Part shown: positions 1 to 64,000 of the stretch, one piece after another
Layout of the letters: each line of letters starts with the position of its first letter
Numbering within the stretch: position 1 is the first letter of the stretch
DNA from: Lacinutrix venerupis
GTDB taxonomy: Bacteria > Bacteroidota > Bacteroidia > Flavobacteriales > Flavobacteriaceae
Direction of reading: 5' to 3'
Length of the DNA: 64,000 nt
NCBI RefSeq assembly: GCF_003663945.1
Contig: NZ_RCCH01000009.1
Location: 1 to 64,000, forward strand
Notes under the pieces: generated by a model
What the model saw: only the letters and a program-made list of their open reading frames with translations
What the model was told of the DNA's origin: nothing
The model's database searches: none
Made by a program: the position numbers and the translations under genes

Positions 1-94
1 AACTAGCGATTACTGGTTTACTGTAGAATATAGAGAACCTAATAATCCTACGGTTAAGAAACAGTTTAAAGCACACTTTACTTTAAAACGATAA
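1..94 (+). CDS. C-terminal end of a T9SS type B sorting-domain protein (partial)
   Basis: Reading from base 2, an open frame runs to a TAA at 92-94 and ends in DYWFTVEY...FKAHFTLKR. That is the last strand pair of the gliding-motility-associated (T9SS type B) C-terminal domain, matching the ends of the proteins at 2342, 7224 and 9651 (DYWF/DYWY, then KGHFSLRL or KGHFALVR). The rest of the gene lies outside the window. By family knowledge the protein is exported by Sec, then taken across the outer membrane by the type IX machinery and kept at the surface. Substrate or ligand is unknown because the functional part is not visible. Confidence 0.85.
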   Translation, partial: TSDYWFTVEYREPNNPTVKKQFKAHFTLKR

Positions 95-114
95 ACGTTA
101 AACTATTAAAAACT

Positions 115-147
115 AAAACGCCCAAACTTATGTTTGGGCGTTTTTTA
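115..147 (+). terminator. Rho-independent terminator after the partial adhesin gene
   Basis: The arms ACGCCCAAAC and GTTTGGGCGT are perfectly complementary around a TTAT loop and are followed by a run of six T. This closes the transcript of the upstream T9SS gene and separates it from the next adhesin. Confidence 0.9.
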
Positions 148-190
148 TTATATATTATATTAGGTATTGCAATATCAAATGAAATATATG

Positions 191-309
191 AGTGCGCTTA
201 CGTTAAGGATAGCAGCGGCATCCTTTTTTGCGCGCGCTTATGCGCGAAAAAGATATAGCGTATAGCCTGACCGAGTCATGCCTAAGCATGGCTTGGGAAC
301 GCAAAAAAA
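191..309. other. Structured intergenic element, possibly a Flavobacteria-specific RNA or repeat
   Basis: The spacer between two adhesin genes holds unusually GC-rich, structured sequence. The core GGATAGCAGCGGCATCC is followed by a hairpin with arms CTTTTT..CGCGC and GCGCGAAAAAG, then by AGATATAGCGTATAGCC. A second hairpin has 8-bp arms AGTCATGC and GCATGGCT around CTAA. From memory, elements with a GATAGCAGCGGCATCC core and a matching AAAGATATAGCG half recur downstream of genes in many Flavobacteriaceae genomes, but its name and function are not certain to me. No ORF of note lies here. It follows a terminator and precedes the gene at 375. Confidence 0.5.
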
Positions 310-374
310 GTAAAACTATTATTTAAAAAATATAACCCAAAATATTCGTAAGTTTAGATCATTATAAATCTGTA

Positions 375-2219
375 ATGCAAAGTAAAACTGTACTCATATT
401 ATTTTTACTACTTTTTCTTCGTTTGGAAGTAAAAGCGCAGGACATTTCAATTTTCCAACAATTTAATGGACGTTATGACTATTTAGCTATAGGCAATACT
501 CTTAACCAAGCAGAAAATAATATTGTGCAAGATTTTTGCGAAATACTTCCTTCTTCACAAGCTACTCTCAACATTGACAATACTTCAACCATAGTCGCTG
601 CATATTTATACTGGGCCGGATCTGGATTAGGAGACACAGAAGTATCTCTTAACGGAACACAAATTATTGCGGACGATACGTACACTACTGTTTATTCTGA
701 TTTTAGCAATGGTGACTTAACATACTTTTCTTGTTATGCAGAAGTAACAAATCAAATTCTTACCGAAGGCAATACAGTGTATACTTTAGCAGATTTAGAC
801 ATCTCTGAAACATTAGCAAACAACTCTGGTTACTGTAACAATAGAACAAATTTTGCTGGTTGGAGTTTATATGTAATTTACGAAAACAATAGTTTACCAT
901 TAAATCAAGTGAATCTATTTCAAGGGCTAGAAATTATAAACAGAAATATTACCGAAAAAATTATTTTACTCGAAAACGTAAATGTACTAGATAATGACAA
1001 TGCTAAAATAGGTTTTTTAGCATGGGAAGGAGATAATGTATTAAATTTTGGAGAAAGCCTTTCTATAAATGGAAATATAATTTCTAATCCTCCATTAAAT
1101 ATGGCTGATAATGCTTTTAATGGTACAAACTCTTTTACCAACTCTTCTACATTTTATAATGGAGATTTAGATGTTTATAGCATAGAAAATAATATTAACG
1201 TTGGAGACACACAAGTAGAAATAAAATTAACTACAGGTGCTATAAACCCAAATACAGGTATTTTTAGCGCCGATTTAATAATTGTAAATAATATTATTAC
1301 AGTTTTAAACAGCCAGTTACCAGATGCTACAATTGTAATAGACACAACTGAAACTAGTTGTAATTCAAGAAATTTAACCATTAACTATACCGTAAATAAT
1401 TTTAATAGTACAGAGTTATTACCTGCCAATACTCCAATAGCAATTTATGCCGAAGGACAACTAATTGCACAAGCATTTACAGAAAACAATATACCAATTA
1501 ACGGTTATGAAAGTGGCGTTATTAACGTTACAATACCTAATTTAATACCCGATAATTTTCTATTAAATTTAGTGGTAGATGATGATGGCTTTGGAAACAG
1601 TACCGTAATAGAAATTTTGGAAAACAATAATATAGACGAGACTATAATTAACTTATTTCCAGAGCCCAAGGTTACCAATCTACCAAGCTTAAAATTGTGT
1701 GACATTGGTTTTAACACTGCTATTTTTAATTTAAATAATGCTCTTACAAATATTAATGATACTGCTTTTTTAAACTTTACTTTTTTTGAAAACTTACAAG
1801 ATTTAGAACAAAATGAAAATAACATTCTAAATCCTGAAAATTACCAATCCCATAATTCTCCTCAAACTATTTTTATTAGAGCTGAGAAAAATAGCTGTTA
1901 CGATATCTTCACTTTTATATTAAACACAGAAAACTGCCCACCAATTATTCCTCAAGGATTCTCACCAAACAACGATGGTATTAACGACCACTTTAACATT
2001 CAAGGTCTTTATACTATTTTCGAAAAACACGAATTACTTATTTATAGTAGATATGGGAACCTTATATTTAAAGGCAACGACAATTTAAAGTGGTATGGTG
2101 TCTCTAATCACGGTATTAATAAAGGAAAACCGGTACCAACAGGCACATATTTTTACGTCCTAAAATTAAACGATAGTAACTATTCTAATTATTTGGGTTG
2201 GGTTTATTTAAATCGCTGA
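375..2219 (+). CDS. T9SS type B sorting-domain (gliding motility-associated C-terminal) surface protein
   Basis: A 614-residue secreted protein. Residues 1-21 form a Sec signal peptide ending VKA before Gln. The bulk is an Asn/Thr-rich beta-type region with few cysteines; its first 300 residues resemble no domain I can name. The last 85 residues (from QGFSPNNDGINDHFNI, through YSRYGNLIFKG, to the terminal Arg) are the type B sorting domain. It is a divergent version: the usual W-DG after the RYG motif is replaced by KWYGVSNHG, and the end is GWVYLNR rather than KGHFSLVR. It heads a run of four complete same-strand sorting-domain genes. The role is likely surface adhesin or gliding accessory; the ligand is unknown. 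Confidence 0.8.
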   Translation: MQSKTVLILFLLLFLRLEVKAQDISIFQQFNGRYDYLAIGNTLNQAENNIVQDFCEILPSSQATLNIDNTSTIVAAYLYWAGSGLGDTEVSLNGTQIIADDTYTTVYSDFSNGDLTYFSCYAEVTNQILTEGNTVYTLADLDISETLANNSGYCNNRTNFAGWSLYVIYENNSLPLNQVNLFQGLEIINRNITEKIILLENVNVLDNDNAKIGFLAWEGDNVLNFGESLSINGNIISNPPLNMADNAFNGTNSFTNSSTFYNGDLDVYSIENNINVGDTQVEIKLTTGAINPNTGIFSADLIIVNNIITVLNSQLPDATIVIDTTETSCNSRNLTINYTVNNFNSTELLPANTPIAIYAEGQLIAQAFTENNIPINGYESGVINVTIPNLIPDNFLLNLVVDDDGFGNSTVIEILENNNIDETIINLFPEPKVTNLPSLKLCDIGFNTAIFNLNNALTNINDTAFLNFTFFENLQDLEQNENNILNPENYQSHNSPQTIFIRAEKNSCYDIFTFILNTENCPPIIPQGFSPNNDGINDHFNIQGLYTIFEKHELLIYSRYGNLIFKGNDNLKWYGVSNHGINKGKPVPTGTYFYVLKLNDSNYSNYLGWVYLNR

Positions 2220-2250
2220 AAATAAAACGATTGTATTTCATCGAATAAAT

Positions 2251-2280
2251 TTGCTTTTAAACTATTAATCGTTATTTTTG
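2251..2280 (+). promoter_or_regulatory. Consensus Bacteroidota promoter for the 1603-residue adhesin
   Basis: TTG at 2251-2253 is followed after exactly 19 bases by TATTTTTG at 2273-2280, a full match to the Bacteroidota sigma-ABfr consensus TTG-N19-TAnnTTTG. Transcription would start near 2286, leaving a leader of about 55 bases before the ATG at 2342. Confidence 0.75.
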
Positions 2281-2341
2281 TCCTTTAAACCTTATCGTTT
2301 ATCGATTTATCGCTAATCTTGAATGATAATACATCCCAAAT

Positions 2342-5300
2342 ATGAAACATTTATTCCTAACAATCCTACTATTTGCTTTTGCTCATCAAGCAACTCAAGC
2401 ACAACAAATTACGGTAAACGATTCACAAACACCAGAACAATTAATAAATGCTTTAGTTGAAGGTTGTGTGGAAGTTTCAAATATTTCTAGTCCAATTAAT
2501 GGTACCACAAATGGTTTTTCTAGTTATGGTTTTTTTGAGCAGGCTAACTCAAATTTTCCATTTGAAAATGGAATTGTTCTATCTACTGGAAACGTAAATT
2601 CTGCTGGAAATGCACAAAATACGAATGCTCTTAATGAAGGTGAGACGTCATGGCAAACAGATCCAGATTTAGAAACAGCTTTAGGAATAAACAACACATT
2701 AAACGCAACCTCTATAACATTTAATTTTATTTCTGCCACAAGTAGTATTAACTTCAATTATATTTTAGCCTCTGAAGAATATTTTGCTGATTATCCATGT
2801 AATTATTCCGACGGTTTTGCTTTTTTAATAAAAGAAGCAGGCACAAATCAACCATATCAAAACATAGCAGTAATTCCAAATACTACAACACCAGTAAATA
2901 CTAGTACAATTCATGAAGAGATTGTAGGTTTTTGTGATGCAGAAAATGAAAGCTTCTTCGAAGGATACAATATTGGAGACACTAACTTTAATGGAAGAAC
3001 AAATGTAATGTCTGCTTCTGCCAACATTACTCCAAACGTAGAATACAATATAAAATTAATAATTGCAGACCAAACCGATAGAAATTTTGATTCTGCAGTA
3101 TTTATAGAAGCAAATAGTTTTACAAATAGCGTAGACTTAGGAGCAGATTTTTCTACCTGTAATGCCTCAACAACTTTAAATGCAGAAACCAATAATACAC
3201 AAGCTACTTACGAATGGTTTTTAAATAATTCTATTATTAATGGTGCAACTTCTAGCTCTTTAAATGCTACAAGTTCTGGATTATACTCCGTACTTATTAC
3301 TGTTCCATTAAATGGTACAACTTGTACTTTTGAAGACGATATTAACGTGGTATTAAACTCCATACAAACTTTTCCTCAGTTAGCAGATTTTACTCAATGC
3401 GATGACGCTAGTAATGATGGTGTAGAAACATTTAATTTAACTACACTAGACAGTCAAGTAGAAGCAAGTATTCCTGCTTCAAGCTACACAATAAGCTATC
3501 ATACTTCAAGTCAAGATGCAGAAAACAATAGCAACAGTGTTACTACAATTAATAACTCTTTAAATCCAGAAACCATTTACATTAGAGCTATAGATAATAA
3601 TACTGGATGCGTGTATATGTCAAGTGTACAGTTAATTGTAAATTCGTTTCCTACAATTTCAGAACCATCAAATATAGAAATTTGCAGTAATTCTAGTGGT
3701 GATGCAATGCTAACCAATAGTGATTTAGAAATAACAAACAACAACCCAAATTATAGTGTTACTTATCATTATTCACAAATAGATGCAGATAATGGTGCAA
3801 ATGAAATTTCATCTCCATACACACCTTCAAATACTACAGAACAATTATTTGTTAGAGTTTTAGATACTACAACTGGATGTGTAGCATTTACAAATATAAC
3901 AGTAGAAGGTTTAGAAAGTCCGAATATTAATAACGAAACCCAACAAATAAATGCTTGCGAACAAGATGATGATGGATTTGAAATTTTCGACTTAACAAGT
4001 GTTATTAATAATGTACTTCAAGGAGAAACCAATGTTACCGTTACCTACCATGTAACTCTAGAGGATGCTAACTCTGGTGAAAATCCAATAAATGACCCTA
4101 CACAATTTCAAAATACAACTCCAGACCTTCAAACCGTTTTTATAAGAGTTGATAATGATAATAATTCTTGTTACGATATTGTTTCTGTAGAATTACATAC
4201 AAATATTTTAGAAACAGGTACTAATATTAGAAATTTTGGAGCTTGTGACGAAGCACCAGACGATGGTAATGCGACTTTCGACTTAACAGCTATTACAGAT
4301 GTTATTGCTAATGGTTTACCAGATATTACAATTACATATTATGAAACCGAAGAAGACTTATTAAATAACACAAACCCAATAGATGACTCTGTAGATTATG
4401 AAGTATTAAATAGTTTCCAACAATTATATCTTTTAATTGAAAATCCAGATTGTAATAATGATACAGAAATATTATTAAATGTAAATGCCTCTGTAACAAT
4501 ATTAAATAACAATCCTGTAACCTATTGCGATACAGATGATGATACTTTAACCTCTGTTGAGTTATCCACATTCGACTCTATAGTAAATGTTGGTATAACA
4601 GAACCTATTGTTTCTTATTTTGAAACCGAAGCAGATGCTAATGCAAATACAAATTCATTACCTCCATTTTATAATAATACAGCAAATCCTTTTACTGTTT
4701 ATGTAAGAGTTATAGATGGCAGCTCTGGTTGCTACGATGTTAAACCTTTACAAATAGAAGTACTTCCAGCACCTTCAATAAATTCTAATCCAGAATTTGT
4801 TATTTGCGATAACGATCAAGACGGACTATCTATTATAGACCTAACCTCTATAAATGCAGAAATAAACACAGAATCTACAACTTTAATTTCTTATTACCCT
4901 ACTCAAAACGATGCCAACAACTCTACTAATGAAATAACAAACAGTACTAATTATAACACTGCAACATCCACCGTTTTTGCAAAAGTAGAAAACAATACTA
5001 CAGGCTGTTATGCATTATTACCAATTAGTATTATTGTAAATACATTACCTAACTTTACAACAATTACAAATTATGTGTATTGTGAAACAGATGGTAACCA
5101 AATTGGAGATTTTATTTTATCTGATAAAGATGCCGAAATCCTTAATGGACAAACAGGCAAAGAAGTTTTTTATTTTGAAACTGAAAATGATGCATTAAAC
5201 AATACCAATAGCATAGATAAAAACTCTATTTACAATAATACATCTCAATTTCAAACCATTTATGTACGTGTAGAAAATATAACAGATACAACTTGTTTTG

Positions 5301-7153
5301 GAACTTCAACATTTTTATTAGAAGTTGGGTCTGAGCCAATTTACAATGCTCCAGAAGATGTTAATGTATGTGATGACAACTCTAATGATGGTTTTGAAAC
5401 CTTTAATTTAACCGAGAAAACACAAGAAATTATTGCTAATAGTACAGATACATTAACTGTAACCTACTATTTAAACCTAGAAGATGCTCAAAACCAAACT
5501 AACGCCATTACAGGAGACACTTTTACCAACACAGTAAACCCTCAACAAATTTTTGCTAGTATAGACAATGGTACTTTTTGTAAAGGCATTACAACTTTTG
5601 AGTTTAATGTTATACAAGTTCCAATTATTGGTAATGCTCCAGATTTAACAGCTTGTGATACAGACACAAATGGTACTGTAGTTTTTGATTTAACACAAGT
5701 TGAAATAGATGTTGTAGCAGTAAGACAAGATAATACTATAGTTAATTTTTACGCAAATGAAATAGATTTATTAGCAGGAACCAACCCAATTAATAATCCT
5801 GAAACATATACTAATATTTCTAATCCACAAACAGTTTACATAGAAGTCTACAATACGGTTTCTAATTGTGGTGCTTCAGTTCCTTTCAATTTAATTGTTA
5901 ATTTACCACCAGAAATTGCACCAATTACAGAATATGAAACATGCGATACTAGTGACAATTCTTTTAACTTAAATGAAACAACACTATCTCTAATTGGTAA
6001 TCAACAAGATATTGCACTTACCTTCTACTCTACTTTAGCAGATGCACAAACATCTCAAAATCCTTTAGATACTAATTACAACTACAATTCAAACAACGAT
6101 ACAATTTATGTTAGAGCAGAGTTTACTACCACAAACTGTTTTAGTACAAGTGCTTTTACATTAGTAGTAAATCCATCTCCAACATTAAATTTACAAGATT
6201 TAGAAGCTTGTGATGATGATTTTGATAGCGAATTAGTTTTCGATTTATCACAACATTCACCAATAATTATAGGTACTCAAGATGCTAATAATTTTATAAT
6301 TAATTATTTTGAAACTGAAAATGATGCGTTAAATAATACCAATGCTATTTCAGATTTAAATTATAATGCCCAAAACGAACAAACACTTTATGTTCGATTA
6401 GAAAATATAACTACAGCTTGTTTTTCAACTGGAGCATTTAATGTGTACATAAATAGAAAACCAGAAGTAAACATTACAAACCAAGTAGTTTGTATAGATA
6501 ATTTACCACTAGTCGTAACAGCAGAAACCAATGTAGCATCAGACTCCTATTTGTGGTCTACTGGAGAAACAACTCCAGTAATAGACATTACAGAAATTGG
6601 AAATTATTGGGTTACAGTAACTACGGCTTTTAACTGTACAACTACTTCTAATTTTAATGTTACTGCGTCACAACAAGCGCAAGTAGATTTTGATGTTTCT
6701 CCAGCTTTCCAAGATCCACATACTATAATTGTAGAAACTCAAGGTATTGGAAACTACATTTACCAATTAAATGATAACGAACCTCAAGTATCTAATGTAT
6801 TTAATAATGTACCTATTGGAGTTCATTATATTACAGTAATAGATATTAATGGTTGCGAACCAACACCTCCTAAGAGAATATTTGTAATTGATGCTCCACA
6901 GTTTATAACACCAAATAACGATGGTTATTTTGATACTTGGCATATAACAGGTGTTAGTCAATTAGAAGGAACTGTAGTAACTATATATGATCGCTACGGG
7001 AAACTTTTAAAAATTCTTAAACATAATGATTATGGTTGGGATGGACGCTATAACGGAAACCTTATGCCCGCAAGCGACTATTGGTTTGTAGCAGATGTAG
7101 TTAATGGAAGCGAAGAATTTCAAGTTAAAGGACATTTTTCTTTAAGATTATAA
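2342..7153 (+). CDS. Choice-of-anchor L repeat adhesin with T9SS type B sorting domain
   Basis: A 1603-residue surface protein. A signal peptide ends at about residue 20 (THQATQAQ). Residues 60-260 form a choice-of-anchor L domain, with FNYILASEEY, the paired cysteines around DYPCNYSDGF, and SAVFIEANSF. An Ig/PKD-like module follows at about 265-335. Then come eleven repeats of about 90 residues (353-1370). Each starts with a C-D/E acidic stretch such as CDxDxDG, continues FDLT, then YY/YFET-DA-NNTN, then TVYVRVEN, and ends in a Cys. The sorting domain occupies roughly 1515-1603 (FITPNNDGYFDTW, YDRYGKLL, WDGRYNG, KGHFSLRL). The acidic CDxDxDG loops suggest calcium binding (inference). The likely role is an extended surface stalk or adhesin. 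Confidence 0.85.
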   Translation: MKHLFLTILLFAFAHQATQAQQITVNDSQTPEQLINALVEGCVEVSNISSPINGTTNGFSSYGFFEQANSNFPFENGIVLSTGNVNSAGNAQNTNALNEGETSWQTDPDLETALGINNTLNATSITFNFISATSSINFNYILASEEYFADYPCNYSDGFAFLIKEAGTNQPYQNIAVIPNTTTPVNTSTIHEEIVGFCDAENESFFEGYNIGDTNFNGRTNVMSASANITPNVEYNIKLIIADQTDRNFDSAVFIEANSFTNSVDLGADFSTCNASTTLNAETNNTQATYEWFLNNSIINGATSSSLNATSSGLYSVLITVPLNGTTCTFEDDINVVLNSIQTFPQLADFTQCDDASNDGVETFNLTTLDSQVEASIPASSYTISYHTSSQDAENNSNSVTTINNSLNPETIYIRAIDNNTGCVYMSSVQLIVNSFPTISEPSNIEICSNSSGDAMLTNSDLEITNNNPNYSVTYHYSQIDADNGANEISSPYTPSNTTEQLFVRVLDTTTGCVAFTNITVEGLESPNINNETQQINACEQDDDGFEIFDLTSVINNVLQGETNVTVTYHVTLEDANSGENPINDPTQFQNTTPDLQTVFIRVDNDNNSCYDIVSVELHTNILETGTNIRNFGACDEAPDDGNATFDLTAITDVIANGLPDITITYYETEEDLLNNTNPIDDSVDYEVLNSFQQLYLLIENPDCNNDTEILLNVNASVTILNNNPVTYCDTDDDTLTSVELSTFDSIVNVGITEPIVSYFETEADANANTNSLPPFYNNTANPFTVYVRVIDGSSGCYDVKPLQIEVLPAPSINSNPEFVICDNDQDGLSIIDLTSINAEINTESTTLISYYPTQNDANNSTNEITNSTNYNTATSTVFAKVENNTTGCYALLPISIIVNTLPNFTTITNYVYCETDGNQIGDFILSDKDAEILNGQTGKEVFYFETENDALNNTNSIDKNSIYNNTSQFQTIYVRVENITDTTCFGTSTFLLEVGSEPIYNAPEDVNVCDDNSNDGFETFNLTEKTQEIIANSTDTLTVTYYLNLEDAQNQTNAITGDTFTNTVNPQQIFASIDNGTFCKGITTFEFNVIQVPIIGNAPDLTACDTDTNGTVVFDLTQVEIDVVAVRQDNTIVNFYANEIDLLAGTNPINNPETYTNISNPQTVYIEVYNTVSNCGASVPFNLIVNLPPEIAPITEYETCDTSDNSFNLNETTLSLIGNQQDIALTFYSTLADAQTSQNPLDTNYNYNSNNDTIYVRAEFTTTNCFSTSAFTLVVNPSPTLNLQDLEACDDDFDSELVFDLSQHSPIIIGTQDANNFIINYFETENDALNNTNAISDLNYNAQNEQTLYVRLENITTACFSTGAFNVYINRKPEVNITNQVVCIDNLPLVVTAETNVASDSYLWSTGETTPVIDITEIGNYWVTVTTAFNCTTTSNFNVTASQQAQVDFDVSPAFQDPHTIIVETQGIGNYIYQLNDNEPQVSNVFNNVPIGVHYITVIDINGCEPTPPKRIFVIDAPQFITPNNDGYFDTWHITGVSQLEGTVVTIYDRYGKLLKILKHNDYGWDGRYNGNLMPASDYWFVADVVNGSEEFQVKGHFSLRL
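3398..6453 (+). repeat. Eleven diverged ~90-residue protein repeats
   Basis: Within the 1603-residue adhesin the motif C[DE]xxxxDG-F-DL[ST] recurs eleven times about every 270-285 bases, each time with a closing cysteine. DNA identity between units is low, so these are old repeats, unlike the recent 210-bp array at 12151. Two more units of the same type occur in the 7224-9581 gene. Confidence 0.8.
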
Positions 7154-7174
7154 ATACTCCTTTAACACTATTTT

Positions 7175-7207
7175 TTGTTCAACATATTAGGTTCTTCACT
7201 ATCTTTG
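7175..7207 (+). promoter_or_regulatory. Promoter that decides the start of the 785-residue adhesin
   Basis: TATCTTTG at 7200-7207 matches TAnnTTTG, with a TTG at 7175-7177 (22-base spacer, slightly long). Transcription would start near 7213, downstream of the first possible ATG at 7209, so the ATG at 7224 must be the used start. Confidence 0.6.
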
Positions 7208-7223
7208 CATGCTGTTTGTTGTT

Positions 7224-9581
7224 ATGATAAAGAAAACCTTAATACTATTAACGCTGTTAATTACTATCTCTCTTAATGCTCAAAACATTATTGTAGATAG
7301 TCAAACTTATACACCTCAACAATTAATTGAAGATATATTAGCAGATAGCAACTGCATCTCTAATATTGTAGTTAATGGAACTGTTGGTGGAGATTTTGGA
7401 GGAACAGACCAAAGCTATGGTTATTTTGATGCTACAGGAACTAGTTTTCCATTTCAAAGTGGTATTGTTTTAAGTACAGGAAGATTAGCAAATGTTCCTG
7501 GGCCAAATAATAGTTTAAGCGATGATAATGCCTCAAATTGGAGTGGTGATATTGATTTAGAAATGGCATTACAAGAATCAAATACTACAAATGCTACTAT
7601 TATTGAATTCGATTTTACTACGGTAGCAAATCAAATTAGTTTTCGTTATATTTTTGCATCAGAAGAGTATCAAGAAGGCAATGCTAACACTTGTCAGTTT
7701 TCAGATTTATTTGGTTTTTTAATAAAGCCTGCAGGTGCTACTAACTCAGAATATGAAAACATTGCTTTAGTTCCAGAAACCACTACTCCAGTAAAAGTTA
7801 CGACAGTACACTCTGGAATTCCTGGTGCTTGCGATCCTATTAACGAAAGTTATTTTGACAGTTGGAATCCAGAATCTGCAACCTCAACATCGCCAATTAA
7901 CTTTAATGGTCAAACTACTATTTTAACTGCAACCGCCACTACAGTGCCTAATGCTAGTTATCATGTAAAACTAGTTATTGCAGATGAGCAAAATTATCGT
8001 TTTGACTCTGCAGTATTTTTAGAAGCTGGTAGTTTTCTATTAAACACAGATTTAGGTCCTGACAGATTATTAGCTACTAATAATCCTGTTTGTGGTAACG
8101 AAATTATCACATTAAATGCTACACAAAACGGCACACCTTCATACAAATGGTTTCAAGACGGAATAGAACAAACTACAGAAACCTCTAGCACATTTAATGT
8201 TTCGTCAACCGGAACATATAACGTAGAAGTAACTTTAGACAATGGTTGTATATCTTATGGAGAAATTGTTATAGAATATGCACCAATTCCAAACGTTAAC
8301 AATACTACTCTTTTTGAGTGTGATAGCAATCAAGATGGTTTAACAACATATAATTTATATAATGCCGAAGAAAGTATAATTAATAACAACCAAGCTTTAA
8401 CTGTATTAGATTTTTATACTTCCTTAGCAAGTGCAACAACAGAAAACAATCCTATTTTAAATCCAAATAGTTTTAATAACACAGCTGTTATGCAAACAGT
8501 TTATGCTGTAGTTATTAATCAAACAACTGGTTGCAAGGCTATAGCCGAAGTAACTTTAGATATCTCTACAAACACATTAATTTTAGACGATGTTACTGTT
8601 TGCGATGATGAAGTTGTGGATGGTTTTTCTACATTTAATTTAAATGATATTGTAACCTTTATAGAACCACAAGTTCCTGCTAATGCAAGCATCACTTTTT
8701 ATGAAACAAGTGCAGATGCTTTTTCTGAAACAAATAGCATTAACGGAGATTATAACAATACGGTTGCAAATTCTCAAACTATATTTGTTAAAGTAACTAC
8801 AGATACTAACCAATGTTATGCTATTTCAGAACTCTCGCTTAATGTTTTATTTACGCCAGAGTTATTAGAAGATGAAGCATTTTTATATTGCCAAAACACT
8901 TTTCCTGAAACTATTACACTTATCGCCGGAGTTACAAATGATGTTCCTAACAATCATTATTTCCAATGGCTATTTAATGGTGTAGATACAGGTAGTGTTA
9001 GTCCTACTTTTGAAGCTAATCAAATTGGAACTTACACCGTTATAGTTACAGATCCTAATGGCTGTTCTAACACTAGAGATATAATTTTAACTCCTTCTAA
9101 CGAACCTACAATAGAAAATATAGAGTTTACAGAATTAACATCAAACAATACTGCAACCGCTATAATTGAAGAAGCTGGAGATTACGAGTTTGCTATAGAC
9201 AACGAATTTGGCTTTTATCAAGATGCAAACACCTTTACTAACTTAGAACCTGGCTTTCATACCATTTATGTTCGCGATAAAAATGGTTGTGGAGATATAG
9301 TATCTAGAGAATTTTCAATTTTAGGCTTTCCTCAATATTTTACACCAAATGGAGATACTTTTAATGAAGTTTGGAAACCTTATGGTACATCTAAAGATTT
9401 CAACTCTAATTTAGAGATTTTAATTTTTAACCGATATGGTAAACTACTTAGCAAAACTAGCTCCTTTAAAGGTTGGGATGGTAAATTAGATGGTTTTAAT
9501 TTACCTAATGATGATTACTGGTACATTATTAATCATCCTAATGGCAAACAGTATAAAGGTCATTTTGCTTTAGTTAGGTAG
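7224..9581 (+). CDS. Choice-of-anchor L protein with T9SS type B sorting domain
   Basis: A paralogue of the preceding gene in short form, 785 residues from the ATG at 7224. An upstream in-frame ATG at 7209 is rejected because the -7 promoter box ends at 7207. A signal peptide (MIKKTLILLTLL..LNAQ) precedes a choice-of-anchor L domain (SFRYIFASEEYQEGNANTC, SAVFLEAGSF). Next come an Ig/PKD-like segment with KWFQDGIEQ, two CDxDG..FNLN repeats, another Ig-like segment (FQWLFNGVDTG), and a C-terminal sorting domain (YFTPNGDTFNEVWKPYG, FNRYGKLL, WDGKLDG, KGHFALVR). The domain order is the same as in the 1603-residue neighbour minus nine repeats, so the two probably arose by duplication followed by repeat gain or loss. 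Confidence 0.85.
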   Translation: MIKKTLILLTLLITISLNAQNIIVDSQTYTPQQLIEDILADSNCISNIVVNGTVGGDFGGTDQSYGYFDATGTSFPFQSGIVLSTGRLANVPGPNNSLSDDNASNWSGDIDLEMALQESNTTNATIIEFDFTTVANQISFRYIFASEEYQEGNANTCQFSDLFGFLIKPAGATNSEYENIALVPETTTPVKVTTVHSGIPGACDPINESYFDSWNPESATSTSPINFNGQTTILTATATTVPNASYHVKLVIADEQNYRFDSAVFLEAGSFLLNTDLGPDRLLATNNPVCGNEIITLNATQNGTPSYKWFQDGIEQTTETSSTFNVSSTGTYNVEVTLDNGCISYGEIVIEYAPIPNVNNTTLFECDSNQDGLTTYNLYNAEESIINNNQALTVLDFYTSLASATTENNPILNPNSFNNTAVMQTVYAVVINQTTGCKAIAEVTLDISTNTLILDDVTVCDDEVVDGFSTFNLNDIVTFIEPQVPANASITFYETSADAFSETNSINGDYNNTVANSQTIFVKVTTDTNQCYAISELSLNVLFTPELLEDEAFLYCQNTFPETITLIAGVTNDVPNNHYFQWLFNGVDTGSVSPTFEANQIGTYTVIVTDPNGCSNTRDIILTPSNEPTIENIEFTELTSNNTATAIIEEAGDYEFAIDNEFGFYQDANTFTNLEPGFHTIYVRDKNGCGDIVSREFSILGFPQYFTPNGDTFNEVWKPYGTSKDFNSNLEILIFNRYGKLLSKTSSFKGWDGKLDGFNLPNDDYWYIINHPNGKQYKGHFALVR

Positions 9582-9650
9582 ACTTTTTCTTATACAATCT
9601 TCAAATTAAAGTTGGAATTATTATTTTTGTACAGATAATCAACACTTTAA

Positions 9651-12600
9651 ATGAAATCATTCTACATCTTATTTCTTTTTTGTTTTGTTAACGTAGCTCT
9701 ATATGCGCAAACCACACCAATTCCAGACACTAATTTTGAGCAAGAATTAATAAACCAAGGCATAGATACTAACGGCTTAAACGGTAACATTTTAAACACA
9801 GATGCAGAATCTATTACAAGTTTAACACTAGCAGGTACTAATATTACAGATATTACAGGCATAAATGCTTTTATAAATTTAACAGATTTAGATTTAGGTA
9901 ATAATCAAGTTATTACTGTTTCATTAACAGCTTTAACGCAATTAGTAAGTTTTAGAACGAATGATAATGAAGTGTTAGCTAGTGTCGATTTTAGTCAAAA
10001 TATTTTATTAGAAGATATATTTATACATGGTAATTTTCCATACACAACTTTACCACCAATTACAACAATAGATTTATCTCAAAATGTAAATTTAATTTCT
10101 TTTGACGGTGATTTTTTAAATAATGTTACAGATATTATTTGGCCAATAACCAACACACTAACCACAATTGACATAAGATATTTAGCAGATACTACATTAG
10201 ATTTTTCTCTTTTAAGTGGTTTAGAAGATTTAAATATTGGCGGCTCTAGCGTAAACAATGTTGTTATTACGCTTCCTAATGTATTTACAAATCTTAAAGA
10301 TTTAAGAATAAGCAGCATAGATATTCCTACTATAGATATTTCAAATTATATTAATCTAGAAAGCATCTATTTTTGGGGAACTTATGTAGAGAACCTTTTG
10401 CTTCCAAATTCTAATACACTAACAGATATTTTTATTATTATTCACGATATTCAAAATCCGTTAGATTTTTCAGTTTTGCCTAATCTAACAGACTTAGATA
10501 TTACCTCTAACCAAACAACACCTTTAGTTGTAGACGTTACTCAAAATCTACTTTTAGAAGATATAGATTTATCTAATAACGATTTAAATACTATAGATTT
10601 AACACAAAATATAAATTTAGAAGAGTTAAGTATAGGCGCTAATAATTTAACAGCTTTAGATGTAACACAAAATACTCTACTGTATCGATTAAGTGCAGCC
10701 TATAACCAATTACCAACTATAGATTTATCTCAAAACACCATTTTAGAGTATTTAACATTAAGCTTTAATTCACTTCCAACTTTAGATGTAACACAAAATG
10801 TTATTCTTCGTCAATTAATAATAGACAATAATTTATTTACCACAACAGGATTAGATTTAACACAAAATGTAGAATTAAACTATATAAACATATCACATAA
10901 TCAAGTTGAGTCTTTATATATTTTAGACTGTATAAAACTTATAAGTTTAAATATTAGCCACAATTTATTTTCTGGTACAGATATTTTAGATCAATTATAC
11001 ACTGTAAAATCAAATTATTTTGGTGTTTCTGCCTCCAATTTAATAGATGTTAGCTACAATAATCTTCACGGTCTAATGCCCGATTTTGCAAGTTTAGTTG
11101 GTACAAATGCAAACTACTTTAGATTTTATTTTCACAATAACGCATTCGAATTTGGACATTTTGAAGATCAACATAACCAATTTGTAAATTTTTTGTCACA
11201 AACAAACACTTTTGGATCATCACAATTACCAATTATGACCGAATACGGTTATGCACCACAAGCTAAAGTAGATGTTATACAAACTATTAATGCTAATGCA
11301 GGAGATGCTGTAACATTAACAACGGTATGTGCTGGAACTCAAAACCATTATACTTGGTTTAAAGATGGCGTTGCCATACCAGGAGCTCCAGACTCACCAA
11401 GCTACACTATTCCTTCTGTCAACAGCTGCGACCAAGCAGTTTACCACTCCGAAATTACAAGTGACTTAGTACCTTTCGAAAACGGAAATCCTCCTGGAAC
11501 AGGAAATAAAAATTTATTATTAATAAGAAACGATATCACGCTAAATGTTAACTCTCCTACAGAAAGTTGTACATCTTTAATTTCACCAGCAAACGGAAGC
11601 ACAAATGTACCATTAAATGAAGTTTTAACTTGGGCAGAAAGCTTAGGTGCTTGTGGTTATTTTATAAGTATGGGTACTACTTCTGGAGCAACAGATATTT
11701 TAAATAATGTAGATGTAGGTAATGTAACTAGTTATACAACAAATTCTAATTTGCCTCCAAACACTCAAATATTTATAACAATAACGCCATATTTTCTCAA
11801 TGGCACAGTATTAAATTGTAATGAAGAAAGTTTTACAACAGGAAACACAACCGTAATTCCAGAATGCACAACACTTTCGCATCCTGTTAATGGTGATACA
11901 AATCAGCCTGTTTCTATAGATTTACATTGGAACAGCATTGCTAATGCTACTGGTTATATACTTAATGTTGGAACAACTTCTGGAGCAACAGATGTTTTAA
12001 ATAACATAGATGTAGGCCTTGTAACAACTTATGATTTTGCAAATGATTTATCAGAAAATGAAACAATATACGTAACAATTACACCATATAACTCTGCCGG
12101 AAATGCCATTAGCTGTTTAGAAGAAAGCTTTACCACATTACAAACTTGTAACGTTACTGCAGAGGCTTTGCCAGACACAACACAATGTGATAATTACACG
12201 CTGCCTACATTAACTTCGGGCAACTATTTTACAGCGTCTGGCGGAACAGGAACGCCGTTAAACGCAGGAGATACAATCAATACAACACAAACCATTTACA
12301 TATATGAAACTAATGGCAGTTGTAGTGACGAATCTAGTTTTAATATCACCATAAACATAACACCAACTGTAGAAGTTTTAAACAACCAAACTGCTTGCGA
12401 TAGTTTTACACTACAACCTTTAGCTGTTGGTAATTATTTTACTGCATCTGGCGGAACAGGAACGCCGTTAAATGCTGGAGATACAATTACATCTACGCAG
12501 ACCATTTACATATATGAAACTAATGGCAGTTGTAGTGATGAGTCTAGTTTTGATGTTACAATTATAACAACACCAACTGTAGATGTATTAAATAACCAAA

Positions 12601-14525
12601 CTGCTTGTGATAGTTTCACATTACAACCTTTAACCGTTGGAAACTATTTTACAAATACTGGAGGAACAGGAACGCCGTTAAATGCTGGAGATACAATCAA
12701 CACAACACAAACCATTTATATTTACGAAACCAATGGCAATTGTAGTGACGAGTCGAGTTTTGATGTTACAATTACAACAACTCCAACTGTAGACGTTTTA
12801 AATAACCAAACTGCTTGCGATAGTATTACACTACAACCTTTAACCGTTGGAAACTATTTTACAAATACTGGAGGAACAGGAACGCCGTTAAATGCTGGAG
12901 ATACAATTACATCTACGCAGACCATTTATATTTACGAAACCAATGGTAATTGTGATGATGAATCGAGTTTTGATGTTACAATTACATCAACTCCAACTGT
13001 AGATGTATTAAATAACCAAACTGCTTGCGATAGTTTCACACTACAACCTTTAACCGTTGGAAACTATTTTACCAATGCTGGAGGAACAGGAACGCCATTA
13101 AACGCAGGAGATACAATCACAACAACACAAACCATTTATATTTACGAAACCAATGGCAATTGTGATGATGAATCGAGTTTTGATGTTACAATTACAACAA
13201 CTCCAACTGTAGACATTTTAAATAATGAAACTGCTTGCGATAGTTTTACACTTCAACCTTTAACAGTTGGAAACTATTTTACTGCATTTGGCGGAACAGG
13301 AACGCCGTTAAACGCAGGAGATACAATCACAACAACGCAAACCATTTATATATATGAAACTAATGGCAGTTGTAGTGATGAGTCAAATTTTAATGTTACA
13401 ATTACAACAACACCAACTGTAGATGTGTTAAATAACCAAACTGCTTGCGATAGTTTTACACTGCAACCTTTAACCGTTGGTAATTATTTTACAGCGTCAG
13501 GCGGAACAGGAACACTGTTAAACGCAGGAGATACAATCACAACAACACAAACCATTTATATATATGAAACTAATGGTAGTTGTAGTGATGAGTCTAGTTT
13601 TAATATTACCATAAACACAACTCCAACTGTAGATGTTTTAAATAATATAATTGTTTGCGATAGTTATATTTTACAAAATTTGAATAATGGCAATTACTTT
13701 ACACAGCCTAATGGTAATGGTACACAATTAAATGCAGGAGACATTATATCAACTTCCCAATCGCTTTACATATACAACGAAATTAATAATTGCTCTGCAG
13801 AAACCTTTTTCAACATTACTATACACGAAACTCCAACAGTAGATATTTTACAAGATGTAGTTTCTTGCGATTCGTTTATTTTACAACCTTTAAATAATGG
13901 AAATTATTATTCAGCACCTAACGGTATGGGAACTCCTATGCTACCTGGTGAAAATATTCTAGCATCTCAAACTATTTATATTTACGCCGAAACAAGCACA
14001 AATCCAAATTGTTTTAACGAAAGTGTTTTTACTGTAACCATTAATCCATCTCAAAATTTCAATCTAACACAATCAAATTTAAATATATATGAAGGTGAGT
14101 TAACAGTAACAATGAACGATACTTCTATAGATTATCAATATTCTATAGATGGTTTTAACTATCAAAATAATAATTTATTTTCTGGATTATCAGATGGCAG
14201 TTATACACTTTACGTAAAAGACACAAATGGTTGTTTAGAAAAAACTATTGATTTCACTATAGAACTTAAACAATTTATTATCCCAAAATTCTTCACTCCA
14301 AATGGCGATAACGTTAATGAAACTTGGGATATTATCGATAATAAAAATGAAATTAAATTAACATCCATTTTTAATCGTTATGGCAGACTATTAACACAAC
14401 TCAAAACAACAAATAGATGGGATGGCACATATAGTGGAGAGTTATTACCAACATCAGATTATTGGTACATTATAGAATTAAAAAATGGCACTATTTTAAA
14501 AGGACATTTTAGTTTGGTGAGATAA
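9651..14525 (+). CDS. LRR and tandem-repeat adhesin with T9SS type B sorting domain
   Basis: A 1624-residue surface protein with a signal peptide ending LYAQ. Residues about 40-480 are irregular leucine-rich repeats of the bacterial type (TSLTLAGTNITDITGI; DLSNNDLNTIDLTQNINL). An Ig-like piece (HYTWFKDGVAIPGAPDSPSY) follows. Two fibronectin III-like modules (about 640-830) each contain GTTSGATD..NNxDVG. Nine 70-residue repeats (about 834-1463) each contain TACDSFTLQPL, GGTGTPLNAGDT and QTIYIYETNG. The last 85 residues are the sorting domain (FFTPNGDNVNETWDI, FNRYGRLL, RWDGTYSG, KGHFSLVR). LRRs usually mediate protein binding; this points to adhesion, with no ligand predictable. A TATTTTTG box sits at 9622-9629, without a clear TTG at the right distance. 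Confidence 0.85.
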   Translation: MKSFYILFLFCFVNVALYAQTTPIPDTNFEQELINQGIDTNGLNGNILNTDAESITSLTLAGTNITDITGINAFINLTDLDLGNNQVITVSLTALTQLVSFRTNDNEVLASVDFSQNILLEDIFIHGNFPYTTLPPITTIDLSQNVNLISFDGDFLNNVTDIIWPITNTLTTIDIRYLADTTLDFSLLSGLEDLNIGGSSVNNVVITLPNVFTNLKDLRISSIDIPTIDISNYINLESIYFWGTYVENLLLPNSNTLTDIFIIIHDIQNPLDFSVLPNLTDLDITSNQTTPLVVDVTQNLLLEDIDLSNNDLNTIDLTQNINLEELSIGANNLTALDVTQNTLLYRLSAAYNQLPTIDLSQNTILEYLTLSFNSLPTLDVTQNVILRQLIIDNNLFTTTGLDLTQNVELNYINISHNQVESLYILDCIKLISLNISHNLFSGTDILDQLYTVKSNYFGVSASNLIDVSYNNLHGLMPDFASLVGTNANYFRFYFHNNAFEFGHFEDQHNQFVNFLSQTNTFGSSQLPIMTEYGYAPQAKVDVIQTINANAGDAVTLTTVCAGTQNHYTWFKDGVAIPGAPDSPSYTIPSVNSCDQAVYHSEITSDLVPFENGNPPGTGNKNLLLIRNDITLNVNSPTESCTSLISPANGSTNVPLNEVLTWAESLGACGYFISMGTTSGATDILNNVDVGNVTSYTTNSNLPPNTQIFITITPYFLNGTVLNCNEESFTTGNTTVIPECTTLSHPVNGDTNQPVSIDLHWNSIANATGYILNVGTTSGATDVLNNIDVGLVTTYDFANDLSENETIYVTITPYNSAGNAISCLEESFTTLQTCNVTAEALPDTTQCDNYTLPTLTSGNYFTASGGTGTPLNAGDTINTTQTIYIYETNGSCSDESSFNITINITPTVEVLNNQTACDSFTLQPLAVGNYFTASGGTGTPLNAGDTITSTQTIYIYETNGSCSDESSFDVTIITTPTVDVLNNQTACDSFTLQPLTVGNYFTNTGGTGTPLNAGDTINTTQTIYIYETNGNCSDESSFDVTITTTPTVDVLNNQTACDSITLQPLTVGNYFTNTGGTGTPLNAGDTITSTQTIYIYETNGNCDDESSFDVTITSTPTVDVLNNQTACDSFTLQPLTVGNYFTNAGGTGTPLNAGDTITTTQTIYIYETNGNCDDESSFDVTITTTPTVDILNNETACDSFTLQPLTVGNYFTAFGGTGTPLNAGDTITTTQTIYIYETNGSCSDESNFNVTITTTPTVDVLNNQTACDSFTLQPLTVGNYFTASGGTGTLLNAGDTITTTQTIYIYETNGSCSDESSFNITINTTPTVDVLNNIIVCDSYILQNLNNGNYFTQPNGNGTQLNAGDIISTSQSLYIYNEINNCSAETFFNITIHETPTVDILQDVVSCDSFILQPLNNGNYYSAPNGMGTPMLPGENILASQTIYIYAETSTNPNCFNESVFTVTINPSQNFNLTQSNLNIYEGELTVTMNDTSIDYQYSIDGFNYQNNNLFSGLSDGSYTLYVKDTNGCLEKTIDFTIELKQFIIPKFFTPNGDNVNETWDIIDNKNEIKLTSIFNRYGRLLTQLKTTNRWDGTYSGELLPTSDYWYIIELKNGTILKGHFSLVR
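12151..14040 (+). repeat. Nine tandem 210-bp repeats inside the LRR adhesin
   Basis: The phrase encoding TPTVDVLNNQTACDS recurs at 12361, 12571, 12781, 12991, 13201, 13411, 13621 and 13831, each exactly 210 bases apart, and the first unit begins at 12151. Units 2-7 are close to identical at DNA level, with long shared stretches such as GGAACAGGAACGCC. The first and last two units are diverged. All are in frame, giving 70-residue modules. Confidence 0.95.
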
Positions 14526-14553
14526 TATTTAGTATAAAAAAATTATACTAAAT
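14526..14553. terminator. Hairpin between convergent adhesin and epimerase genes
   Basis: The arms ATTTAGTATA and TATACTAAAT flank an A-rich loop, in the 17-base gap between convergent genes and running into the end of the - strand gene. It is AT-only and has no strong T-run, so it is a weak terminator candidate. Confidence 0.45.
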
Positions 14554-15445
14554 CGTTTAAAGCAGAATCTAAATTAAAATACTCAAACTTATAATTAAAT
14601 TTTTCTATTTTTTTTGAACTTACACGCTGACTTTCAAATAAGATAATATGCATTTCTCCTAGAATAATTTTCATTACAAATTTTGGAATATTTGGTAGAA
14701 ATAGAGGCATTTTCATTTTTTTAGCAATGGCCTTTGTTAGCATTTTATTAGTCACAGGATTTGGTGCAACACCATTATAAACACCTTCTAATTCGTTTTC
14801 TAATACATACAAAAATATTCCTGCTAAATCATGTAAATGTATCCAAGACATCCATTGTTTTCCTGTTCCCATTGCAGCTCCAACGCCATATTTTATAGGT
14901 TTTGCTAATTCAGGAAAAGCTCCACCTTTATTAGATAATACAACACCAATTCTAACTTTAGATACAATTATATTTAATGCTTTAAAACTATCTACAACTT
15001 GTTCCCATTCTTGAACTACTTTACCAAGAAAAGAATTACTAACTTCTTTTTCATCTTCTGTATAATATTTAGTTAAAGAATCTGGGTAATAACCAATGGC
15101 GCTAGCAGAAATAATTTGCGTTATAGCATTATGGTTATTTTTTAAAGTTTCGTGCAGTAATGCTGTGGTTTCCAACCTGCTATTTATTATAGCCTGTTTG
15201 TGCTCTTTTGTCCAACGTTTAGAAATACTTGCTCCTACTAAATGTATAATAACATCAACATTTTTAAGGCAATTAACATCTATTTTAGATTGACTTGGGT
15301 TCCAATAGAAACCTTTAAAATTATCTTTATTTTCTATCTTATTTTTACTAGTAGTAAGGTAATTTACATCAATATTTTTTTTATGACATTGCTTTACAAT
15401 TTCACTACCTATTAAGCCTGTTGCTCCTGTAATAAGTACTTTCAT
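14543..15445 (-). CDS. TIGR01777 family NAD(P)-dependent epimerase (SDR39U1/YfcH-like)
   Basis: A 300-residue protein of the atypical short-chain dehydrogenase family, usual length for the family. The N-terminus MKVLITGATGLIGSEIVKQC carries the GxxGxxG dinucleotide-binding turn. HLVGASISKRWTKEHKQAI and SASAIGYYP are the family's catalytic-region motifs. The C-terminal part (GVAPNPVTNKMLTKAIAKKM, LFESQRVSSKKI) is the DUF1731 tail typical of TIGR01777. The substrate of this family is not firmly known. It stands alone on the - strand, convergent with the adhesin array. The 15446-15576 spacer upstream shows nothing clear. Confidence 0.9.
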   Translation of the reverse strand: MKVLITGATGLIGSEIVKQCHKKNIDVNYLTTSKNKIENKDNFKGFYWNPSQSKIDVNCLKNVDVIIHLVGASISKRWTKEHKQAIINSRLETTALLHETLKNNHNAITQIISASAIGYYPDSLTKYYTEDEKEVSNSFLGKVVQEWEQVVDSFKALNIIVSKVRIGVVLSNKGGAFPELAKPIKYGVGAAMGTGKQWMSWIHLHDLAGIFLYVLENELEGVYNGVAPNPVTNKMLTKAIAKKMKMPLFLPNIPKFVMKIILGEMHIILFESQRVSSKKIEKFNYKFEYFNLDSALNDLV

Positions 15446-15576
15446 ATCTTTTTATTTAAAAGTACAATACATTCTATAATAAAGAAAGACATTTAAGTAA
15501 GGTTTAACGTTAACTAAAGACATTTAAAATGGCGGTGTGATAAATACTAATAAAATTTCTAAATTTTATGTTTGTA

Positions 15577-16254
15577 TTATAATTTAACAGCTCTTAGCAT
15601 ATGTCTCTTTCCTGGAGGTCCTTCTACTCTTTCTACAGTAAATCCTACCGACATCATAGCTCGCCTTGCATGACCTTGAGCACAATATGTAACTAAAACG
15701 CCATTTACCTTCATTGCCTTATACATAATTTCGAATATTTTTTCTGTCCATAATTCTGGTTGAACTCGTGGCCCAAATGCATCAAAATAAACAACATCAT
15801 ATTTGTTTACTTCTGTAATTTGAGCAAACTGTTTTTGTTCTTTTTTTAAATCGAAATATTTAGAAATTTCACAACTTTGCTCCCATGCACAAGTATGAAT
15901 AGCATTAAATATAGTCTCTCTTTTTAAGGCTTTAGTAAAGTTTAAAGCTTTTAGTTCTTCAATAGAAACAGGAAAACCTTCTACGCCTACATAATTACAA
16001 TTTAGCTTTAACTCTTCTGCTTTAATTGCAGTTAAAAACGCATTTAAACCTGTACCAAAACCAATTTCTAAAATAGAAACTTGAGATTTTGTTTTATATA
16101 AATTATTAGATGTATAAAAAAAGGCTAAGCCATGTTTTAAATAAACATGCTCAGCCTCTTGTATAGCGCCATGTGTGGAATGGTATTGTTCGTTCCACTC
16201 TGGTATATGGATGGTTGTAGAACCATCTTTAGTAATCATTATTTTACGTTTCAA
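15577..16254 (-). CDS. mnmD: tRNA 5-methylaminomethyl-2-thiouridine methyltransferase MnmD
   Basis: A 225-residue SAM-dependent methyltransferase corresponding to the N-terminal (MnmC2) half of the bifunctional MnmC, free-standing as in many bacteria. It converts nm5(s2)U to mnm5(s2)U at wobble position 34 of tRNAs. Visible motifs are LEIGFGTGLNAFL (SAM loop), DVVYFDAFGPRVQPELW, the CAQGHARRAM segment and the conserved end VEGPPGKRHMLRA. The FAD oxidase domain of MnmC is absent. It is followed on the same strand, 5 bases from the haem-motif lipoprotein gene whose coding precedes it, so they are probably cotranscribed with the DUF4920 gene. Confidence 0.88.
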   Translation of the reverse strand: MKRKIMITKDGSTTIHIPEWNEQYHSTHGAIQEAEHVYLKHGLAFFYTSNNLYKTKSQVSILEIGFGTGLNAFLTAIKAEELKLNCNYVGVEGFPVSIEELKALNFTKALKRETIFNAIHTCAWEQSCEISKYFDLKKEQKQFAQITEVNKYDVVYFDAFGPRVQPELWTEKIFEIMYKAMKVNGVLVTYCAQGHARRAMMSVGFTVERVEGPPGKRHMLRAVKL

Positions 16255-16259
16255 AAAAA

Positions 16260-16697
16260 CTATTTAATTAGTAGCTTTTTAATTCTTGGAATTGGTCCCG
16301 TACATTCTGTTTGATGACATGAAATACAAACACCAATTGCATTATTAAATCGATCTTCTATAGGAATTTTTGATTCTGAATTAAAAACCTCTTGTTCTGC
16401 ATTAATATATAATTGAGAATAAGCTTTAAATTTATCGTTACGCTTTTTAAAATCTGAAAGTTCTGCTGTATGAATTTTCATGAAATCTAAAGGAAATTCT
16501 CCAAGTGTATCTCCTGCTAAAATTTCAGCCTTTATTTTTTCATTTTCAGCATAAAAGGCATTCATTAAATTTGCCATTTCAGAAGGTTCATACATATCGT
16601 AAACCTTTTTATTAGAAACGCTTTTTTCATTTTCTTTAACTTTAGAATTACAACTAAAAACTAAAGCCAAAGATAATATACACAGTAGGTGTTTCAT
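16260..16697 (-). CDS. Small lipoprotein with one CxxCH haem motif
   Basis: A 145-residue protein. The N-terminus MKHLLCILSLALVFSCNS ends in a lipobox Cys. The middle is helical and charged, and near the C-terminus CISCHQTECTGPIPRIKKL holds one CxxCH c-type haem attachment motif, plus a further Cys three residues later. The arrangement recalls four-helix cytochrome c-like proteins (haem at the C-terminus), but a distal ligand cannot be assigned. It is likely a periplasmic electron-transfer or haem-binding lipoprotein. The gap to the upstream DUF4920 gene is only 3 bases, implying one transcript. Confidence 0.6.
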   Translation of the reverse strand: MKHLLCILSLALVFSCNSKVKENEKSVSNKKVYDMYEPSEMANLMNAFYAENEKIKAEILAGDTLGEFPLDFMKIHTAELSDFKKRNDKFKAYSQLYINAEQEVFNSESKIPIEDRFNNAIGVCISCHQTECTGPIPRIKKLLIK

Positions 16698-16700
16698 TGT

Positions 16701-17210
16701 TTATTCTTCAACTAGTAGTACACCATCTGCTTCAAAAGAATACGTTTTTTTAGGCTCTGTAATTTGCGCAATTTCTTCGGCAGATTTACCTGCATCTTCT
16801 GCGTAATGGCGTAGCTCCTCTACAGGAACTTCATTTACATAAGCTTTACCATTAATAATTACGTCTTGTCCTGCAATATTTTTTGGCATAAAAAAACCAT
16901 AATCTTTAAATTTAACCATTACTTGCTCTCCATTCTCTAAGTCTAATTTCATCCAGCAACCTTTTGCTTGACAAACATCGTCTACTTTAGCAATCATTTT
17001 ACTGTTTATGCTATCTCCAACATTCATTTTCTTGTAATGTTCTGCCATAGAAGCAGTAGACATGGCATCGTCTGCAATAATTTCTTTTCCAAAAGATTTA
17101 TATGTTACTTCCGCAATTTCTTCAGCAGGCATTTCTTCGTTAGATTTTGCATCATTTTTACAAGCAAATATTGCTAAAGCCATTGCTAATACAAGTATTG
17201 TTTTTTTCAT
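16701..17210 (-). CDS. DUF4920 domain lipoprotein
   Basis: A 169-residue protein with a lipoprotein signal (MKKTILVLAMALAIFAC). The DUF4920 core follows: YKSFGKEI, CQAKGCWMKLDLENGEQVMV with its two cysteines, VMVKFKDYGFFMPKNIAGQDV and INGKAYVNEVPVEELRHYAEDAG. The fold is predicted to be OB-like; the CxxxGCWM motif suggests metal or thiol chemistry, but function is not established. It is first gene of a three-gene - strand unit with the CxxCH lipoprotein and mnmD. A promoter box TATCTTTG (reverse of 17239-17246) lies 29 bases upstream. Confidence 0.85.
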   Translation of the reverse strand: MKKTILVLAMALAIFACKNDAKSNEEMPAEEIAEVTYKSFGKEIIADDAMSTASMAEHYKKMNVGDSINSKMIAKVDDVCQAKGCWMKLDLENGEQVMVKFKDYGFFMPKNIAGQDVIINGKAYVNEVPVEELRHYAEDAGKSAEEIAQITEPKKTYSFEADGVLLVEE

Positions 17211-17238
17211 AATTATATTTTATTAGTAATTTACTTTT

Positions 17239-17246
17239 CAAAGATA
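17239..17246 (-). promoter_or_regulatory. -7 box for the DUF4920 unit
   Basis: Read on the - strand this is TATCTTTG, matching TAnnTTTG, with the ATG 29 bases downstream. I could not place a TTG at the right distance with confidence. Confidence 0.5.
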
Positions 17247-17288
17247 CTATTTTAAGATGAAATTCTAATTTCTTAAAACTTTATTCTG

Positions 17289-17296
17289 TATTTTTG
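17289..17296 (+). promoter_or_regulatory. -7 box for the branched-chain aminotransferase gene
   Basis: TATTTTTG matches TAnnTTTG and lies 26 bases before the ATG at 17322. Together with the oppositely oriented box at 17239-17246 it forms a compact divergent promoter region. Confidence 0.55.
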
Positions 17297-17321
17297 TAAT
17301 CGAAAAACCACACTTATATTC

Positions 17322-18389
17322 ATGGGACAACTAACAAGAGAACAAATAAAAATTAACAAAGTAAAAACGTCTAAAATTGATAGTATAGATTTTAATAATC
17401 TTGCTTTTGGTCAAGTATTTTCAGACCATATGCTAACTTGCGACTATATAGATGGAAAATGGCAATTACCACAAATTGAACCTTTTGCTCCTATTAGTTT
17501 AATGCCTTCTGCGAAGATTTTTCATTACGGACAATCTATTTTCGAAGGGATGAAAGCCTATAAAGACTCTAACAATGATATCTTTTTATTTCGCCCATTA
17601 GACAATGTAAAGCGTTTAAATATTTCGGCAAAACGTTTAGCTATTCCAGAAATTCCTGAAGATTATTTTATGGAAGGTTTAAAAGCGCTTTTAAATATAG
17701 AAAAAGATTGGATTCCTACTAAAGAAGGAAGTTCGTTATATATAAGACCTTTTACTTTTGCTACTGGCGAAGGCTTTCATGCTTCTCCAGCAGATAATTA
17801 TAAATTTATAATAGCTTGCGCTCCATCTGGTTCTTATTTTGCTGGTAAAGTAAAAGTATTAATCGAAGAGAAATATTCACGTTCTGCTAATGGAGGTGTT
17901 GGCTTTGCTAAAGCAGGAGGTAATTATGCTGGGCAGTTTTATCCAACACAATTAGCTAAGGACAAAGGATACCAACAAGTTATATGGACCGACGATACAA
18001 CACACGAATATATTGAAGAGGCTGGAGCAATGAATGTTTTTGTACGTATTAATGATACGCTTTTAACTTCTCCTGTAAGCGACAGAATTCTTGATGGAGT
18101 TACTAGAAAAAGTATTTTGGAACTTGCTAAAGCTGAAGGTATAAAAACTGAAGTAAGAAAAATTAAAGTAAGTGAACTTGTTGAAGCTGCAAAAAACGGA
18201 AGCTTAAAAGAGATTTTTGGTGCAGGAACAGCTGCTGTAATATCTCCAATTTCTGGTTTTGGTTTTAGAGATCAAGATTTCGACTTACCAGAAATTAAAG
18301 ATACTTTTGGAGAAAAATTAAAAAACAAAATTGTAGCAATACAAACTAATAAAATTGAAGATCCTTTTGGATGGAGAATTAAAGTATAA
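17322..18389 (+). CDS. ilvE: Branched-chain amino acid aminotransferase
   Basis: A 355-residue class IV PLP aminotransferase of the longer BCAT type. It interconverts Leu, Ile and Val with their 2-oxo acids using 2-oxoglutarate. Motifs seen: FHYGQSIFEGMKAY near residue 70; KAGGNYAGQF, holding the PLP lysine position; YIEEAGAMNVFV, the phosphate-binding segment; and ILDGVTRKSIL. The C-terminal EIFGAGTAAVISPISG is characteristic of this BCAT subgroup. It is monocistronic: a divergent promoter lies upstream and a strong bidirectional terminator downstream. Confidence 0.95.
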   Translation: MGQLTREQIKINKVKTSKIDSIDFNNLAFGQVFSDHMLTCDYIDGKWQLPQIEPFAPISLMPSAKIFHYGQSIFEGMKAYKDSNNDIFLFRPLDNVKRLNISAKRLAIPEIPEDYFMEGLKALLNIEKDWIPTKEGSSLYIRPFTFATGEGFHASPADNYKFIIACAPSGSYFAGKVKVLIEEKYSRSANGGVGFAKAGGNYAGQFYPTQLAKDKGYQQVIWTDDTTHEYIEEAGAMNVFVRINDTLLTSPVSDRILDGVTRKSILELAKAEGIKTEVRKIKVSELVEAAKNGSLKEIFGAGTAAVISPISGFGFRDQDFDLPEIKDTFGEKLKNKIVAIQTNKIEDPFGWRIKV

Positions 18390-18422
18390 ATAATTTATAC
18401 CTAAAAATCCATTTATCACAAT

Positions 18423-18456
18423 AAAAAAAAAGCAACTAGATTAGTTGCTTTTTTTA
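18423..18456. terminator. Bidirectional terminator between ilvE and the MazG-like gene
   Basis: The stem AAAGCAACTA/TAGTTGCTTT has a 3-base loop and A- and T-runs on either side, so it can serve both convergent genes. Confidence 0.9.
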
Positions 18457-18467
18457 TTTACATAAGT

Positions 18468-18857
18468 TTATATTTTATCTAAAATAGCTTTAATATCTGG
18501 CTTAAAATAATTTGGTCCTTTTAATACTTTTCCATCTTCTCTATAAATTGGTTGCCCATTTTCGTCAAGTTTACTCATATTACTACGTTGTATCTCGTTA
18601 AAAACCTCTTCTATTTTATGTTGCATACCATGTTCTATAATAGTACCGCAAAGTATATAAAGCATATCACCTAAAGCATCTGCAACTTCAACCAAATCAT
18701 CATTATTTGCAGCTTCAAGATACTCTTCGTTTTCTTCTTGCATTAATTTAAAACGCAACGTGTTTTTAGCATTTCCTAAGTCTGCTTTAGGAGATTCTAA
18801 ATGTCCTATTTTAAATGCTGTATGAAATGCTTTTACGGCTTCTATTTTATTTTTCAT
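18468..18857 (-). CDS. MazG-like nucleoside triphosphate pyrophosphohydrolase
   Basis: A 129-residue all-helical protein of the MazG/HisE-like superfamily. The metal-binding signature EENEEYLEA (ExxEE type) is followed by LVEVADALGDMLYILCGTIIEHG (the paired ExxD helix). The C-terminus GKVLKGPNYFKPDI recurs in small phage and bacterial NTP pyrophosphohydrolases. The likely activity is NTP to NMP plus PPi, a house-cleaning role; the substrate is not determinable. It is convergent with ilvE and divergent from the small membrane protein at 18911. Confidence 0.85.
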   Translation of the reverse strand: MKNKIEAVKAFHTAFKIGHLESPKADLGNAKNTLRFKLMQEENEEYLEAANNDDLVEVADALGDMLYILCGTIIEHGMQHKIEEVFNEIQRSNMSKLDENGQPIYREDGKVLKGPNYFKPDIKAILDKI

Positions 18858-18910
18858 TGAAATCGATTTTTACTACTTGTATTCGTTATTTTTGCATAAA
18901 AATAGTAAAT

Positions 18911-19096
18911 ATGTTTAGTACAGGACAATTAATTTTTGCCATTTGTTTTGCCCTTGTTTTTATTTTAGCTCTAATTTATACTTACAGAAAGGATCTAAAA
19001 TTACACAAACAACATTACAAAGGAACTTTTTGGGTATTAGTTGCTTTTATTTCTTTTATAGGACTTATTGCAGCCATAAAATTTATATTTAAATAA
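18911..19096 (+). CDS. Small two-helix membrane protein
   Basis: A 61-residue protein from the ATG at 18911. An upstream in-frame ATG at 18815 is rejected because it lies within the start of the - strand MazG-like gene and upstream of the TATTTTTG promoter box at 18887-18894. There are two transmembrane segments (LIFAICFALVFILALIY and WVLVAFISFIGLIAAIKF) joined by the basic loop RKDLKLHKQHYKG. It is similar in layout to short uncharacterised Bacteroidota membrane proteins; I cannot assign function. The SRPBCC protein gene follows 55 bases later. Confidence 0.75.
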   Translation: MFSTGQLIFAICFALVFILALIYTYRKDLKLHKQHYKGTFWVLVAFISFIGLIAAIKFIFK

Positions 19097-19151
19097 AACT
19101 TAAATATATAAATTTTGTAAATTTGATAGTAACCAACTTAACTTATTATAT

Positions 19152-20174
19152 ATGAAAGCCATAAAATACATTTTCTTTCTTTTACTTATTGCCATTATTG
19201 CACTAGCAATTTACATTGCTGTTCAACCAAGCGAATTTTCTGTAACAAGAACTCGTACAATAAATGCTCCTGCCGAAGTTATTTTTAACAAAGTAAATAA
19301 TTTTAAAAGTTGGGAGTCTTGGTCATCATGGGTAGAAAAAGAACCTAGTATAAAAATAACGTTACCAGAACAAACAATTGGAGAAGGCGCTAGCTATACT
19401 TGGGAAGGTAAAGAAGGTATTGGCACTATGAAAACTGTTGAAACAAACGCAAATAAATCTATAACACAAGTTATGCAAGTTGGAGAATATCCAAAATCTG
19501 ATGTGGCTTGGAAATTTACACCAAATACTAATGGATCTACAGATGTTACATGGAGTATTTCTGGAAAAAATTTGCCTTTCGATTTTAAAGCCTACACGGC
19601 TTTTATAGGAGGAATGGAAGAACTTATTGGTCCTGATTACGAACGTAGCTTAGAAAAACTTGATAGCATTGTTATTAACGACATGAAAAAATATAACATT
19701 GTTGTAGATAGCGAAACAACACAACATAGCGGTGGTTATTATATATACAATACCACAGCAACAACATTTCAGGATTTCCAATCTAAAATGGCAACTATGC
19801 TTCCTGAAGTTATAAATTATGCATTAAAAAATAACATTACAATGGCTGGCGCACCATATATTTTATACCATAAATGGGATGAAGAAAACAATGCTGTTAT
19901 GTTTTCTTGTTGTGTACCTACAACTGCAAAAGTTATTACTACAGATAGCAATATCTTAACTGGTCAATTAGAACCTTTTAAGGCTGTAAAAACAACATTA
20001 ACTGGTGACTATAGCAACTTAAAAGAAGCTTGGGAAAAAGCAACAATTACAATTGCAAAAAGCGGTTTAGAACAAGATGAAGATGGACCTAATATAGAAG
20101 CATACTTAAACTCGCCAATAAACACACCAAATCCAGCAAACTTAAAAACTGAAATTTATATCGCTGTAAAATAG
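19152..20174 (+). CDS. SRPBCC-fold and GyrI-like effector-binding fusion protein
   Basis: A 340-residue protein. One N-terminal transmembrane or signal-anchor helix (FFLLLIAIIALAIYIAV) is followed by a START/SRPBCC domain at about 25-175 (RTRTINAPAEVIFNKVNNF, WESWSSWVEKEP, then TWSISGKNLPF). The C-terminal GyrI-like/AraC effector-binding domain spans about 180-340 and ends NPANLKTEIYIAVK. Both domains bind small hydrophobic ligands in known families. The pairing is common in Bacteroidota, with no defined ligand. It is probably membrane-anchored facing the periplasm, which is unusual for a GyrI-like domain. Confidence 0.8.
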   Translation: MKAIKYIFFLLLIAIIALAIYIAVQPSEFSVTRTRTINAPAEVIFNKVNNFKSWESWSSWVEKEPSIKITLPEQTIGEGASYTWEGKEGIGTMKTVETNANKSITQVMQVGEYPKSDVAWKFTPNTNGSTDVTWSISGKNLPFDFKAYTAFIGGMEELIGPDYERSLEKLDSIVINDMKKYNIVVDSETTQHSGGYYIYNTTATTFQDFQSKMATMLPEVINYALKNNITMAGAPYILYHKWDEENNAVMFSCCVPTTAKVITTDSNILTGQLEPFKAVKTTLTGDYSNLKEAWEKATITIAKSGLEQDEDGPNIEAYLNSPINTPNPANLKTEIYIAVK

Positions 20175-20201
20175 ACATAGCAGATCTTCTTTAATAAAAA
20201 A

Positions 20202-22280
20202 TCAACTTTCCTTTAAACATATTGTTTTAGGCAAGTTTTTACCATCATGCATCTCTCTACTATGAATTACAGTTCTTGGTTTTGCAAATATGCTAATTAC
20301 TCCACAGTTTTTTGTAGACGATGCAGTAAAATTAAATGTTCCTGAAAACTCTGTTTCTGTAAGATCTGTAGGAATTACATGCTCTAAAATATTAACACCA
20401 GATTCGTTTATAGACGTACTTAAACGATAATATTCTATATGGCTTTCTGAAACAGAAAAATTACCACTTATTGGCAGACCTTTTACAAAATGAGAACAAT
20501 CACCATAATTTGTAATATTTAACTCCAAATCTGGATTACTATTATCCATTTGAATAACTTTACTTGACGATGTCCCATCTGTATGTTCAATAGTTACTCT
20601 TATTAAATCGTTTGTTCCTGGATAAAATTTAGCTACTGCGTTTAAAGAGTTATTGGTAGCATCTCCATAATAAGTATATTCTTTTGTTATTGAATTAGCG
20701 TGAGAAACATTAAAAACATTATCCATTACAAAAGAATTATCCACATAATAACTATCTCCAGTATTTAAATTATCGACTCTTACTTTATAGCGCTGACCGT
20801 TAAATTTATTAGTTTTTGCTTCTACAATAATTAAACCTCCAAAAGCGCTTCTATTAGTAACCTCCAAACCAGTAAATCTAAAATGTGCACTTGGCATAGT
20901 TAACCCATTTGCTCCTATCCAGTTTACATCTACTCCACCAATAGCAACTATTTCCGGTCCATTTCCTATAGTAGCTTTTTCTGGTTGAATTTGTACATAA
21001 GACTCTAGTATATTTCCCCAACGAGAACACTCCATACCTTGTGGCTCAACATTCCAAGATAATATTGCCTTTACTTTTAACACTTGTGGATTTCCGCACT
21101 CTTGTTTTAAATCATCAAATTTATAAGGCAGTACTGCAGAGTAAAAAATTCCATTATCTGGAACACCTGGAATATCGTAAACGTTTACGTATGTTGTACC
21201 AGCATGTATCCATTCGCAATTTTCTTCGGTTTGTATCCAAAAAGAAACATATTCTTTACTTCCGTCTGTACATAATCCACCATTATAACCAGAAGATTTA
21301 TTAACTTTAAATGTTCCTATTAAAGCTTGTCTATTATAATCTGCACCAACACATACTAATTCTTCGAATTCTGTGTCGCAGTTTACATTATTAAATTCTG
21401 CTAAACTGTCTAATAAATCCCAATTATTTACTTCAAAAATATTCGAAATATTATTTAACTCTATATGATTTGGAGCCTTTATAACACTTTGCAATTCTTT
21501 AATACCAAAACGGTGTGGTTTAATTTTATTCTTATTATACAAAACTGAAAGCTCCGAAAAATTTAGCGTCTTTGGTTTTATTGCTGCTTTTGCTTTTTTA
21601 ATAGCTAAAAGTTTTTCGGGTTGTTGTAATGTTAATTGATTTAATGATAAACTAGGATTTAAAATTATCGAATTTAAAATATCATCAACTTCTAAAATTG
21701 GAAAATCTGGTAAAAAGAATTTATAAGGCTCTATTTGAATTTGAGCATCTTTAGTATCGCTCCAAACATAAGTACCAATTTCTAAATCTGGATCATTAGG
21801 CTCTGGAACAGTATTCCAAGATAATACCGCTCTTACCATTGGCAAGTTAGGCACAGAACAAAATTTTCTTTTAGATTCTATATCTAATCTTGCTACATAA
21901 GTAATTGGCTTTTCGTCTTGATTATCACAATCTTTCTCTGTAGGAATATCGTGTACATTAACACCTACTACTCCCATATCTTGCCAACCATCTCCATCTT
22001 GATAATCTATATAAAACCTAACATACTCGTAAGATCCATTTTCGCAAAGAGAACCAGAATAACCACTAGATCTCTTAATGTTAATAGTTGCTGTTAGCTG
22101 TTGTTTTTTAGAGTTATAGCCAATACAACCTAAAGATTCAAATGTGGTGTTCATTTTTTGAGCAAAAAAATCTAAAGATGTTTTTAGTTTAAGCTTAGAA
22201 AGGTTTTTTCCTCCTAAAGACAAAAATGGTTTAAATTCTTGTCTAGCAACCAATAGTTGCTTTTCGTTTAAAGTTTTCAT
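20202..22280 (-). CDS. Uncharacterised protein with an internal two-fold domain repeat
   Basis: A 692-residue protein I do not recognise. Two homologous modules are visible. Module 1 (about 50-185) contains SGYSGSLCENGSYEYVRFYI, VGVNVHDIP and VRAVLSWNTVPEP. Module 2 (about 305-430) contains SGYNGGLCTDGSKEYVSFWI, TYVNVYDIPGVP and VKAILSWNVEPQG. A third, unrelated beta-rich region fills about 440-690. No signal peptide or lipobox is seen at MKTLNEKQLLVARQEF, so it should be cytoplasmic or exported by an unrecognised route. Each module holds conserved cysteines. Neighbours (SRPBCC protein, crcB) give no hint. It stands alone with a 220-base upstream spacer. Confidence 0.7.
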   Translation of the reverse strand: MKTLNEKQLLVARQEFKPFLSLGGKNLSKLKLKTSLDFFAQKMNTTFESLGCIGYNSKKQQLTATINIKRSSGYSGSLCENGSYEYVRFYIDYQDGDGWQDMGVVGVNVHDIPTEKDCDNQDEKPITYVARLDIESKRKFCSVPNLPMVRAVLSWNTVPEPNDPDLEIGTYVWSDTKDAQIQIEPYKFFLPDFPILEVDDILNSIILNPSLSLNQLTLQQPEKLLAIKKAKAAIKPKTLNFSELSVLYNKNKIKPHRFGIKELQSVIKAPNHIELNNISNIFEVNNWDLLDSLAEFNNVNCDTEFEELVCVGADYNRQALIGTFKVNKSSGYNGGLCTDGSKEYVSFWIQTEENCEWIHAGTTYVNVYDIPGVPDNGIFYSAVLPYKFDDLKQECGNPQVLKVKAILSWNVEPQGMECSRWGNILESYVQIQPEKATIGNGPEIVAIGGVDVNWIGANGLTMPSAHFRFTGLEVTNRSAFGGLIIVEAKTNKFNGQRYKVRVDNLNTGDSYYVDNSFVMDNVFNVSHANSITKEYTYYGDATNNSLNAVAKFYPGTNDLIRVTIEHTDGTSSSKVIQMDNSNPDLELNITNYGDCSHFVKGLPISGNFSVSESHIEYYRLSTSINESGVNILEHVIPTDLTETEFSGTFNFTASSTKNCGVISIFAKPRTVIHSREMHDGKNLPKTICLKES

Positions 22281-22500
22281 AATAAATAAAAATTAAATAG
22301 CGCACCTACTCTATTTTGGCTTTTCAGTTTCCGCCAAATTTCTAATGGCTTAATATATGTTTACCAATAGAACACACCATTTAATACACTAATAACAAAA
22401 TAGTTAACACTATATATGTTAAAATTTAAATTCTAAAAAAAATTACATTCTATAAGAAGATTAGAAAAAAATAGATAATATTGCAGTACATTTTTTTTAT

Positions 22501-22872
22501 ATGAAAAACATTTTACTTGTATTTATTGGTGGTGGCTTTGGAAGCGTAATGCGCTATTTATTAGGTAAGTTTTTAAATAATTCAGAAAACGGTATTCCAT
22601 ATGGTACCTTTGCTGCAAACATTTTAGGAAGTTTATTAATTGGTATTATTTTAGGTATTGCATTAAAAAACAACACATTAACACAAAACCATACATTACT
22701 ATTAGCTACAGGTTTTTGTGGAGGTTTTACCACCTTTTCTACTTTTGCCTACGAAAATCATGTATTTTTAAAAGCTGGCGATTTTACAAGTTTTGCTATT
22801 TATACCATTAGTAGTTTTGTAATGGGCTTTTTAGCGGTATTTGGCGGCATGTATTTAGCAAAAAGTTTTTAA
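22501..22872 (+). CDS. crcB: Fluoride ion channel CrcB/FluC
   Basis: A 123-residue protein with four transmembrane helices, normal for the family. Motifs include GGGFGSVMRYLLGKF in helix 1, GTFAANILGSLLIG in helix 2 (conserved Asn lining the pore) and GFCGGFTTFSTFAYE, the TM3 signature that binds the central sodium and fluoride. As a dual-topology dimer it exports fluoride. The 220 bases upstream show no recognisable fluoride riboswitch. The stop codon overlaps the end of the convergent DUF1684 gene by 4 bases. Confidence 0.95.
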   Translation: MKNILLVFIGGGFGSVMRYLLGKFLNNSENGIPYGTFAANILGSLLIGIILGIALKNNTLTQNHTLLLATGFCGGFTTFSTFAYENHVFLKAGDFTSFAIYTISSFVMGFLAVFGGMYLAKSF

Positions 22873-23474
22873 TGCTTTTTATAAGCTTTTACTCCTGCCG
22901 TTACACTAATATTTATAGCATTTTCTAATGGCACTATTGGGCAAGAATATTTTGGATCGTACGCACAATAAGGATTATAACTTTTATTAAAATCTATTAC
23001 TATAGAGTCTCCTTCTGGAATTCGTAAGTCTATATAACGACCTCCTCCATAAGTTGTTTCGCCGTTAGTATTATCTATATAAGGCAGAAATAAATAATCT
23101 TCAAAACCTTCTTCTTGCATTAATTCTTGACCTTGGTAAACATTAAGCTTATATTCTTTATTATTTATTTGAAAGCTTAAAATACCATAAACTCGCTCTT
23201 TAGATATACGGCTAGTAGAAGTTTCCATATTAAACCACTTAGAGTCTGGTGTTCTTTTTAAATGAGCTTTAACAACAAAAGTTGAGTCGAATTCAAAAAA
23301 ATCTAAAGCCTTAAATGTTTTTCTATCTTTTGAGGTTAGAGGCGATTTTGAAGCATCTTTAAATTTAGAATTTTGCTCTCTTTGGTAGGCTGTATCGCCT
23401 AAAATAGGTTCCTTGTTTTGTCCACAACTTAACACCGAAACACAAAGTAATACTAAACAAAAAATATATTTCAT
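22869..23474 (-). CDS. DUF1684 domain lipoprotein
   Basis: A 201-residue protein with a lipobox signal (MKYIFCLVLLCVSVLSC). The DUF1684 core follows: KDRKTFKALDFFEFD, KWFNMETSTSR, YGILSFQINNKEYKLNVYQ, the FLPYIDNTNGETTYGGGRY loop and the hallmark YNPYCAYDPKYSCPIVP near the C-terminus. The family is widespread and uncharacterised; the fixed NPYCAY and CP pattern suggests a bound metal or ligand. The last bases overlap the convergent crcB stop. Confidence 0.85.
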   Translation of the reverse strand: MKYIFCLVLLCVSVLSCGQNKEPILGDTAYQREQNSKFKDASKSPLTSKDRKTFKALDFFEFDSTFVVKAHLKRTPDSKWFNMETSTSRISKERVYGILSFQINNKEYKLNVYQGQELMQEEGFEDYLFLPYIDNTNGETTYGGGRYIDLRIPEGDSIVIDFNKSYNPYCAYDPKYSCPIVPLENAINISVTAGVKAYKKH

Positions 23475-23651
23475 TCTATTTTATTTACATCAAAAATACA
23501 ACTTTAAAAAAAAATGTTTAGCTTTGGTGTATTAAAAGATAAATAACAATGAATTTAGTCATTAAATTATATAAGCAATATACCACTTGTACTTTTACAA
23601 GGCGGGCTTCTTATATTTTATAATGATGTAGATATCAATTAATATAATATT

Positions 23652-23679
23652 AAAAGTCCAACTTCGTAGTTGGACTTTT
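23652..23679. terminator. Strong hairpin between divergent genes
   Basis: The stem AAAAGTCCAACT/AGTTGGACTTTT has 12 perfect pairs and a 4-base loop TCGT, followed by TATATTTT. It lies between two divergently transcribed genes, where a terminator is not expected, so some short transcript may end here. The rest of the 270-base spacer holds only a 24-codon ORF at 23550-23624. Confidence 0.55.
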
Positions 23680-23744
23680 ATATTTTAAGCCTATTACGAA
23701 TTAAACTTTTATAAATGATGTAACAGAAAAAAACCAACCAAACC

Positions 23745-24983
23745 ATGAAAAAACTATTTAATAACTACTTAAACACCTTTAAAGGTCTCTCTCAAGAAGT
23801 ATGGTGGCTAGCATTAATAACTTTTATTAATCGAGCTGGCACAATGGTAATTCCATTTTTATCAATTTATTTAACAGAAGATTTAAACCTTTCTTTAGAA
23901 AAAGTAGGCTGGATAATGACCTGTTTTGGTCTAGGCTCTGTAATTGGAACTTGGTTAGGTGGAAAATTAACAGATGTTATAGGTTTCTACAAGGTTATGG
24001 TTTGCAGCCTATTCTTAACTGGTATCCTTTTTATTGCCGTGCAATATTTAAAAACATTCGAAACACTATGCATTGGCATCTTTTTATTAATGATAGTTGC
24101 CGATACTTTTAGACCTGCAATGTTTGTTGCAATGAGCACCTATAGTAAACCAGAAAACAAAACAAGAAGTGTAACATTAATACGTTTAGCTATAAATTTA
24201 GGTTTCTCAGCAGGTCCTGCATTGGGCGGATTAATTATTACAACTTTAGACTATTCTGGGCTATTTTGGACAGATGGTATAACGTGTATTATTGCTACAA
24301 TAGTTTTATTTAATGTATTAAACCCAAAGAAAGCAAAGGTTCAAGATAAGCTAGAAGTAGAAAATCCAAAATCTGTATATTCAAATAAACCATTTATAAT
24401 ATTCTTTTTTGCAATGTTAATTTTTGCAGTAGTATTCTTTCAATACTTCTCTGCAATGCCATTATATTATAAAGATGTTCATTTTTTAAACAAAATTGAA
24501 ATAGGCTTACTATTAGGTGCTAATGGTTTTTTTATATTTTTATTTGAAATGCCATTAATTAGCTGGCTTGAAAAAAGCGGTTACAACAAAATAACATTAA
24601 TTTTATTTGGAGCATTATTAACAGGTTTAAGCTTTTTAGTATTAAACCTTACCACCTGGTCTGGAATATTAATTATAGGAATGTTATTAATGACTGTAGG
24701 AGAAATGATAGCATTTCCATTCTCTAATGCGTATGCAATGGAGCAAGCTAAAAATGGAAACCAAGGCGAATATATGGCAATGTATATTATGTCTTTTTCA
24801 ATTGCTAGCGTATTTGGTTTTAACGCAGGATTACAAATAGTATCTGGTATAGGTTTTAATAATACATGGTTAATAATGACAGCGCTTTCTAGTATTTGTA
24901 TTTTACTTTTATTTGTTTTAAAATTATATATGAAGAAAAAAACTAATAATAATGAACTTAAACCAAGTCACAATAGTCACTGA
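23745..24983 (+). CDS. MFS transporter (MdtH/YfcJ-like sugar or drug exporter family)
   Basis: A 412-residue major facilitator with about twelve transmembrane helices. The signature loop between TM2 and TM3 reads GTWLGGKLTDVIGFYKVMV (the motif A GxxxD pattern). LIRLAINLGFSAGPALGGLI in TM5 resembles the antiporter motif of drug exporters. The long central loop (NPKKAKVQDKLEVENPKS) separates the two six-helix halves. The substrate is unknown. The VOC protein gene begins inside its last 32 bases in another frame, so the two are translationally coupled and may act together, for example in handling a toxic small molecule (inference). Confidence 0.85.
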   Translation: MKKLFNNYLNTFKGLSQEVWWLALITFINRAGTMVIPFLSIYLTEDLNLSLEKVGWIMTCFGLGSVIGTWLGGKLTDVIGFYKVMVCSLFLTGILFIAVQYLKTFETLCIGIFLLMIVADTFRPAMFVAMSTYSKPENKTRSVTLIRLAINLGFSAGPALGGLIITTLDYSGLFWTDGITCIIATIVLFNVLNPKKAKVQDKLEVENPKSVYSNKPFIIFFFAMLIFAVVFFQYFSAMPLYYKDVHFLNKIEIGLLLGANGFFIFLFEMPLISWLEKSGYNKITLILFGALLTGLSFLVLNLTTWSGILIIGMLLMTVGEMIAFPFSNAYAMEQAKNGNQGEYMAMYIMSFSIASVFGFNAGLQIVSGIGFNNTWLIMTALSSICILLLFVLKLYMKKKTNNNELKPSHNSH

Positions 24984-25329
24984 AAACACAAGACAACTAG
25001 TTTCATTTTATAAAAAATTAGGTTTAAAATTAATTGTAGATGCTTTGCCTCGCTATGCTAGATTAGAATGTCCAGACGGTGAGGCAACATTATCTATATG
25101 TTTTACAGATGATATTTTATTAAAAAACAATACAACACTTTATTTTGAAAACGATGAGCTTGACTCTGTTGTTAACAAACTTCAAGATAAAGGTATTACA
25201 TTTAGTCAATTACCAAAAAATGAGTCTTGGTTATGGCGCGAAGCCAAACTCCAAGATCCAGATGGTAATAATATTATACTCTTTAAAGCTGGTGAAAATC
25301 GAAAAAATCCACCTTGGCGAATTAATTAA
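24952..25329 (+). CDS. VOC family protein (glyoxalase/bleomycin-resistance fold)
   Basis: A 125-residue protein with paired beta-alpha-beta-beta-beta modules of the vicinal oxygen chelate fold. It opens MNLNQVTIVTENTRQLVSFYKKLGLKL, contains LYFENDELDSVVNKLQDKGI, and ends with the typical REAKLQDPDGNNIILF. Whether it is a metal enzyme or a binding-type resistance protein cannot be told. The start lies 32 bases inside the end of the MFS gene, implying coupling. The 3' end overlaps the convergent CocE-like gene by 8 bases. Confidence 0.88.
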   Translation: MNLNQVTIVTENTRQLVSFYKKLGLKLIVDALPRYARLECPDGEATLSICFTDDILLKNNTTLYFENDELDSVVNKLQDKGITFSQLPKNESWLWREAKLQDPDGNNIILFKAGENRKNPPWRIN

Positions 25330-27268
25330 CTAAAACTGAAAATTCAATATTAGAAGCATTAAATACGGTATGTGTTTGGTTTTTAAAATCGCTCTCTTTT
25401 GCTTTGTAAATATTTGGCACAAAAGTTTGTGGATTTAAATCTATAAGCGGAAACCAAGTACTTTGAACCTGAATTTGTAATTTGTGTCCTGCTTTTATTG
25501 TATGAAAAACATCTTGTAATTTAATAGTTACATCTGTTGTTTTATTAGGCTCAAATGGTTCTGGTTTTTCAAAACTATTTCTAAAACGACCACGCATAAC
25601 TTCGCTCCTTACCATCATGTGGTAGTTACTAAGTTTTAAGTGATCTTGCATACCGGCTTCTTGCTCTTCAATATCTCCAGGATGTACGTCTACAACTTTA
25701 ACAATCCAATCTGCATCTGTACCTGTTGTTGCTACTTTTAAATTTGCTAAAATATCTCCTGCTAAGGTTAAATCTTTCTTTAGTGGTTCGGTTTCAAAAA
25801 CCAATACATCTGGGCGTCTTGCAGCAAAACGTTGGTCGTCTGTCATGTATTTTCTTGGTGTAAATACGGTTTTAATATCTTCAGAATATGGCACTGGTCT
25901 TTTTAAATCACTAATAAAAACCTCTTTAGTATTTCCTTTTTTTGTTGTTGCTAATTCTTGATTAGCGTTTAAATACATTTTTTGTTTTGTAACATTTGCT
26001 GGTGGCCAAGCATTAAAACTACTCCAATCCTTTTTTCCTGAATCAAAAACATAAGCTTCTGGCAAGCCAGAGTTTTTATCTCCATTTCCTTTTAAAAAAT
26101 GATTAAAAAACTTTGTTTCTACTTGTTTTTGGTAATTAAGAGATATCGAGTCTCCAAAGAAATAATTACCTACATAGTTTTTTTCATCACTTTTAGACCA
26201 ACGACCATGATCCCAAGGTCCAAAAACAATAGTATTATAAGCTTCAGGATTATTTTTCTCGATAGCTTTGTAGGTTTCCAATGGCCCGTATAAATCTTCG
26301 GCATCAAAAAAACCACCAACAATCATAGTTGCTACTGTAGGTTTTGAGTGTTTTAAATTTTGAATAAGTCCTTTTGGTTTCCAAACACTATCATAGTTTG
26401 GGTGTTCTATAATTTCTTTCCAAAACACATCATCAATTCTATCTGTTTTAGCTACCGATTTATCATCTAAAGTTTCATATTGAAAATAGCTATTTAAATT
26501 GCTAAGTGGTCCTGCATCTAAGAAAAATTGATATTGATCTTGCGTTGGTAAATTTGGCAATTTATACCATGCAGAATCTGTTGGTTTATTTTTTGTGGTT
26601 CCAAATAATGAAACTGCTCTAAAATAACTTAATAAAAAAGCACCGTTGTGGTGAAAATCGTCAAAAAAGAAATCGCCAATACACGCTTGTGGTGACGCTG
26701 CCTTAAGCGCTGGATGCGCATCTATAGTTGAGTATGTCGCATAAAAACCTGGATAGCTAATTCCCCAAGTACCAACACGACCATTATTATTTTCAACGTT
26801 TTTTACAAGCCAATCTATAGTATCATAAGTGTCTGACGATTCATCAATATCGTTATTATCTTTTTTATTGGGAATATAAGCTCGCATATTATCGTAAACA
26901 CCTTCACTCATCCAACGCCCACGAACATCTTGATAAACAATAATGTTTCCTTCTTTCATTAAATGTACATTTGGACCAATTTTTTCCTTAAATTTATTTT
27001 CACCATATGGTTGACTGCTATATGGTGTTCTCATCATTATTATTGGATACACTTTACTTGTATCTTTCGGAGAATAAATTGTTGTATGCAGTTTTATACC
27101 ATCACGCATGGCAATATTAACCTCTTTTTTGGTATAATTATCTTGTACATAAGTATCTACTTCTTGAGTCGTTGCTATTGTTGTCGTTGTTGTTGTCGTT
27201 GTTAAATCTTTTTTACAAGAAGTAAATAGAAATAAAAGTGCAATAACGATTTTAAAAAAATGTTTCAT
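25322..27268 (-). CDS. CocE/NonD-type acyl hydrolase (X-Pro dipeptidyl-peptidase family) lipoprotein
   Basis: A 648-residue enzyme from the ATG at 27268. That start gives a proper lipoprotein signal (MKHFFKIVIALLFLFTSC); the longer frame from 27316 would add 16 residues ahead of it. A run of seven Thr follows the lipobox. The alpha/beta-hydrolase part has RDGIKLHTTIYSP, YQDVRGRW, GTWGISYPGFYAT (Gly-x-Ser-x-Gly nucleophile elbow) and FGPWDHGRWS with the catalytic His. The C-terminal jelly-roll domain contains KVVDVHPGD and LQIQVQSTWFPLIDLNPQTF. The likely role is periplasmic hydrolysis of acyl-ester or peptide substrates, such as glutaryl-7-ACA acylase or XPDAP-like reactions. Confidence 0.88.
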   Translation of the reverse strand: MKHFFKIVIALLFLFTSCKKDLTTTTTTTTIATTQEVDTYVQDNYTKKEVNIAMRDGIKLHTTIYSPKDTSKVYPIIMMRTPYSSQPYGENKFKEKIGPNVHLMKEGNIIVYQDVRGRWMSEGVYDNMRAYIPNKKDNNDIDESSDTYDTIDWLVKNVENNNGRVGTWGISYPGFYATYSTIDAHPALKAASPQACIGDFFFDDFHHNGAFLLSYFRAVSLFGTTKNKPTDSAWYKLPNLPTQDQYQFFLDAGPLSNLNSYFQYETLDDKSVAKTDRIDDVFWKEIIEHPNYDSVWKPKGLIQNLKHSKPTVATMIVGGFFDAEDLYGPLETYKAIEKNNPEAYNTIVFGPWDHGRWSKSDEKNYVGNYFFGDSISLNYQKQVETKFFNHFLKGNGDKNSGLPEAYVFDSGKKDWSSFNAWPPANVTKQKMYLNANQELATTKKGNTKEVFISDLKRPVPYSEDIKTVFTPRKYMTDDQRFAARRPDVLVFETEPLKKDLTLAGDILANLKVATTGTDADWIVKVVDVHPGDIEEQEAGMQDHLKLSNYHMMVRSEVMRGRFRNSFEKPEPFEPNKTTDVTIKLQDVFHTIKAGHKLQIQVQSTWFPLIDLNPQTFVPNIYKAKESDFKNQTHTVFNASNIEFSVLVN

Positions 27269-27425
27269 TAAAGTAATTGATTGTTTAGATTGAATAAATT
27301 TACAAAAACAATTCATCTATATAATTAATTAAAAAATATAGTTTATCTTTTTAAGATTTTAATAAGAAAATAGGTGATTAAATAATAGTAGAATAATGCC
27401 TAAATTTAATTGCAGAAAAAAGACT

Positions 27426-27896
27426 TTAAAGTTTTGTTGTATCTAACAAGCGACTATCGATATCTAAATCTGAAATTTTAATAATCTTTAATTTATCAAT
27501 ATCCTTATGTTTTGGGTTTACCAAAATATTATTAGCTATCGGTAATATAGCACAAGGAACTTTTAATGCTAATTTTTTATTTTCTTTTAAAAAAGTTGTT
27601 CCAAAATTAACTGTACTACTTTTAGGAGGATTATCTCTCCAATCTTTATCTAAGTCTTTTAACTTTAAACTTTTATTAACCATCGTGTCTGGAATTTCTA
27701 CTTCCATATAACCAAAATCGTTTGATAAATATTTAAAATCAAGATGTACTAAAACCTCTAAAAGGCTTGTAGATAGACTATCTGAAAAATAGAGCATAGC
27801 CATACCTTTTTTATTCCAACGACCACCGTAAAGCCTTGAGCCTTCTCCAGATAAATCTTCTAAATATTGTTTTTTAGCTATTCTAAAACCACGCAT
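27426..27896 (-). CDS. RES family toxin (NAD+-degrading)
   Basis: A 156-residue RES domain. The family's name-giving residues appear as the Arg in RLYGGRWNKKG, the Glu in SLLEVLVHL and the Ser in PPKSSTVNFGTTFL. The C-terminal VPCAILPIANNILVNPKHKD is also typical. Members of this group degrade NAD+ and act as type II toxins held by a cognate Xre-type antitoxin. The gene begins 2 bases after the antitoxin stop, the standard antitoxin-first order. In the family the ILP motif usually reads VPS..P.E.N; here it is VPCAILPIAN. Confidence 0.88.
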   Translation of the reverse strand: MRGFRIAKKQYLEDLSGEGSRLYGGRWNKKGMAMLYFSDSLSTSLLEVLVHLDFKYLSNDFGYMEVEIPDTMVNKSLKLKDLDKDWRDNPPKSSTVNFGTTFLKENKKLALKVPCAILPIANNILVNPKHKDIDKLKIIKISDLDIDSRLLDTTKL

Positions 27897-27898
27897 AA

Positions 27899-28402
27899 TT
27901 AAGAATAAACACCAAACTCTATACGACCTAAAACATCTAAAATTAATGCAGTACCAAAACTAGTATCCAGCAAACTAATAGGCTTATTATAATTTAAAAC
28001 GCGAATATCGCTATGTAACCAAGAGGTAAAATTATCTAGCGTTCCTAACACTTCTATACCACGAGAAACGACTTGGGCTATTTCTAAAATTTGTTCTGTA
28101 CTATATACGTTTAATAAATCGTTATCGTTTTTACGTTGTATAGTACGATGCGAAACATGTATTAAATCGCTCATGTACTCCATAGAGATACCTAAAAGTT
28201 TACTAAGCGTTAAAACCGCAGACTTTGGTAAGCCCTTTCTAGTAATTTGAATAAGATCGAAATCACTGTTTATATCTTGAGAGATATTTGCGCTACCGCC
28301 TAAAACACTAATAATTCTATGATATTTATTGTCTAAGCCATAAAAGGTTTCTGGCTCATTTGCTAAGTTTTGGATACTTGTTTCTTGTTTATACGGCTTC
28401 AT
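27899..28402 (-). CDS. Xre/MbcA/ParS-type antitoxin
   Basis: A 167-residue antitoxin from the ATG at 28402 (MKPYKQETSIQNLANEPE). The frame is open to an ATG at 28432, but the -7 promoter box at 28420-28427 lies downstream of that codon, so it is not used. The middle part (ESxx-type helix-turn-helix around KSAVLTLSKLLGISMEYMSD and HVSHRTIQRK) fits the Xre-like DNA-binding domain. The C-terminal SWLHSDIRVLNY through GTALILDVLGRIEFGVY is the MbcA/ParS toxin-binding domain. It probably autorepresses its own operon. Confidence 0.88.
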   Translation of the reverse strand: MKPYKQETSIQNLANEPETFYGLDNKYHRIISVLGGSANISQDINSDFDLIQITRKGLPKSAVLTLSKLLGISMEYMSDLIHVSHRTIQRKNDNDLLNVYSTEQILEIAQVVSRGIEVLGTLDNFTSWLHSDIRVLNYNKPISLLDTSFGTALILDVLGRIEFGVYS

Positions 28403-28406
28403 AATA

Positions 28407-28440
28407 ACGACATTTGACACAAATATAAACATTTTTGTCG
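28407..28440 (-). promoter_or_regulatory. Promoter and candidate operator of the RES-Xre module
   Basis: On the - strand TATATTTG (reverse of 28420-28427) is a consensus -7 box. It is flanked by the inverted half-sites CGACA (28407-28411) and TGTCG (28436-28440), each continued by a similar ATTTG/AAATG sequence, a layout suited to autorepression by the antitoxin. Confidence 0.5.
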
Positions 28441-28467
28441 TGCTTATGAAATTTTATAATAAGTTTT

Positions 28468-29013
28468 TTAATTACAAATTTTGCAGTCTTCTTTCTCTTG
28501 TATTTCTCCTACCAATACGCCATTATCATTTTCTACAAAACCGCAACAATCTTTAAAGCCTTGGGCAACCATTTTTCTAGCACGCTGAATTTGAGATTTT
28601 ACAGCAGGTAAAGTAAGGTTTAACTGCTTTGCTATATCCAATTGCTTTACACCTTTTATATCTGAAAGAAATAGAGGCTCGCTGTATTTTTTGGGTAAAC
28701 TTTTTAAAATACCATACAAACATTCCTTTTCTGTATGAGTAGTTTCTTTTATTTGTGTTTCTGTTTCGAAATTTGCTATTTCAAATGTTTTGTTACTTGT
28801 TTTAAAATAGTCTAAAACCGAATATCTAGCAATGGAGAACAACCAAGATTTTAATTTAGAAACATCTTGTAAAGTACTTAATTTAGTATGAACTTTTATA
28901 AATACATCCTGCAATATATCATCTGCAACAGCATCATTTTTAACTTTACTAAAAATAAAACGTTTTAAATCACCAGAATATATTTGCCAAACTTCTTTTG
29001 TTGTCATAACCAT
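28468..29013 (-). CDS. sigZ: RNA polymerase sigma factor, SigZ type
   Basis: A 181-residue ECF-family sigma factor. Region 2 is seen as DLKRFIFSKVKNDAVADDILQDVFIKVH with the ILQDVF core helix, and WLFSIARYSVLDYFK. Region 4 (LPKKYSEPLFLSDIKGVKQLDIAKQLNLTLPAVKSQIQRAR) carries the -35 recognition helix. The tail GFKDCCGFVENDNG and EDCKICN is cysteine-rich, as in SigZ, and might sense metal or redox. No anti-sigma gene lies next to it. A gene for a 33-residue cysteine-rich peptide lies 50 bases upstream on the same strand. Either of two near ATGs (29013 or 29007) may be the start. Confidence 0.82.
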   Translation of the reverse strand: MVMTTKEVWQIYSGDLKRFIFSKVKNDAVADDILQDVFIKVHTKLSTLQDVSKLKSWLFSIARYSVLDYFKTSNKTFEIANFETETQIKETTHTEKECLYGILKSLPKKYSEPLFLSDIKGVKQLDIAKQLNLTLPAVKSQIQRARKMVAQGFKDCCGFVENDNGVLVGEIQEKEDCKICN

Positions 29014-29019
29014 AATATT

Positions 29020-29059
29020 AAGTCGGTTTTACATAAAGTAAATTACATAAAACCAACTT
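29020..29059 (-). other. Hairpin between the cysteine-rich peptide gene and sigZ
   Basis: The arms AAGTCGGTTTTA (29020-29031) and TAAAACCAACTT (29048-29059) pair over 11 of 12 positions. The hairpin falls just before the sigZ start codons. It could be an attenuator that leaves the small upstream gene more highly expressed, but it lacks a strong T-run on the - strand. Confidence 0.4.
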
Positions 29060-29063
29060 TTAA

Positions 29064-29165
29064 TTAACAATTGCAATTAGTACAAGTACAATTCTCGCAT
29101 GTACAAGATTTGCAGTTTCCATCTTTACAACCTTCGCAATTACAGTTACATTCTATATTTTCCAT
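29064..29165 (-). CDS. 33-residue cysteine-rich, metallothionein-like peptide
   Basis: A short frame read on the - strand from the ATG at 29165 to the TAA at 29064-29066. The peptide starts MENIECNCNCEGC and ends CENCTCTNCNC. Eleven of 33 residues are Cys, arranged in repeated CxC and CxxC pairs, the pattern of a metal-thiolate peptide. It has no signal peptide. It is upstream of sigZ and in the same orientation, so they may form one operon. That the sigma factor itself ends in a Cys-rich tail supports a metal or redox theme (inference). No other frame here is open, and chance would rarely give this composition. Confidence 0.7.
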   Translation of the reverse strand: MENIECNCNCEGCKDGNCKSCTCENCTCTNCNC

Positions 29166-29241
29166 AATTATTATAATTTAGTGTTCATATAATAGACTAA
29201 AAAATATTAAAAAAGATGCAAAAAAATATAACAAATTTTAG

Positions 29242-29682
29242 TTAAATTCTTTTAACTGGATTGTTTTTTACTACGTGAGATAAAACTATTTGCGTTTTAA
29301 CCTCACCATAAACAATTAATTGGTCTATAAAGGACTCTAAATGTTTTTGATGCCTTAATACCACTTCCATTACAATATTTTCGTTTCCAGTAATTCTATA
29401 ACAATTTGTAACCTCATCATATGTTTTTACCTTTTCTAGAAAAGGTTTTAACATTCCCATAAACGCTCTTAAATTAATAATAGCTTTAAATTGATAACCA
29501 ACTGCTATAGAAGAAACCATTGTATTATAGCTTTCTATCACACCTGCATCTTCCATTTTTTTTATACGTTCTGAAACAGCGGGAGACGATATGCCTACTT
29601 GCCTACCAATTTCGGCATTAGATTGTCTTGCTTGCTTTTGCAAACAATTTAATATCTTCCAATTTAAGTTATCTATAGTCAT
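29242..29682 (-). CDS. Lrp/AsnC family transcriptional regulator
   Basis: A 146-residue regulator of normal family length. The N-terminal winged helix-turn-helix reads DNLNWKILNCLQKQARQSNAEIGRQVGISSPAVSERIKKMEDAGVI. The C-terminal RAM/AsnC ligand-binding domain includes TYDEVTNCYRITGNENIVMEV. It binds amino acids or similar effectors and usually controls its own gene or an adjacent transporter; here no obvious target is adjacent. A -7 box TATATTTG lies 17-24 bases upstream within an AT-only palindromic stretch that may be its own operator. Confidence 0.93.
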   Translation of the reverse strand: MTIDNLNWKILNCLQKQARQSNAEIGRQVGISSPAVSERIKKMEDAGVIESYNTMVSSIAVGYQFKAIINLRAFMGMLKPFLEKVKTYDEVTNCYRITGNENIVMEVVLRHQKHLESFIDQLIVYGEVKTQIVLSHVVKNNPVKRI

Positions 29683-29698
29683 ATTTAAATATTTTAAA

Positions 29699-29706
29699 CA
29701 AATATA
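29699..29706 (-). promoter_or_regulatory. -7 box of the Lrp-family gene
   Basis: Read on the - strand it is TATATTTG, matching TAnnTTTG. It is embedded in ATTTAAATAT-type palindromes (29681-29720) that resemble AT-rich Lrp sites. Confidence 0.5.
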
Positions 29707-29800
29707 TTTAAATATTAAATCAAATAACTGTTTTTACTTTAATATCTAAATACAACTTTTTAAACTTGTTACTAAATTTGATAAAAATTGAAAAAGAAAA

Positions 29801-30196
29801 ATGTATTATAATCTTCCACCACATTTACCAAAATCGCCTATATACCAAAAGGCTTTAGACATATTTGACTTATCGCAAAATATTTCTATTTATTTAAGAG
29901 ACGATTTATCTTACCTAAAACATAATGGAGAAGAAGATGAAAACATTTATGTTTCTGGCGATATAGTGCAACAATCTGTTTCTTTAGGCTCTGAAATTAT
30001 TAAAGTGGAGCTAGAACATTGTAAAGAAAAAAAACACAAACAACTTTATAGCTTAAAAAGGTTAACAAATAGACTTTACCGCAATTGTATTAAATTAGAA
30101 AAATGCAATAGTAATGGAAAAGACTACCTTCCTATATTAAGAAAAGAATTAAAAGTTTTTAAAAAGCTTCAAAACCATTGGGCTTTAACTTTATAA
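29801..30196 (+). CDS. Helical protein, possibly four-helix-bundle (S23-like) family
   Basis: A 131-residue protein with no signal peptide. The sequence is almost all helical: YQKALDIFDLSQNISIYLRDDLSYL, then DIVQQSVSLGSEIIKVEL, then KHKQLYSLKRLTNRLYRNCIKLEKC, then LPILRKELKVFKKLQNHW. Four amphipathic helices of this length and the SGDIVQQSVSL pattern resemble the four helix bundle (23S rRNA intervening-sequence) family, though identity is by eye only. It stands alone, divergent from the Lrp-family gene 118 bases away, and has its own terminator. The Lrp protein could regulate it. Confidence 0.6.
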   Translation: MYYNLPPHLPKSPIYQKALDIFDLSQNISIYLRDDLSYLKHNGEEDENIYVSGDIVQQSVSLGSEIIKVELEHCKEKKHKQLYSLKRLTNRLYRNCIKLEKCNSNGKDYLPILRKELKVFKKLQNHWALTL

Positions 30197-30219
30197 CAAT
30201 TTAACCAACCACCATTATT

Positions 30220-30261
30220 AAAAAAGCACTTAATTTAAATAAATTAAGTGCTTTTTTTTTT
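30220..30261. terminator. Bidirectional terminator
   Basis: The stem AAGCACTTAATTT/AAATTAAGTGCTT is preceded by an A-run and followed by ten T. It lies between the convergent helical-protein gene and icmF. Confidence 0.9.
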
Positions 30262-30354
30262 AGTAACTAATTAAACAGTTCTCTAAAATCCTAAAACAAG
30301 TTTGGGATAAGTAATTTGCACCATTTTTTAGAAAAAGAAAAATGGACGCTATAC

Positions 30355-33300
30355 TTACATATTTCTACGATACTGACCTCCTACTTCAAACAATGCTGAA
30401 GTAATTTCACCTAAACTACATACTTTACAAACATCCATTAAAGCTTCAAAAATATTCTCATTATTAATGGCTTTGTGCTGTAAATCTTTAAGCATTGCCT
30501 TAGTATCATTGGCTTTATGTAAATTCTCTAAAGTTTTTATTTGAAATTGTTTTTCTTCTTCTGTTGCTCTAATTACTTCCGCAGGAATTACCGTTGGCGA
30601 ACCTTTAGAACTTAAAAATGTATTTACACCTACAATTGGGAACTTTCCGTTGTGTTTTAATGTTTCGTAGTATAAACTCTCTTCTTGTATTTTACTACGT
30701 TGGTACATGGTTTCCATTGCACCTAAAACACCACCACGTTCTGTAATTCTATCAAACTCTTGTAATACTGCTTCTTCAACTAAATCGGTTAATTCTTCAA
30801 TAATAAAAGAGCCTTGTATTGGATTTTCATTTTTATTTAATCCTAATTCTTTGTTGATAATTAATTGAATAGCCATTGCACGTCTAACCGATTCTTCAGT
30901 TGGTGTTGTAATGGCTTCATCGTAAGCATTTGTATGCAAAGAGTTACAATTATCGTAAATAGCGTATAAGGCTTGAAGCGTTGTACGAATATCATTAAAA
31001 TCAATTTCTTGAGCATGTAAGCTTCGTCCAGAAGTTTGAATATGGTATTTAAGCATTTGTGCTCTTGCATTAGCTCCATATTTATGTTTCATGGCTTTTG
31101 CCCAAATTTTTCTGGCAACACGACCAATTACTGCGTATTCTGGATCAATTCCGTTAGAGAAAAAGAAGGATAAATTTGGTCCAAATTTATTAATGTCCAT
31201 ACCACGACTTAAATAATATTCCACATAAGTGAAACCGTTAGATAAGGTTAATGCTAATTGGGTAATTGGGTTTGCTCCTGCTTCTGCAATATGATATCCA
31301 GAAATAGAAACCGAATAGAAATTACGCACATTATTTTCTATAAAATACTCTTGTACGTCTCCCATTAATCGCAATGCGAATTCTGTAGAGAAAATACACG
31401 TGTTTTGTGCTTGATCTTCTTTTAAAATATCCGCTTGAACCGTTCCTCTAACCTGAGCAATCGTGTTCTTTTTAATTTCTGCGTAAACGTCTTCTGGTAA
31501 TACTTGATCTCCTGTAACACCAAGAAGCATTAAACCTAAACCATTATTTCCTTCTGGTAATTCACCATTATATTTAGGACGTTCTTGACCTTTATAAAGC
31601 TTCGCAATTTTTGCTTCTACTTCTTTTTCAAGACCATTTTCTTTAATGTATAATTCACATTGTTGGTCTATGGCGGCATTCATAAAGAAACCTAACAACA
31701 TTGGTGCTGGCCCATTAATGGTCATACTTACCGATGTCATAACATTAGCTAAATCAAAACCAGAATATAGTTTTTTAGCGTCGTCTAAACAACATATAGA
31801 AACACCTGCATTACCAATTTTTCCGTAGATATCTGGACGTAAATCTGGATCGTTTCCGTAAAGTGTTACACTATCAAAAGCAGTAGATAAACGTTTAGCT
31901 GGTAAACCGGCACTTACATAGTGAAAACGTCTGTTAGTACGTTCTGGTCCACCTTCACCAGCAAACATACGTGCTGGATCTTCTCCTGTACGTTTAAATG
32001 GATATAATCCTGAAGTATATGGAAATTCTCCTGGTACATTTTCTTGTAACGACCAACGTAATAAATCTCCCCAAGCTTGGTATTTTGGTAAAGCTACACG
32101 CGGAATTTGCAAGTGAGATAAAGACTCAGAATGTGTTTCAATTTTAATCTCTTTATCTCTTACTTTAAAACTATAAATCGGATTTTTATATTTATTTACC
32201 TTTTCGTCCCAACCAGTTATAACTTCCCAGTTGTAAGGATCTAAGTTTAATTTTACACGGTCGAATTCTGCAATAAGTAATTTTACAAAATCCTTATTCT
32301 CTTCTTTTACTTCGTAAGAATCTGTAGCTATTCCTGCTTTATCAAGTTCTGGCGTTACTTCTAAAACAGATTCTATAGTTTTATAGATACCATATAATTT
32401 TTGTGCAACTTCAACTTGCGTTTTAGCTGTTTTATCGTAAGCACGATTATTTTCGGCAATTTCAGATAAATAACGTGTTCTACTTGGCGGAATTACAAAA
32501 ATCTTTTCGCTCATTTCATCAGAAATATGGAACGTAGATTTCAAATCTGAATCTGCTTTTTCAACCAACTTATCCATGATGGCTTTATAAAGCGTATTCA
32601 TTCCTGGATCGTTAAATTGCGACGCAATGGTACCGTAAACAGGTAATTGGTCTTGTGGCGTATCCCATAGATTATTATTACGCATGTATTGTTTTTTTAC
32701 ATCACGTAAAGCATCTAAAGAACCACGTTTATCAAATTTATTAATGGCTACTAAATCTGCAAAATCCAACATGTCGATTTTTTCTAATTGTGTAGCAGCA
32801 CCAAATTCTGGTGTCATGACGTAAAGAGAAACATCTGAATGTTCAATAATTTCGGTATCACTCTGCCCAATACCTGAAGTTTCTAAGATAATTAAATCGT
32901 ATTCAGCAGCTTTTAAAACTTCAACCGCTTCATTTACATATTTTGATAATGCTAAGTTAGATTGACGAGTTGCTAAACTACGCATGTAAACTCTTGGCGA
33001 GTTGATAGCATTCATCCGAATTCTATCTCCTAAAAGTGCACCACCAGTTTTTCGTTTAGAAGGATCTACAGATACCAAACCAATAGTTTTTTCTGGAAAA
33101 TCGATTAAAAAACGACGCACTAACTCGTCTACTAAACTAGACTTTCCTGCTCCTCCAGTTCCTGTAATTCCTAAAACTGGTGTTTTAGAATTTTTATTTT
33201 TTATATGAATTTTATCTAAAGTATCTTTTGCAACTTCTGGGAAATTTTCGGCAGAAGAAATTACTCTAGCAATAGCTTTAGGGTTTTTAGTTGCAAGTAT

Positions 33301-33768
33301 ATCTATTTCATTATTTAAAGTATCACCAATTGCAAAGTCTGATTGCTCTACTAAATCGTTAATCATACCTTGTAATCCCATAGCGCGACCATCATCTGGA
33401 GAATAGATTCTGGCAATACCATAATCCATTAATTCCTTAATTTCTGATGGTAAAATAACGCCGCCGCCGCCGCCAAATATTTTAATATGTCCTGCTCCTC
33501 TTTCTTTTAAAAGATCGTACATATATTTAAAATACTCATTATGTCCACCTTGGTAAGACGTTAAGCAAATAGCATTTGCATCTTCTTGAATAGCTGTATT
33601 TACAACCTCATCAACACTTCTATCGTGTCCTAAATGTATTACCTCTACTCCTGTAGATTGTATTATACGACGCATGATGTTTATTGACGCATCGTGCCCG
33701 TCAAACAACGCTGCAGCTGTTACTATTCTAACTTTATATTTTGGATTGTAAGGTGCTTTTTGTTCCAT
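30355..33768 (-). CDS. icmF: Fused isobutyryl-CoA mutase IcmF
   Basis: A 1137-residue, B12-dependent radical mutase with its G-protein chaperone in one chain. The B12-binding domain is first, with [10 protein letters not shown] at 21-30 (His25 is the cobalt ligand) and [10 protein letters not shown] near 98-107. Next is a MeaB-type GTPase with P-loop GTGGAGKS at 203-210 and NKFDKRG. The TIM-barrel mutase domain contains [17 protein letters not shown] and [10 protein letters not shown]. The Phe in YPFKR and the Gln in QAQNT stand where isobutyryl-CoA mutases have Phe/Gln and methylmalonyl-CoA mutases Tyr/Arg, so it should interconvert isobutyryl-CoA and butyryl-CoA, linking valine and fatty-acid metabolism. 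It is monocistronic. Confidence 0.92.
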
Positions 33769-33916
33769 TACTAATTTTAAGTGTGATTAAGGCTTGCAAT
33801 TTACGGAATATTCAAAAAAATAGCTGCAAAAATCATAATTATCTAATACCATTTTTACATATAAATGCATTGATTTTTTTACAGTACCTTAGTCATAACT
33901 ATTAAGAATCAACACA

Positions 33917-34765
33917 ATGAATAGAATTATATTACAAATACACTGCAAAGACCAAACAGGTATTATAGCCTCTGTAACTAATTTTATTGCAAATAATAAT
34001 GGGAATATTGTTTACATAGACCAACATGTAGATAGAGAACAAGATATTTTTTGTATGCGATTAGAAAGTGAGTTTAAGGCCTTTTCTATGGAAAGTTTTA
34101 AATCTAACTTTACCAGTGTATTAGTAGAAAAATTCAAAATGAAATGGAGAATTTACGATGTAGAAGAAAAACCCAAAATGGCATTGTTTGTTTCTAAATA
34201 CGACCATTGCTTGTATGATTTATTGGGAAGATATAATTCTGGAGAATTGTTTGTAGAAATTCCATTTATAATTAGCAACCATAATAACTTAAAACCTATT
34301 GCTGAAAGTTTTAATATACCATTTTATCATATTCCTGTAACAAAAAACACAAAAGCTGAAGCTGAAGCACAACAGCTTAAACTATGCAAAGAACATAATA
34401 TAAATTTTATTGTTTTAGCACGCTATATGCAAATTGTAACCAATACATTAATTAATGAATACCCAAATAAAATAATAAATATTCATCATTCGTTTTTACC
34501 TGCTTTTGTAGGAGCAAAACCATATCATTCTGCCTTTAAACGTGGTGTTAAAATTATTGGAGCAACTAGCCATTATGTTACTACAGACTTAGACGCCGGA
34601 CCAATTATTGCACAAGATGTAGCAAGCGTTTCGCATACGTATTCTATAGAAGACTTAATTGCTAAAGGTCGAGATCTTGAAAAAATAGTTTTAGCAACTG
34701 CAATAAAACATCATATAAACCGCAAAGTCATGGTATTTAATAATAAAACCATTATTTTTTCTTGA
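33917..34765 (+). CDS. purU: Formyltetrahydrofolate deformylase
   Basis: A 282-residue enzyme that hydrolyses 10-formyl-THF to THF and formate, supplying formate for PurT and balancing one-carbon pools. The N-terminal ACT domain starts ILQIHCKDQTGIIASVTNFI (residues 4-85). The formyltransferase fold follows, with LVEKFKMKW, PFIISNHNNL, LARYMQIVT and the active-site motif INIHHSFLPAF, then SHYVTTDLDAGPIIAQD. The conserved Asn/His/Asp catalytic set is intact. Length is normal. Confidence 0.95.
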   Translation: MNRIILQIHCKDQTGIIASVTNFIANNNGNIVYIDQHVDREQDIFCMRLESEFKAFSMESFKSNFTSVLVEKFKMKWRIYDVEEKPKMALFVSKYDHCLYDLLGRYNSGELFVEIPFIISNHNNLKPIAESFNIPFYHIPVTKNTKAEAEAQQLKLCKEHNINFIVLARYMQIVTNTLINEYPNKIINIHHSFLPAFVGAKPYHSAFKRGVKIIGATSHYVTTDLDAGPIIAQDVASVSHTYSIEDLIAKGRDLEKIVLATAIKHHINRKVMVFNNKTIIFS

Positions 34766-34878
34766 TAATCATTATATACTTTATTCACTTTTTTTTGAAA
34801 ATAGTTAACATTACAGACAAGTTTTTAGTTAAAACCGCATCATAAGAATGAGTATATTTACACCATAAATTATAGAAC

Positions 34879-35583
34879 ATGAAAAAATTATTGACTTTTA
34901 TTATTATTTTAAATTTTACAGCTTGTGCAGAACTACAAGATGTCGTTAACCAATTACCACAAGGCAACGGTGGATTATCGCAAGTAGATATTGGTAATGG
35001 ATTACGACAAGCTTTAGATTTAGGAATTGATAAACAAGTAACTAAACTTACGCAAAAAGACGGCTTTTTTAAAAATGAATTAGTTAAAATACTTTTACCT
35101 GAAGAGCTACAGAAAGTTGACAAAGCCCTTAGAGACATAGGTTTAAGTAGCTTAGCAGACGAAGGATTAAAAGTATTAAACCGTGCAGCAGAAGATGCTG
35201 TAGGAGAGGCTACACCAATATTTGTTGATGCTGTAAAAGGTATTACTTTTAATGATGCAAAAAATATTTTGCTTGGTGATAATGATGCAGCAACACAATA
35301 TTTAAGTACTAAAACAGAAAGTGCTTTATATGCTAAATTTAATCCTGTTATAAAAAATAGTTTTGCTAAAGTTGGTGCAGATCAAATTTGGTCTAACTTA
35401 ATAAATAAATATAATGCCATTCCTTTTACAAATAATGTAAATCCAGATTTAACAGATTATGTTACAAATGAAGCTTTAAAAGGAGTTTATAAAATGATAG
35501 CTGTTGAAGAATTAGAAATTAGACAAAAAGTATCTTCAAGAACAACAACTTTACTACAAAAAGTATTTGCTTTACAAGATTAA
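34879..35583 (+). CDS. DUF4197 domain lipoprotein
   Basis: A 234-residue protein with lipoprotein signal MKKLLTFIIILNFTAC. The DUF4197 body begins at about residue 35 and is mostly helical: GLRQALDLGIDKQVTKLTQKDGFF, KILLPEELQKVDKALRDIG, AKNILLGDNDAATQYLSTKT, and the end EELEIRQKVSSRTTTLLQKVF. The family is common in Bacteroidota and Proteobacteria and has no assigned function. It probably sits at the inner leaflet of the outer membrane or faces the periplasm. It is preceded by a 113-base spacer with no clear promoter. Confidence 0.88.
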   Translation: MKKLLTFIIILNFTACAELQDVVNQLPQGNGGLSQVDIGNGLRQALDLGIDKQVTKLTQKDGFFKNELVKILLPEELQKVDKALRDIGLSSLADEGLKVLNRAAEDAVGEATPIFVDAVKGITFNDAKNILLGDNDAATQYLSTKTESALYAKFNPVIKNSFAKVGADQIWSNLINKYNAIPFTNNVNPDLTDYVTNEALKGVYKMIAVEELEIRQKVSSRTTTLLQKVFALQD

Positions 35584-35631
35584 TTAACGGTTACATAATA
35601 TTATATTAACCTAAAAAAACTAATTAGTAAA

Positions 35632-35731
35632 TACCTTTGCCGCTCAAGTTATTTACACCATATTTACTTGAGTTAGTTAGTTTAATTATAAATAAAACCA
35701 ATCTTAACATCTCCATAAGATTGGTTTTTTT
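35632..35731 (+). ncRNA. Candidate small RNA with its own promoter and terminator
   Basis: TACCTTTG at 35632-35639 matches the -7 consensus TAnnTTTG and is followed by a non-coding stretch with a hairpin (CTCAAGT/ACTTGAG, near 35643-35672). A strong terminator then follows: AACCAATCTTA/TAAGATTGGTT with seven T, ending near 35731. A transcript of about 87 bases would start near 35645. No ORF fits. A TTG -33 box is not seen, which lowers confidence. Alternatively the hairpin and terminator belong to the DUF4197 transcript. Confidence 0.45.
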
Positions 35732-35815
35732 GCTTTAAAACAAAAATATTTAACTCACAACACTCTTATTATCAATATTTTGGCGTATATTTATTTTGTA
35801 ATTTTTCTTTAAACG

Positions 35816-36013
35816 ATGAGCCGCAAAAATATATTAAAATCTCACCAGCACAAATTAAATAGGCGTTACAAGCAATTAGTAGAGCAAGCTTATAATTTAA
35901 GACAAACTGATCATGCTCTTAGCGATGATGCAGATTTTAAAGCTATGAAGCTTTTAAATAAACTAAATCAGCTTAAATTTTTATCTCGAGAAAATTCACA
36001 AAATTCATTATAA
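35816..36013 (+). CDS. Small coiled-coil protein, Lacal_2735-like
   Basis: A 65-residue, basic, all-helical protein: HKLNRRYKQLVEQAYNLRQTD, then SDDADFKAMKLLNKLNQLKF. The pattern of a Y-K-L-x-x-AY-L-x-x-TD-x-x-x-SD turn between two helices matches short flavobacterial proteins named after Lacal_2735, a family of unknown role. There is no signal peptide. The candidate sRNA terminator separates it from DUF4197. Confidence 0.65.
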   Translation: MSRKNILKSHQHKLNRRYKQLVEQAYNLRQTDHALSDDADFKAMKLLNKLNQLKFLSRENSQNSL

Positions 36014-36074
36014 AAAACTTACTTTTTAAACGTCTAAATACTTGATTTTACTCGTATATAAATTAAAACAAGCT

Positions 36075-36221
36075 ATGAGTAACCATTTTTGCAAAGTAGG
36101 AAATATAAGACCTAATTTAAAAAAGTCTTTAAACTTAAATATTAAAAAAAATATAACGAAACAATTTTTGGAAGTAGAACGCAGTAAAAGACCTCCTAAA
36201 GGTTTTGATGTAGCGTCTTAA
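36075..36221 (+). CDS. Possible 48-residue ORF overlapping the BtuF-like gene
   Basis: The ATG at 36075 opens a 48-codon frame (MSNHFCKVGNIRP, ending RSKRPPKGFDVAS) whose last 26 bases overlap the 3' end of the convergent BtuF-like gene. The peptide is strongly basic, with KKN and RSKRPP runs. I recognise no family, and no promoter is obvious. It may be a real small protein, a remnant, or chance. Confidence 0.3.
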   Translation: MSNHFCKVGNIRPNLKKSLNLNIKKNITKQFLEVERSKRPPKGFDVAS

Positions 36222-36984
36222 AATAATTAAAAGATTTAATTAGTCTAGAACCATACCACGAGAACATTTCGCCATCTACAAGTACGGTTTTTATGTTATT
36301 TTTTTCTATTTCTAGAGCATGCTCTCTTTTAAAGGGATAAGGCTCGCTAGATAGCAGAGCTATTATTTGCTTGTTTTGAGCTGCTATTTCCTTTATATCT
36401 ATTTCTGGATAACGCTCTAACTCTTTATAGACATTTTCAAACTTATTTAACTCTAATAAATAATTTATAAATGTTTTACTTGCAGCTACCATCCATGGTT
36501 TTCGCCAAATAAAATATATTACTTTTATAGCTGGCTTATCTTTTATAAAGTTTTTAAAATCTTTTAGATTAAAATTAATTTTATCTATAATCTCTAAAGC
36601 ATTTTCTTTTCTATCGAATATTTCACCATATTGATTAATAAGCTCTACACAATCTTTAATTGTGTAAATATCTGAAACATGAGTGGTACAAATATCTTTA
36701 CAAGCTTCTACTATTTCCTTAGTGTTTTCTTCTTTATTACAAAGAATAATATCTGGATTTAAAGCTTTTATTTTTTCAATTTTAATATTTTTTGTTCCAC
36801 CAACTATTTGTATAGTACTTTTAAAATGAGTTGGGTGCACACAAAATTTAGTAATACCAACTATTGATTGCTCTAAACCTAAATCGTAAAGTAATTCTGT
36901 TTGAGATGGTACTAAACAAATTATACGCTTTGGTGTTACATTTATGGTTAAGTTTCTATTAAGTTGATCTTTTATTAAAACCAT
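36196..36984 (-). CDS. BtuF-like helical-backbone metal/cobalamin binding protein
   Basis: A 262-residue protein of the helical-backbone substrate-binding family used for cobalamin or siderophores. It starts MVLIKDQLNRNLTINVTPKRIICLVPSQTELLYDLGL and includes VGITKFCVHP, VGGTKNIKIEKIKALNPDIILC and YFIWRKPWMVAASKTFINYLL. No signal peptide or lipobox is visible, so it may be cytoplasmic or a divergent type, a common situation for this flavobacterial group. No permease or ATPase gene lies next to it. pyrF lies 30 bases upstream on the same strand, so the two may be cotranscribed. Confidence 0.75.
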   Translation of the reverse strand: MVLIKDQLNRNLTINVTPKRIICLVPSQTELLYDLGLEQSIVGITKFCVHPTHFKSTIQIVGGTKNIKIEKIKALNPDIILCNKEENTKEIVEACKDICTTHVSDIYTIKDCVELINQYGEIFDRKENALEIIDKINFNLKDFKNFIKDKPAIKVIYFIWRKPWMVAASKTFINYLLELNKFENVYKELERYPEIDIKEIAAQNKQIIALLSSEPYPFKREHALEIEKNNIKTVLVDGEMFSWYGSRLIKSFNYFKTLHQNL

Positions 36985-37014
36985 AACACATTAAAATCAG
37001 TTTGCAGTAAACTT

Positions 37015-37830
37015 TTACTTATTTAAAATAGTTTCCATTTCTTGTTGCAAATCTTTAGCATTGTTTGCTGCCGCTTCTGCAAAATCTTTATTATTTGAAG
37101 CATAAATAATTCCTCTTGAAGAATTTATTAATAATCCAACATTTTCACTCATTCCATATTTACATACATCTTGTAAATTTCCACCTTGTGCTCCAACACC
37201 AGGAACCAATAAAAAACTATTTGGAATAATTTTTCTAATCTCTGTAAAATATTCTGCTTTTGTTGCACCAACAACGTACATTAGATTCTCTGAATTTGTA
37301 TACGTTTTAGAGGTTTCTAAAACTTGTTTGTACAACTCTTTCCCTTCTACTTGTTTTGTTTGGAAATCGAAAGCACCTTGATTAGAAGTTAATGCTAACA
37401 AAATAGTGTGCTTGTTTTTAAAAGCTAAAAATGGCTCGACAGAATCTTTACCCATATAAGGCGCAATAGTTATACTATCGAACTCTAAATCTGCAAAAAA
37501 AGCTTTAGCATACATAGTACTTGTATTACCTATATCTCCTCTTTTAGCATCGGCTATTGTAAAAATTTCTGGATGGTTTTTGTTTATATATTTTATAGTC
37601 TTTTCTAAAGCTTGCCAACCTTTAATTCCATATGCTTCGTAAAAAGCTATATTAGGTTTATAAGCGACACATAAATGATGTGTTGCATCAATAATAGCCT
37701 TATTAAATTCGAAAATTGGATCTTCTAATTTTAATAAATGTTGTGGTATTTTATTTAAATCTACATCTAAACCTATACATAGGAAAGAATTCTTTTTTTT
37801 TATTTGAATGGTTAGTTCTTTTGTAGTCAT
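37015..37830 (-). CDS. pyrF: Orotidine-5'-phosphate decarboxylase, type 2
   Basis: A 271-residue enzyme of the longer (type 2) PyrF subfamily; it decarboxylates OMP to UMP, the last de novo pyrimidine step. Motifs: [27 protein letters not shown], the catalytic [11 protein letters not shown] (Asp-Lys-Asp set), VPGVGAQGG and the phosphate-binding SSRGIIYA. It is separated from prfA upstream by a terminator, so it has its own promoter, and is probably cotranscribed with the BtuF-like gene. Confidence 0.95.
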
Positions 37831-37886
37831 TTACTCTAAGTATAATTCCTGCTTATAAAGCGTTTATTTTTCTATATTAATTATAT

Positions 37887-37913
37887 AAAAAAAGCCTCGA
37901 ATTAAGAGGCTTG
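37887..37913 (-). terminator. Terminator after prfA
   Basis: Read on the - strand, AGCCTC and GAGGCT arms around a TTAATTC loop are followed by seven T. It ends the prfA transcript before pyrF. Confidence 0.8.
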
Positions 37914-37917
37914 TAAT

Positions 37918-38994
37918 TTACATAATATCGCTATTGGCTTTTAATTTTTCTGTATTATCTGCCAACATTAACTCATCTATAATTTTTTGAATATCTCCAT
38001 TTACAATATTTTGTAAATCGTAAAGTGTTAGTCCAATTCTATGGTCTGTTACACGACCTTGAGAATAATTATACGTTCTAATTTTTGCACTTCGATCTCC
38101 AGATGTTACCATTGTTCCTCTTAAAGCTGCGTCTTCTTCCATTTTCTTAGCTAACTCTAAGTCGTATAAACGAGAACGCAATACTTTAAAGGCCTTTTCT
38201 TTATTTTTGTGTTGCGATTTCTGGTCTTGACACTGCGCCACTAATCCTGTTGGAATATGTGTTAAACGAACCGCAGAATACGTTGTGTTTACAGATTGTC
38301 CTCCAGGCCCTGAAGAACAGAAATAATCTATACGTACCTCTTTTGGGTCTATTTCCACATCAAATTCTTCGGCTTCTGGAAAAACCATAACGGTTGCGGC
38401 ACTAGTATGTACACGTCCTTGAGTTTCGGTTTGTGGTACACGTTGTACACGGTGTACACCAGCCTCGAACTTTAGTGTTCCATAAACATCTTCTCCAGAA
38501 ACTTCAAATTGTATTTCTTTAAATCCTCCATTTGTACCTTCGCTATAATCTACAGTATCTACTTTCCAACCTTTAGATTCGCAATATTTAGAATACATTC
38601 TAAACAAATCTCCAGCAAAAATACTTGCTTCATCTCCTCCTGTACCAGCTCTTAATTCTACAACAGCGTTTTTAGCATCTTGTGGATCTTTAGGTATTAA
38701 AAGTACTTTTATTTCTTCTTCTAATAAAGGTATCGCTTCTTTTGCTTCGTCGTATTGCATTTTAGCCATGTCTACCATTTCTTGGTCACTGCCGTCTGCA
38801 ATTATTTCTTCAGCTTCAGCTAAATTATTTGTGTACTCTATGTATTGTTCACGTTTATTCATTAACAAACGTAAACTCTTATATTCTCTAGTTAGCTCAA
38901 CATACGTTTTTTGATCTGCTATGATGTCTGGCTGAATGATTAAATCACTAACCTCATCAAAACGTTGTTTTACTATTTGTAGTTTATCTAACAT
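37918..38994 (-). CDS. prfA: Peptide chain release factor 1
   Basis: A 358-residue class I release factor reading UAA and UAG. The PCRF domain (residues 1-200) includes [22 protein letters not shown] and [24 protein letters not shown]. The catalytic loop is [20 protein letters not shown], with the GGQ that triggers peptidyl-tRNA hydrolysis. The anticodon-like loop lies upstream of QGRVHT. A TATTTTTG -7 box lies at 39017-39024. Confidence 0.97.
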
Positions 38995-39016
38995 CTATAT
39001 TTATAAAATTATGAAA

Positions 39017-39024
39017 CAAAAATA
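39017..39024 (-). promoter_or_regulatory. -7 box for prfA
   Basis: On the - strand it reads TATTTTTG, matching TAnnTTTG, 22 bases before the ATG. No TTG at the usual distance. Confidence 0.5.
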
Positions 39025-39108
39025 CAATAATTAATCAATTTGTTATAGTTTATAATTGTGGTTTCGATTTTTGAAAAATAATAGTAAAAAAATTGCGTTG
39101 TAATTTAT

Positions 39109-39399
39109 ATGTTAAACCAATTTCGCGCTATACTATTTTATTATAAGCATCTTGCCGCATGGTCTTTTATAGTTACATTATTATTAACTATTTATAGTCC
39201 AGGAATAATTAGTGCTTTGTTAACTAAATTATTTTTAATTGGCTTGTTTTATTTTATGATTAGCGATAGAAATATTAGAAAAAAACTAAAGTTTTATAAA
39301 ATGGCAGGTGTCTCTAATTTAAGATTAGTTGCTATTCTTTACTTTATAGATTGTTTTATAACGTGTAGTTTTTTAATTTTAATTGAAGGCTTTATTTAA
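39109..39399 (+). CDS. Small integral membrane protein of unknown function
   Basis: A 96-residue protein with three predicted membrane segments: AAWSFIVTLLLTIYS, IISALLTKLFLIGLFYFMI, and LVAILYFIDCFITCSFLILI. A basic linker RNIRKKLKFYKMAGVSNLRL joins the last two. The FYKMAGVSNLRL segment recalls small membrane proteins that sit beside ABC ATPases in Bacteroidota, but no ATPase gene is here. It overlaps the end of the convergent DUF3078 gene by 4 bases. Confidence 0.7.
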   Translation: MLNQFRAILFYYKHLAAWSFIVTLLLTIYSPGIISALLTKLFLIGLFYFMISDRNIRKKLKFYKMAGVSNLRLVAILYFIDCFITCSFLILIEGFI

Positions 39400-40343
39400 A
39401 ACTCCATAGTAACACCAACACCTAATAGTTGTTTCCATTGTACTCTAGCTCCACGTTCTAAAAATTCATCTTCATTGATGGTTTCTTCTGCTATTTTAAT
39501 ATCATTATCATATTTTAAATGCGAACCTAACGTAGCTTTTACGTAGCTATTTACTTTAAAATCGAAAACTATTTCCCAATCTACATCAACGTTACCGAAG
39601 CTATTTAAATAATCTGTATAAAAACTTAGTTGGTTTCTAATATATATATTCTCAAGTAATTCTGTTTCATAGGCATTAGTTACTAGAATACCCATTTCTG
39701 TTCTAGCATTTTCCCCTTTTTCTATTCTATTTCCTAACTCATCGTAAACAGCTGGTTCGACACCAAAAGATCCTGCGTCTGCAAGTTTTTGATCTAAAAC
39801 ATATGTTCCTTTAAAGGTTAAAGGTGAAAAATAAAAAGATAGTTTTTCAAGATTTTTACCATATTCTACTCCGCCTCCAATAAATAAATAACCAGGTGAC
39901 ATAAAGCGTGAAATTGGATTATCTCTATTAGGATACGTATAACCGTTAGAATATTGTGTTTTAAAATTAAGTCGTCCAGAATAATACCAATTAGTTAAAG
40001 TATCTTTTCTGTAACCTATACTTGATATTAATTCTAATTCGTCTTCTGTTTTCCTTAATTTTTGATTTTCTTGCTTATTAATTCCGTAACGTGTTCTCAC
40101 ACTACTTTTCCATATAAGATTGTCTTTTTTATAACGTAAGCTAGACACCAAATTAAAGAGCGCCGAGACAGAATTACTTCCTCCTGCATTCCAGTTTACA
40201 AATGTAACCTCATTAATATCTAAACCTGCTTGGTTTTTTTGAACCCATTTTACAGTGTCTAAAACTTTAACAATGCTATCTTGATCTTGAGCTTTTACAA
40301 GTTGAAATGAAAATACAACAACAAATAATAAACAATATCTCAT
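39396..40343 (-). CDS. DUF3078 outer-membrane beta-barrel protein
   Basis: A 315-residue protein with signal peptide MRYCLLFVVVFSFQLVKAQ. The DUF3078 hallmarks are FVNWNAGGSNSVSALF, WKSSVRTRYGINKQ, LELISSIGYRKD and YYSGRLNFKTQYSNGYTY. Alternating aromatic strands end KQLLGVGVTMEF, a typical barrel C-terminus. The function is unknown; the family is frequent in Bacteroidota. purM lies 29 bases upstream on the same strand, so they may be cotranscribed. Confidence 0.88.
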   Translation of the reverse strand: MRYCLLFVVVFSFQLVKAQDQDSIVKVLDTVKWVQKNQAGLDINEVTFVNWNAGGSNSVSALFNLVSSLRYKKDNLIWKSSVRTRYGINKQENQKLRKTEDELELISSIGYRKDTLTNWYYSGRLNFKTQYSNGYTYPNRDNPISRFMSPGYLFIGGGVEYGKNLEKLSFYFSPLTFKGTYVLDQKLADAGSFGVEPAVYDELGNRIEKGENARTEMGILVTNAYETELLENIYIRNQLSFYTDYLNSFGNVDVDWEIVFDFKVNSYVKATLGSHLKYDNDIKIAEETINEDEFLERGARVQWKQLLGVGVTMEF

Positions 40344-40372
40344 GAAATTTAATTTTAAGGGCAGTTTTTTAA

Positions 40373-41551
40373 TTAGTAGTTAAACGTTCCAAACTCACTT
40401 TCTATTGTAAGCTTTTTATCTTTTGAAGTTTCTACTCTACCAATAATTTGTGCGTTTACATTAAAAGATTTTGAAATTGAGATTATTTCTTCTGCTATTT
40501 CTGGTGTTACATATAGCTCCATTCTATGTCCACAATTAAAAACTTGGTACATTTCTTTCCAATCTGTTTTTGATTGTTCTTGTATTAATTTAAAAAGTGG
40601 TGGAATTGGAAATAAATTATCTTTTACAATATGTAAATTATCTATAAAATGAAGAATTTTAGTTTGTGCTCCTCCTGAGCAATGCACCATTCCATGTATA
40701 GTTTCAGAATTAAATTTTGATAAAATTTCTTTTATTATTGGCGCATATGTTCTTGTTGGAGACAATACAAGTTTACCTGCATCTATTGGACTGTTTTCTA
40801 CAGCGTCTGTTAATTTTATTTGACCCGAATAAACTAAATCTTCTGGCACAGCCGCATCAAAACTTTCTGGATATTTTTTAGCTAAATAATTATTAAAAAC
40901 ATCGTGTCTAGCAGAAGTTAAACCATTACTTCCCATGCCTCCATTATATTCTTTTTCGTAAGTAGCTTGACCAAAACTCTCGAGTCCTACTATTACATCT
41001 CCTGCCTTTATATTTGAATTATCAATAACATCGCTACGTTTCATTCTTGCAGTAACCGTAGAATCTACAATAATAGTTCTTACTAAATCTCCAACATCTG
41101 CAGTTTCTCCTCCTGTTGAATGTATGGTAACTCCAAAACTTTTTAAGTCTTCTATAAGTTCTTCGGTTCCATTAATTATAGCTGAAAGTACTTCGCCTGT
41201 TATAAGATTTTTATTTCTACCAATGGTTGAAGATAACATAATATTATCTGTTGCACCAACACACAGTAAATCGTCTATATTCATTATTAAAGCATCTTGA
41301 GCGATACCTTTCCATACCGAAACATCTCCTGTTTCTTTCCAATACATATAAGCTAAGGCACTTTTTGTTCCGGCTCCATCTGCATGCATTATTAAACAGT
41401 AATCCTCGTCGTTGGTTAAATAATCTGGAACAATTTTACAAAATGCTTTAGGAAACAAACCTTTATCTATGTTTTTAATGGCATTATGCACATCTTCTTT
41501 AGATGCTGAAACTCCTCTTTGACTATATCTTTTGCTTATTTCCGAACTCAT
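40373..41551 (-). CDS. purM: Phosphoribosylformylglycinamidine cyclo-ligase (AIR synthase)
   Basis: A 392-residue enzyme making AIR from FGAM with ATP in purine synthesis, in the longer Bacteroidota form. Motifs: MHADGAGTKSALAYM, MNIDDLLCVGATDNIMLSSTIGRNK, HSTGGETADVGDLVRT, GGMGSNGLTSARHDVF, and VHCSGGAQTKILHF. The ATP-grasp-like PurM fold functions as a dimer. The N-terminus MSSEISKRYSQRGVSASKEDV is typical. The - strand -7 box TATCTTTG lies 18-25 bases upstream. Confidence 0.93.
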   Translation of the reverse strand: MSSEISKRYSQRGVSASKEDVHNAIKNIDKGLFPKAFCKIVPDYLTNDEDYCLIMHADGAGTKSALAYMYWKETGDVSVWKGIAQDALIMNIDDLLCVGATDNIMLSSTIGRNKNLITGEVLSAIINGTEELIEDLKSFGVTIHSTGGETADVGDLVRTIIVDSTVTARMKRSDVIDNSNIKAGDVIVGLESFGQATYEKEYNGGMGSNGLTSARHDVFNNYLAKKYPESFDAAVPEDLVYSGQIKLTDAVENSPIDAGKLVLSPTRTYAPIIKEILSKFNSETIHGMVHCSGGAQTKILHFIDNLHIVKDNLFPIPPLFKLIQEQSKTDWKEMYQVFNCGHRMELYVTPEIAEEIISISKSFNVNAQIIGRVETSKDKKLTIESEFGTFNY

Positions 41552-41568
41552 AATTGTGTATTAAAACA

Positions 41569-41576
41569 CAAAGATA
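41569..41576 (-). promoter_or_regulatory. -7 box of purM
   Basis: TATCTTTG on the - strand, matching TAnnTTTG, 17 bases before the ATG at 41551. Confidence 0.55.
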
Positions 41577-41648
41577 GTTTTATTAGTAGTTATATCAAAT
41601 GAAGTTGAAAATAACCTGTAATAATGAGTCGGATTTTTTTTATGGTAT

Positions 41649-41681
41649 AAAAAAAGCACGTAAAAATTTTACGTGCTTTTA
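41649..41681 (-). terminator. Terminator of the curli operon
   Basis: AAAAGCACGTAAA and TTTACGTGCTTTT arms with a very short loop, followed on the - strand by seven T. It ends the csg transcript ahead of purM. Confidence 0.9.
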
Positions 41682-41701
41682 ATTTAATTTCTTTTATACA
41701 A

Positions 41702-43228
41702 CTAGTTCCAATCTGGCATTGAAGCAGCTGTAAATAATTCTTTTTCTGAAGTAGCTTGACCAAATTGATAACTTCTAACTCCCGGAGTTGCTCCAATATT
41801 ATTATTTACTCTTGTAAAAATAAAAGCACCTTCTGTTGCAGAAAACTTTACATCTAAATCGTTTTGACCAGGTAACGCTTCTGTAATAACTTGAACATTT
41901 GTTCCTGAACTTATATTATATATAAATATTCTACTTTGAAATTGTCTATAATTATCATCTTCATAACCAGATAAATCTCTAGTATATATTACTTGATTTC
42001 CATTTGCAGAAATATCAATTCCTCCTAAAGCACCACTAAATCCTTCTGCAATAACAGTCTCTTCTGTTTGACTTGATAATCTAACTGTAAAAATTCTTGC
42101 ATTGTAACCATCTGCTGTATTTGTTTTTAGTAAAACTAAATCAGCATCCGAATCAACACTTTCTACTTCTGAAATAAAAGAACCGTCTGTAGTTTGAAAA
42201 ATAGACACAACGCCACTTCCATCTGGATTTATTGAATACAACTTATCAAAATTAGGATAATATAATTTACTACCATTTTGAGCCCAACAAAAATCTACAT
42301 GATCTAGCCTAAAACCTGTTACTGGTACCGTATTAGTTATTTGAGATTTATTAGATCCATCTGTATTCATTGTAAAAATATGAGCATTACCACCAACAGT
42401 TCTTAAATATGCAATTTTATCTGTTGTTACATTAGATCTCGGTCTAAAACTATTATTACTTTCGTTTGTTAGTTTTAATACATCTACATCAACCTCTCCA
42501 TTTCCTGTAGTACTATCGTCTTGATTACCTGAGTAAATTACACTATTTCCATTTTCTTCTTTTACAAATAGAAAAGGATTATTTGGAGAAGTAATTGTGC
42601 TAAATTGACTAATTGATGATGTAACCTCATCGTTAACACCGTCACTTACTCTAACTTGCCAGAAGTAGGTTGTTGACAATTGTAAATTACTAGCTAAATA
42701 AAATGTATCTTGATCTGTTTCAAAAAGTTCTATTTCGTTTGTATTACCATTTCTTAGCTCTAAGGTGTACGATAATTCATCATTTGTATCTGGATCTGAA
42801 GATTCCCAAGTAAATTGTACTTCTAATGGAACTTCTGTAGCTAAGTCTTCTGGAAATACAAGATTAGGTACAGATGGAGCTTGATTATTAGCATCTGATG
42901 TTAAAAGCTCAAAAGAAACAATTACTGCAGATTCTTCAATAACAGTTACAGACTCAAATGCAGTAACAAAACCATCAAGTTCTGCTTGAACAGCATAAGT
43001 TCCTATTGGTGCATTTTCAATAACAAAATTACCTTCTGTATCTGTAAAAACAGTACTTGTTGGAGAATTTGTTGATATTTTCACATTCTCTAAAGGAGCG
43101 TTTGTACCTTCTGCAACAGCTTTACCGTTTATGGACCCAATGCGCACTCCATCAATTTGTTCTTCAGTACAAGTAGTTAATAGCGTTACAGATATAATAA
43201 AAACTAATATATTTTTAAGCGTTCTCAT
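41702..43228 (-). CDS. Beta-propeller lipoprotein at the end of the curli operon
   Basis: A 508-residue lipoprotein from the ATG at 43228, chosen over two earlier in-frame ATGs because it gives the signal MRTLKNILVFIISVTLLTTC with a lipobox. The earlier ones overlap the end of csgG. A carboxypeptidase-regulatory-like beta sandwich follows (about 25-95: TNAPLENVKISTNSP, DTEGNFVIENAPIGTYAV). Then a fibronectin III-like module (about 100-205: TFYLASNLQLSTTYFWQVRV) and a TolB/WD40-like propeller (about 210-505) with repeats such as AYLRTVGGNAHIFTMNTDGS, KLYYPNFDKLYSINPDGSG and VIYTRDLSGYED. It lies 16 bases after csgG and before the operon terminator. A role in curli assembly is inferred from position only. 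Confidence 0.75.
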   Translation of the reverse strand: MRTLKNILVFIISVTLLTTCTEEQIDGVRIGSINGKAVAEGTNAPLENVKISTNSPTSTVFTDTEGNFVIENAPIGTYAVQAELDGFVTAFESVTVIEESAVIVSFELLTSDANNQAPSVPNLVFPEDLATEVPLEVQFTWESSDPDTNDELSYTLELRNGNTNEIELFETDQDTFYLASNLQLSTTYFWQVRVSDGVNDEVTSSISQFSTITSPNNPFLFVKEENGNSVIYSGNQDDSTTGNGEVDVDVLKLTNESNNSFRPRSNVTTDKIAYLRTVGGNAHIFTMNTDGSNKSQITNTVPVTGFRLDHVDFCWAQNGSKLYYPNFDKLYSINPDGSGVVSIFQTTDGSFISEVESVDSDADLVLLKTNTADGYNARIFTVRLSSQTEETVIAEGFSGALGGIDISANGNQVIYTRDLSGYEDDNYRQFQSRIFIYNISSGTNVQVITEALPGQNDLDVKFSATEGAFIFTRVNNNIGATPGVRSYQFGQATSEKELFTAASMPDWN

Positions 43229-43244
43229 ATTTTTAAATTTTAGG

Positions 43245-44747
43245 TTAGTTCTCATCTTCTTCTGCTGGTTTATTTTCAATTTGACTATCCGTATTTTCTA
43301 ATCTTTTTTCTATATTTTCTCTTCTAATTTTTTTAAGCTCTTTATTTCTTTCACGCTTTTCGGCTCTTTCTATATCCTTTTTAGTATTGTAATTACCTAT
43401 GTATAAATTAACGCCAAGACCTACACGTATGTACATATCGTCTCGTTTTCCTCTAATTAAACCGTCTAAATTATCGTTAAGTACAAAGTTATTTTCTACA
43501 AATGCTGTTACTCCTAATCTATCTGTTGCTAAATACTCTAAGCCTAAACCTGCTTGAAGTTTAGGATTAATATTATTAAAATCGCTTGAAATATTTGTTC
43601 CTCCACCCACATAGATATATGGTGACAATTTATCGAAAGGCAAAATATTATATTCGGCATTAGCATCTACAGAAACAAAACTTTTATCAAATATATCTTC
43701 GTTGGAAAGATTGAAAATATTAGCGTTAAGATTTAAGTTGAAATTTGAATTTAGGTAGCGCTTATAACCTAGTCTTGCATTTAAATTAAATTCTGGATTA
43801 ATATAATCGCCATTTATTCTTGTTAATCCTAAAGAACCATGGACAACATTATCTGTCCTTCTTTTAAAAGAAAATCTATTAAAAAGCTCTGTAGAGTTTG
43901 CTTCTTCAACTTCGGCGTTAAAATCTGCAACAAGTTTTTTATCTACATCTATACCTGCTTTTGTAGACCAATAACCATCTTTAATACCTTCTAATATTAA
44001 ATCATGTACTGCCTTTTCTATAGCATCTTTTACAGCTAACTGTACTGGCTCGTTTTGTGTAAAACCTGTTTCTGCCTCTAATAGTCTTTGAAATTTTACA
44101 AATCGAAATAAACTAACATCTACGGCTTGAGATAAAATAGTTTTAGAAACATAAATAGTTTTTAAAATCTCTCCATTTTTAGTTGAAATTGCCCTAAGGT
44201 AAACTGTAATTCTATCTTGGCGGTATTGTGCAGAGCCACCAAGACCAAAATATCTTGCTCCAGCACCACCAGTTACAATATTAGTATCGTAAGATATAAT
44301 ACCTCCTTCTAGCATTAAACCTGCATAAAGCAATGGCTCTATTGGAGGTTCATTAGGGTTAAGACCTTTTATATATTCTTGTTTAGTAGAACGAATAATA
44401 TTTCGCTCTGTAGATAAATTATTAAAATTTTCTCTTTCTAGCGGTATAAAGTAGCCTGAATCTCCTAACGCTTTTATTAAAATTGTAGTTGCACCTTGTG
44501 TTATTGCAGTACTAAAAGTACTTCCGTTTTCTACTGCTTTGTATTGACCTGTTTGATCACTAAAATTATATACCGCAACTTCTAAAGGATTTTTTGGAGG
44601 CGGAAGATCTAAAAGTTTTTTTGTTGATTTAGAAAACTCTCCAATTCTTGCAGATTCTTGAGAAAACGGTTGATTAAAATAAGTTGCACAAGAACTTGCA
44701 AATAAGCATATAGCCATTACGGCTATTATTTTTTTTAAATTATTCAT
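43245..44747 (-). CDS. csgG: Curli secretion channel CsgG with C-terminal beta-barrel extension
   Basis: A 500-residue protein. A lipobox signal (AVMAICLFASSC) is followed by the CsgG domain to about residue 270: VAVYNFSDQTGQYKAVENG, FSTAITQGATTILIKALGDSGYFIPLERENFNNL, GGIISYDTNI, then VTVYLRAIS and VDVSLFRFVKFQRLL. CsgG forms the nonameric outer-membrane pore for curlin export. E. coli CsgG is about 277 residues; here some 220 more follow. They consist of strands such as NLNARLGYKRYLNSNFNLNLNA, YIYVGGGTNISSDF and GVTAFVENNFVL, like an OmpA-type or porin-like barrel, then a charged tail. It is cotranscribed with csgF and csgE. Confidence 0.92.
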   Translation of the reverse strand: MNNLKKIIAVMAICLFASSCATYFNQPFSQESARIGEFSKSTKKLLDLPPPKNPLEVAVYNFSDQTGQYKAVENGSTFSTAITQGATTILIKALGDSGYFIPLERENFNNLSTERNIIRSTKQEYIKGLNPNEPPIEPLLYAGLMLEGGIISYDTNIVTGGAGARYFGLGGSAQYRQDRITVYLRAISTKNGEILKTIYVSKTILSQAVDVSLFRFVKFQRLLEAETGFTQNEPVQLAVKDAIEKAVHDLILEGIKDGYWSTKAGIDVDKKLVADFNAEVEEANSTELFNRFSFKRRTDNVVHGSLGLTRINGDYINPEFNLNARLGYKRYLNSNFNLNLNANIFNLSNEDIFDKSFVSVDANAEYNILPFDKLSPYIYVGGGTNISSDFNNINPKLQAGLGLEYLATDRLGVTAFVENNFVLNDNLDGLIRGKRDDMYIRVGLGVNLYIGNYNTKKDIERAEKRERNKELKKIRRENIEKRLENTDSQIENKPAEEDEN

Positions 44748-44762
44748 AAGAGGTAAAGCTTT

Positions 44763-45173
44763 CTAAGGATTTGGAACTATAACTTGGGTCTGCTCTCCAT
44801 TTAAAGTATCTAATATATTAATTACTAAACCTTCGTCAGACTCAAACACTTCTACATTTAATGAGCCAAATGTAAATGTTCCTTCTTCGTTAAAATCACC
44901 AACAGCATCTACTTGTTGTGCTAAAAGCGCTCTTGATATTTGACTAAGTACTTGTTGGTTTAATTGTTCTCCAAAACGATCTAATTCAGATTCTTCTTCA
45001 GTTTCTGTTCTAGCTTGTGTGAATCCATTTTGTGCATTTGCAGAACTTATTAGCCAGTTATAATTAAATGTATCTCCTCCAAATGCAGGATTTAAAGGCT
45101 TGTAACTAAATTGCTGTGCCACTGCAAGTGTACAAGTGCAAAAAAACAAGAATATAAATAGTTTAAATTTCAT
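44763..45173 (-). CDS. csgF: Curli assembly protein CsgF
   Basis: A 136-residue secreted protein, normal family length. The signal peptide ends AVAQ. The mature N-terminus has the CsgF signature YKPLNPAFGGDTFNYNWLISSANAQN (only a part quoted: NPAFGG and NYNWL). In E. coli this segment plugs into CsgG and the C-terminal half exposes a curli nucleation platform. The C-terminal region (GSLNVEVFESDEGLVINIL) is a beta sheet. It is two bases from csgE and 15 from csgG. Confidence 0.92.
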   Translation of the reverse strand: MKFKLFIFLFFCTCTLAVAQQFSYKPLNPAFGGDTFNYNWLISSANAQNGFTQARTETEEESELDRFGEQLNQQVLSQISRALLAQQVDAVGDFNEEGTFTFGSLNVEVFESDEGLVINILDTLNGEQTQVIVPNP

Positions 45174-45175
45174 AA

Positions 45176-45988
45176 TTAATAGCGTGTTATTGTTTCTTCT
45201 GATTTTTGTAAGAGCTGTAAATATCTAATACTTTTTTGCATTGCAATATTAACCATCTCAAGTAAAAACTTTTTTTTGGGGTTTACAAAAAATTGCCAAA
45301 CTAATTGACCATCTACTTTTACCGAGATTCTTGTTGACCTTCTTTGTCCAGGAACCTCCTCTATTACAATATGCTTATCTGTTTTTATTTGTCTGTTAAA
45401 ATACTCTGAATAAAAATAACGATGAAAATCTCTACCTGCTTTTGTTAGAGTTTTTTGAATAACTAAACCTTGTAAAAAAACACCGTCTTGACCTCCAACC
45501 GCTACATCTCTAGATTCTGGCTGTGTTAACTCTTTCCTATTAGGATCTAATTCTATTTTAATTTGTCCCTCTTCATCACTTGTTAACACTACTCTATCTT
45601 TACCTATTGCTCCTACATTTTCTTCTCCATCAATTATTGGATAAATAAATAATACAAGAATTATTTTACCATCAATATCATTATTAATAGTTAAGGAAGA
45701 TAACACTTTTTTTTGATTACCTTCTAAATAGAAACTATTGCTTTGTGAGGATCTAGAGCTATTATTATTTGCATCGGTTTTAAAAGCTAAAAACTCGTAT
45801 CTTAAATTATATCCTGAAAACTTTAAATTCTCTGCTGTTGCAGAGAATTTTGTAAACTCACTTGACTTTTCAATTTTTATTAAAGCATTAATATCTTTAT
45901 TATAAAATTTTTGTGCATTAACAGTTAAACTGCTAAGCACAAAAATTAATAATATTGTATAATATAGCTTTAGCTTAGAAAAATACAT
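45176..45988 (-). CDS. csgE: Curli assembly protein CsgE with N-terminal extension
   Basis: A 270-residue protein with signal peptide ending VNAQ. The CsgE domain is at the C-terminus (about 165-265: GLVIQKTLTKAGRDFHRYFYSEY, HIVIEEVPGQRRSTRISVKV, QLVWQFFVNPKKKFLLEM). In enterobacteria CsgE (about 129 residues) caps the periplasmic mouth of CsgG and gates curlin. Here about 140 extra residues precede it; they look like a beta-sandwich (KFSGYNLRYEFLAFKTD, DGKIILVLFIYPIIDG). The start lies 10 bases after the CsgB-like stop and the end 2 bases before csgF, so translation is probably coupled. Confidence 0.9.
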   Translation of the reverse strand: MYFSKLKLYYTILLIFVLSSLTVNAQKFYNKDINALIKIEKSSEFTKFSATAENLKFSGYNLRYEFLAFKTDANNNSSRSSQSNSFYLEGNQKKVLSSLTINNDIDGKIILVLFIYPIIDGEENVGAIGKDRVVLTSDEEGQIKIELDPNRKELTQPESRDVAVGGQDGVFLQGLVIQKTLTKAGRDFHRYFYSEYFNRQIKTDKHIVIEEVPGQRRSTRISVKVDGQLVWQFFVNPKKKFLLEMVNIAMQKSIRYLQLLQKSEETITRY

Positions 45989-45998
45989 TTAGAATACA

Positions 45999-46541
45999 CT
46001 AATTAAAACTTCTAATAATTACTGTAGGAGATGCAGATGTTTGAGTAAATTTAATATTTTTTGAAATGTTATTTGCTCCAAAACGTTCAAAATTTAAGTC
46101 ATCTCCGTTTTGTTTTAGTTCTAATGAAACTTTTGCACTAGGATCTATTACATAATCTAATATTGTATTGTTATCTCCATTTTGTTCTAAATCTGCAACA
46201 ACAGCATCTACTTGATAAGTAAGATTTACATTATTAGCATCTCCGTTTTGAGATATATTAATATCACTAGCTCTTGATGCTACTTTTACTACAGCTGTAT
46301 TAAAAGAAGAAACTTGTGTTATTGCAACAGAGTTTCCAGTTATTGTATTTAAAGTTTCATTTGGCGTTGTATCAAAATAAGAATCAAAAAAAGATTGTGA
46401 AACTTCTTGGCCATTTAGCTCTGTCGATGCTTCTGTATCATTATCTTCATCTGCACTATATGTTTGAGACCAACCTAATTGCAAAACAAATAATAACAAT
46501 ATAAATACTGAAATCGATTTATTTTTATTTAATATTTTCAT
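45999..46541 (-). CDS. CsgB-like minor curlin subunit (nucleator candidate)
   Basis: A 180-residue secreted protein with signal peptide ending LGWSQ. Three curlin-like units are visible: INISQNGDANNVNL, VADLEQNGDNNTILDYV and LELKQNGDDLNFERFGANN, the Q-x-G-x-x-N pattern of amyloid curlin repeats. It lacks the long repeat arrays of the two upstream subunits. In E. coli the minor subunit CsgB nucleates CsgA fibres; this gene has the right place, between csgA-type genes and csgE. No cysteines or C-terminal tail resemble the major subunits. Confidence 0.75.
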   Translation of the reverse strand: MKILNKNKSISVFILLLFVLQLGWSQTYSADEDNDTEASTELNGQEVSQSFFDSYFDTTPNETLNTITGNSVAITQVSSFNTAVVKVASRASDINISQNGDANNVNLTYQVDAVVADLEQNGDNNTILDYVIDPSAKVSLELKQNGDDLNFERFGANNISKNIKFTQTSASPTVIIRSFN

Positions 46542-46560
46542 AATAGTTGTAATTTAATGA

Positions 46561-46602
46561 AAAAAAAGGAGAATGCTTGCTATTTAGACACCCTCCTTTT
46601 TT
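46561..46602 (-). terminator. Terminator after the second curlin subunit gene
   Basis: On the - strand GGAGGGTG and CATTCTCC arms flank TCTAAATAGCAAG, preceded by A-run and followed by T-run. It matches the terminator at 48442-48482 in loop and outline. Confidence 0.85.
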
Positions 46603-46649
46603 AATTTATAGTATAAATTAACTATTTCTAATTAATATAAGCTTGAATC

Positions 46650-48158
46650 TTAACATCCACCTGCACCACATGGAGCATCTAAATCGAAACTACCTGGTCC
46701 ACCTGGAGTAATTAAAGTTTCCATTTCTTGGAAGTCACAGTTTTCACCGTCATTCATTAAATCTCCATTAGGTCCTAACTGTAATACACTAATTGTGTTA
46801 CCTCCGTTAGACATTCCATCTGGAATATTCTGGCTAGACTTAAAGCTATGACCTGTACCATCTGCAACACCTGCTTTTTGTACAATTAACGTTTGGTTAG
46901 CAAGACCTCTTTGACCTGTAAACGCAACGTTTCCATCACCGCTTTGGTAAGTACTTACTAAGTTAGAATCTCCTTTTTGAGACGAAACAACAATGTTACT
47001 ATCACCATATTGTCTTTGGTAAGCTTTGTGATCTCTACCGTTTTGACCTAAAATAGCACCGTTACTATCTCCTGTTTGATCTTGACGACCGTAGTTAGCA
47101 CCACCTGTTGTAGAACCATGAGCATTTTGTGCTATGTAAGCAGCATTACTATCTCCTGTCTGGTTTTGTTCTGCGTAGTCACTATCTTCACTACTGTCTC
47201 CCCACTGCCCTATGTAACCAGTATTAGCATCACCATCTTGAACTTGTAATGCTCTACCATTAGTAGAACCCATACCTGTATTATCTGTACCATTAGTATA
47301 ACCAGGATCTGATAATGAAATTGCAGCATCTAAAGTTGCTTGAGAAGCTCCAAAACCATTAATAGGATTAACATCTGCTCCTTGATCTACTAAAGCAATG
47401 TTATCGTCACCAGTTTGGTATTGATTAGAAATATTTAAATCTCCTTCTTGAACAGAGTGTGCTTTGTTACGACTACCATCTTGATCAATTCTGGTAACAT
47501 TCTCATCACCATATTGCTCAGCTATAGCAGTATTACCATCAGAACCATTTGGTCCAGAGTTTTGAAAAACACCTGCAACGTTATCATCTCCTTCTTGTAC
47601 TGTTCTTGCTTGGTTGTTGTCGAACTGCTGTCTTGTTCTAGCACGGTTGTCTTGACCATCTTGCTCTATCATAGCATAGTTCATTTCACCTTGCTGACCA
47701 GTTCCATGGTGAATTAAAGCTCTGTTTCCTCCACTTGCTCCACCGTCTTTCATACCTTGACGTGTAACAGCTTCGTTTAAATCTCCTTCTTGTAATGTAG
47801 TAGACTGGTTACCAGAACCCATTTGTCTTACATCTGCTGCATTACCTACACCACTTGCTGCTGAAACCTCACCTGTTTGCCAGATTCTAGCTCTGTTGTC
47901 TCCAGTCCCTAACCCATCTGCTTGTACTGAATAAGAAGATTGATTTGTTCCAGCTTGCATAACTTGTAACTTGTTAGAATTACCTGTTTGGATAGCCTCA
48001 CCCATGTTTCCGTTCCCACCTGCGTGATCAACAGCTATTTGAGTGTCTACTGAGTTTGATCCACTCTGATCTTTTAAGTCATCCTGAGATACAGGACCTT
48101 GCGCCATCATTGCGCCTGTGAATAATAGTGCCGAAGCACCTAAAATTACTTTTTTCAT
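46650..48158 (-). CDS. csgA: Curlin major subunit, copy 2 (CsgA-like)
   Basis: A 502-residue secreted amyloid subunit, about three times E. coli CsgA. The signal peptide is MKKVILGASALLFTGAMMAQ. About twenty curlin-like half-units with Q-x-G-x-x-N or N-x-A-x-x-x-Q-x-G follow, such as AIQTGNSNKLQVMQAGTNQ, ARTVQEGDDNVAGVFQ and NLVSTYQSGDGNVAFTGQ. The C-terminus is non-repetitive with cysteines (ENCDFQEME, DAPCGAGGC). The monomer is exported through CsgG and polymerises at the surface. It is almost a duplicate of the 48520 gene, the main difference being a segment around residues 265-290. Its own promoter and terminator bracket it. Confidence 0.92.
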   Translation of the reverse strand: MKKVILGASALLFTGAMMAQGPVSQDDLKDQSGSNSVDTQIAVDHAGGNGNMGEAIQTGNSNKLQVMQAGTNQSSYSVQADGLGTGDNRARIWQTGEVSAASGVGNAADVRQMGSGNQSTTLQEGDLNEAVTRQGMKDGGASGGNRALIHHGTGQQGEMNYAMIEQDGQDNRARTRQQFDNNQARTVQEGDDNVAGVFQNSGPNGSDGNTAIAEQYGDENVTRIDQDGSRNKAHSVQEGDLNISNQYQTGDDNIALVDQGADVNPINGFGASQATLDAAISLSDPGYTNGTDNTGMGSTNGRALQVQDGDANTGYIGQWGDSSEDSDYAEQNQTGDSNAAYIAQNAHGSTTGGANYGRQDQTGDSNGAILGQNGRDHKAYQRQYGDSNIVVSSQKGDSNLVSTYQSGDGNVAFTGQRGLANQTLIVQKAGVADGTGHSFKSSQNIPDGMSNGGNTISVLQLGPNGDLMNDGENCDFQEMETLITPGGPGSFDLDAPCGAGGC

Positions 48159-48186
48159 GTTAAATATATATTGATTAATAGCTTTG

Positions 48187-48194
48187 TAAAGATA
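48187..48194 (-). promoter_or_regulatory. -7-like box of curlin copy 2
   Basis: On the - strand TATCTTTA, a one-base variant of TAnnTTTG, is followed by a leader GCTATTAATCAATATATA shared with the copy at 50051-50058. Conservation between the two spacers begins at this box, which supports it as a real promoter element. Confidence 0.5.
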
Positions 48195-48441
48195 AAAAAA
48201 ATAAACACTAAAAACGTCTTTTTAAGACTATTTTCGACTATTGTTTTGGTAAAATCGATGAAATACATTAGCATAAAAAAAAACACCTATAAACAGCTAT
48301 AAATAAGAAACATAGCTTAAACCATCTACTTCTGTTTTTAAATATTAAAACTAAAATATTACTACATAAAACGTTTATTATTTTTTTTATGAAAAAATGC
48401 TTTGATAAGTTCTTTTTTATAAAACCATAAAAAGCTTAAAC
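48195..48441. other. Spacer between curlin genes, no gene seen
   Basis: With its flanks this belongs to a 361-base gap between the two curlin genes. The region is AT-rich, holds no ORF over 25 codons, and carries only the terminator of copy 1 and the promoter of copy 2 at its edges. A short GACTATTTTCGACTATTG direct repeat (GACTATT twice) lies at 48228-48243. Confidence 0.5.
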
Positions 48442-48482
48442 AAAAAAAAGAGGATGCTTGCTATTTAGACATCCTCCTTTTT
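48442..48482 (-). terminator. Terminator after the first curlin subunit gene
   Basis: On the - strand GAGGATG and CATCCTC arms around TCTAAATAGCAAG, with T-run after. Compared with the terminator at 46561 the stem differs at two positions that remain paired (G-C here, G-T there). Confidence 0.9.
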
Positions 48483-48519
48483 CTAATATGTAAAAACCTA
48501 AATTAATCTAGATTGGATT

Positions 48520-50022
48520 TTAACATCCACCTGCACCACATGGAGCATCTAAATTAAAGTCTGCTGGTGTTCCTGGTGTAACTAAAGTTTCCATATCTTG
48601 GAAATCACAGTTTTCACCTTCAGTCATTAAGTCTCCGTTAGGTCCTAATTGTAATACACTAATTGTGTTTCCTCCGTTAGCCATACCGTCTGCTAAGTTT
48701 TGGCTAGCTTGGAAGCTGTGTCCTGAACCATCTGCAACCCCACTTTTTTGTACAATTAAAGTTTGGTTAGCAAGACCTCTTTGTCCAGAAATAGCATAGT
48801 TTCCATCTCCACTTTGGTAAGTACTTACTAAGTTAGAATCTCCTCTTTGAGAAGTAATAGCAATGTTAACATCTCCATATTGTCTTTGGTAAGTTTTATG
48901 ATCCCTACCATTTTGACCAGAAACCGCTAAGTTACTAACTCCTGTTTGATCTTGACGAGCATAATTAGCTCCTCCAGTTGTAGAACCATGAGCATTCTGA
49001 TTTATGTAAGCTGAGTTTGTATTACCTGTTTGGTTTTGCTCTGCGTAGTCACTATCTTCACTACTGTCTCCCCATTGACCTATATAAGCTCCGTTACCAT
49101 CACCATTTTGCACCTGTAACGCTCTACCATCTGTAGAACCTAAACCTGTGTTATCAGTACCGTCAAGGTAAGTTGCATCTGCTTGCAAAACAGTAACATC
49201 AAAATTCGCTTGAGTATAACCAAAAATAATTGAATTAACATCTGCTCCTTGATCTACTAAAGCTACGTTATCATTACCATTTTGCGTTTGGTTAGAAACA
49301 TTTAAATTTCCTTCTTGAACAGAATGTGCTTCATTACGACTACCATCTTGATCTATCATAGTAACGTTTGAATCACCATATTGCTCAGCTATAGCAGTAT
49401 TACCATCAGAACCGTTTGGTCCAGAGTTTTGATAAAGACCCGCAATGTTATTATCTCCTTCTTGGATTGTTCTTGCTTGGTTGTTGTCGTACTGTTGAAC
49501 AGTTGTAGCTGAGTTGGTTTGACCATCTTGCTCTATCATAGCGTAGTTCATTTCACCTTGCTGTCCAGTTCCATGGTGAATTAAAGCTTTGTTACCTCCA
49601 CTTGCTCCTCCGTCTTTCATACCTTGACGTGTAACAGCTTCGTTAAAATCTCCTTCTTGGTAAGAAGTAGACTGGTTACCAGAACCCATTTGTCTTACAT
49701 CCGCTGCATTACCCTCGCCACTTGCTGCTGATACCTCACCAGTTTGCCAGATTCTTGCTCTGTTATCTCCAGTTCCTAATCCATCTGCTTGTACTGAATA
49801 AGAAGATTGATTTGTTCCAGCTTGCATAACTTGTAACTTATTAGTGTTACCAGTTTGAATAGCCTCACCCATGTTTCCGTTCCCACCTGCGTGATCAACA
49901 GCTACTTGAGCATCTACTGAAGTTGTTCCATTTTGACCTGTTAAAGATCCTTGAGTTGGTAATTGTGCAAATAATGCACCAGAGAATAATAGTGCCGAAG
50001 CACCTAAAATTACTTTTTTCAT
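48520..50022 (-). CDS. csgA: Curlin major subunit, copy 1 (CsgA-like)
   Basis: A 500-residue secreted amyloid subunit, first gene of the curli locus. Signal peptide: MKKVILGASALLFSGALFAQ. A conserved N-terminal segment (VDAQVAVDHAGGNGNMGEAI) precedes about twenty Q-x-G-x-x-N curlin units, for example NKLQVMQAGTNQSSYSVQ, ARTIQEGDNNIAGLYQ and NLVSTYQSGDGNYAISGQ. The tail ENCDFQDME and DAPCGAGGC is identical in layout to copy 2. At DNA level long stretches at both ends match copy 2, while the centre (about residues 265-290, DVTVLQADATYLDG) is diverged. This suggests recent duplication with ongoing gene conversion. Confidence 0.92.
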   Translation of the reverse strand: MKKVILGASALLFSGALFAQLPTQGSLTGQNGTTSVDAQVAVDHAGGNGNMGEAIQTGNTNKLQVMQAGTNQSSYSVQADGLGTGDNRARIWQTGEVSAASGEGNAADVRQMGSGNQSTSYQEGDFNEAVTRQGMKDGGASGGNKALIHHGTGQQGEMNYAMIEQDGQTNSATTVQQYDNNQARTIQEGDNNIAGLYQNSGPNGSDGNTAIAEQYGDSNVTMIDQDGSRNEAHSVQEGNLNVSNQTQNGNDNVALVDQGADVNSIIFGYTQANFDVTVLQADATYLDGTDNTGLGSTDGRALQVQNGDGNGAYIGQWGDSSEDSDYAEQNQTGNTNSAYINQNAHGSTTGGANYARQDQTGVSNLAVSGQNGRDHKTYQRQYGDVNIAITSQRGDSNLVSTYQSGDGNYAISGQRGLANQTLIVQKSGVADGSGHSFQASQNLADGMANGGNTISVLQLGPNGDLMTEGENCDFQDMETLVTPGTPADFNLDAPCGAGGC

Positions 50023-50050
50023 GTTAAATATATATTGATTAATAGCACTG

Positions 50051-50058
50051 TAAATATA
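50051..50058 (-). promoter_or_regulatory. -7-like box of curlin copy 1
   Basis: On the - strand TATATTTA, a one-base variant of TAnnTTTG, 29 bases before the ATG, with the leader conserved relative to copy 2. An imperfect palindrome TTATTAGCT-N13-AGCTCATAA lies at 50104-50134, about 75 bases upstream of the predicted start of transcription. Confidence 0.5.
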
Positions 50059-50205
50059 TAGAAATATTTAAACACAAAAATTGATATAACATTAAAAAAA
50101 AGGTTATTAGCTTAATTATTCGTTTAGCTCATAATAAAGTTCGATGAAACGACATACTAGGTAAGAAAAAGATTACTTATTAGTTTTAACACATTCATTT
50201 TTAAC

Positions 50206-50245
50206 TACGTACAATTACGTACTTTTAACTACGTAAAACTACGTA
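50206..50245. promoter_or_regulatory. Array of four TACGTA palindromes upstream of the curli locus
   Basis: TACGTA occurs at 50206, 50216, 50230 and 50240 (start-to-start 10, 14 and 10). The flanks repeat as well (AACTACGTA three times). The last copy overlaps the stop codon of the GSIII gene. The array is about 150 bases upstream of the csgA copy 1 promoter and could be a regulator binding site for curli; it has no T-run to act as a terminator. Confidence 0.45.
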
Positions 50246-52425
50246 GTAAAGAGTAATTCTCTATATTTTGTAAGCGGCCAAAGCTCATCGTCTACTAAAA
50301 GCTCTAGTTTATCGCAATGATATCTAATATTTTCTAAAAATGGTTTTACAACATCACAGTACGCTTTTGCCTTTTCTTCTAAAGCCGTAATTTGATTTGA
50401 TTTTTTTCTAGCTTCAGTCATATCATTAACCAACTTATTAACGCTTTCAATATGCTTAGAAATCTCTTCGATTAAATTTAATTGAGCTTTAGACACCTTT
50501 TTAAAGTCTTTCTCATAAATCTCCTTTAAACCTTTAACATTCTCAATTAATATATTTTGATATTTAACCGCCGTGGGAACAATATGGTTTCTTGCTAAAT
50601 CCCCAAGAACTCGTCCCTCTATTTGAATACGCATTATATATTCTTCTAATTCAACCTCATAACGAGCTTCCACTTCAGCTGTATTCATAACACCTAAATC
50701 ACTATATAACGACAATGCTTTTTTAGAAACTTTAACCTTTAGCGCTTCTGGTGTAGATTTATTATTACTTAAACCTCTTTTTTTAGCCTCTTTTTCCCAC
50801 GCTTCTCCATAACCATTTCCTTCAAATAAAATATTTTTAGATTTCTTAATATACTCTCTTAAAATATTAAAAATTGCTTCGTCTTTTTTTAAGTCTTTTT
50901 TAGTAATTAACTCATCAACTTCAATTTTAAAATCTATTAATTGTTTTGCTACAATAGAATTAAGCAGCGTCATTGGATTTGCACAATTTGCCTTAGATCC
51001 TACTGCTCTAAATTCAAATTTATTACCAGTAAATGCAAAAGGTGAGGTTCTATTTCTATCTGTATTATCTAAAAGTATTTCAGGTATTTTACCTACAACA
51101 TTAAGTTTTAAATCTGTTTTTTCTTGAGGCGATAATTTTCCGCTAGTTACATTTTCCAATTCATTTAAAACACTAGTAAGTTGTTCTCCAATAAACACTG
51201 AAATAATTGCTGGAGGCGCTTCGTTAGCACCTAACCTATAATCGTTACTTGCAGATGCTATTGCTGCACGTAGCAGCTCCTCATTATCGTTTACTGCTTT
51301 TATTGTATTTATAAAAAATGTTAAAAATTGAAGATTACTCATTGGCGTTTTTCCTGGACTTAGAAGATTAACACCGGTATCTGTACTTAAACTCCAATTA
51401 TTATGTTTTCCAGAACCGTTTATTCCTTTAAAAGGCTTTTCGTGAAATAACACTTTAAAATTATGACGTCTTGCTATTTTATCCATAACATCCATTAATA
51501 AAGCGTTATGATCTACGGCTAAATTTGCCTCTTCATAAATTGGCGCAAGTTCAAATTGATTTGGAGCTACTTCATTATGTCTTGTTTTTACAGGAATACC
51601 CAACAACATGCATTCGTTTTCTAAATCTCGCATGTAAGACATTGCTCGATTTGGTATGGTTCCAAAGTAATGATCGTCTAACTGCTGTCCTTTTGCAGAC
51701 GCATGCCCTAACAAAGTTCTACCTGTTAATTGGATATCTGGGCGAGATGAAACTAAGGCACTATCAATTAAAAAATACTCTTGCTCCCAACCCAAAGAAG
51801 CATTTACTTTCTTAACATTTTTATCAAAATACTTACAAATAGCAACTGCAGCATTATCTACAGCTTGTAAAGCTCTAAGCAACGGTGTTTTATAATCTAA
51901 AGCCTCACCCGTATAAGCTACAAATACCGTTGGAATACATAAAGTTGTACCATATATAAATGCTGGAGATGTGGGATCCCAAGCTGTATAACCTCTTGCC
52001 TCAAAAGTATTTCTAATCCCTCCATTTGGAAAACTTGATGCATCTGGTTCTTGTTGTACTAATTGACTCCCTCCAAATTTCTCAATAGCTTCATTGTTTT
52101 CTATAGTTTCAAAAAAAGCATCATGCTTTTCTGCTGTTGCTCCTGTTAAAGGCTGAAACCAGTGCGTATAGTGCGTTACTCCTTTAGACAAAGCCCAATC
52201 TTTCATTGCCGAAGCAATTTGATCTGCTATTGCCCTGTCTATTTGACTTCCTTTTTCAATAGCATTTGTTAAGCTTAAAAAAGCATCACTTGTTAAAGTT
52301 TGACGCATTTTTTTTGTGTTATATACATTTTCTGCAAAAATTTCTGAACGACGTTTTTCCTCCTTAATTTTTACAGACTTTCTATTCAATGTTTCTTTAA
52401 TAGCAAAAAACCTTAATGTTGACAT
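50239..52425 (-). CDS. glnN: Glutamine synthetase type III
   Basis: A 728-residue GSIII, the large hexameric form common in Bacteroidota and cyanobacteria, making glutamine from glutamate, ammonia and ATP. Motifs: GSQIDRAIADQIASAMKDWA, THYTHWFQPLTG, SFPNGGIRNTFEARGYTAWD, LGWEQEYFLID, ETRHNEVAPNQFELAP (as KTRHNEVAPNQFE), NNWSLSTDTGVNLLSPG, GANEAPPAIISVF and FRAVGSKANCANPMT. Its C-terminal helical extension is normal for the type. It is transcribed divergently from a second, smaller glutamine synthetase. A consensus -7 box lies at 52445-52452. There is no terminator between its stop and csgA, only the TACGTA array. Confidence 0.95.
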   Translation of the reverse strand: MSTLRFFAIKETLNRKSVKIKEEKRRSEIFAENVYNTKKMRQTLTSDAFLSLTNAIEKGSQIDRAIADQIASAMKDWALSKGVTHYTHWFQPLTGATAEKHDAFFETIENNEAIEKFGGSQLVQQEPDASSFPNGGIRNTFEARGYTAWDPTSPAFIYGTTLCIPTVFVAYTGEALDYKTPLLRALQAVDNAAVAICKYFDKNVKKVNASLGWEQEYFLIDSALVSSRPDIQLTGRTLLGHASAKGQQLDDHYFGTIPNRAMSYMRDLENECMLLGIPVKTRHNEVAPNQFELAPIYEEANLAVDHNALLMDVMDKIARRHNFKVLFHEKPFKGINGSGKHNNWSLSTDTGVNLLSPGKTPMSNLQFLTFFINTIKAVNDNEELLRAAIASASNDYRLGANEAPPAIISVFIGEQLTSVLNELENVTSGKLSPQEKTDLKLNVVGKIPEILLDNTDRNRTSPFAFTGNKFEFRAVGSKANCANPMTLLNSIVAKQLIDFKIEVDELITKKDLKKDEAIFNILREYIKKSKNILFEGNGYGEAWEKEAKKRGLSNNKSTPEALKVKVSKKALSLYSDLGVMNTAEVEARYEVELEEYIMRIQIEGRVLGDLARNHIVPTAVKYQNILIENVKGLKEIYEKDFKKVSKAQLNLIEEISKHIESVNKLVNDMTEARKKSNQITALEEKAKAYCDVVKPFLENIRYHCDKLELLVDDELWPLTKYRELLFTT

Positions 52426-52444
52426 ATTTATGACTTTTTTTTTG

Positions 52445-52452
52445 CAAATATA
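52445..52452 (-). promoter_or_regulatory. -7 box for the GSIII gene
   Basis: On the - strand TATATTTG, matching TAnnTTTG, 19 bases before the ATG. Transcription would start near 52439. Confidence 0.55.
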
Positions 52453-52489
52453 TTAATTTTAGCAGATTTAAAATATTAAAAACACAAAC

Positions 52490-52562
52490 ACCCTTAAAAA
52501 AATAGGGTTGTTGATATGTATTTAATAATTTTTATAATTTTACCCTTATATTTTTATAGGTT
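52490..52562. promoter_or_regulatory. Two similar palindromes between the glutamine synthetase genes
   Basis: Site 1 (52490-52509) and site 2 (52542-52562) share the form ACCCTT-N7 or 8-TAGGGT or TAGGTT, an imperfect dyad, 52 bases apart. Site 1 is centred about 60 bases upstream of the predicted GSIII start, and site 2 about 39 upstream of the other gene's start, positions usual for activator sites. The factor is unknown. Confidence 0.45.
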
Positions 52563-52577
52563 AAAAAAAAATCATTT

Positions 52578-52585
52578 TATATTTG
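52578..52585 (+). promoter_or_regulatory. -7 box for the 341-residue glutamine synthetase gene
   Basis: TATATTTG, matching TAnnTTTG, 32 bases before the ATG at 52618; transcription would start near 52591. Confidence 0.55.
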
Positions 52586-52617
52586 CATGCATATTATTAA
52601 TATAATTTAAAAGTACT

Positions 52618-53643
52618 ATGGCAAAAATTAAATTAGAATACATTTGGCTAGATGGTTATTTTCCAACTCAGAATATGAGAAGTAAAACCAAAGTTGAAGA
52701 ACATGAAGACTTCAAAGGAACTATTGAAGAATTAAGCAACTGGTCGTTTGACGGTTCGTCTACAAGACAAGCATCAGGAGACTCGTCTGACTGTTTATTA
52801 AAACCAGTAGCAATTTACCCAGATCCAGCAAGAGTGAATGGTTATTTAGTTATGACTGAAGTACTAAATGCCGATGGTACACCTCATATTTCTAACGGAA
52901 GAGCAACTATTGAAGATGAAGATTCTGATTTCTGGTTTGGTTTTGAGCAAGAGTACTTTATTATGGACACAAAAACACAACTACCATTAGGCTTCCCTAT
53001 TGGAGGTTATCCTGCTCCACAAGGAATGTACTATTGTTCTGTTGGAGGTAAAAACACACACGGAAGAGGATTAGTTGAGGAACATGCCGATTTATGTATT
53101 GAAGCTGGATTAAATTTTGAAGGAATTAACCAAGAAGTTGCATCTGGTCAATGGGAGTTTCAACTTTTTGCAAAAGGCGCTAAAAAAGCTGGAGACGAAA
53201 TATGGATTGCTCGCTACTTATTAGATAGATTAACAGAACAGTATGGTTACTATATAGAATACCACCCAAAACCATTAGGAAAAGATATGGACTGGAATGG
53301 TTCTGGTATGCATGCTAATTTCTCTAATAGCGTATTAAGAACTTGCGGATCTAAAGAAACATATGAAAAAATATGTGAAGCATTTAAACCTGTTGTTAAA
53401 GAACATATTGCTGTTTACGGAGAGTTTAACGACCAACGTTTAACAGGTGATCACGAAACTGCTTCTATTAACGATTTTTCTTATGGAGTTTCAGACAGAG
53501 GTGCCTCAATTAGAATTCCAATTATTACAGTAGAAAATGGCTGGAAAGGATGGCTAGAAGATAGACGTCCTGCATCTAACGGAGACCCATACAAAATTGC
53601 AGGTAGAATTATAAAAACAGTTAAATCTGCTAACATTAGTTAA
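52618..53643 (+). CDS. Glutamine synthetase, eukaryote-like type II
   Basis: A 341-residue enzyme of the GSII class, which is shorter than GSI (about 470) and GSIII. It starts MAKIKLEYIWLDGYFPTQNMRSKT, with the beta-grasp domain first. Motifs: WSFDGSSTRQA (the D-G-S-S-T signature of GSII), FWFGFEQEYFIMD, GINQEVASGQWEFQLF, GKDMDWNGSGMHANFSN, and EDRRPASNGDPYKIAGRI. It uses ammonia, glutamate and ATP. Lying divergent to GSIII, it shares a 192-base control region. Having both types side by side suggests different ammonia or energy conditions for each, which is an inference. Confidence 0.93.
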   Translation: MAKIKLEYIWLDGYFPTQNMRSKTKVEEHEDFKGTIEELSNWSFDGSSTRQASGDSSDCLLKPVAIYPDPARVNGYLVMTEVLNADGTPHISNGRATIEDEDSDFWFGFEQEYFIMDTKTQLPLGFPIGGYPAPQGMYYCSVGGKNTHGRGLVEEHADLCIEAGLNFEGINQEVASGQWEFQLFAKGAKKAGDEIWIARYLLDRLTEQYGYYIEYHPKPLGKDMDWNGSGMHANFSNSVLRTCGSKETYEKICEAFKPVVKEHIAVYGEFNDQRLTGDHETASINDFSYGVSDRGASIRIPIITVENGWKGWLEDRRPASNGDPYKIAGRIIKTVKSANIS

Positions 53644-53657
53644 GATTAAAACATATT

Positions 53658-53695
53658 AAAAAAAAGCGTTTGAAAATTTCAAACGCTTTTTTTTA
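53658..53695. terminator. Bidirectional terminator between glutamine synthetase and the FadL-type gene
   Basis: Stem AAAAGCGTTTGAAA/TTTCAAACGCTTTT with a minimal loop and A- and T-runs on both sides. Confidence 0.9.
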
Positions 53696-53715
53696 TTTCA
53701 ATATATATAAAGTCA

Positions 53716-55269
53716 CTATAAACTAAAGCCTAGCGATAATGTTATATTAGAATTATTTGCATCAATAAAAGCACTATCTGTAAGACCAGTATTATACAAT
53801 TGATGCTCTCTTGACTGACTATAAGCATCGTATGTAACATCTAATTTTGTATTTCCAAAATCATAACCCAACCCTAAAGAATACCCAGATAAATCACCTA
53901 CAGTCACTCCATTTTTATACGGACTTTCCTCAAAACGATAACCTCCTCTAAAACTAAATTGATTCACTTTATACTCTCCTCCTAATTTAAATGTTGAAGC
54001 TGCTGTTAACCTATCCGTAATAATAGAATTTTGCGTTCTAAAATAAGCATCGGATTTTGGTGTGAATTTTGTTTTACTATAATCTTTTCTAGAATAATCG
54101 AAACTAATTAACCCTTTTTTTCCAAAAACATAAGCTAAACTTCCTGTTATTTTTCCTGGAGACTGCAAATTATAAGGTTCAAAAACATTAATAACTTGAG
54201 GATTTATAGTTTCTCCAAAAAACGTACTACCATCTGCTAAAGGAATACCATCAATACTACTTGTTTCTAAATATTGAGTAGATTCTTCTTCAATTGAAAA
54301 CCAAGTAGGTGAATCGTAAGTCAAACCAATTCTAAACTCGTTAGTTAATTTATAAATTCCTCCTAATTGAAAAGAAAAACCGGAACCATTAGCATTTAAA
54401 ACATTTTCAAAATAAACATTATTAATCACACCTCCAGTTTCATTATTAGACTCTTCTAAAACAGTTAATTTTTCGTAATTAAGAAAATGAGAATTTAAAT
54501 TTAAGCCTAAATAGAGATTATCTCCATATTGAGCACCAAAATTAAAAGCAATTTTGCCGTTGTAACCCGTAGCTAAATATCCAAACCTTTGATCGAAAGA
54601 ATTACCTTCTACAAGAGAAACATATTCTGTTTCATTATTTCCATCAGGATCTAAGTCTAATATAAAAGAAGAATAACCTAAAAATGCTTGCTGATTTTGA
54701 ACTCCAAAAGCAGAACCTATATCCGCATAAGCATCTGCATAAGACTCCCCATCAAAAGCAGAAATATCGTTAACATTCAAACCCTGAGCATTATTTAAAA
54801 AATAACTTGCCACCGAACCACCTTGAGTAGCTTCTTTACCATTAACACCTCTTGACTCCCAACTATCGTCGTAATTATCTAAGTTGTCAAAAGCTACACT
54901 AAAAGTGAATTTTTTCCACATAGAATTATTGTGTCTATTCTCAAAAACAAAAACTCCACCTCCTTGATTTAATGATACATCAGAATCTGAAGATGATCTT
55001 GTTCCTCCAAAAAAAACTGTTTCATTATCTACATCTCTTATATTTAATGACACGGAAGCAAAACTATTAGTAAAAACTGCAGAAGACGCAGGATTTACAT
55101 TAACAGCACTTAAATCTCCTCCAAGAGCACCAAATGCACCACTAAGAGCCCTATATCTTGCCGAGCCAACTACCTGTCCACTACTGTATCGCAATGCATC
55201 GTTTATATCTTGAGCATTTGCAAAAAATACTAATGCAACTGCAATTATTAAAAACACTTTTTTCTTCAT
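53716..55269 (-). CDS. OmpP1/FadL-type outer membrane transporter
   Basis: A 517-residue barrel with signal peptide MKKKVFLIIAVALVFFANAQ. The N-terminal plug region ALRYSSGQVVGSARYRALSGAFGALGGDLSAVNVNPASSAVF has the NPA motif of FadL/TodX. Later strands include GKIAFNFGAQYGDNLYLGLNLN and FRIGLTYDSPTWFSIEEE, and the last strand ends LSLGFSL. FadL proteins admit long-chain fatty acids or aromatics by a lateral gate. It is the second gene of a - strand pair, 41 bases after the Arg/Ser/Thr-rich lipoprotein gene. Confidence 0.9.
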   Translation of the reverse strand: MKKKVFLIIAVALVFFANAQDINDALRYSSGQVVGSARYRALSGAFGALGGDLSAVNVNPASSAVFTNSFASVSLNIRDVDNETVFFGGTRSSSDSDVSLNQGGGVFVFENRHNNSMWKKFTFSVAFDNLDNYDDSWESRGVNGKEATQGGSVASYFLNNAQGLNVNDISAFDGESYADAYADIGSAFGVQNQQAFLGYSSFILDLDPDGNNETEYVSLVEGNSFDQRFGYLATGYNGKIAFNFGAQYGDNLYLGLNLNSHFLNYEKLTVLEESNNETGGVINNVYFENVLNANGSGFSFQLGGIYKLTNEFRIGLTYDSPTWFSIEEESTQYLETSSIDGIPLADGSTFFGETINPQVINVFEPYNLQSPGKITGSLAYVFGKKGLISFDYSRKDYSKTKFTPKSDAYFRTQNSIITDRLTAASTFKLGGEYKVNQFSFRGGYRFEESPYKNGVTVGDLSGYSLGLGYDFGNTKLDVTYDAYSQSREHQLYNTGLTDSAFIDANNSNITLSLGFSL

Positions 55270-55310
55270 ATACTTTTTTCTTCTCTTTTCTTTATTCTTT
55301 TTTAATTTTA

Positions 55311-56261
55311 TTAACCTCTCCTTCTACTCCCTGAACTTCTAGAAGAACCAGATGAGCGACTAGGAGACGAACTTCTTATAGACGAACGATTAGGAGAAGA
55401 TGTTCTTGGTGTATAAGTCCTAGTTCTTGGCGTAGATATTCTTGGTGTTCTTGTCTTTATTTCAGATTTTGAAGATCTAGGTGTAGATGTTCTCGGTGTA
55501 GACGTTCTTGGCGTAGAGGTTCTCACTCTTGGAGTATTAGAACTCCTCACTCTTGGTGTAGAAGATGTCCTTGTTCTAGTAGAAGAAGTATTAGCTCTTC
55601 TTGCACCATCTACCCTTCTTTGTAATTCTGAACTCCTACCATATACTCCACCTCTTCTTGTTGAATTATACGCTAAATTTCTACCGTACCAGTTTCCACC
55701 ATAATAAGAACCATAACCGTATCCATAACCATAAAAAGGATGAGGATTCCAAAAAGGATCATAAAAACCTCCAAAACCAAAATCACCATATCCGTAACCA
55801 TATCCGAATCCTATATTCCAGGTAGAGAAAGGCCTATTCCAACCAAATCTACTCCAACCATAATAAGGTCTATTCCAATAATTATAAAAGCCAAAACCAT
55901 TATTATAAATATTAACAGAAACTTCTCTTTCATTATCTCCCCAAGAAGCATAACCTGTATTAGCATTTACAGTCTCATCAGCGTTTTCAACATATGCTCC
56001 TTTATAAGAATCTATATCTACAAAAACCTCTTCATCGTTTTCCGAATCTATTTCTTTAGACTTTTCTCTAAAGTAATTTTTGTAATAAGTGTCTTCACTA
56101 TCATCTGTTCCTACATAGTCCGCCTCAATTTCATCATCCTCATATATACCATCAGTACTTTGACCAACATATTGATAAGACCCACAAGAAGTGAGAACTA
56201 TAGTAAATAAAACCAAAGCAAATGCTGGTAATTTATTAGATAAGTATTTTTTTAAATGCAT
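55311..56261 (-). CDS. Low-complexity lipoprotein with an acidic head and Arg/Ser/Thr/Pro-rich tail
   Basis: A 316-residue protein I do not recognise by function. A lipobox signal (FALVLFTIVLTSC) is followed by an acidic part (IYEDDEIEADYVGTDDSED). Then a Trp/Tyr/Gly/Phe-rich part, about 125-200 (YNYWNRPYYGWSRFGW, FGYGYGYGDFGFGG), and an unstructured strongly basic tail, about 205-316, made of STPR, TPRTS and TPRVR repeats ending SSGSRRRG. Such a tail could bind DNA, LPS or an acidic polymer at the cell surface. It is the first gene of a pair with the FadL-type barrel and has a consensus - strand box TATTTTTG at 56290-56297. Confidence 0.7.
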   Translation of the reverse strand: MHLKKYLSNKLPAFALVLFTIVLTSCGSYQYVGQSTDGIYEDDEIEADYVGTDDSEDTYYKNYFREKSKEIDSENDEEVFVDIDSYKGAYVENADETVNANTGYASWGDNEREVSVNIYNNGFGFYNYWNRPYYGWSRFGWNRPFSTWNIGFGYGYGYGDFGFGGFYDPFWNPHPFYGYGYGYGSYYGGNWYGRNLAYNSTRRGGVYGRSSELQRRVDGARRANTSSTRTRTSSTPRVRSSNTPRVRTSTPRTSTPRTSTPRSSKSEIKTRTPRISTPRTRTYTPRTSSPNRSSIRSSSPSRSSGSSRSSGSRRRG

Positions 56262-56289
56262 AACTGTTTCTTTTTATTGTTGAACATAA

Positions 56290-56318
56290 CAAAAATAGTT
56301 AGTTTTGTCAAACTATTT
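56290..56318. promoter_or_regulatory. Divergent promoter with a long dyad
   Basis: Two -7 boxes face away: TATTTTTG on the - strand (56290-56297) for the lipoprotein gene and TAGTTTTG on the + strand (56300-56307) toward proS. Over both lies a perfect inverted repeat AAATAGTT-N10-AACTATTT (56293-56300 and 56311-56318), a candidate operator. Confidence 0.5.
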
Positions 56319-56361
56319 CTTTTTTTAACATAGTCACAATATTTGTGCCAAAAGACATTAT

Positions 56362-57840
56362 ATGAGCAAAAAACTCACAACAAGAGCAGAAGATTATTCA
56401 AAATGGTATAATGAATTAGTTGTAAAAGCTGATTTAGCTGAAAATTCAGCAGTTAGAGGCTGCATGGTAATAAAACCTTATGGATATGCTATTTGGGAAA
56501 AAATGCAAGCAGAATTAGATAGAATGTTTAAAGAAACAGGCCATCAAAATGCTTATTTCCCATTATTTGTACCAAAAAGCTTATTTGAAGCCGAAGAAAA
56601 AAACGCAGAAGGTTTTGCAAAAGAATGTGCAGTTGTTACTCATTACAGATTACAAAATGACCCTGACAATGAAGGTAAGCTAAGAGTTGATCCTGAAGCT
56701 AAATTAGAAGAAGAGTTAGTAGTAAGACCTACAAGCGAAGCTATTATATGGAATACGTACAAAGGATGGATACAATCTTACAGAGATTTACCGTTACTTA
56801 TTAATCAATGGGCAAATGTTGTGAGATGGGAAATGCGTACAAGATTATTTTTACGTACTGCAGAATTCCTATGGCAAGAAGGACATACAGCACACGAAAC
56901 CAAAGCCGAGGCTATTACTGAAGCAGAAACCATGAATAATGTGTATGCAACTTTTGCAGAGAACTTTATGGCTATACCTGTTATTCAAGGATTAAAATCT
57001 GAAAGCGAACGTTTTGCTGGAGCAGATGAAACTTATTGTATAGAAGCACTTATGCAAGACGGAAAAGCTTTACAAGCAGGAACATCTCATTTTTTAGGAC
57101 AAAATTTCGCAAAAGCATTTGATGTAAAGTTTACTAATAAAGAAGGAAAGCAAGATCATGTTTGGGCTACGTCTTGGGGAGTCTCAACTAGATTAATGGG
57201 AGCTTTAATCATGACACATAGTGATGATCAAGGTTTAGTATTACCACCAAACTTAGCTCCAAATCAAGTTGTAATTGTTCCTATATATAAAACAGATGAA
57301 CAATTAGACCAAATTACAGAAGTCGTAAATGGTATCATGAAAGATTTACGCGCTAAACAAATTACAGTAAAGTTTGATAATAGAACAACACATCGACCAG
57401 GCGCTAAATTTGCACAACATGAACTACAAGGAGTTCCTTTACGTATAGCCATTGGAGCAAGAGATTTAGAAAATGGAACTGTTGAATTAGCACGAAGAGA
57501 TACTTTAACTAAAGAAACAGTGTCTTTAGACTCTTTAATTGAAAAAGTTGAAGGTTTAATGGTAGAAATTCAAGACTCACTTTTTAATAAAGCATTAGAT
57601 TTTAGAAATTCTCACATTACTGAAGTTGAAAATTTTGATGAATTTAAGTCTGTTTTAGAAGAAAAAGGAGGTTTTATCTCAGCACATTGGGATGGTACAA
57701 TTGAAACTGAAGATAAAATAAAAGAAATCACAAAAGCAACTATACGCTGCTTACCTCTTGAAGGAGAGATGGTTGACGGCATTTGTGTATATTCTGGAAA
57801 ACCATCTAAACGCAGAGTATTATTTGCAAAAGCTTATTAA
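56362..57840 (+). CDS. proS: Prolyl-tRNA synthetase, archaeal/eukaryotic type
   Basis: A 492-residue class II synthetase of the shorter type with no editing insertion, charging tRNA-Pro. Motifs: [38 protein letters not shown] (start through motif 1), [21 protein letters not shown], the motif 2 region [39 protein letters not shown] and motif 3 LGARDLENG (as IGARDLENG). The anticodon domain ([17 protein letters not shown]) and the C-terminal zinc-like domain ending VLFAKAY are present. Length and layout match Bacteroidota ProRS. Confidence 0.96.
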
Positions 57841-57873
57841 TTAAATTTTTTTAAAAAAAAATTTAATTAGCTC

Positions 57874-57903
57874 TTGCAAAAGTAGAAAATAGTTGTATTT
57901 TTG
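57874..57903 (+). promoter_or_regulatory. Consensus promoter P1 upstream of tRNA-Glu and rpsT
   Basis: TTG at 57874-57876, then 19 bases, then TATTTTTG at 57896-57903. This is a complete Bacteroidota consensus match. Transcription would begin near 57909. Confidence 0.75.
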
Positions 57904-57946
57904 CATCCGCAATGGAAACGTTGTAAAAGTTATTTGAAAAAATTAT

Positions 57947-57976
57947 TTGCAGAAATAAAAATAAAATTTATATTTG
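57947..57976 (+). promoter_or_regulatory. Consensus promoter P2 directly upstream of tRNA-Glu
   Basis: TTG at 57947-57949, then exactly 19 bases, then TATATTTG at 57969-57976. Transcription would start near 57982, about 12 bases before the tRNA. Confidence 0.8.
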
Positions 57977-57993
57977 CACACTCAAAATAAAAT

Positions 57994-58065
57994 GGCCCGT
58001 TCGTCTATCGGCTAGGACGCATGGTTTTCATCCATGTAAGAGGGGTTCGATTCCCCTACGGGCTA
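57994..58065 (+). tRNA. tRNA-Glu (TTC)
   Basis: A 72-base cloverleaf: acceptor stem GGCCCGT/ACGGGCT, D arm GTCT..AGGAC, anticodon stem CATGG/CCATG with loop TTTTCAT giving anticodon TTC at 58027-58029, and T arm GGGG-TTCGATT-CCCC. The discriminator is A; CCA is not encoded. It is followed 28 bases on by rpsT. Confidence 0.97.
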
Positions 58066-58093
58066 CAATTTTTAAAAAAGAAAAAAGAAACAA

Positions 58094-58345
58094 ATGGCAA
58101 ATCATAAGTCAGCATTAAAAAGAATTAGAAGTAACGAATCTAAGCGCTTAAGAAATAAATATCAGCACAAGACTACACGTAATGCAATTAAAAAATTACG
58201 TGAGTTAACTGACAAGAAAGAAGCAGAAGCTTTATTACCTTCTGTACATTCTATGTTAGACAAATTAGCGAAGAAAAACGTTATTCATGCTAATAAAGCT
58301 GCTAATTTAAAATCTGGTTTAGCTAAGCACGTTGCTGCAATATAA
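58094..58345 (+). CDS. rpsT: 30S ribosomal protein S20
   Basis: An 83-residue basic protein starting [22 protein letters not shown], the bS20 signature, and ending [10 protein letters not shown]. It binds 16S rRNA in the 30S body. It follows tRNA-Glu within the same predicted transcript (promoters at 57874 and 57947) and is closed by a terminator. Confidence 0.97.
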
Positions 58346-58370
58346 GCTAGAGTAAGAAACACAATATTTA

Positions 58371-58400
58371 AAGCCTATCGAATTATCGATAGGTTTTTTT
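58371..58400 (+). terminator. Terminator after rpsT
   Basis: CCTATCG/CGATAGG arms around AATTAT, followed by eight T. Confidence 0.93.
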
Positions 58401-58514
58401 GTTTTGCATAATTTTATTTTCTAAAAATTTACTCTAAATAAGGTCTCTATATTAATTTCAAAAAGTATAAATTTGCAATTAATAAAAAATCAACCATCAT
58501 ATAATCTTACGAAT

Positions 58515-58877
58515 TTGGAAAATACAAACGCAATTAAAGCTATTGATAACATTCTTGAAAATCTTGATAAAACTGGTATAAATACAACTACATTGATTGA
58601 TGACATTAAAGCATTACGTGTTTTTGCTTTAGAAGAAGAAATTCCCTTAGTTGTTAAAGTGTTAAGATTAACATACGAACACATAGAATCTTTCGGAAAC
58701 TTTTTTATTCCAATTCCTCAAGATGAACCTATAGAAGAAGATACCGATGAAGATATTAGTGACGAAAATTCTCCTGTAGAAAGCCTTAAATATTTAATTT
58801 CATTAACCAGAAATCTTAACAACAAATCTAACATCTCTGATTTAAGAGAATACAAAGAATTATTAATGTCTTATTAA
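58515..58877 (+). CDS. Conserved-looking hypothetical protein, acidic C-terminus, TTG start
   Basis: A protein of about 120 residues with start TTG at 58515 giving MENTNAIKAIDNILENLDK. The frame is open further up to a TTG at 58473, but that triplet is part of a -7 box TAAATTTG (58468-58475), so it cannot be the start. The sequence is helical (IDDIKALRVFALEEEIPLVVKVLRLTYEHIE), then has an acidic linker (DEPIEEDTDEDISDEN) and a final helix (ESLKYLISLTRNL). There is no signal peptide. It lies between rpsT and rho; function unknown. Confidence 0.65.
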   Translation: MENTNAIKAIDNILENLDKTGINTTTLIDDIKALRVFALEEEIPLVVKVLRLTYEHIESFGNFFIPIPQDEPIEEDTDEDISDENSPVESLKYLISLTRNLNNKSNISDLREYKELLMSY

Positions 58878-58952
58878 TAATCCTTTATTACAATAAATAA
58901 GCATTAAAATACACTTTAATGTTTTAGTTTAGATTTCTAAAAAACGCACCAT

Positions 58953-58986
58953 AAAAAAAGCCTTGATAAATTATCAAGGCTTTTTT
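58953..58986. terminator. Bidirectional terminator between the hypothetical gene and rho
   Basis: AAAAGCCTTGATAA/TTATCAAGGC arms, A-run before and T-run after; serves both convergent genes. Confidence 0.92.
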
Positions 58987-59004
58987 ATTTATAATATAGA
59001 GATT

Positions 59005-60729
59005 TTAACCGTTCATAGAGATTAAAAATTCTTCATTAGTTCTTGTTTGTTTAAAACGTTCGTTTATAAACTCCATAGCTTCTACAGGATTCATATCTGC
59101 AAGGTATTTTCTCATTACCCACATTCTTTGAATAGTTTTATCATCTAAAAGTATATCGTCTCGTCTTGTACTTGACGATGTTAAATCGATAGCTGGAAAA
59201 ATACGACGGTTAGAAATTTTACGATCTAATTGTAATTCCATATTACCAGTACCTTTAAATTCTTCAAAAATAACTTCGTCCATTTTAGAGCCTGTTTCAG
59301 TTAATGCGGTAGCTATAATTGTTAAAGAACCTCCATTTTCAATATTACGTGCTGCTCCAAAGAAACGTTTTGGTTTATGTAATGCATTTGCATCTACACC
59401 TCCAGACAATATTTTTCCAGATGCTGGCTGTACAGAATTATAAGCTCTTGCTAAACGTGTAATAGAATCTAATAAAATAACAACATCGTGTCCACACTCT
59501 ACTAATCGTTTTGCTTTTTCTAAAACAATATTTGCAATTTTTACGTGCTCATGTGCTTCTTTGTCAAAAGTGGAAGCAATAACTTCTCCTCTTACATTAC
59601 GTTGCATATCTGTAACTTCCTCTGGACGTTCATCTATAAGTAAAATCATTTGATATACTTCTGGATGATTCGCAGCAATTGCATTAGCAACATCTTTTAA
59701 CAACATTGTTTTACCAGTTTTTGGCTGGGAAACAATCATACCACGTTGCCCTTTTCCTATTGGAGCAAACAAGTCCATAATACGTGTAGAAATTGTAGAT
59801 TGCTTCTCTGCAATGTTAAATTTCTCTTGAGGAAACAATGGCGTTAAATGCTCGAAAGACACACGGTCTCTAACCACATCTGGACTCTGTCCATTTATTT
59901 TATTCACTCTAATAAGTGGAAAATACTTTTCTCCTTCTTTTGGAGGTCTAACATTTCCTAATACTGTATCTCCTACTTTTAATCCAAATAAACGGATTTG
60001 AGACTGCGACACATAAATATCGTCTGGAGATGATAAATAATTATAATCTGAAGATCTTAAAAATCCATAACCATCCTGCATGACATCTAAAACACCTTCA
60101 CTCTCAATAATCGCATCGAATTCAAAATCCGGCTCTCGATAACGATTACGATTATCGTTATTACCATGTGTATTACCATTTTTACCTTGATTTCGGTTTT
60201 GGTGTTTATTCTGGTGTTTATTTTGATTATTGTTTTGACGATTAGAGTTATTTTCCTTTTTATCGTCTTTTTTATTTTGATGATTATGAACAGGCTTTTT
60301 ATGCTGTGGTTTTGGCTGCTGAGTTTTTGCAGGCGTTTTTGATTGCGCTTGCTTATTATCCTCTTTACTCTCTTTTACCTCTTTTTTATCTTTATCAGCA
60401 TTATTTTCTTTAACATCGTCTTCTTTAAAAGCTAAAGTTTCTTGATTAGCTTTTGGTTGAGACTTTGTTCTTGGGTTAGGTTTATTTGCTGTGGTACGTT
60501 GTACACGTTCTCTTTTGGGCTTAGCTGGAGTTTTTGTTGTAGTTGATTTTGCTGGTGGTGCATCTACTTTTACTTCTTGTACTGCCTTTGGGTTAGATGC
60601 TTGCTTATCTAAGATTTGATAAACTAAGTCTAATTTTTTTAATGAACGAAACTTTGGTATACTAAGTTTTTTAGCCATTTCCTGCAATTCAGGAAGCTTC
60701 ATTTCTTTTAATTGTGAGATTTCAAACAT
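59005..60729 (-). CDS. rho: Transcription termination factor Rho with disordered N-terminal insert
   Basis: A 574-residue Rho; E. coli Rho is 419. The N-terminal helical domain ([23 protein letters not shown]) is followed, from about residue 50 to 195, by a Lys/Asn/Gln-rich disordered insert ([17 protein letters not shown]). The RNA-binding cold-shock-like domain follows ([16 protein letters not shown]) and the ATPase with [13 protein letters not shown] (P-loop), [17 protein letters not shown] (Walker B) and the R/Q loop [19 protein letters not shown]. Insert-bearing Rho proteins are known in Bacteroidota, where the disordered part can drive condensation and help termination. Monocistronic, with a 200-base leader upstream. 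Confidence 0.96.
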
Positions 60730-60896
60730 GAATTGTTTATTGATATTTTTAGAAAAATATGTTGTTGAAAATTTCCGAAGAAAATTATAATATAAAATTT
60801 GAAGAATAACGCGTTGCTAATGTGATTGTTGCAATGCGCTTATGCAATAATACAACTTTATTTTAAGTTTTTAGTTAAAATTTCCAAAAGAAGTTA
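60730..60896. other. Spacer between rho and DUF4293 genes
   Basis: A 200-base divergent spacer. It contains the dyad TTGCAATGCGCTTATGCAA (60829-60847) and no ORF of note. Rho leaders are often long for autoregulation, so this may hold a Rho control element, but no consensus -7 box for rho is clear. Confidence 0.35.
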
Positions 60897-60930
60897 TATT
60901 TTTGGAGCTGAAATTATTTTAATAAAATAA

Positions 60931-61341
60931 ATGTTACAACGTATTCAATCTGTCTATTTACTGCTTGCCGCTGGAATTTCGGCTGGATTGATTTTTGTAT
61001 TTCATTTATGGATAACAAACGAAGATGTAAAAATCTTTGCAATGGATGAGTTGTTATATTTTGGTCTATTTTTAGGCTCTGCAGCTTTATCTTTGTTATC
61101 TATATTTATGTTTAAAAATAGGAAGTTGCAATTTGTATTGGGACGACTTAACATCATATTAAACTTTATTTTACTAGGATTTTTCGCCTATCAATCTCTA
61201 AACATATCTGGAGAAGCTTTGGTTTCTGAGAAAGGTATTGGGATTTTTCTTCCAATTCTGTCTATTGTGTTATTAGCTTTGGCTAATAAGGCGATTAAAA
61301 AGGATGAAGATCTTGTAAAATCTGTAGATAGATTGCGATAA
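60931..61341 (+). CDS. DUF4293 integral membrane protein
   Basis: A 136-residue protein with four membrane helices, normal for this Bacteroidota-specific family. It starts MLQRIQSVYLLLAAGISAGLIFVF; other helices are LLYFGLFLGSAALSLLSIFMF, LNIILNFILLGFFAYQSL, and GIFLPILSIVLLALANKAI, the last followed by KKDEDLVKSVDRLR (a DUF4293 hallmark). Function is unknown. A TATTTTTG -7 box lies at 60897-60904. Its neighbour rho is divergent, as in many Flavobacteriaceae. Confidence 0.9.
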   Translation: MLQRIQSVYLLLAAGISAGLIFVFHLWITNEDVKIFAMDELLYFGLFLGSAALSLLSIFMFKNRKLQFVLGRLNIILNFILLGFFAYQSLNISGEALVSEKGIGIFLPILSIVLLALANKAIKKDEDLVKSVDRLR

Positions 61342-61370
61342 ACCTAACATCTTAGTAGTATTAGTGCGTG

Positions 61371-61402
61371 AGCCCAAGGTGAAGATCTTGGGCTTTTTTT
61401 TT
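61371..61402 (+). terminator. Terminator after the DUF4293 gene
   Basis: AGCCCAAG/CTTGGGCT arms around GTGAAGAT with nine T. Confidence 0.93.
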
Positions 61403-61437
61403 GGTTATTATTATTATTAACCTAAATACTTTAAAAC

Positions 61438-61850
61438 ATGAAACACTTTAAAAAATTATCATCCTAATTTTAGTATCAATTATATTCTCCTCTTGCGAAA
61501 ACAATGATGTAAGCACGGACGAACCTACTTTATCAAATGCTGAAAAAACGCGAATTATTAAATTATTAGAAACCGATTTTTCAGCAAAAAGCGCAACTCC
61601 TTTTGTTTTTAAATCTTCAGAAGTTATTAAAATTGATGACGTGTATTATTTAAGATCGTATCATGAAGAAACAACAACAACAACAAGTTTATTAGCAATA
61701 GATGCTAAAAATAATTTAATTTTTGATGGTGTATCATGTACTAGTGTTTCTTGTTCAAGTAGTGCTACTGGCTGTGTACCAAATCAAAAAATTGGATGTA
61801 CGAAATGTTCTGAAGGAACGAAGGATTGTAAAAGAACGATTCATGGTTAA
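61438..61850 (+). pseudogene. Small lipoprotein gene with an N-terminal frameshift
   Basis: The ATG at 61438 encodes MKHFKK and then stops at TAA 61465-61467. Moving by one base in the A6 run (61450-61455) joins it to an open frame that reads on as IIILILVSIIFSSC, a perfect lipoprotein signal, then ENNDVSTDEPTLSNAEKTR and a Cys-rich C-terminus (GVSCTSVSCSSSATGC, GCTKCSEGTKDC), ending at 61850. No good start exists in the second frame above the 61641 region. One base is therefore missing, whether by mutation, phase variation, slippage or sequencing error. Function unknown; the six C-terminal cysteines suggest disulfides or metal. Confidence 0.7.
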
Positions 61851-61872
61851 TACGAATTAAACGAAATTACCT

Positions 61873-61900
61873 AAAGCCTAAGTTTTACTTAGGCTTTTTT
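61873..61900. terminator. Terminator between the lipoprotein and phosphodiesterase genes
   Basis: AAAGCCTAAG/CTTAGGCTTT arms with a TTTTA loop and following T-run; the stem runs up to the stop of the convergent gene. Confidence 0.88.
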
Positions 61901-62396
61901 AATACCTTTTAGGAAATTCTATAACTTCCAAATTTTCAATTTTTTTACCATCTATTGTAAAGCGTAACATCGTTCTTACGTTATGAAAACCATGTTTACC
62001 AACTGCGCCTGGATTCATATGTATTAAATTAAGTTTTTTATCTGGCATTACTTTAAGAATATGCGAATGTCCGCATATAAAAATTCGAGGTGGATTTTTA
62101 TATATTTCTTCTCTAACTCTTATATTGTATTTATTAGGGTAGCCACCAATATGGGTTATCCAAACATCTACACCTTCACACATAAATCTATTGTTTTCAG
62201 GAAATTCTAAACGTACTTTATCACCATCTATATTACCATGAACACCACGTAATGGCTTTAATTTTGAAATTGCATCTGTAACTTTTAAATCGCCAATGTC
62301 TCCTGCATGCCAAACCTCATCGGCTTGCTTAACGTATTTTAAAATATCATCATCAATATAACTGTGTGTATCTGAAAGTAGAAGTATTTTTTTCAT
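61899..62396 (-). CDS. YfcE-type metallophosphoesterase
   Basis: A 165-residue phosphodiesterase of the MJ0936/YfcE type. Metal-binding motifs: LLSDTHSYID (D, H), VWHAGDIGD, VHGNIDGDKV, WITHIGGYP and CGHSHILKV. MNPGAVGKHGF closes the site. These enzymes act on small phosphodiesters in vitro; the true substrate is unknown. Transcription appears to start in the short spacer before truA, which also holds the CCGC-GAAA-GCGG hairpin at 62406-62417. Confidence 0.9.
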   Translation of the reverse strand: MKKILLLSDTHSYIDDDILKYVKQADEVWHAGDIGDLKVTDAISKLKPLRGVHGNIDGDKVRLEFPENNRFMCEGVDVWITHIGGYPNKYNIRVREEIYKNPPRIFICGHSHILKVMPDKKLNLIHMNPGAVGKHGFHNVRTMLRFTIDGKKIENLEVIEFPKRY

Positions 62397-62405
62397 GCTT
62401 ACTTT

Positions 62406-62417
62406 CCGCGAAAGCGG
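62406..62417. other. GNRA-like hairpin CCGC-GAAA-GCGG in the phosphodiesterase leader
   Basis: A four-pair GC stem capped by GAAA lies 9 to 21 bases upstream of the phosphodiesterase start (- strand) in an otherwise AT-rich spacer. The - strand copy reads CCGCTTTCGCGG. Such motifs recur near flavobacterial genes to my memory, but the role is unknown. Confidence 0.35.
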
Positions 62418-62461
62418 TAATCTTTTTATTTTTTTAGCATTTCTTTAGGAACAAAAACAAT

Positions 62462-62469
62462 TATCTTTG
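62462..62469 (+). promoter_or_regulatory. -7 box of truA
   Basis: TATCTTTG matches TAnnTTTG and lies 31 bases before the TTG start codon at 62501. Confidence 0.55.
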
Positions 62470-62500
62470 TGTCTTTAAAAAAACAAAAATACAAGTTTCT

Positions 62501-63244
62501 TTGCGATATTTTATAGAACTTTCATACAACGGAAAAGCATATCATGGTTGGCAAATTCAGCCTAACGCTATATCGGTGCAAGAAGTTTTAGAAAAAGGTC
62601 TTTCTACTTTATTAAAAGAACCTATAGCTACTATGGGAGCTGGCAGAACTGATGCGGGAGTGCATGCTACGCAACTATTCGCTCATTTTGACACTGAAAT
62701 TATTTTTGATACTCCTAAGCTTATTTATAAATTAAATTCGTTTTTACCTGAGGATATTTCAATTCAAAATATTTTTGAAGTAAAACCTGATGCACATGCA
62801 AGGTTTCATGCTTTAAGCAGACAATATTTATATAGAATTGCCTTAGAAAAAAATCCTTTTAATACAGAACAAGCTTTTTTATTAAAGCCAAAATTAAATA
62901 TCAACAAGGTTAGAGAGGCTACCAAAATATTATTGGAGTATAAAAACTTTCAATGTTTTTCTAAGAGCAATACAGATGTAAAAACTTATAATTGTAATAT
63001 AATGAAAGCCGAATGGAAGATTGTAGATAATGAGCTTCATTTTACAATTAAAGCAGATCGTTTTTTACGAAATATGGTTCGTGCTATTGTAGGAACGCTT
63101 ATTAATATTGGAATTGGTAAATTTGAAGTTGAATCGATGCACGATATTATAAAATCTAAAAACAGAAGCGAAGCTGGTTTTTCGGTTCCGGCACATGCTT
63201 TATATTTAACAGCAATTGAATATCCTGAAAACATAAAAAAATAA
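62501..63244 (+). CDS. truA: tRNA pseudouridine(38-40) synthase TruA
   Basis: A 247-residue enzyme that makes pseudouridine at positions 38-40 in tRNA anticodon stems. It starts at TTG (62501), giving RYFIELSYNGKAYHGWQIQP, the normal TruA N-terminus; no ATG fits before it. The catalytic Asp is in GAGRTDAGVHATQ, with KADRFLRNMVRAIVGTLINIG and RSEAGFSVPAHALYL at the C-terminus. An ABC exporter gene starts 2 bases after its stop. The ORF opposite at 63037 is a shadow. Confidence 0.95.
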   Translation: MRYFIELSYNGKAYHGWQIQPNAISVQEVLEKGLSTLLKEPIATMGAGRTDAGVHATQLFAHFDTEIIFDTPKLIYKLNSFLPEDISIQNIFEVKPDAHARFHALSRQYLYRIALEKNPFNTEQAFLLKPKLNINKVREATKILLEYKNFQCFSKSNTDVKTYNCNIMKAEWKIVDNELHFTIKADRFLRNMVRAIVGTLINIGIGKFEVESMHDIIKSKNRSEAGFSVPAHALYLTAIEYPENIKK

Positions 63245-63246
63245 CA

Positions 63247-64000
63247 TTGAGCAATAAAAAAGAAAACATATTTGATATTACATTATTTAAGCGTTTGTTT
63301 AAATACACAAAACCATATAGAATTGTTTTTTATGGTGTACTATTATCTGTTTTAATTATTGGAGGATTAAGTATTGCTACTCCCAAATTACTTCAAGTAG
63401 CTATAGATAACCATATAAAACTAAAAATAGAAAAAGGCTTTTTATATTACATTATTGTAATGGTTATTTTGTTGGTTTTACAAACAATATTTCAGTTCTT
63501 TTTTCAATTTTATGCTGCTTGGCTTGGCCAAAATATTGTACAAGACGTTCGTGTAATATTATTTAACCACATGCTAAAATTCAAGATGAAGTATTATGAT
63601 AATTCTTCAGTTGGAATGCTTATTACACGTGCCGTAACAGACATGGAACGTATAGCAGATATTTTTGGTCAAGGCCTGTTTATGATTATGAGAGATTTAA
63701 TGGTCATGGTTGCAATTTCTGCATTTATGCTATATACAAATCTTAAATTGAGTTTAATAGTTTTTGTAACTATGCCAATTGTTTTATATGCTACAAAGGT
63801 TTTTCAACGCTATATGAAAAAAGCGTTTGAAGAAGTTAGAACAGAGGTTTCCAACCTTAATTCTTTTGTACAAGAGCGTGTAACAGGAATGAAAATTCTA
63901 CAATTATTTACAAGAGAAGCAACAGAGTATAGAAACTTTAAAGCCATAAATGAACGCCATAAAAAAGGCTGGTTAAAAACGATTTGGTACAATTCTATTT
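63247..64000 (+). CDS. ABC exporter (MsbA-like half-transporter), N-terminal part
   Basis: An open frame from the TTG at 63247 (2 bases after the truA stop) to the end of the window, over 250 codons with no stop, so it is cut off by the window edge. It begins SNKKENIFDITLFKRLFKYTKPY and has membrane helices (IVFYGVLLSVLIIGGLSIA; LYYIIVMVILLVLQTIFQF). AWLGQNIVQDVRVILFNHMLKFKMKYYDNSSVG and the coupling-helix segment GMLITRAVTDMERIADIFGQG match ABC exporters of the MsbA/YheI type. The ATPase domain lies beyond the edge. The likely role is lipid or drug export. It has no ATG near the start and would be cotranslated with truA. Confidence 0.9.
   Translation, partial: MSNKKENIFDITLFKRLFKYTKPYRIVFYGVLLSVLIIGGLSIATPKLLQVAIDNHIKLKIEKGFLYYIIVMVILLVLQTIFQFFFQFYAAWLGQNIVQDVRVILFNHMLKFKMKYYDNSSVGMLITRAVTDMERIADIFGQGLFMIMRDLMVMVAISAFMLYTNLKLSLIVFVTMPIVLYATKVFQRYMKKAFEEVRTEVSNLNSFVQERVTGMKILQLFTREATEYRNFKAINERHKKGWLKTIWYNSI

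Follow-up and report, generated by a model that had tools for sequence, protein, structure and literature searches.

Among ECF sigma factors that act without an anti-sigma factor, CorE of Myxococcus xanthus (ECF44, now ECF238) is controlled by cysteines of its C-terminal extension (PMC8999054, PMC3107203), being activated by Cu(II), while CorE2 is activated by Cd and Zn (PMC8999054, PMC3107203, PMC9023288). OrbS of Burkholderia cenocepacia also has no anti-sigma factor, and its four C-terminal cysteines sense Fe(II), which is inhibitory (PMC9023288). In all three proteins, CorE, CorE2 and OrbS, a cysteine-rich tail is known to sense metal (PMC8999054, PMC9023288). The bacterial metallothioneins SmtA/BmtA/PmtA and MymT are small proteins in which abundant Cys residues form CxC and CxxC motifs (described in general terms in PMC12193353). 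SmtB-, RicR- or BxmR-type regulators control such metallothioneins.

The window analyzed here (the whole 64,000-nucleotide stretch of Lacinutrix venerupis DNA) contains a small gene for a cysteine-rich peptide in front of a SigZ-like ECF sigma gene (Table 1). By analogy, this unit would work like a metallothionein combined with a CorE-type sensor, with membership in neither family being asserted. Like CorE and CorE2, the sigma factor has a Cys-rich C-terminal extension, with four invariant tail cysteines, and no linked anti-sigma gene; it shares an adjacent CC pair with CorE2, yet its spacing is CC-x19-C-x2-C instead of CC-x3-C-x2-C-x-C (PMC9023288). Unlike CorE-like proteins (ECF44/ECF238), it has no CxC in the sigma2-sigma4 linker, only Cys98 with His93 being found in the aligned homologues. 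The reported targets of CorE are oxidases and ATPases, whereas the window sigma factor is linked to a metallothionein-like peptide; OrbS differs both in its regulon (siderophore synthesis and use) and in its Cys spacing. The peptide, in turn, resembles the named metallothioneins in size, Cys content and motifs, but it has 33 residues, lacks His, has no match in Pfam, NCBIfam or the PDB, and would be under the control of an ECF sigma factor. Literature searches among open-licence papers found no description of a peptide-SigZ unit. If the reading of these sigma factors as a sensor family is true, the unit would provide, as far as we know, the first case of a metallothionein controlled by a sigma factor dedicated to it.

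Table 1. Features of the peptide-sigma locus, in coordinates of the window.
Feature	Position	Strand	Basis
Candidate SigZ-type ECF promoter	29193..29220	minus	Conserved motif, fixed spacing
Peptide gene, 33 aa, metallothionein-like	29064..29165 (stop included)	minus	11 invariant Cys, Ka/Ks
Hairpin, 17-bp stem, 6-nt loop	29020..29059	minus	z -5.3; between peptide stop and sigma start
SigZ-like ECF sigma gene	ORF 28468..29013	minus	Sigma70_r2 + Sigma70_r4_2; NF007215 E 4.8e-48
Sigma C-terminal tail coding region	28468..28566	minus	Cys156-Cys157 + Cys177-x2-Cys180 invariant

A conserved gene for a cysteine-rich peptide

The sequence-only reading had proposed a 33-residue peptide with 11 cysteines, co-oriented with the sigma gene and separated from it by a hairpin, and all of these elements were recovered (Table 1). 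The product of the small ORF is MENIECNCNCEGCKDGNCKSCTCENCTCTNCNC. No other ORF of at least 25 aa in the window reached 30% Cys; none did so in 60 Markov-simulated windows, and the highest Cys fraction in 40 further simulated windows was 0.20. Across 46 distinct 33-codon orthologues all 11 cysteines were invariant, with variation between their TGT and TGC codons; the Cys spacing was fixed, Gly16 invariant and Thr22 nearly so, and the median Ka/Ks was 0.20, none of the usable pairs exceeding 1. Cysteine conservation also held among 28 diverse homologues of the peptide. Judged by these comparisons, the 33-codon ORF is a real gene, since its 11 cysteines are invariant and its Ka/Ks is low.

Searches of the peptide against Pfam and NCBIfam, known bacterial metallothionein models included, returned no family at E values up to 1, and neither PDB chains searched with the peptide profile nor plasmids gave a match. 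The peptide has the sequence characters of a metallothionein: it is small and devoid of aromatic residues, and Cys, in CxC/CxxC arrangement with conserved spacing, makes up about one third of it. Such CxC/CxxC spacing without aromatics is typical of metal-thiolate proteins, and the peptide is probably metal-binding.

Pairing of the peptide with the sigma factor

The sequence-only reading had named the absence of such an ORF beside sigZ elsewhere as grounds for refutation, but the ORF proved to be regularly present there. Separate searches for the peptide and for the sigma factor were carried out in 397 Flavobacteriaceae genomes, with the cut for sigma orthologues placed in the score gap between 185 and 163 bits. 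The peptide gene lay directly upstream and on the same strand in all 52 genomes above that cut, a count obtained with a sigma profile derived from peptide-linked loci and hence biased toward pairing. A search of 60 relatives with the window sigma sequence alone, which is free of that bias, agreed: nine genomes besides this one had an orthologous sigma factor (at least 44% identity), and every one of them carried the peptide in that place. The intergenic gap ranged from 6 to 252 bp in the 52 genomes (median 78.5), and is 50 bp in the window. Genera with the peptide include Lacinutrix, Winogradskyella, Polaribacter, Tenacibaculum, Kordia and Flavicella, and it was also present in Saprospiraceae MAGs; in a phylum-wide search of 395 genomes, matches to the peptide were confined to Flavobacteriaceae, though Saprospiraceae MAGs carry it. 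As far as genome comparison goes, many marine Bacteroidota have kept the pair. In one of the nine relatives with an orthologous sigma factor (G002; locus L010, G002:C1:1932343-1933018), stop codons interrupt the sigZ reading frame and the peptide is reduced to 28 codons, as if the two were decaying together.

The peptide without the sigma factor was found in about 18 Flavobacteriaceae genomes. In Kaistella and Frigoriflavimonas the sigma-less peptide is close to a mutase gene, the one by which the peptide-sigma pair is flanked in other genomes, and one Frigoriflavimonas locus (L112, 4001-4111 and 6094-6204, plus strand) holds two copies of the Cys peptide with no sigma gene nearby. In two sigma-less loci the peptide gene comes after a gene for CDF cation efflux, identified by Pfam scan in one and by eye in the other; in one region of this kind, from a sigma-less genome (L178:1719-3686, minus strand), the peptide gene is behind the CDF cation transporter and a PqqB-like metallo-hydrolase, and L183 is similar.

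Among the conserved neighbours in 8-kb loci, judged by sequence clusters, no anti-sigma factor-like gene was found, so that the locus is not a canonical ECF/anti-sigma pair. The neighbours of the sigma gene in the window clade are not metal-resistance genes. Directly downstream of sigZ, a RES/Xre type II toxin-antitoxin pair (27426-28432, minus strand; NF049844, NF049845) is present both in the window and in several congeneric genomes; it was rejected as a part of the unit, being absent beside most homologous pairs.

Candidate promoter and intergenic hairpin

The upstream regions of the peptide genes, which otherwise do not align, have in common the motif TGCATCTTTTT-N12-CGTCTA. In the window, its parts are TGCATC (29215-29220) and GTCTA (29193-29197) separated by 17 nt, with transcription expected to start about 7 nt past GTCTA, near 29186. 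The distance from the motif to the peptide ATG was mostly 53-61 bp (most commonly 54 bp), and the strict pattern was passed by 50 of the 69 peptide loci, with the near variants TGCGTC and CGCATC in others; at the sigma-less peptide loci examined the motif was not found. The peptide operon holds the single match with N12 spacing in this genome, and the exact motif, at about one copy per pair-bearing genome of the genus, is essentially confined to the operon. When two mismatches were allowed, counts were about equal to those of a reversed-pattern control, and therefore no wider regulon can be claimed. An additional exact match with N14 spacing (G000:C3:66617) was discarded, as no convincing gene start is located there. 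The layout of the -35 and -10 elements is ECF-typical, and the sigma factor itself would recognize this promoter; the simplest reading would be autoregulation, with a regulon of about one operon.

A hairpin at z < -3 was present in 54 of 58 homologous intergenic regions, with sequences unrelated between lineages, and a run of at least four T at its 3' edge was found in 35 of 59 loci; the hairpin of the window has no T-tract. An Rfam search of the region gave no match. The hairpin is probably a partial terminator or a 3' mRNA stabilizer, holding peptide output above that of the sigma factor.

The sigma factor and its cysteines

The likely true start of the sigma gene is at 29007, giving 179 aa, since homologues begin at MTT or MKT. 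Both Sigma70_r2 and Sigma70_r4_2 scored above cut-off, only sigma2 and sigma4 domains are present, and in fold comparison an AlphaFold2 model (mean pLDDT 81) matched structures of ECF sigma factors, in agreement with an ECF assignment. The best curated family was SigZ (NF007215), aligned over nearly the full length; the scores were below both curated cut-offs (163.5 vs 212 bits for NF007215; 147.8 vs 168.65 bits for TIGR02959), and the protein is thus a SigZ relative and not an equivalog by NCBI's rule.

Five cysteines (C98, C156, C157, C177 and C180) were invariant in 35 sigma homologues, and H93 nearly so. The sequence-only reading had placed five cysteines in the tail; four are located there (CC and CKIC), while the fifth conserved one, C98, is at the beginning of sigma-4, with His93 nearby. 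This set of invariant residues suggests that C98/H93 and the tail cysteines form a candidate metal or thiol site that connects the tail with sigma-4.

Sister SigZ clades

Lower-scoring SigZ relatives fell into two groups, which joined the window clade apart from other ECF sigma factors (support 99/92). In clade B a different peptide, with 14 invariant Cys, was directly upstream of the sigma gene in 22 of 23 loci; its promoter is TGTATCTTTTT...GTCTAC...GAAC, with a -35 of the form TGTATC, and most loci have a hairpin of their own. In clade C an arsenite methyltransferase gene (arsM) was near the sigma gene in 6 of the 14 loci examined (calls were based on NF008823 above cut-off in two scanned loci, and on tblastn in the rest), in one further locus the sigma gene adjoined genes for an ArsP permease and an ArsE-type thioredoxin, and seven loci had no arsenic gene nearby. 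TGCGTC...CGTC was found upstream of the sigma gene in several clade C loci. A third type of small Cys-rich ORF (MNKIENCCVSQLEQEKMNCNCECTRNDKGQCVCDCNDDCCDSSYC; L245:4519-4656, plus strand) was located just 3' of one clade C sigma gene with a promoter of the TGCGTC type.

We give about an even chance to a general reading, in which the SigZ-type sigma factors of Bacteroidota would be anti-sigma-free sensors of thiophilic metals or metalloids, with a -35 element shifted per clade (TGCATC, TGTATC, TGCGTC), a metallothionein-like peptide of its own being the main and perhaps only target in each of two clades, and arsenic methylation and efflux being served by the third.

Proposed mechanism and alternative explanations

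We consider it fairly probable, from the genomic patterns described, that the locus is an autoregulated two-gene operon in which an anti-sigma-free sigma factor with an on-board Cys sensor drives a metallothionein-like buffer peptide under metal(loid) or thiol stress. Through C98 and the CC...CxxC tail, the sigma factor would sense a thiophilic metal or metalloid in excess, or a related thiol stress; it would then recognize the motif ahead of the peptide gene, and transcription would yield much peptide and a little more sigma factor, the hairpin letting only some transcripts reach sigZ or protecting the peptide mRNA. By sequestering the ion in thiolate clusters, the peptide would return the sigma factor to its resting state and close the loop. 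The thiophilic metal or metalloid most likely activates the sigma factor, as in CorE, rather than inhibiting it, as in OrbS. The sequences themselves establish the reality of the gene, its pairing, the promoter motif, the hairpin and the invariant cysteines; we infer the use of this promoter by the sigma factor, metal binding, the kind of ion and this direction of regulation. The earlier idea of a thiol- or metal-sensing unit without an anti-sigma factor is thus partly upheld, by the pairing, the shared putative autoregulatory promoter, the sister clades beside arsenic genes, and the lack of an anti-sigma-like neighbour in the 8-kb loci.

The strict one-to-one pairing and the Cys-rich tail in every sigma sequence aligned would also be expected if the peptide regulated the sigma factor, either as a small anti-sigma factor or as a metal donor or acceptor acting on its Cys tail. 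We hold this to be unlikely: the genomes that keep the peptide with no sigma gene or promoter nearby, Kaistella and Frigoriflavimonas among them, argue that it has a use of its own, and the peptide looks like a simple thiolate ligand, with no recognizable interaction surface. The signal could instead be oxidant, electrophile or thiol-disulfide stress, with the same architecture and the peptide acting as a thiol buffer, given that the sigma cysteines could form disulfides and that OsmC-like or DJ-1/PfpI genes adjoin some loci. Only a minority of loci, however, have neighbours of this kind, which seem to reflect local synteny, while the metal-thiolate type of Cys spacing and the arsenic genes of the third clade point toward metal(loid)s, making such a signal quite improbable.

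A short ORF rich in Cys codons and with a hairpin after it, T-runs being present in more than half of the loci, further recalls a Cys-responsive leader peptide, in which ribosome stalling at Cys codons would control termination at the hairpin and hence sigZ expression; mycobacterial polycysteine short ORFs are a precedent (Canestrari 2020, as cited in PMC13236596). Pairing of a hairpin arm with the ORF, however, was no better than in synonymous shuffles (mean z 0.0, 49 loci), which argues against a Cys attenuator. Peptides of the window clade contain no tandem Cys run, the fixed Cys spacing, invariant Gly16, nearly invariant Thr22 and low Ka/Ks likewise speak against it, and the peptide also occurs without a downstream sigma gene, so that we regard attenuation as very improbable.

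Many genomes have annotated SigZ-type sigma factors with no known signal assigned to them. Under the preferred reading of a sigma factor driving its own buffer peptide, these gain a target gene linked to them, the sequence of a promoter and a candidate site for sensing, and the pairing with a Cys peptide suggests a purpose for the poorly understood SigZ. Two very short metallothionein-like peptide families are added, hidden until now by length cut-offs (the window gene was previously unannotated). This suggests that metal buffering might be placed under a sigma factor dedicated to it instead of a repressor.

Other features of the window

A large secreted-looking protein, encoded at 9651-14525 (plus strand), contains a series of nearly identical repeats, each about 66 residues long (TACDSFTLQPLTVGNYFT...), and other large secreted-looking proteins adjoin it at 375-9581. 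By eye only, a curli-type amyloid-like locus was recognized at 43245-50022 (minus strand), with CsgG/E/F-like neighbours and two long curlin-repeat-like paralogues (46650-48158 and 48520-50022).
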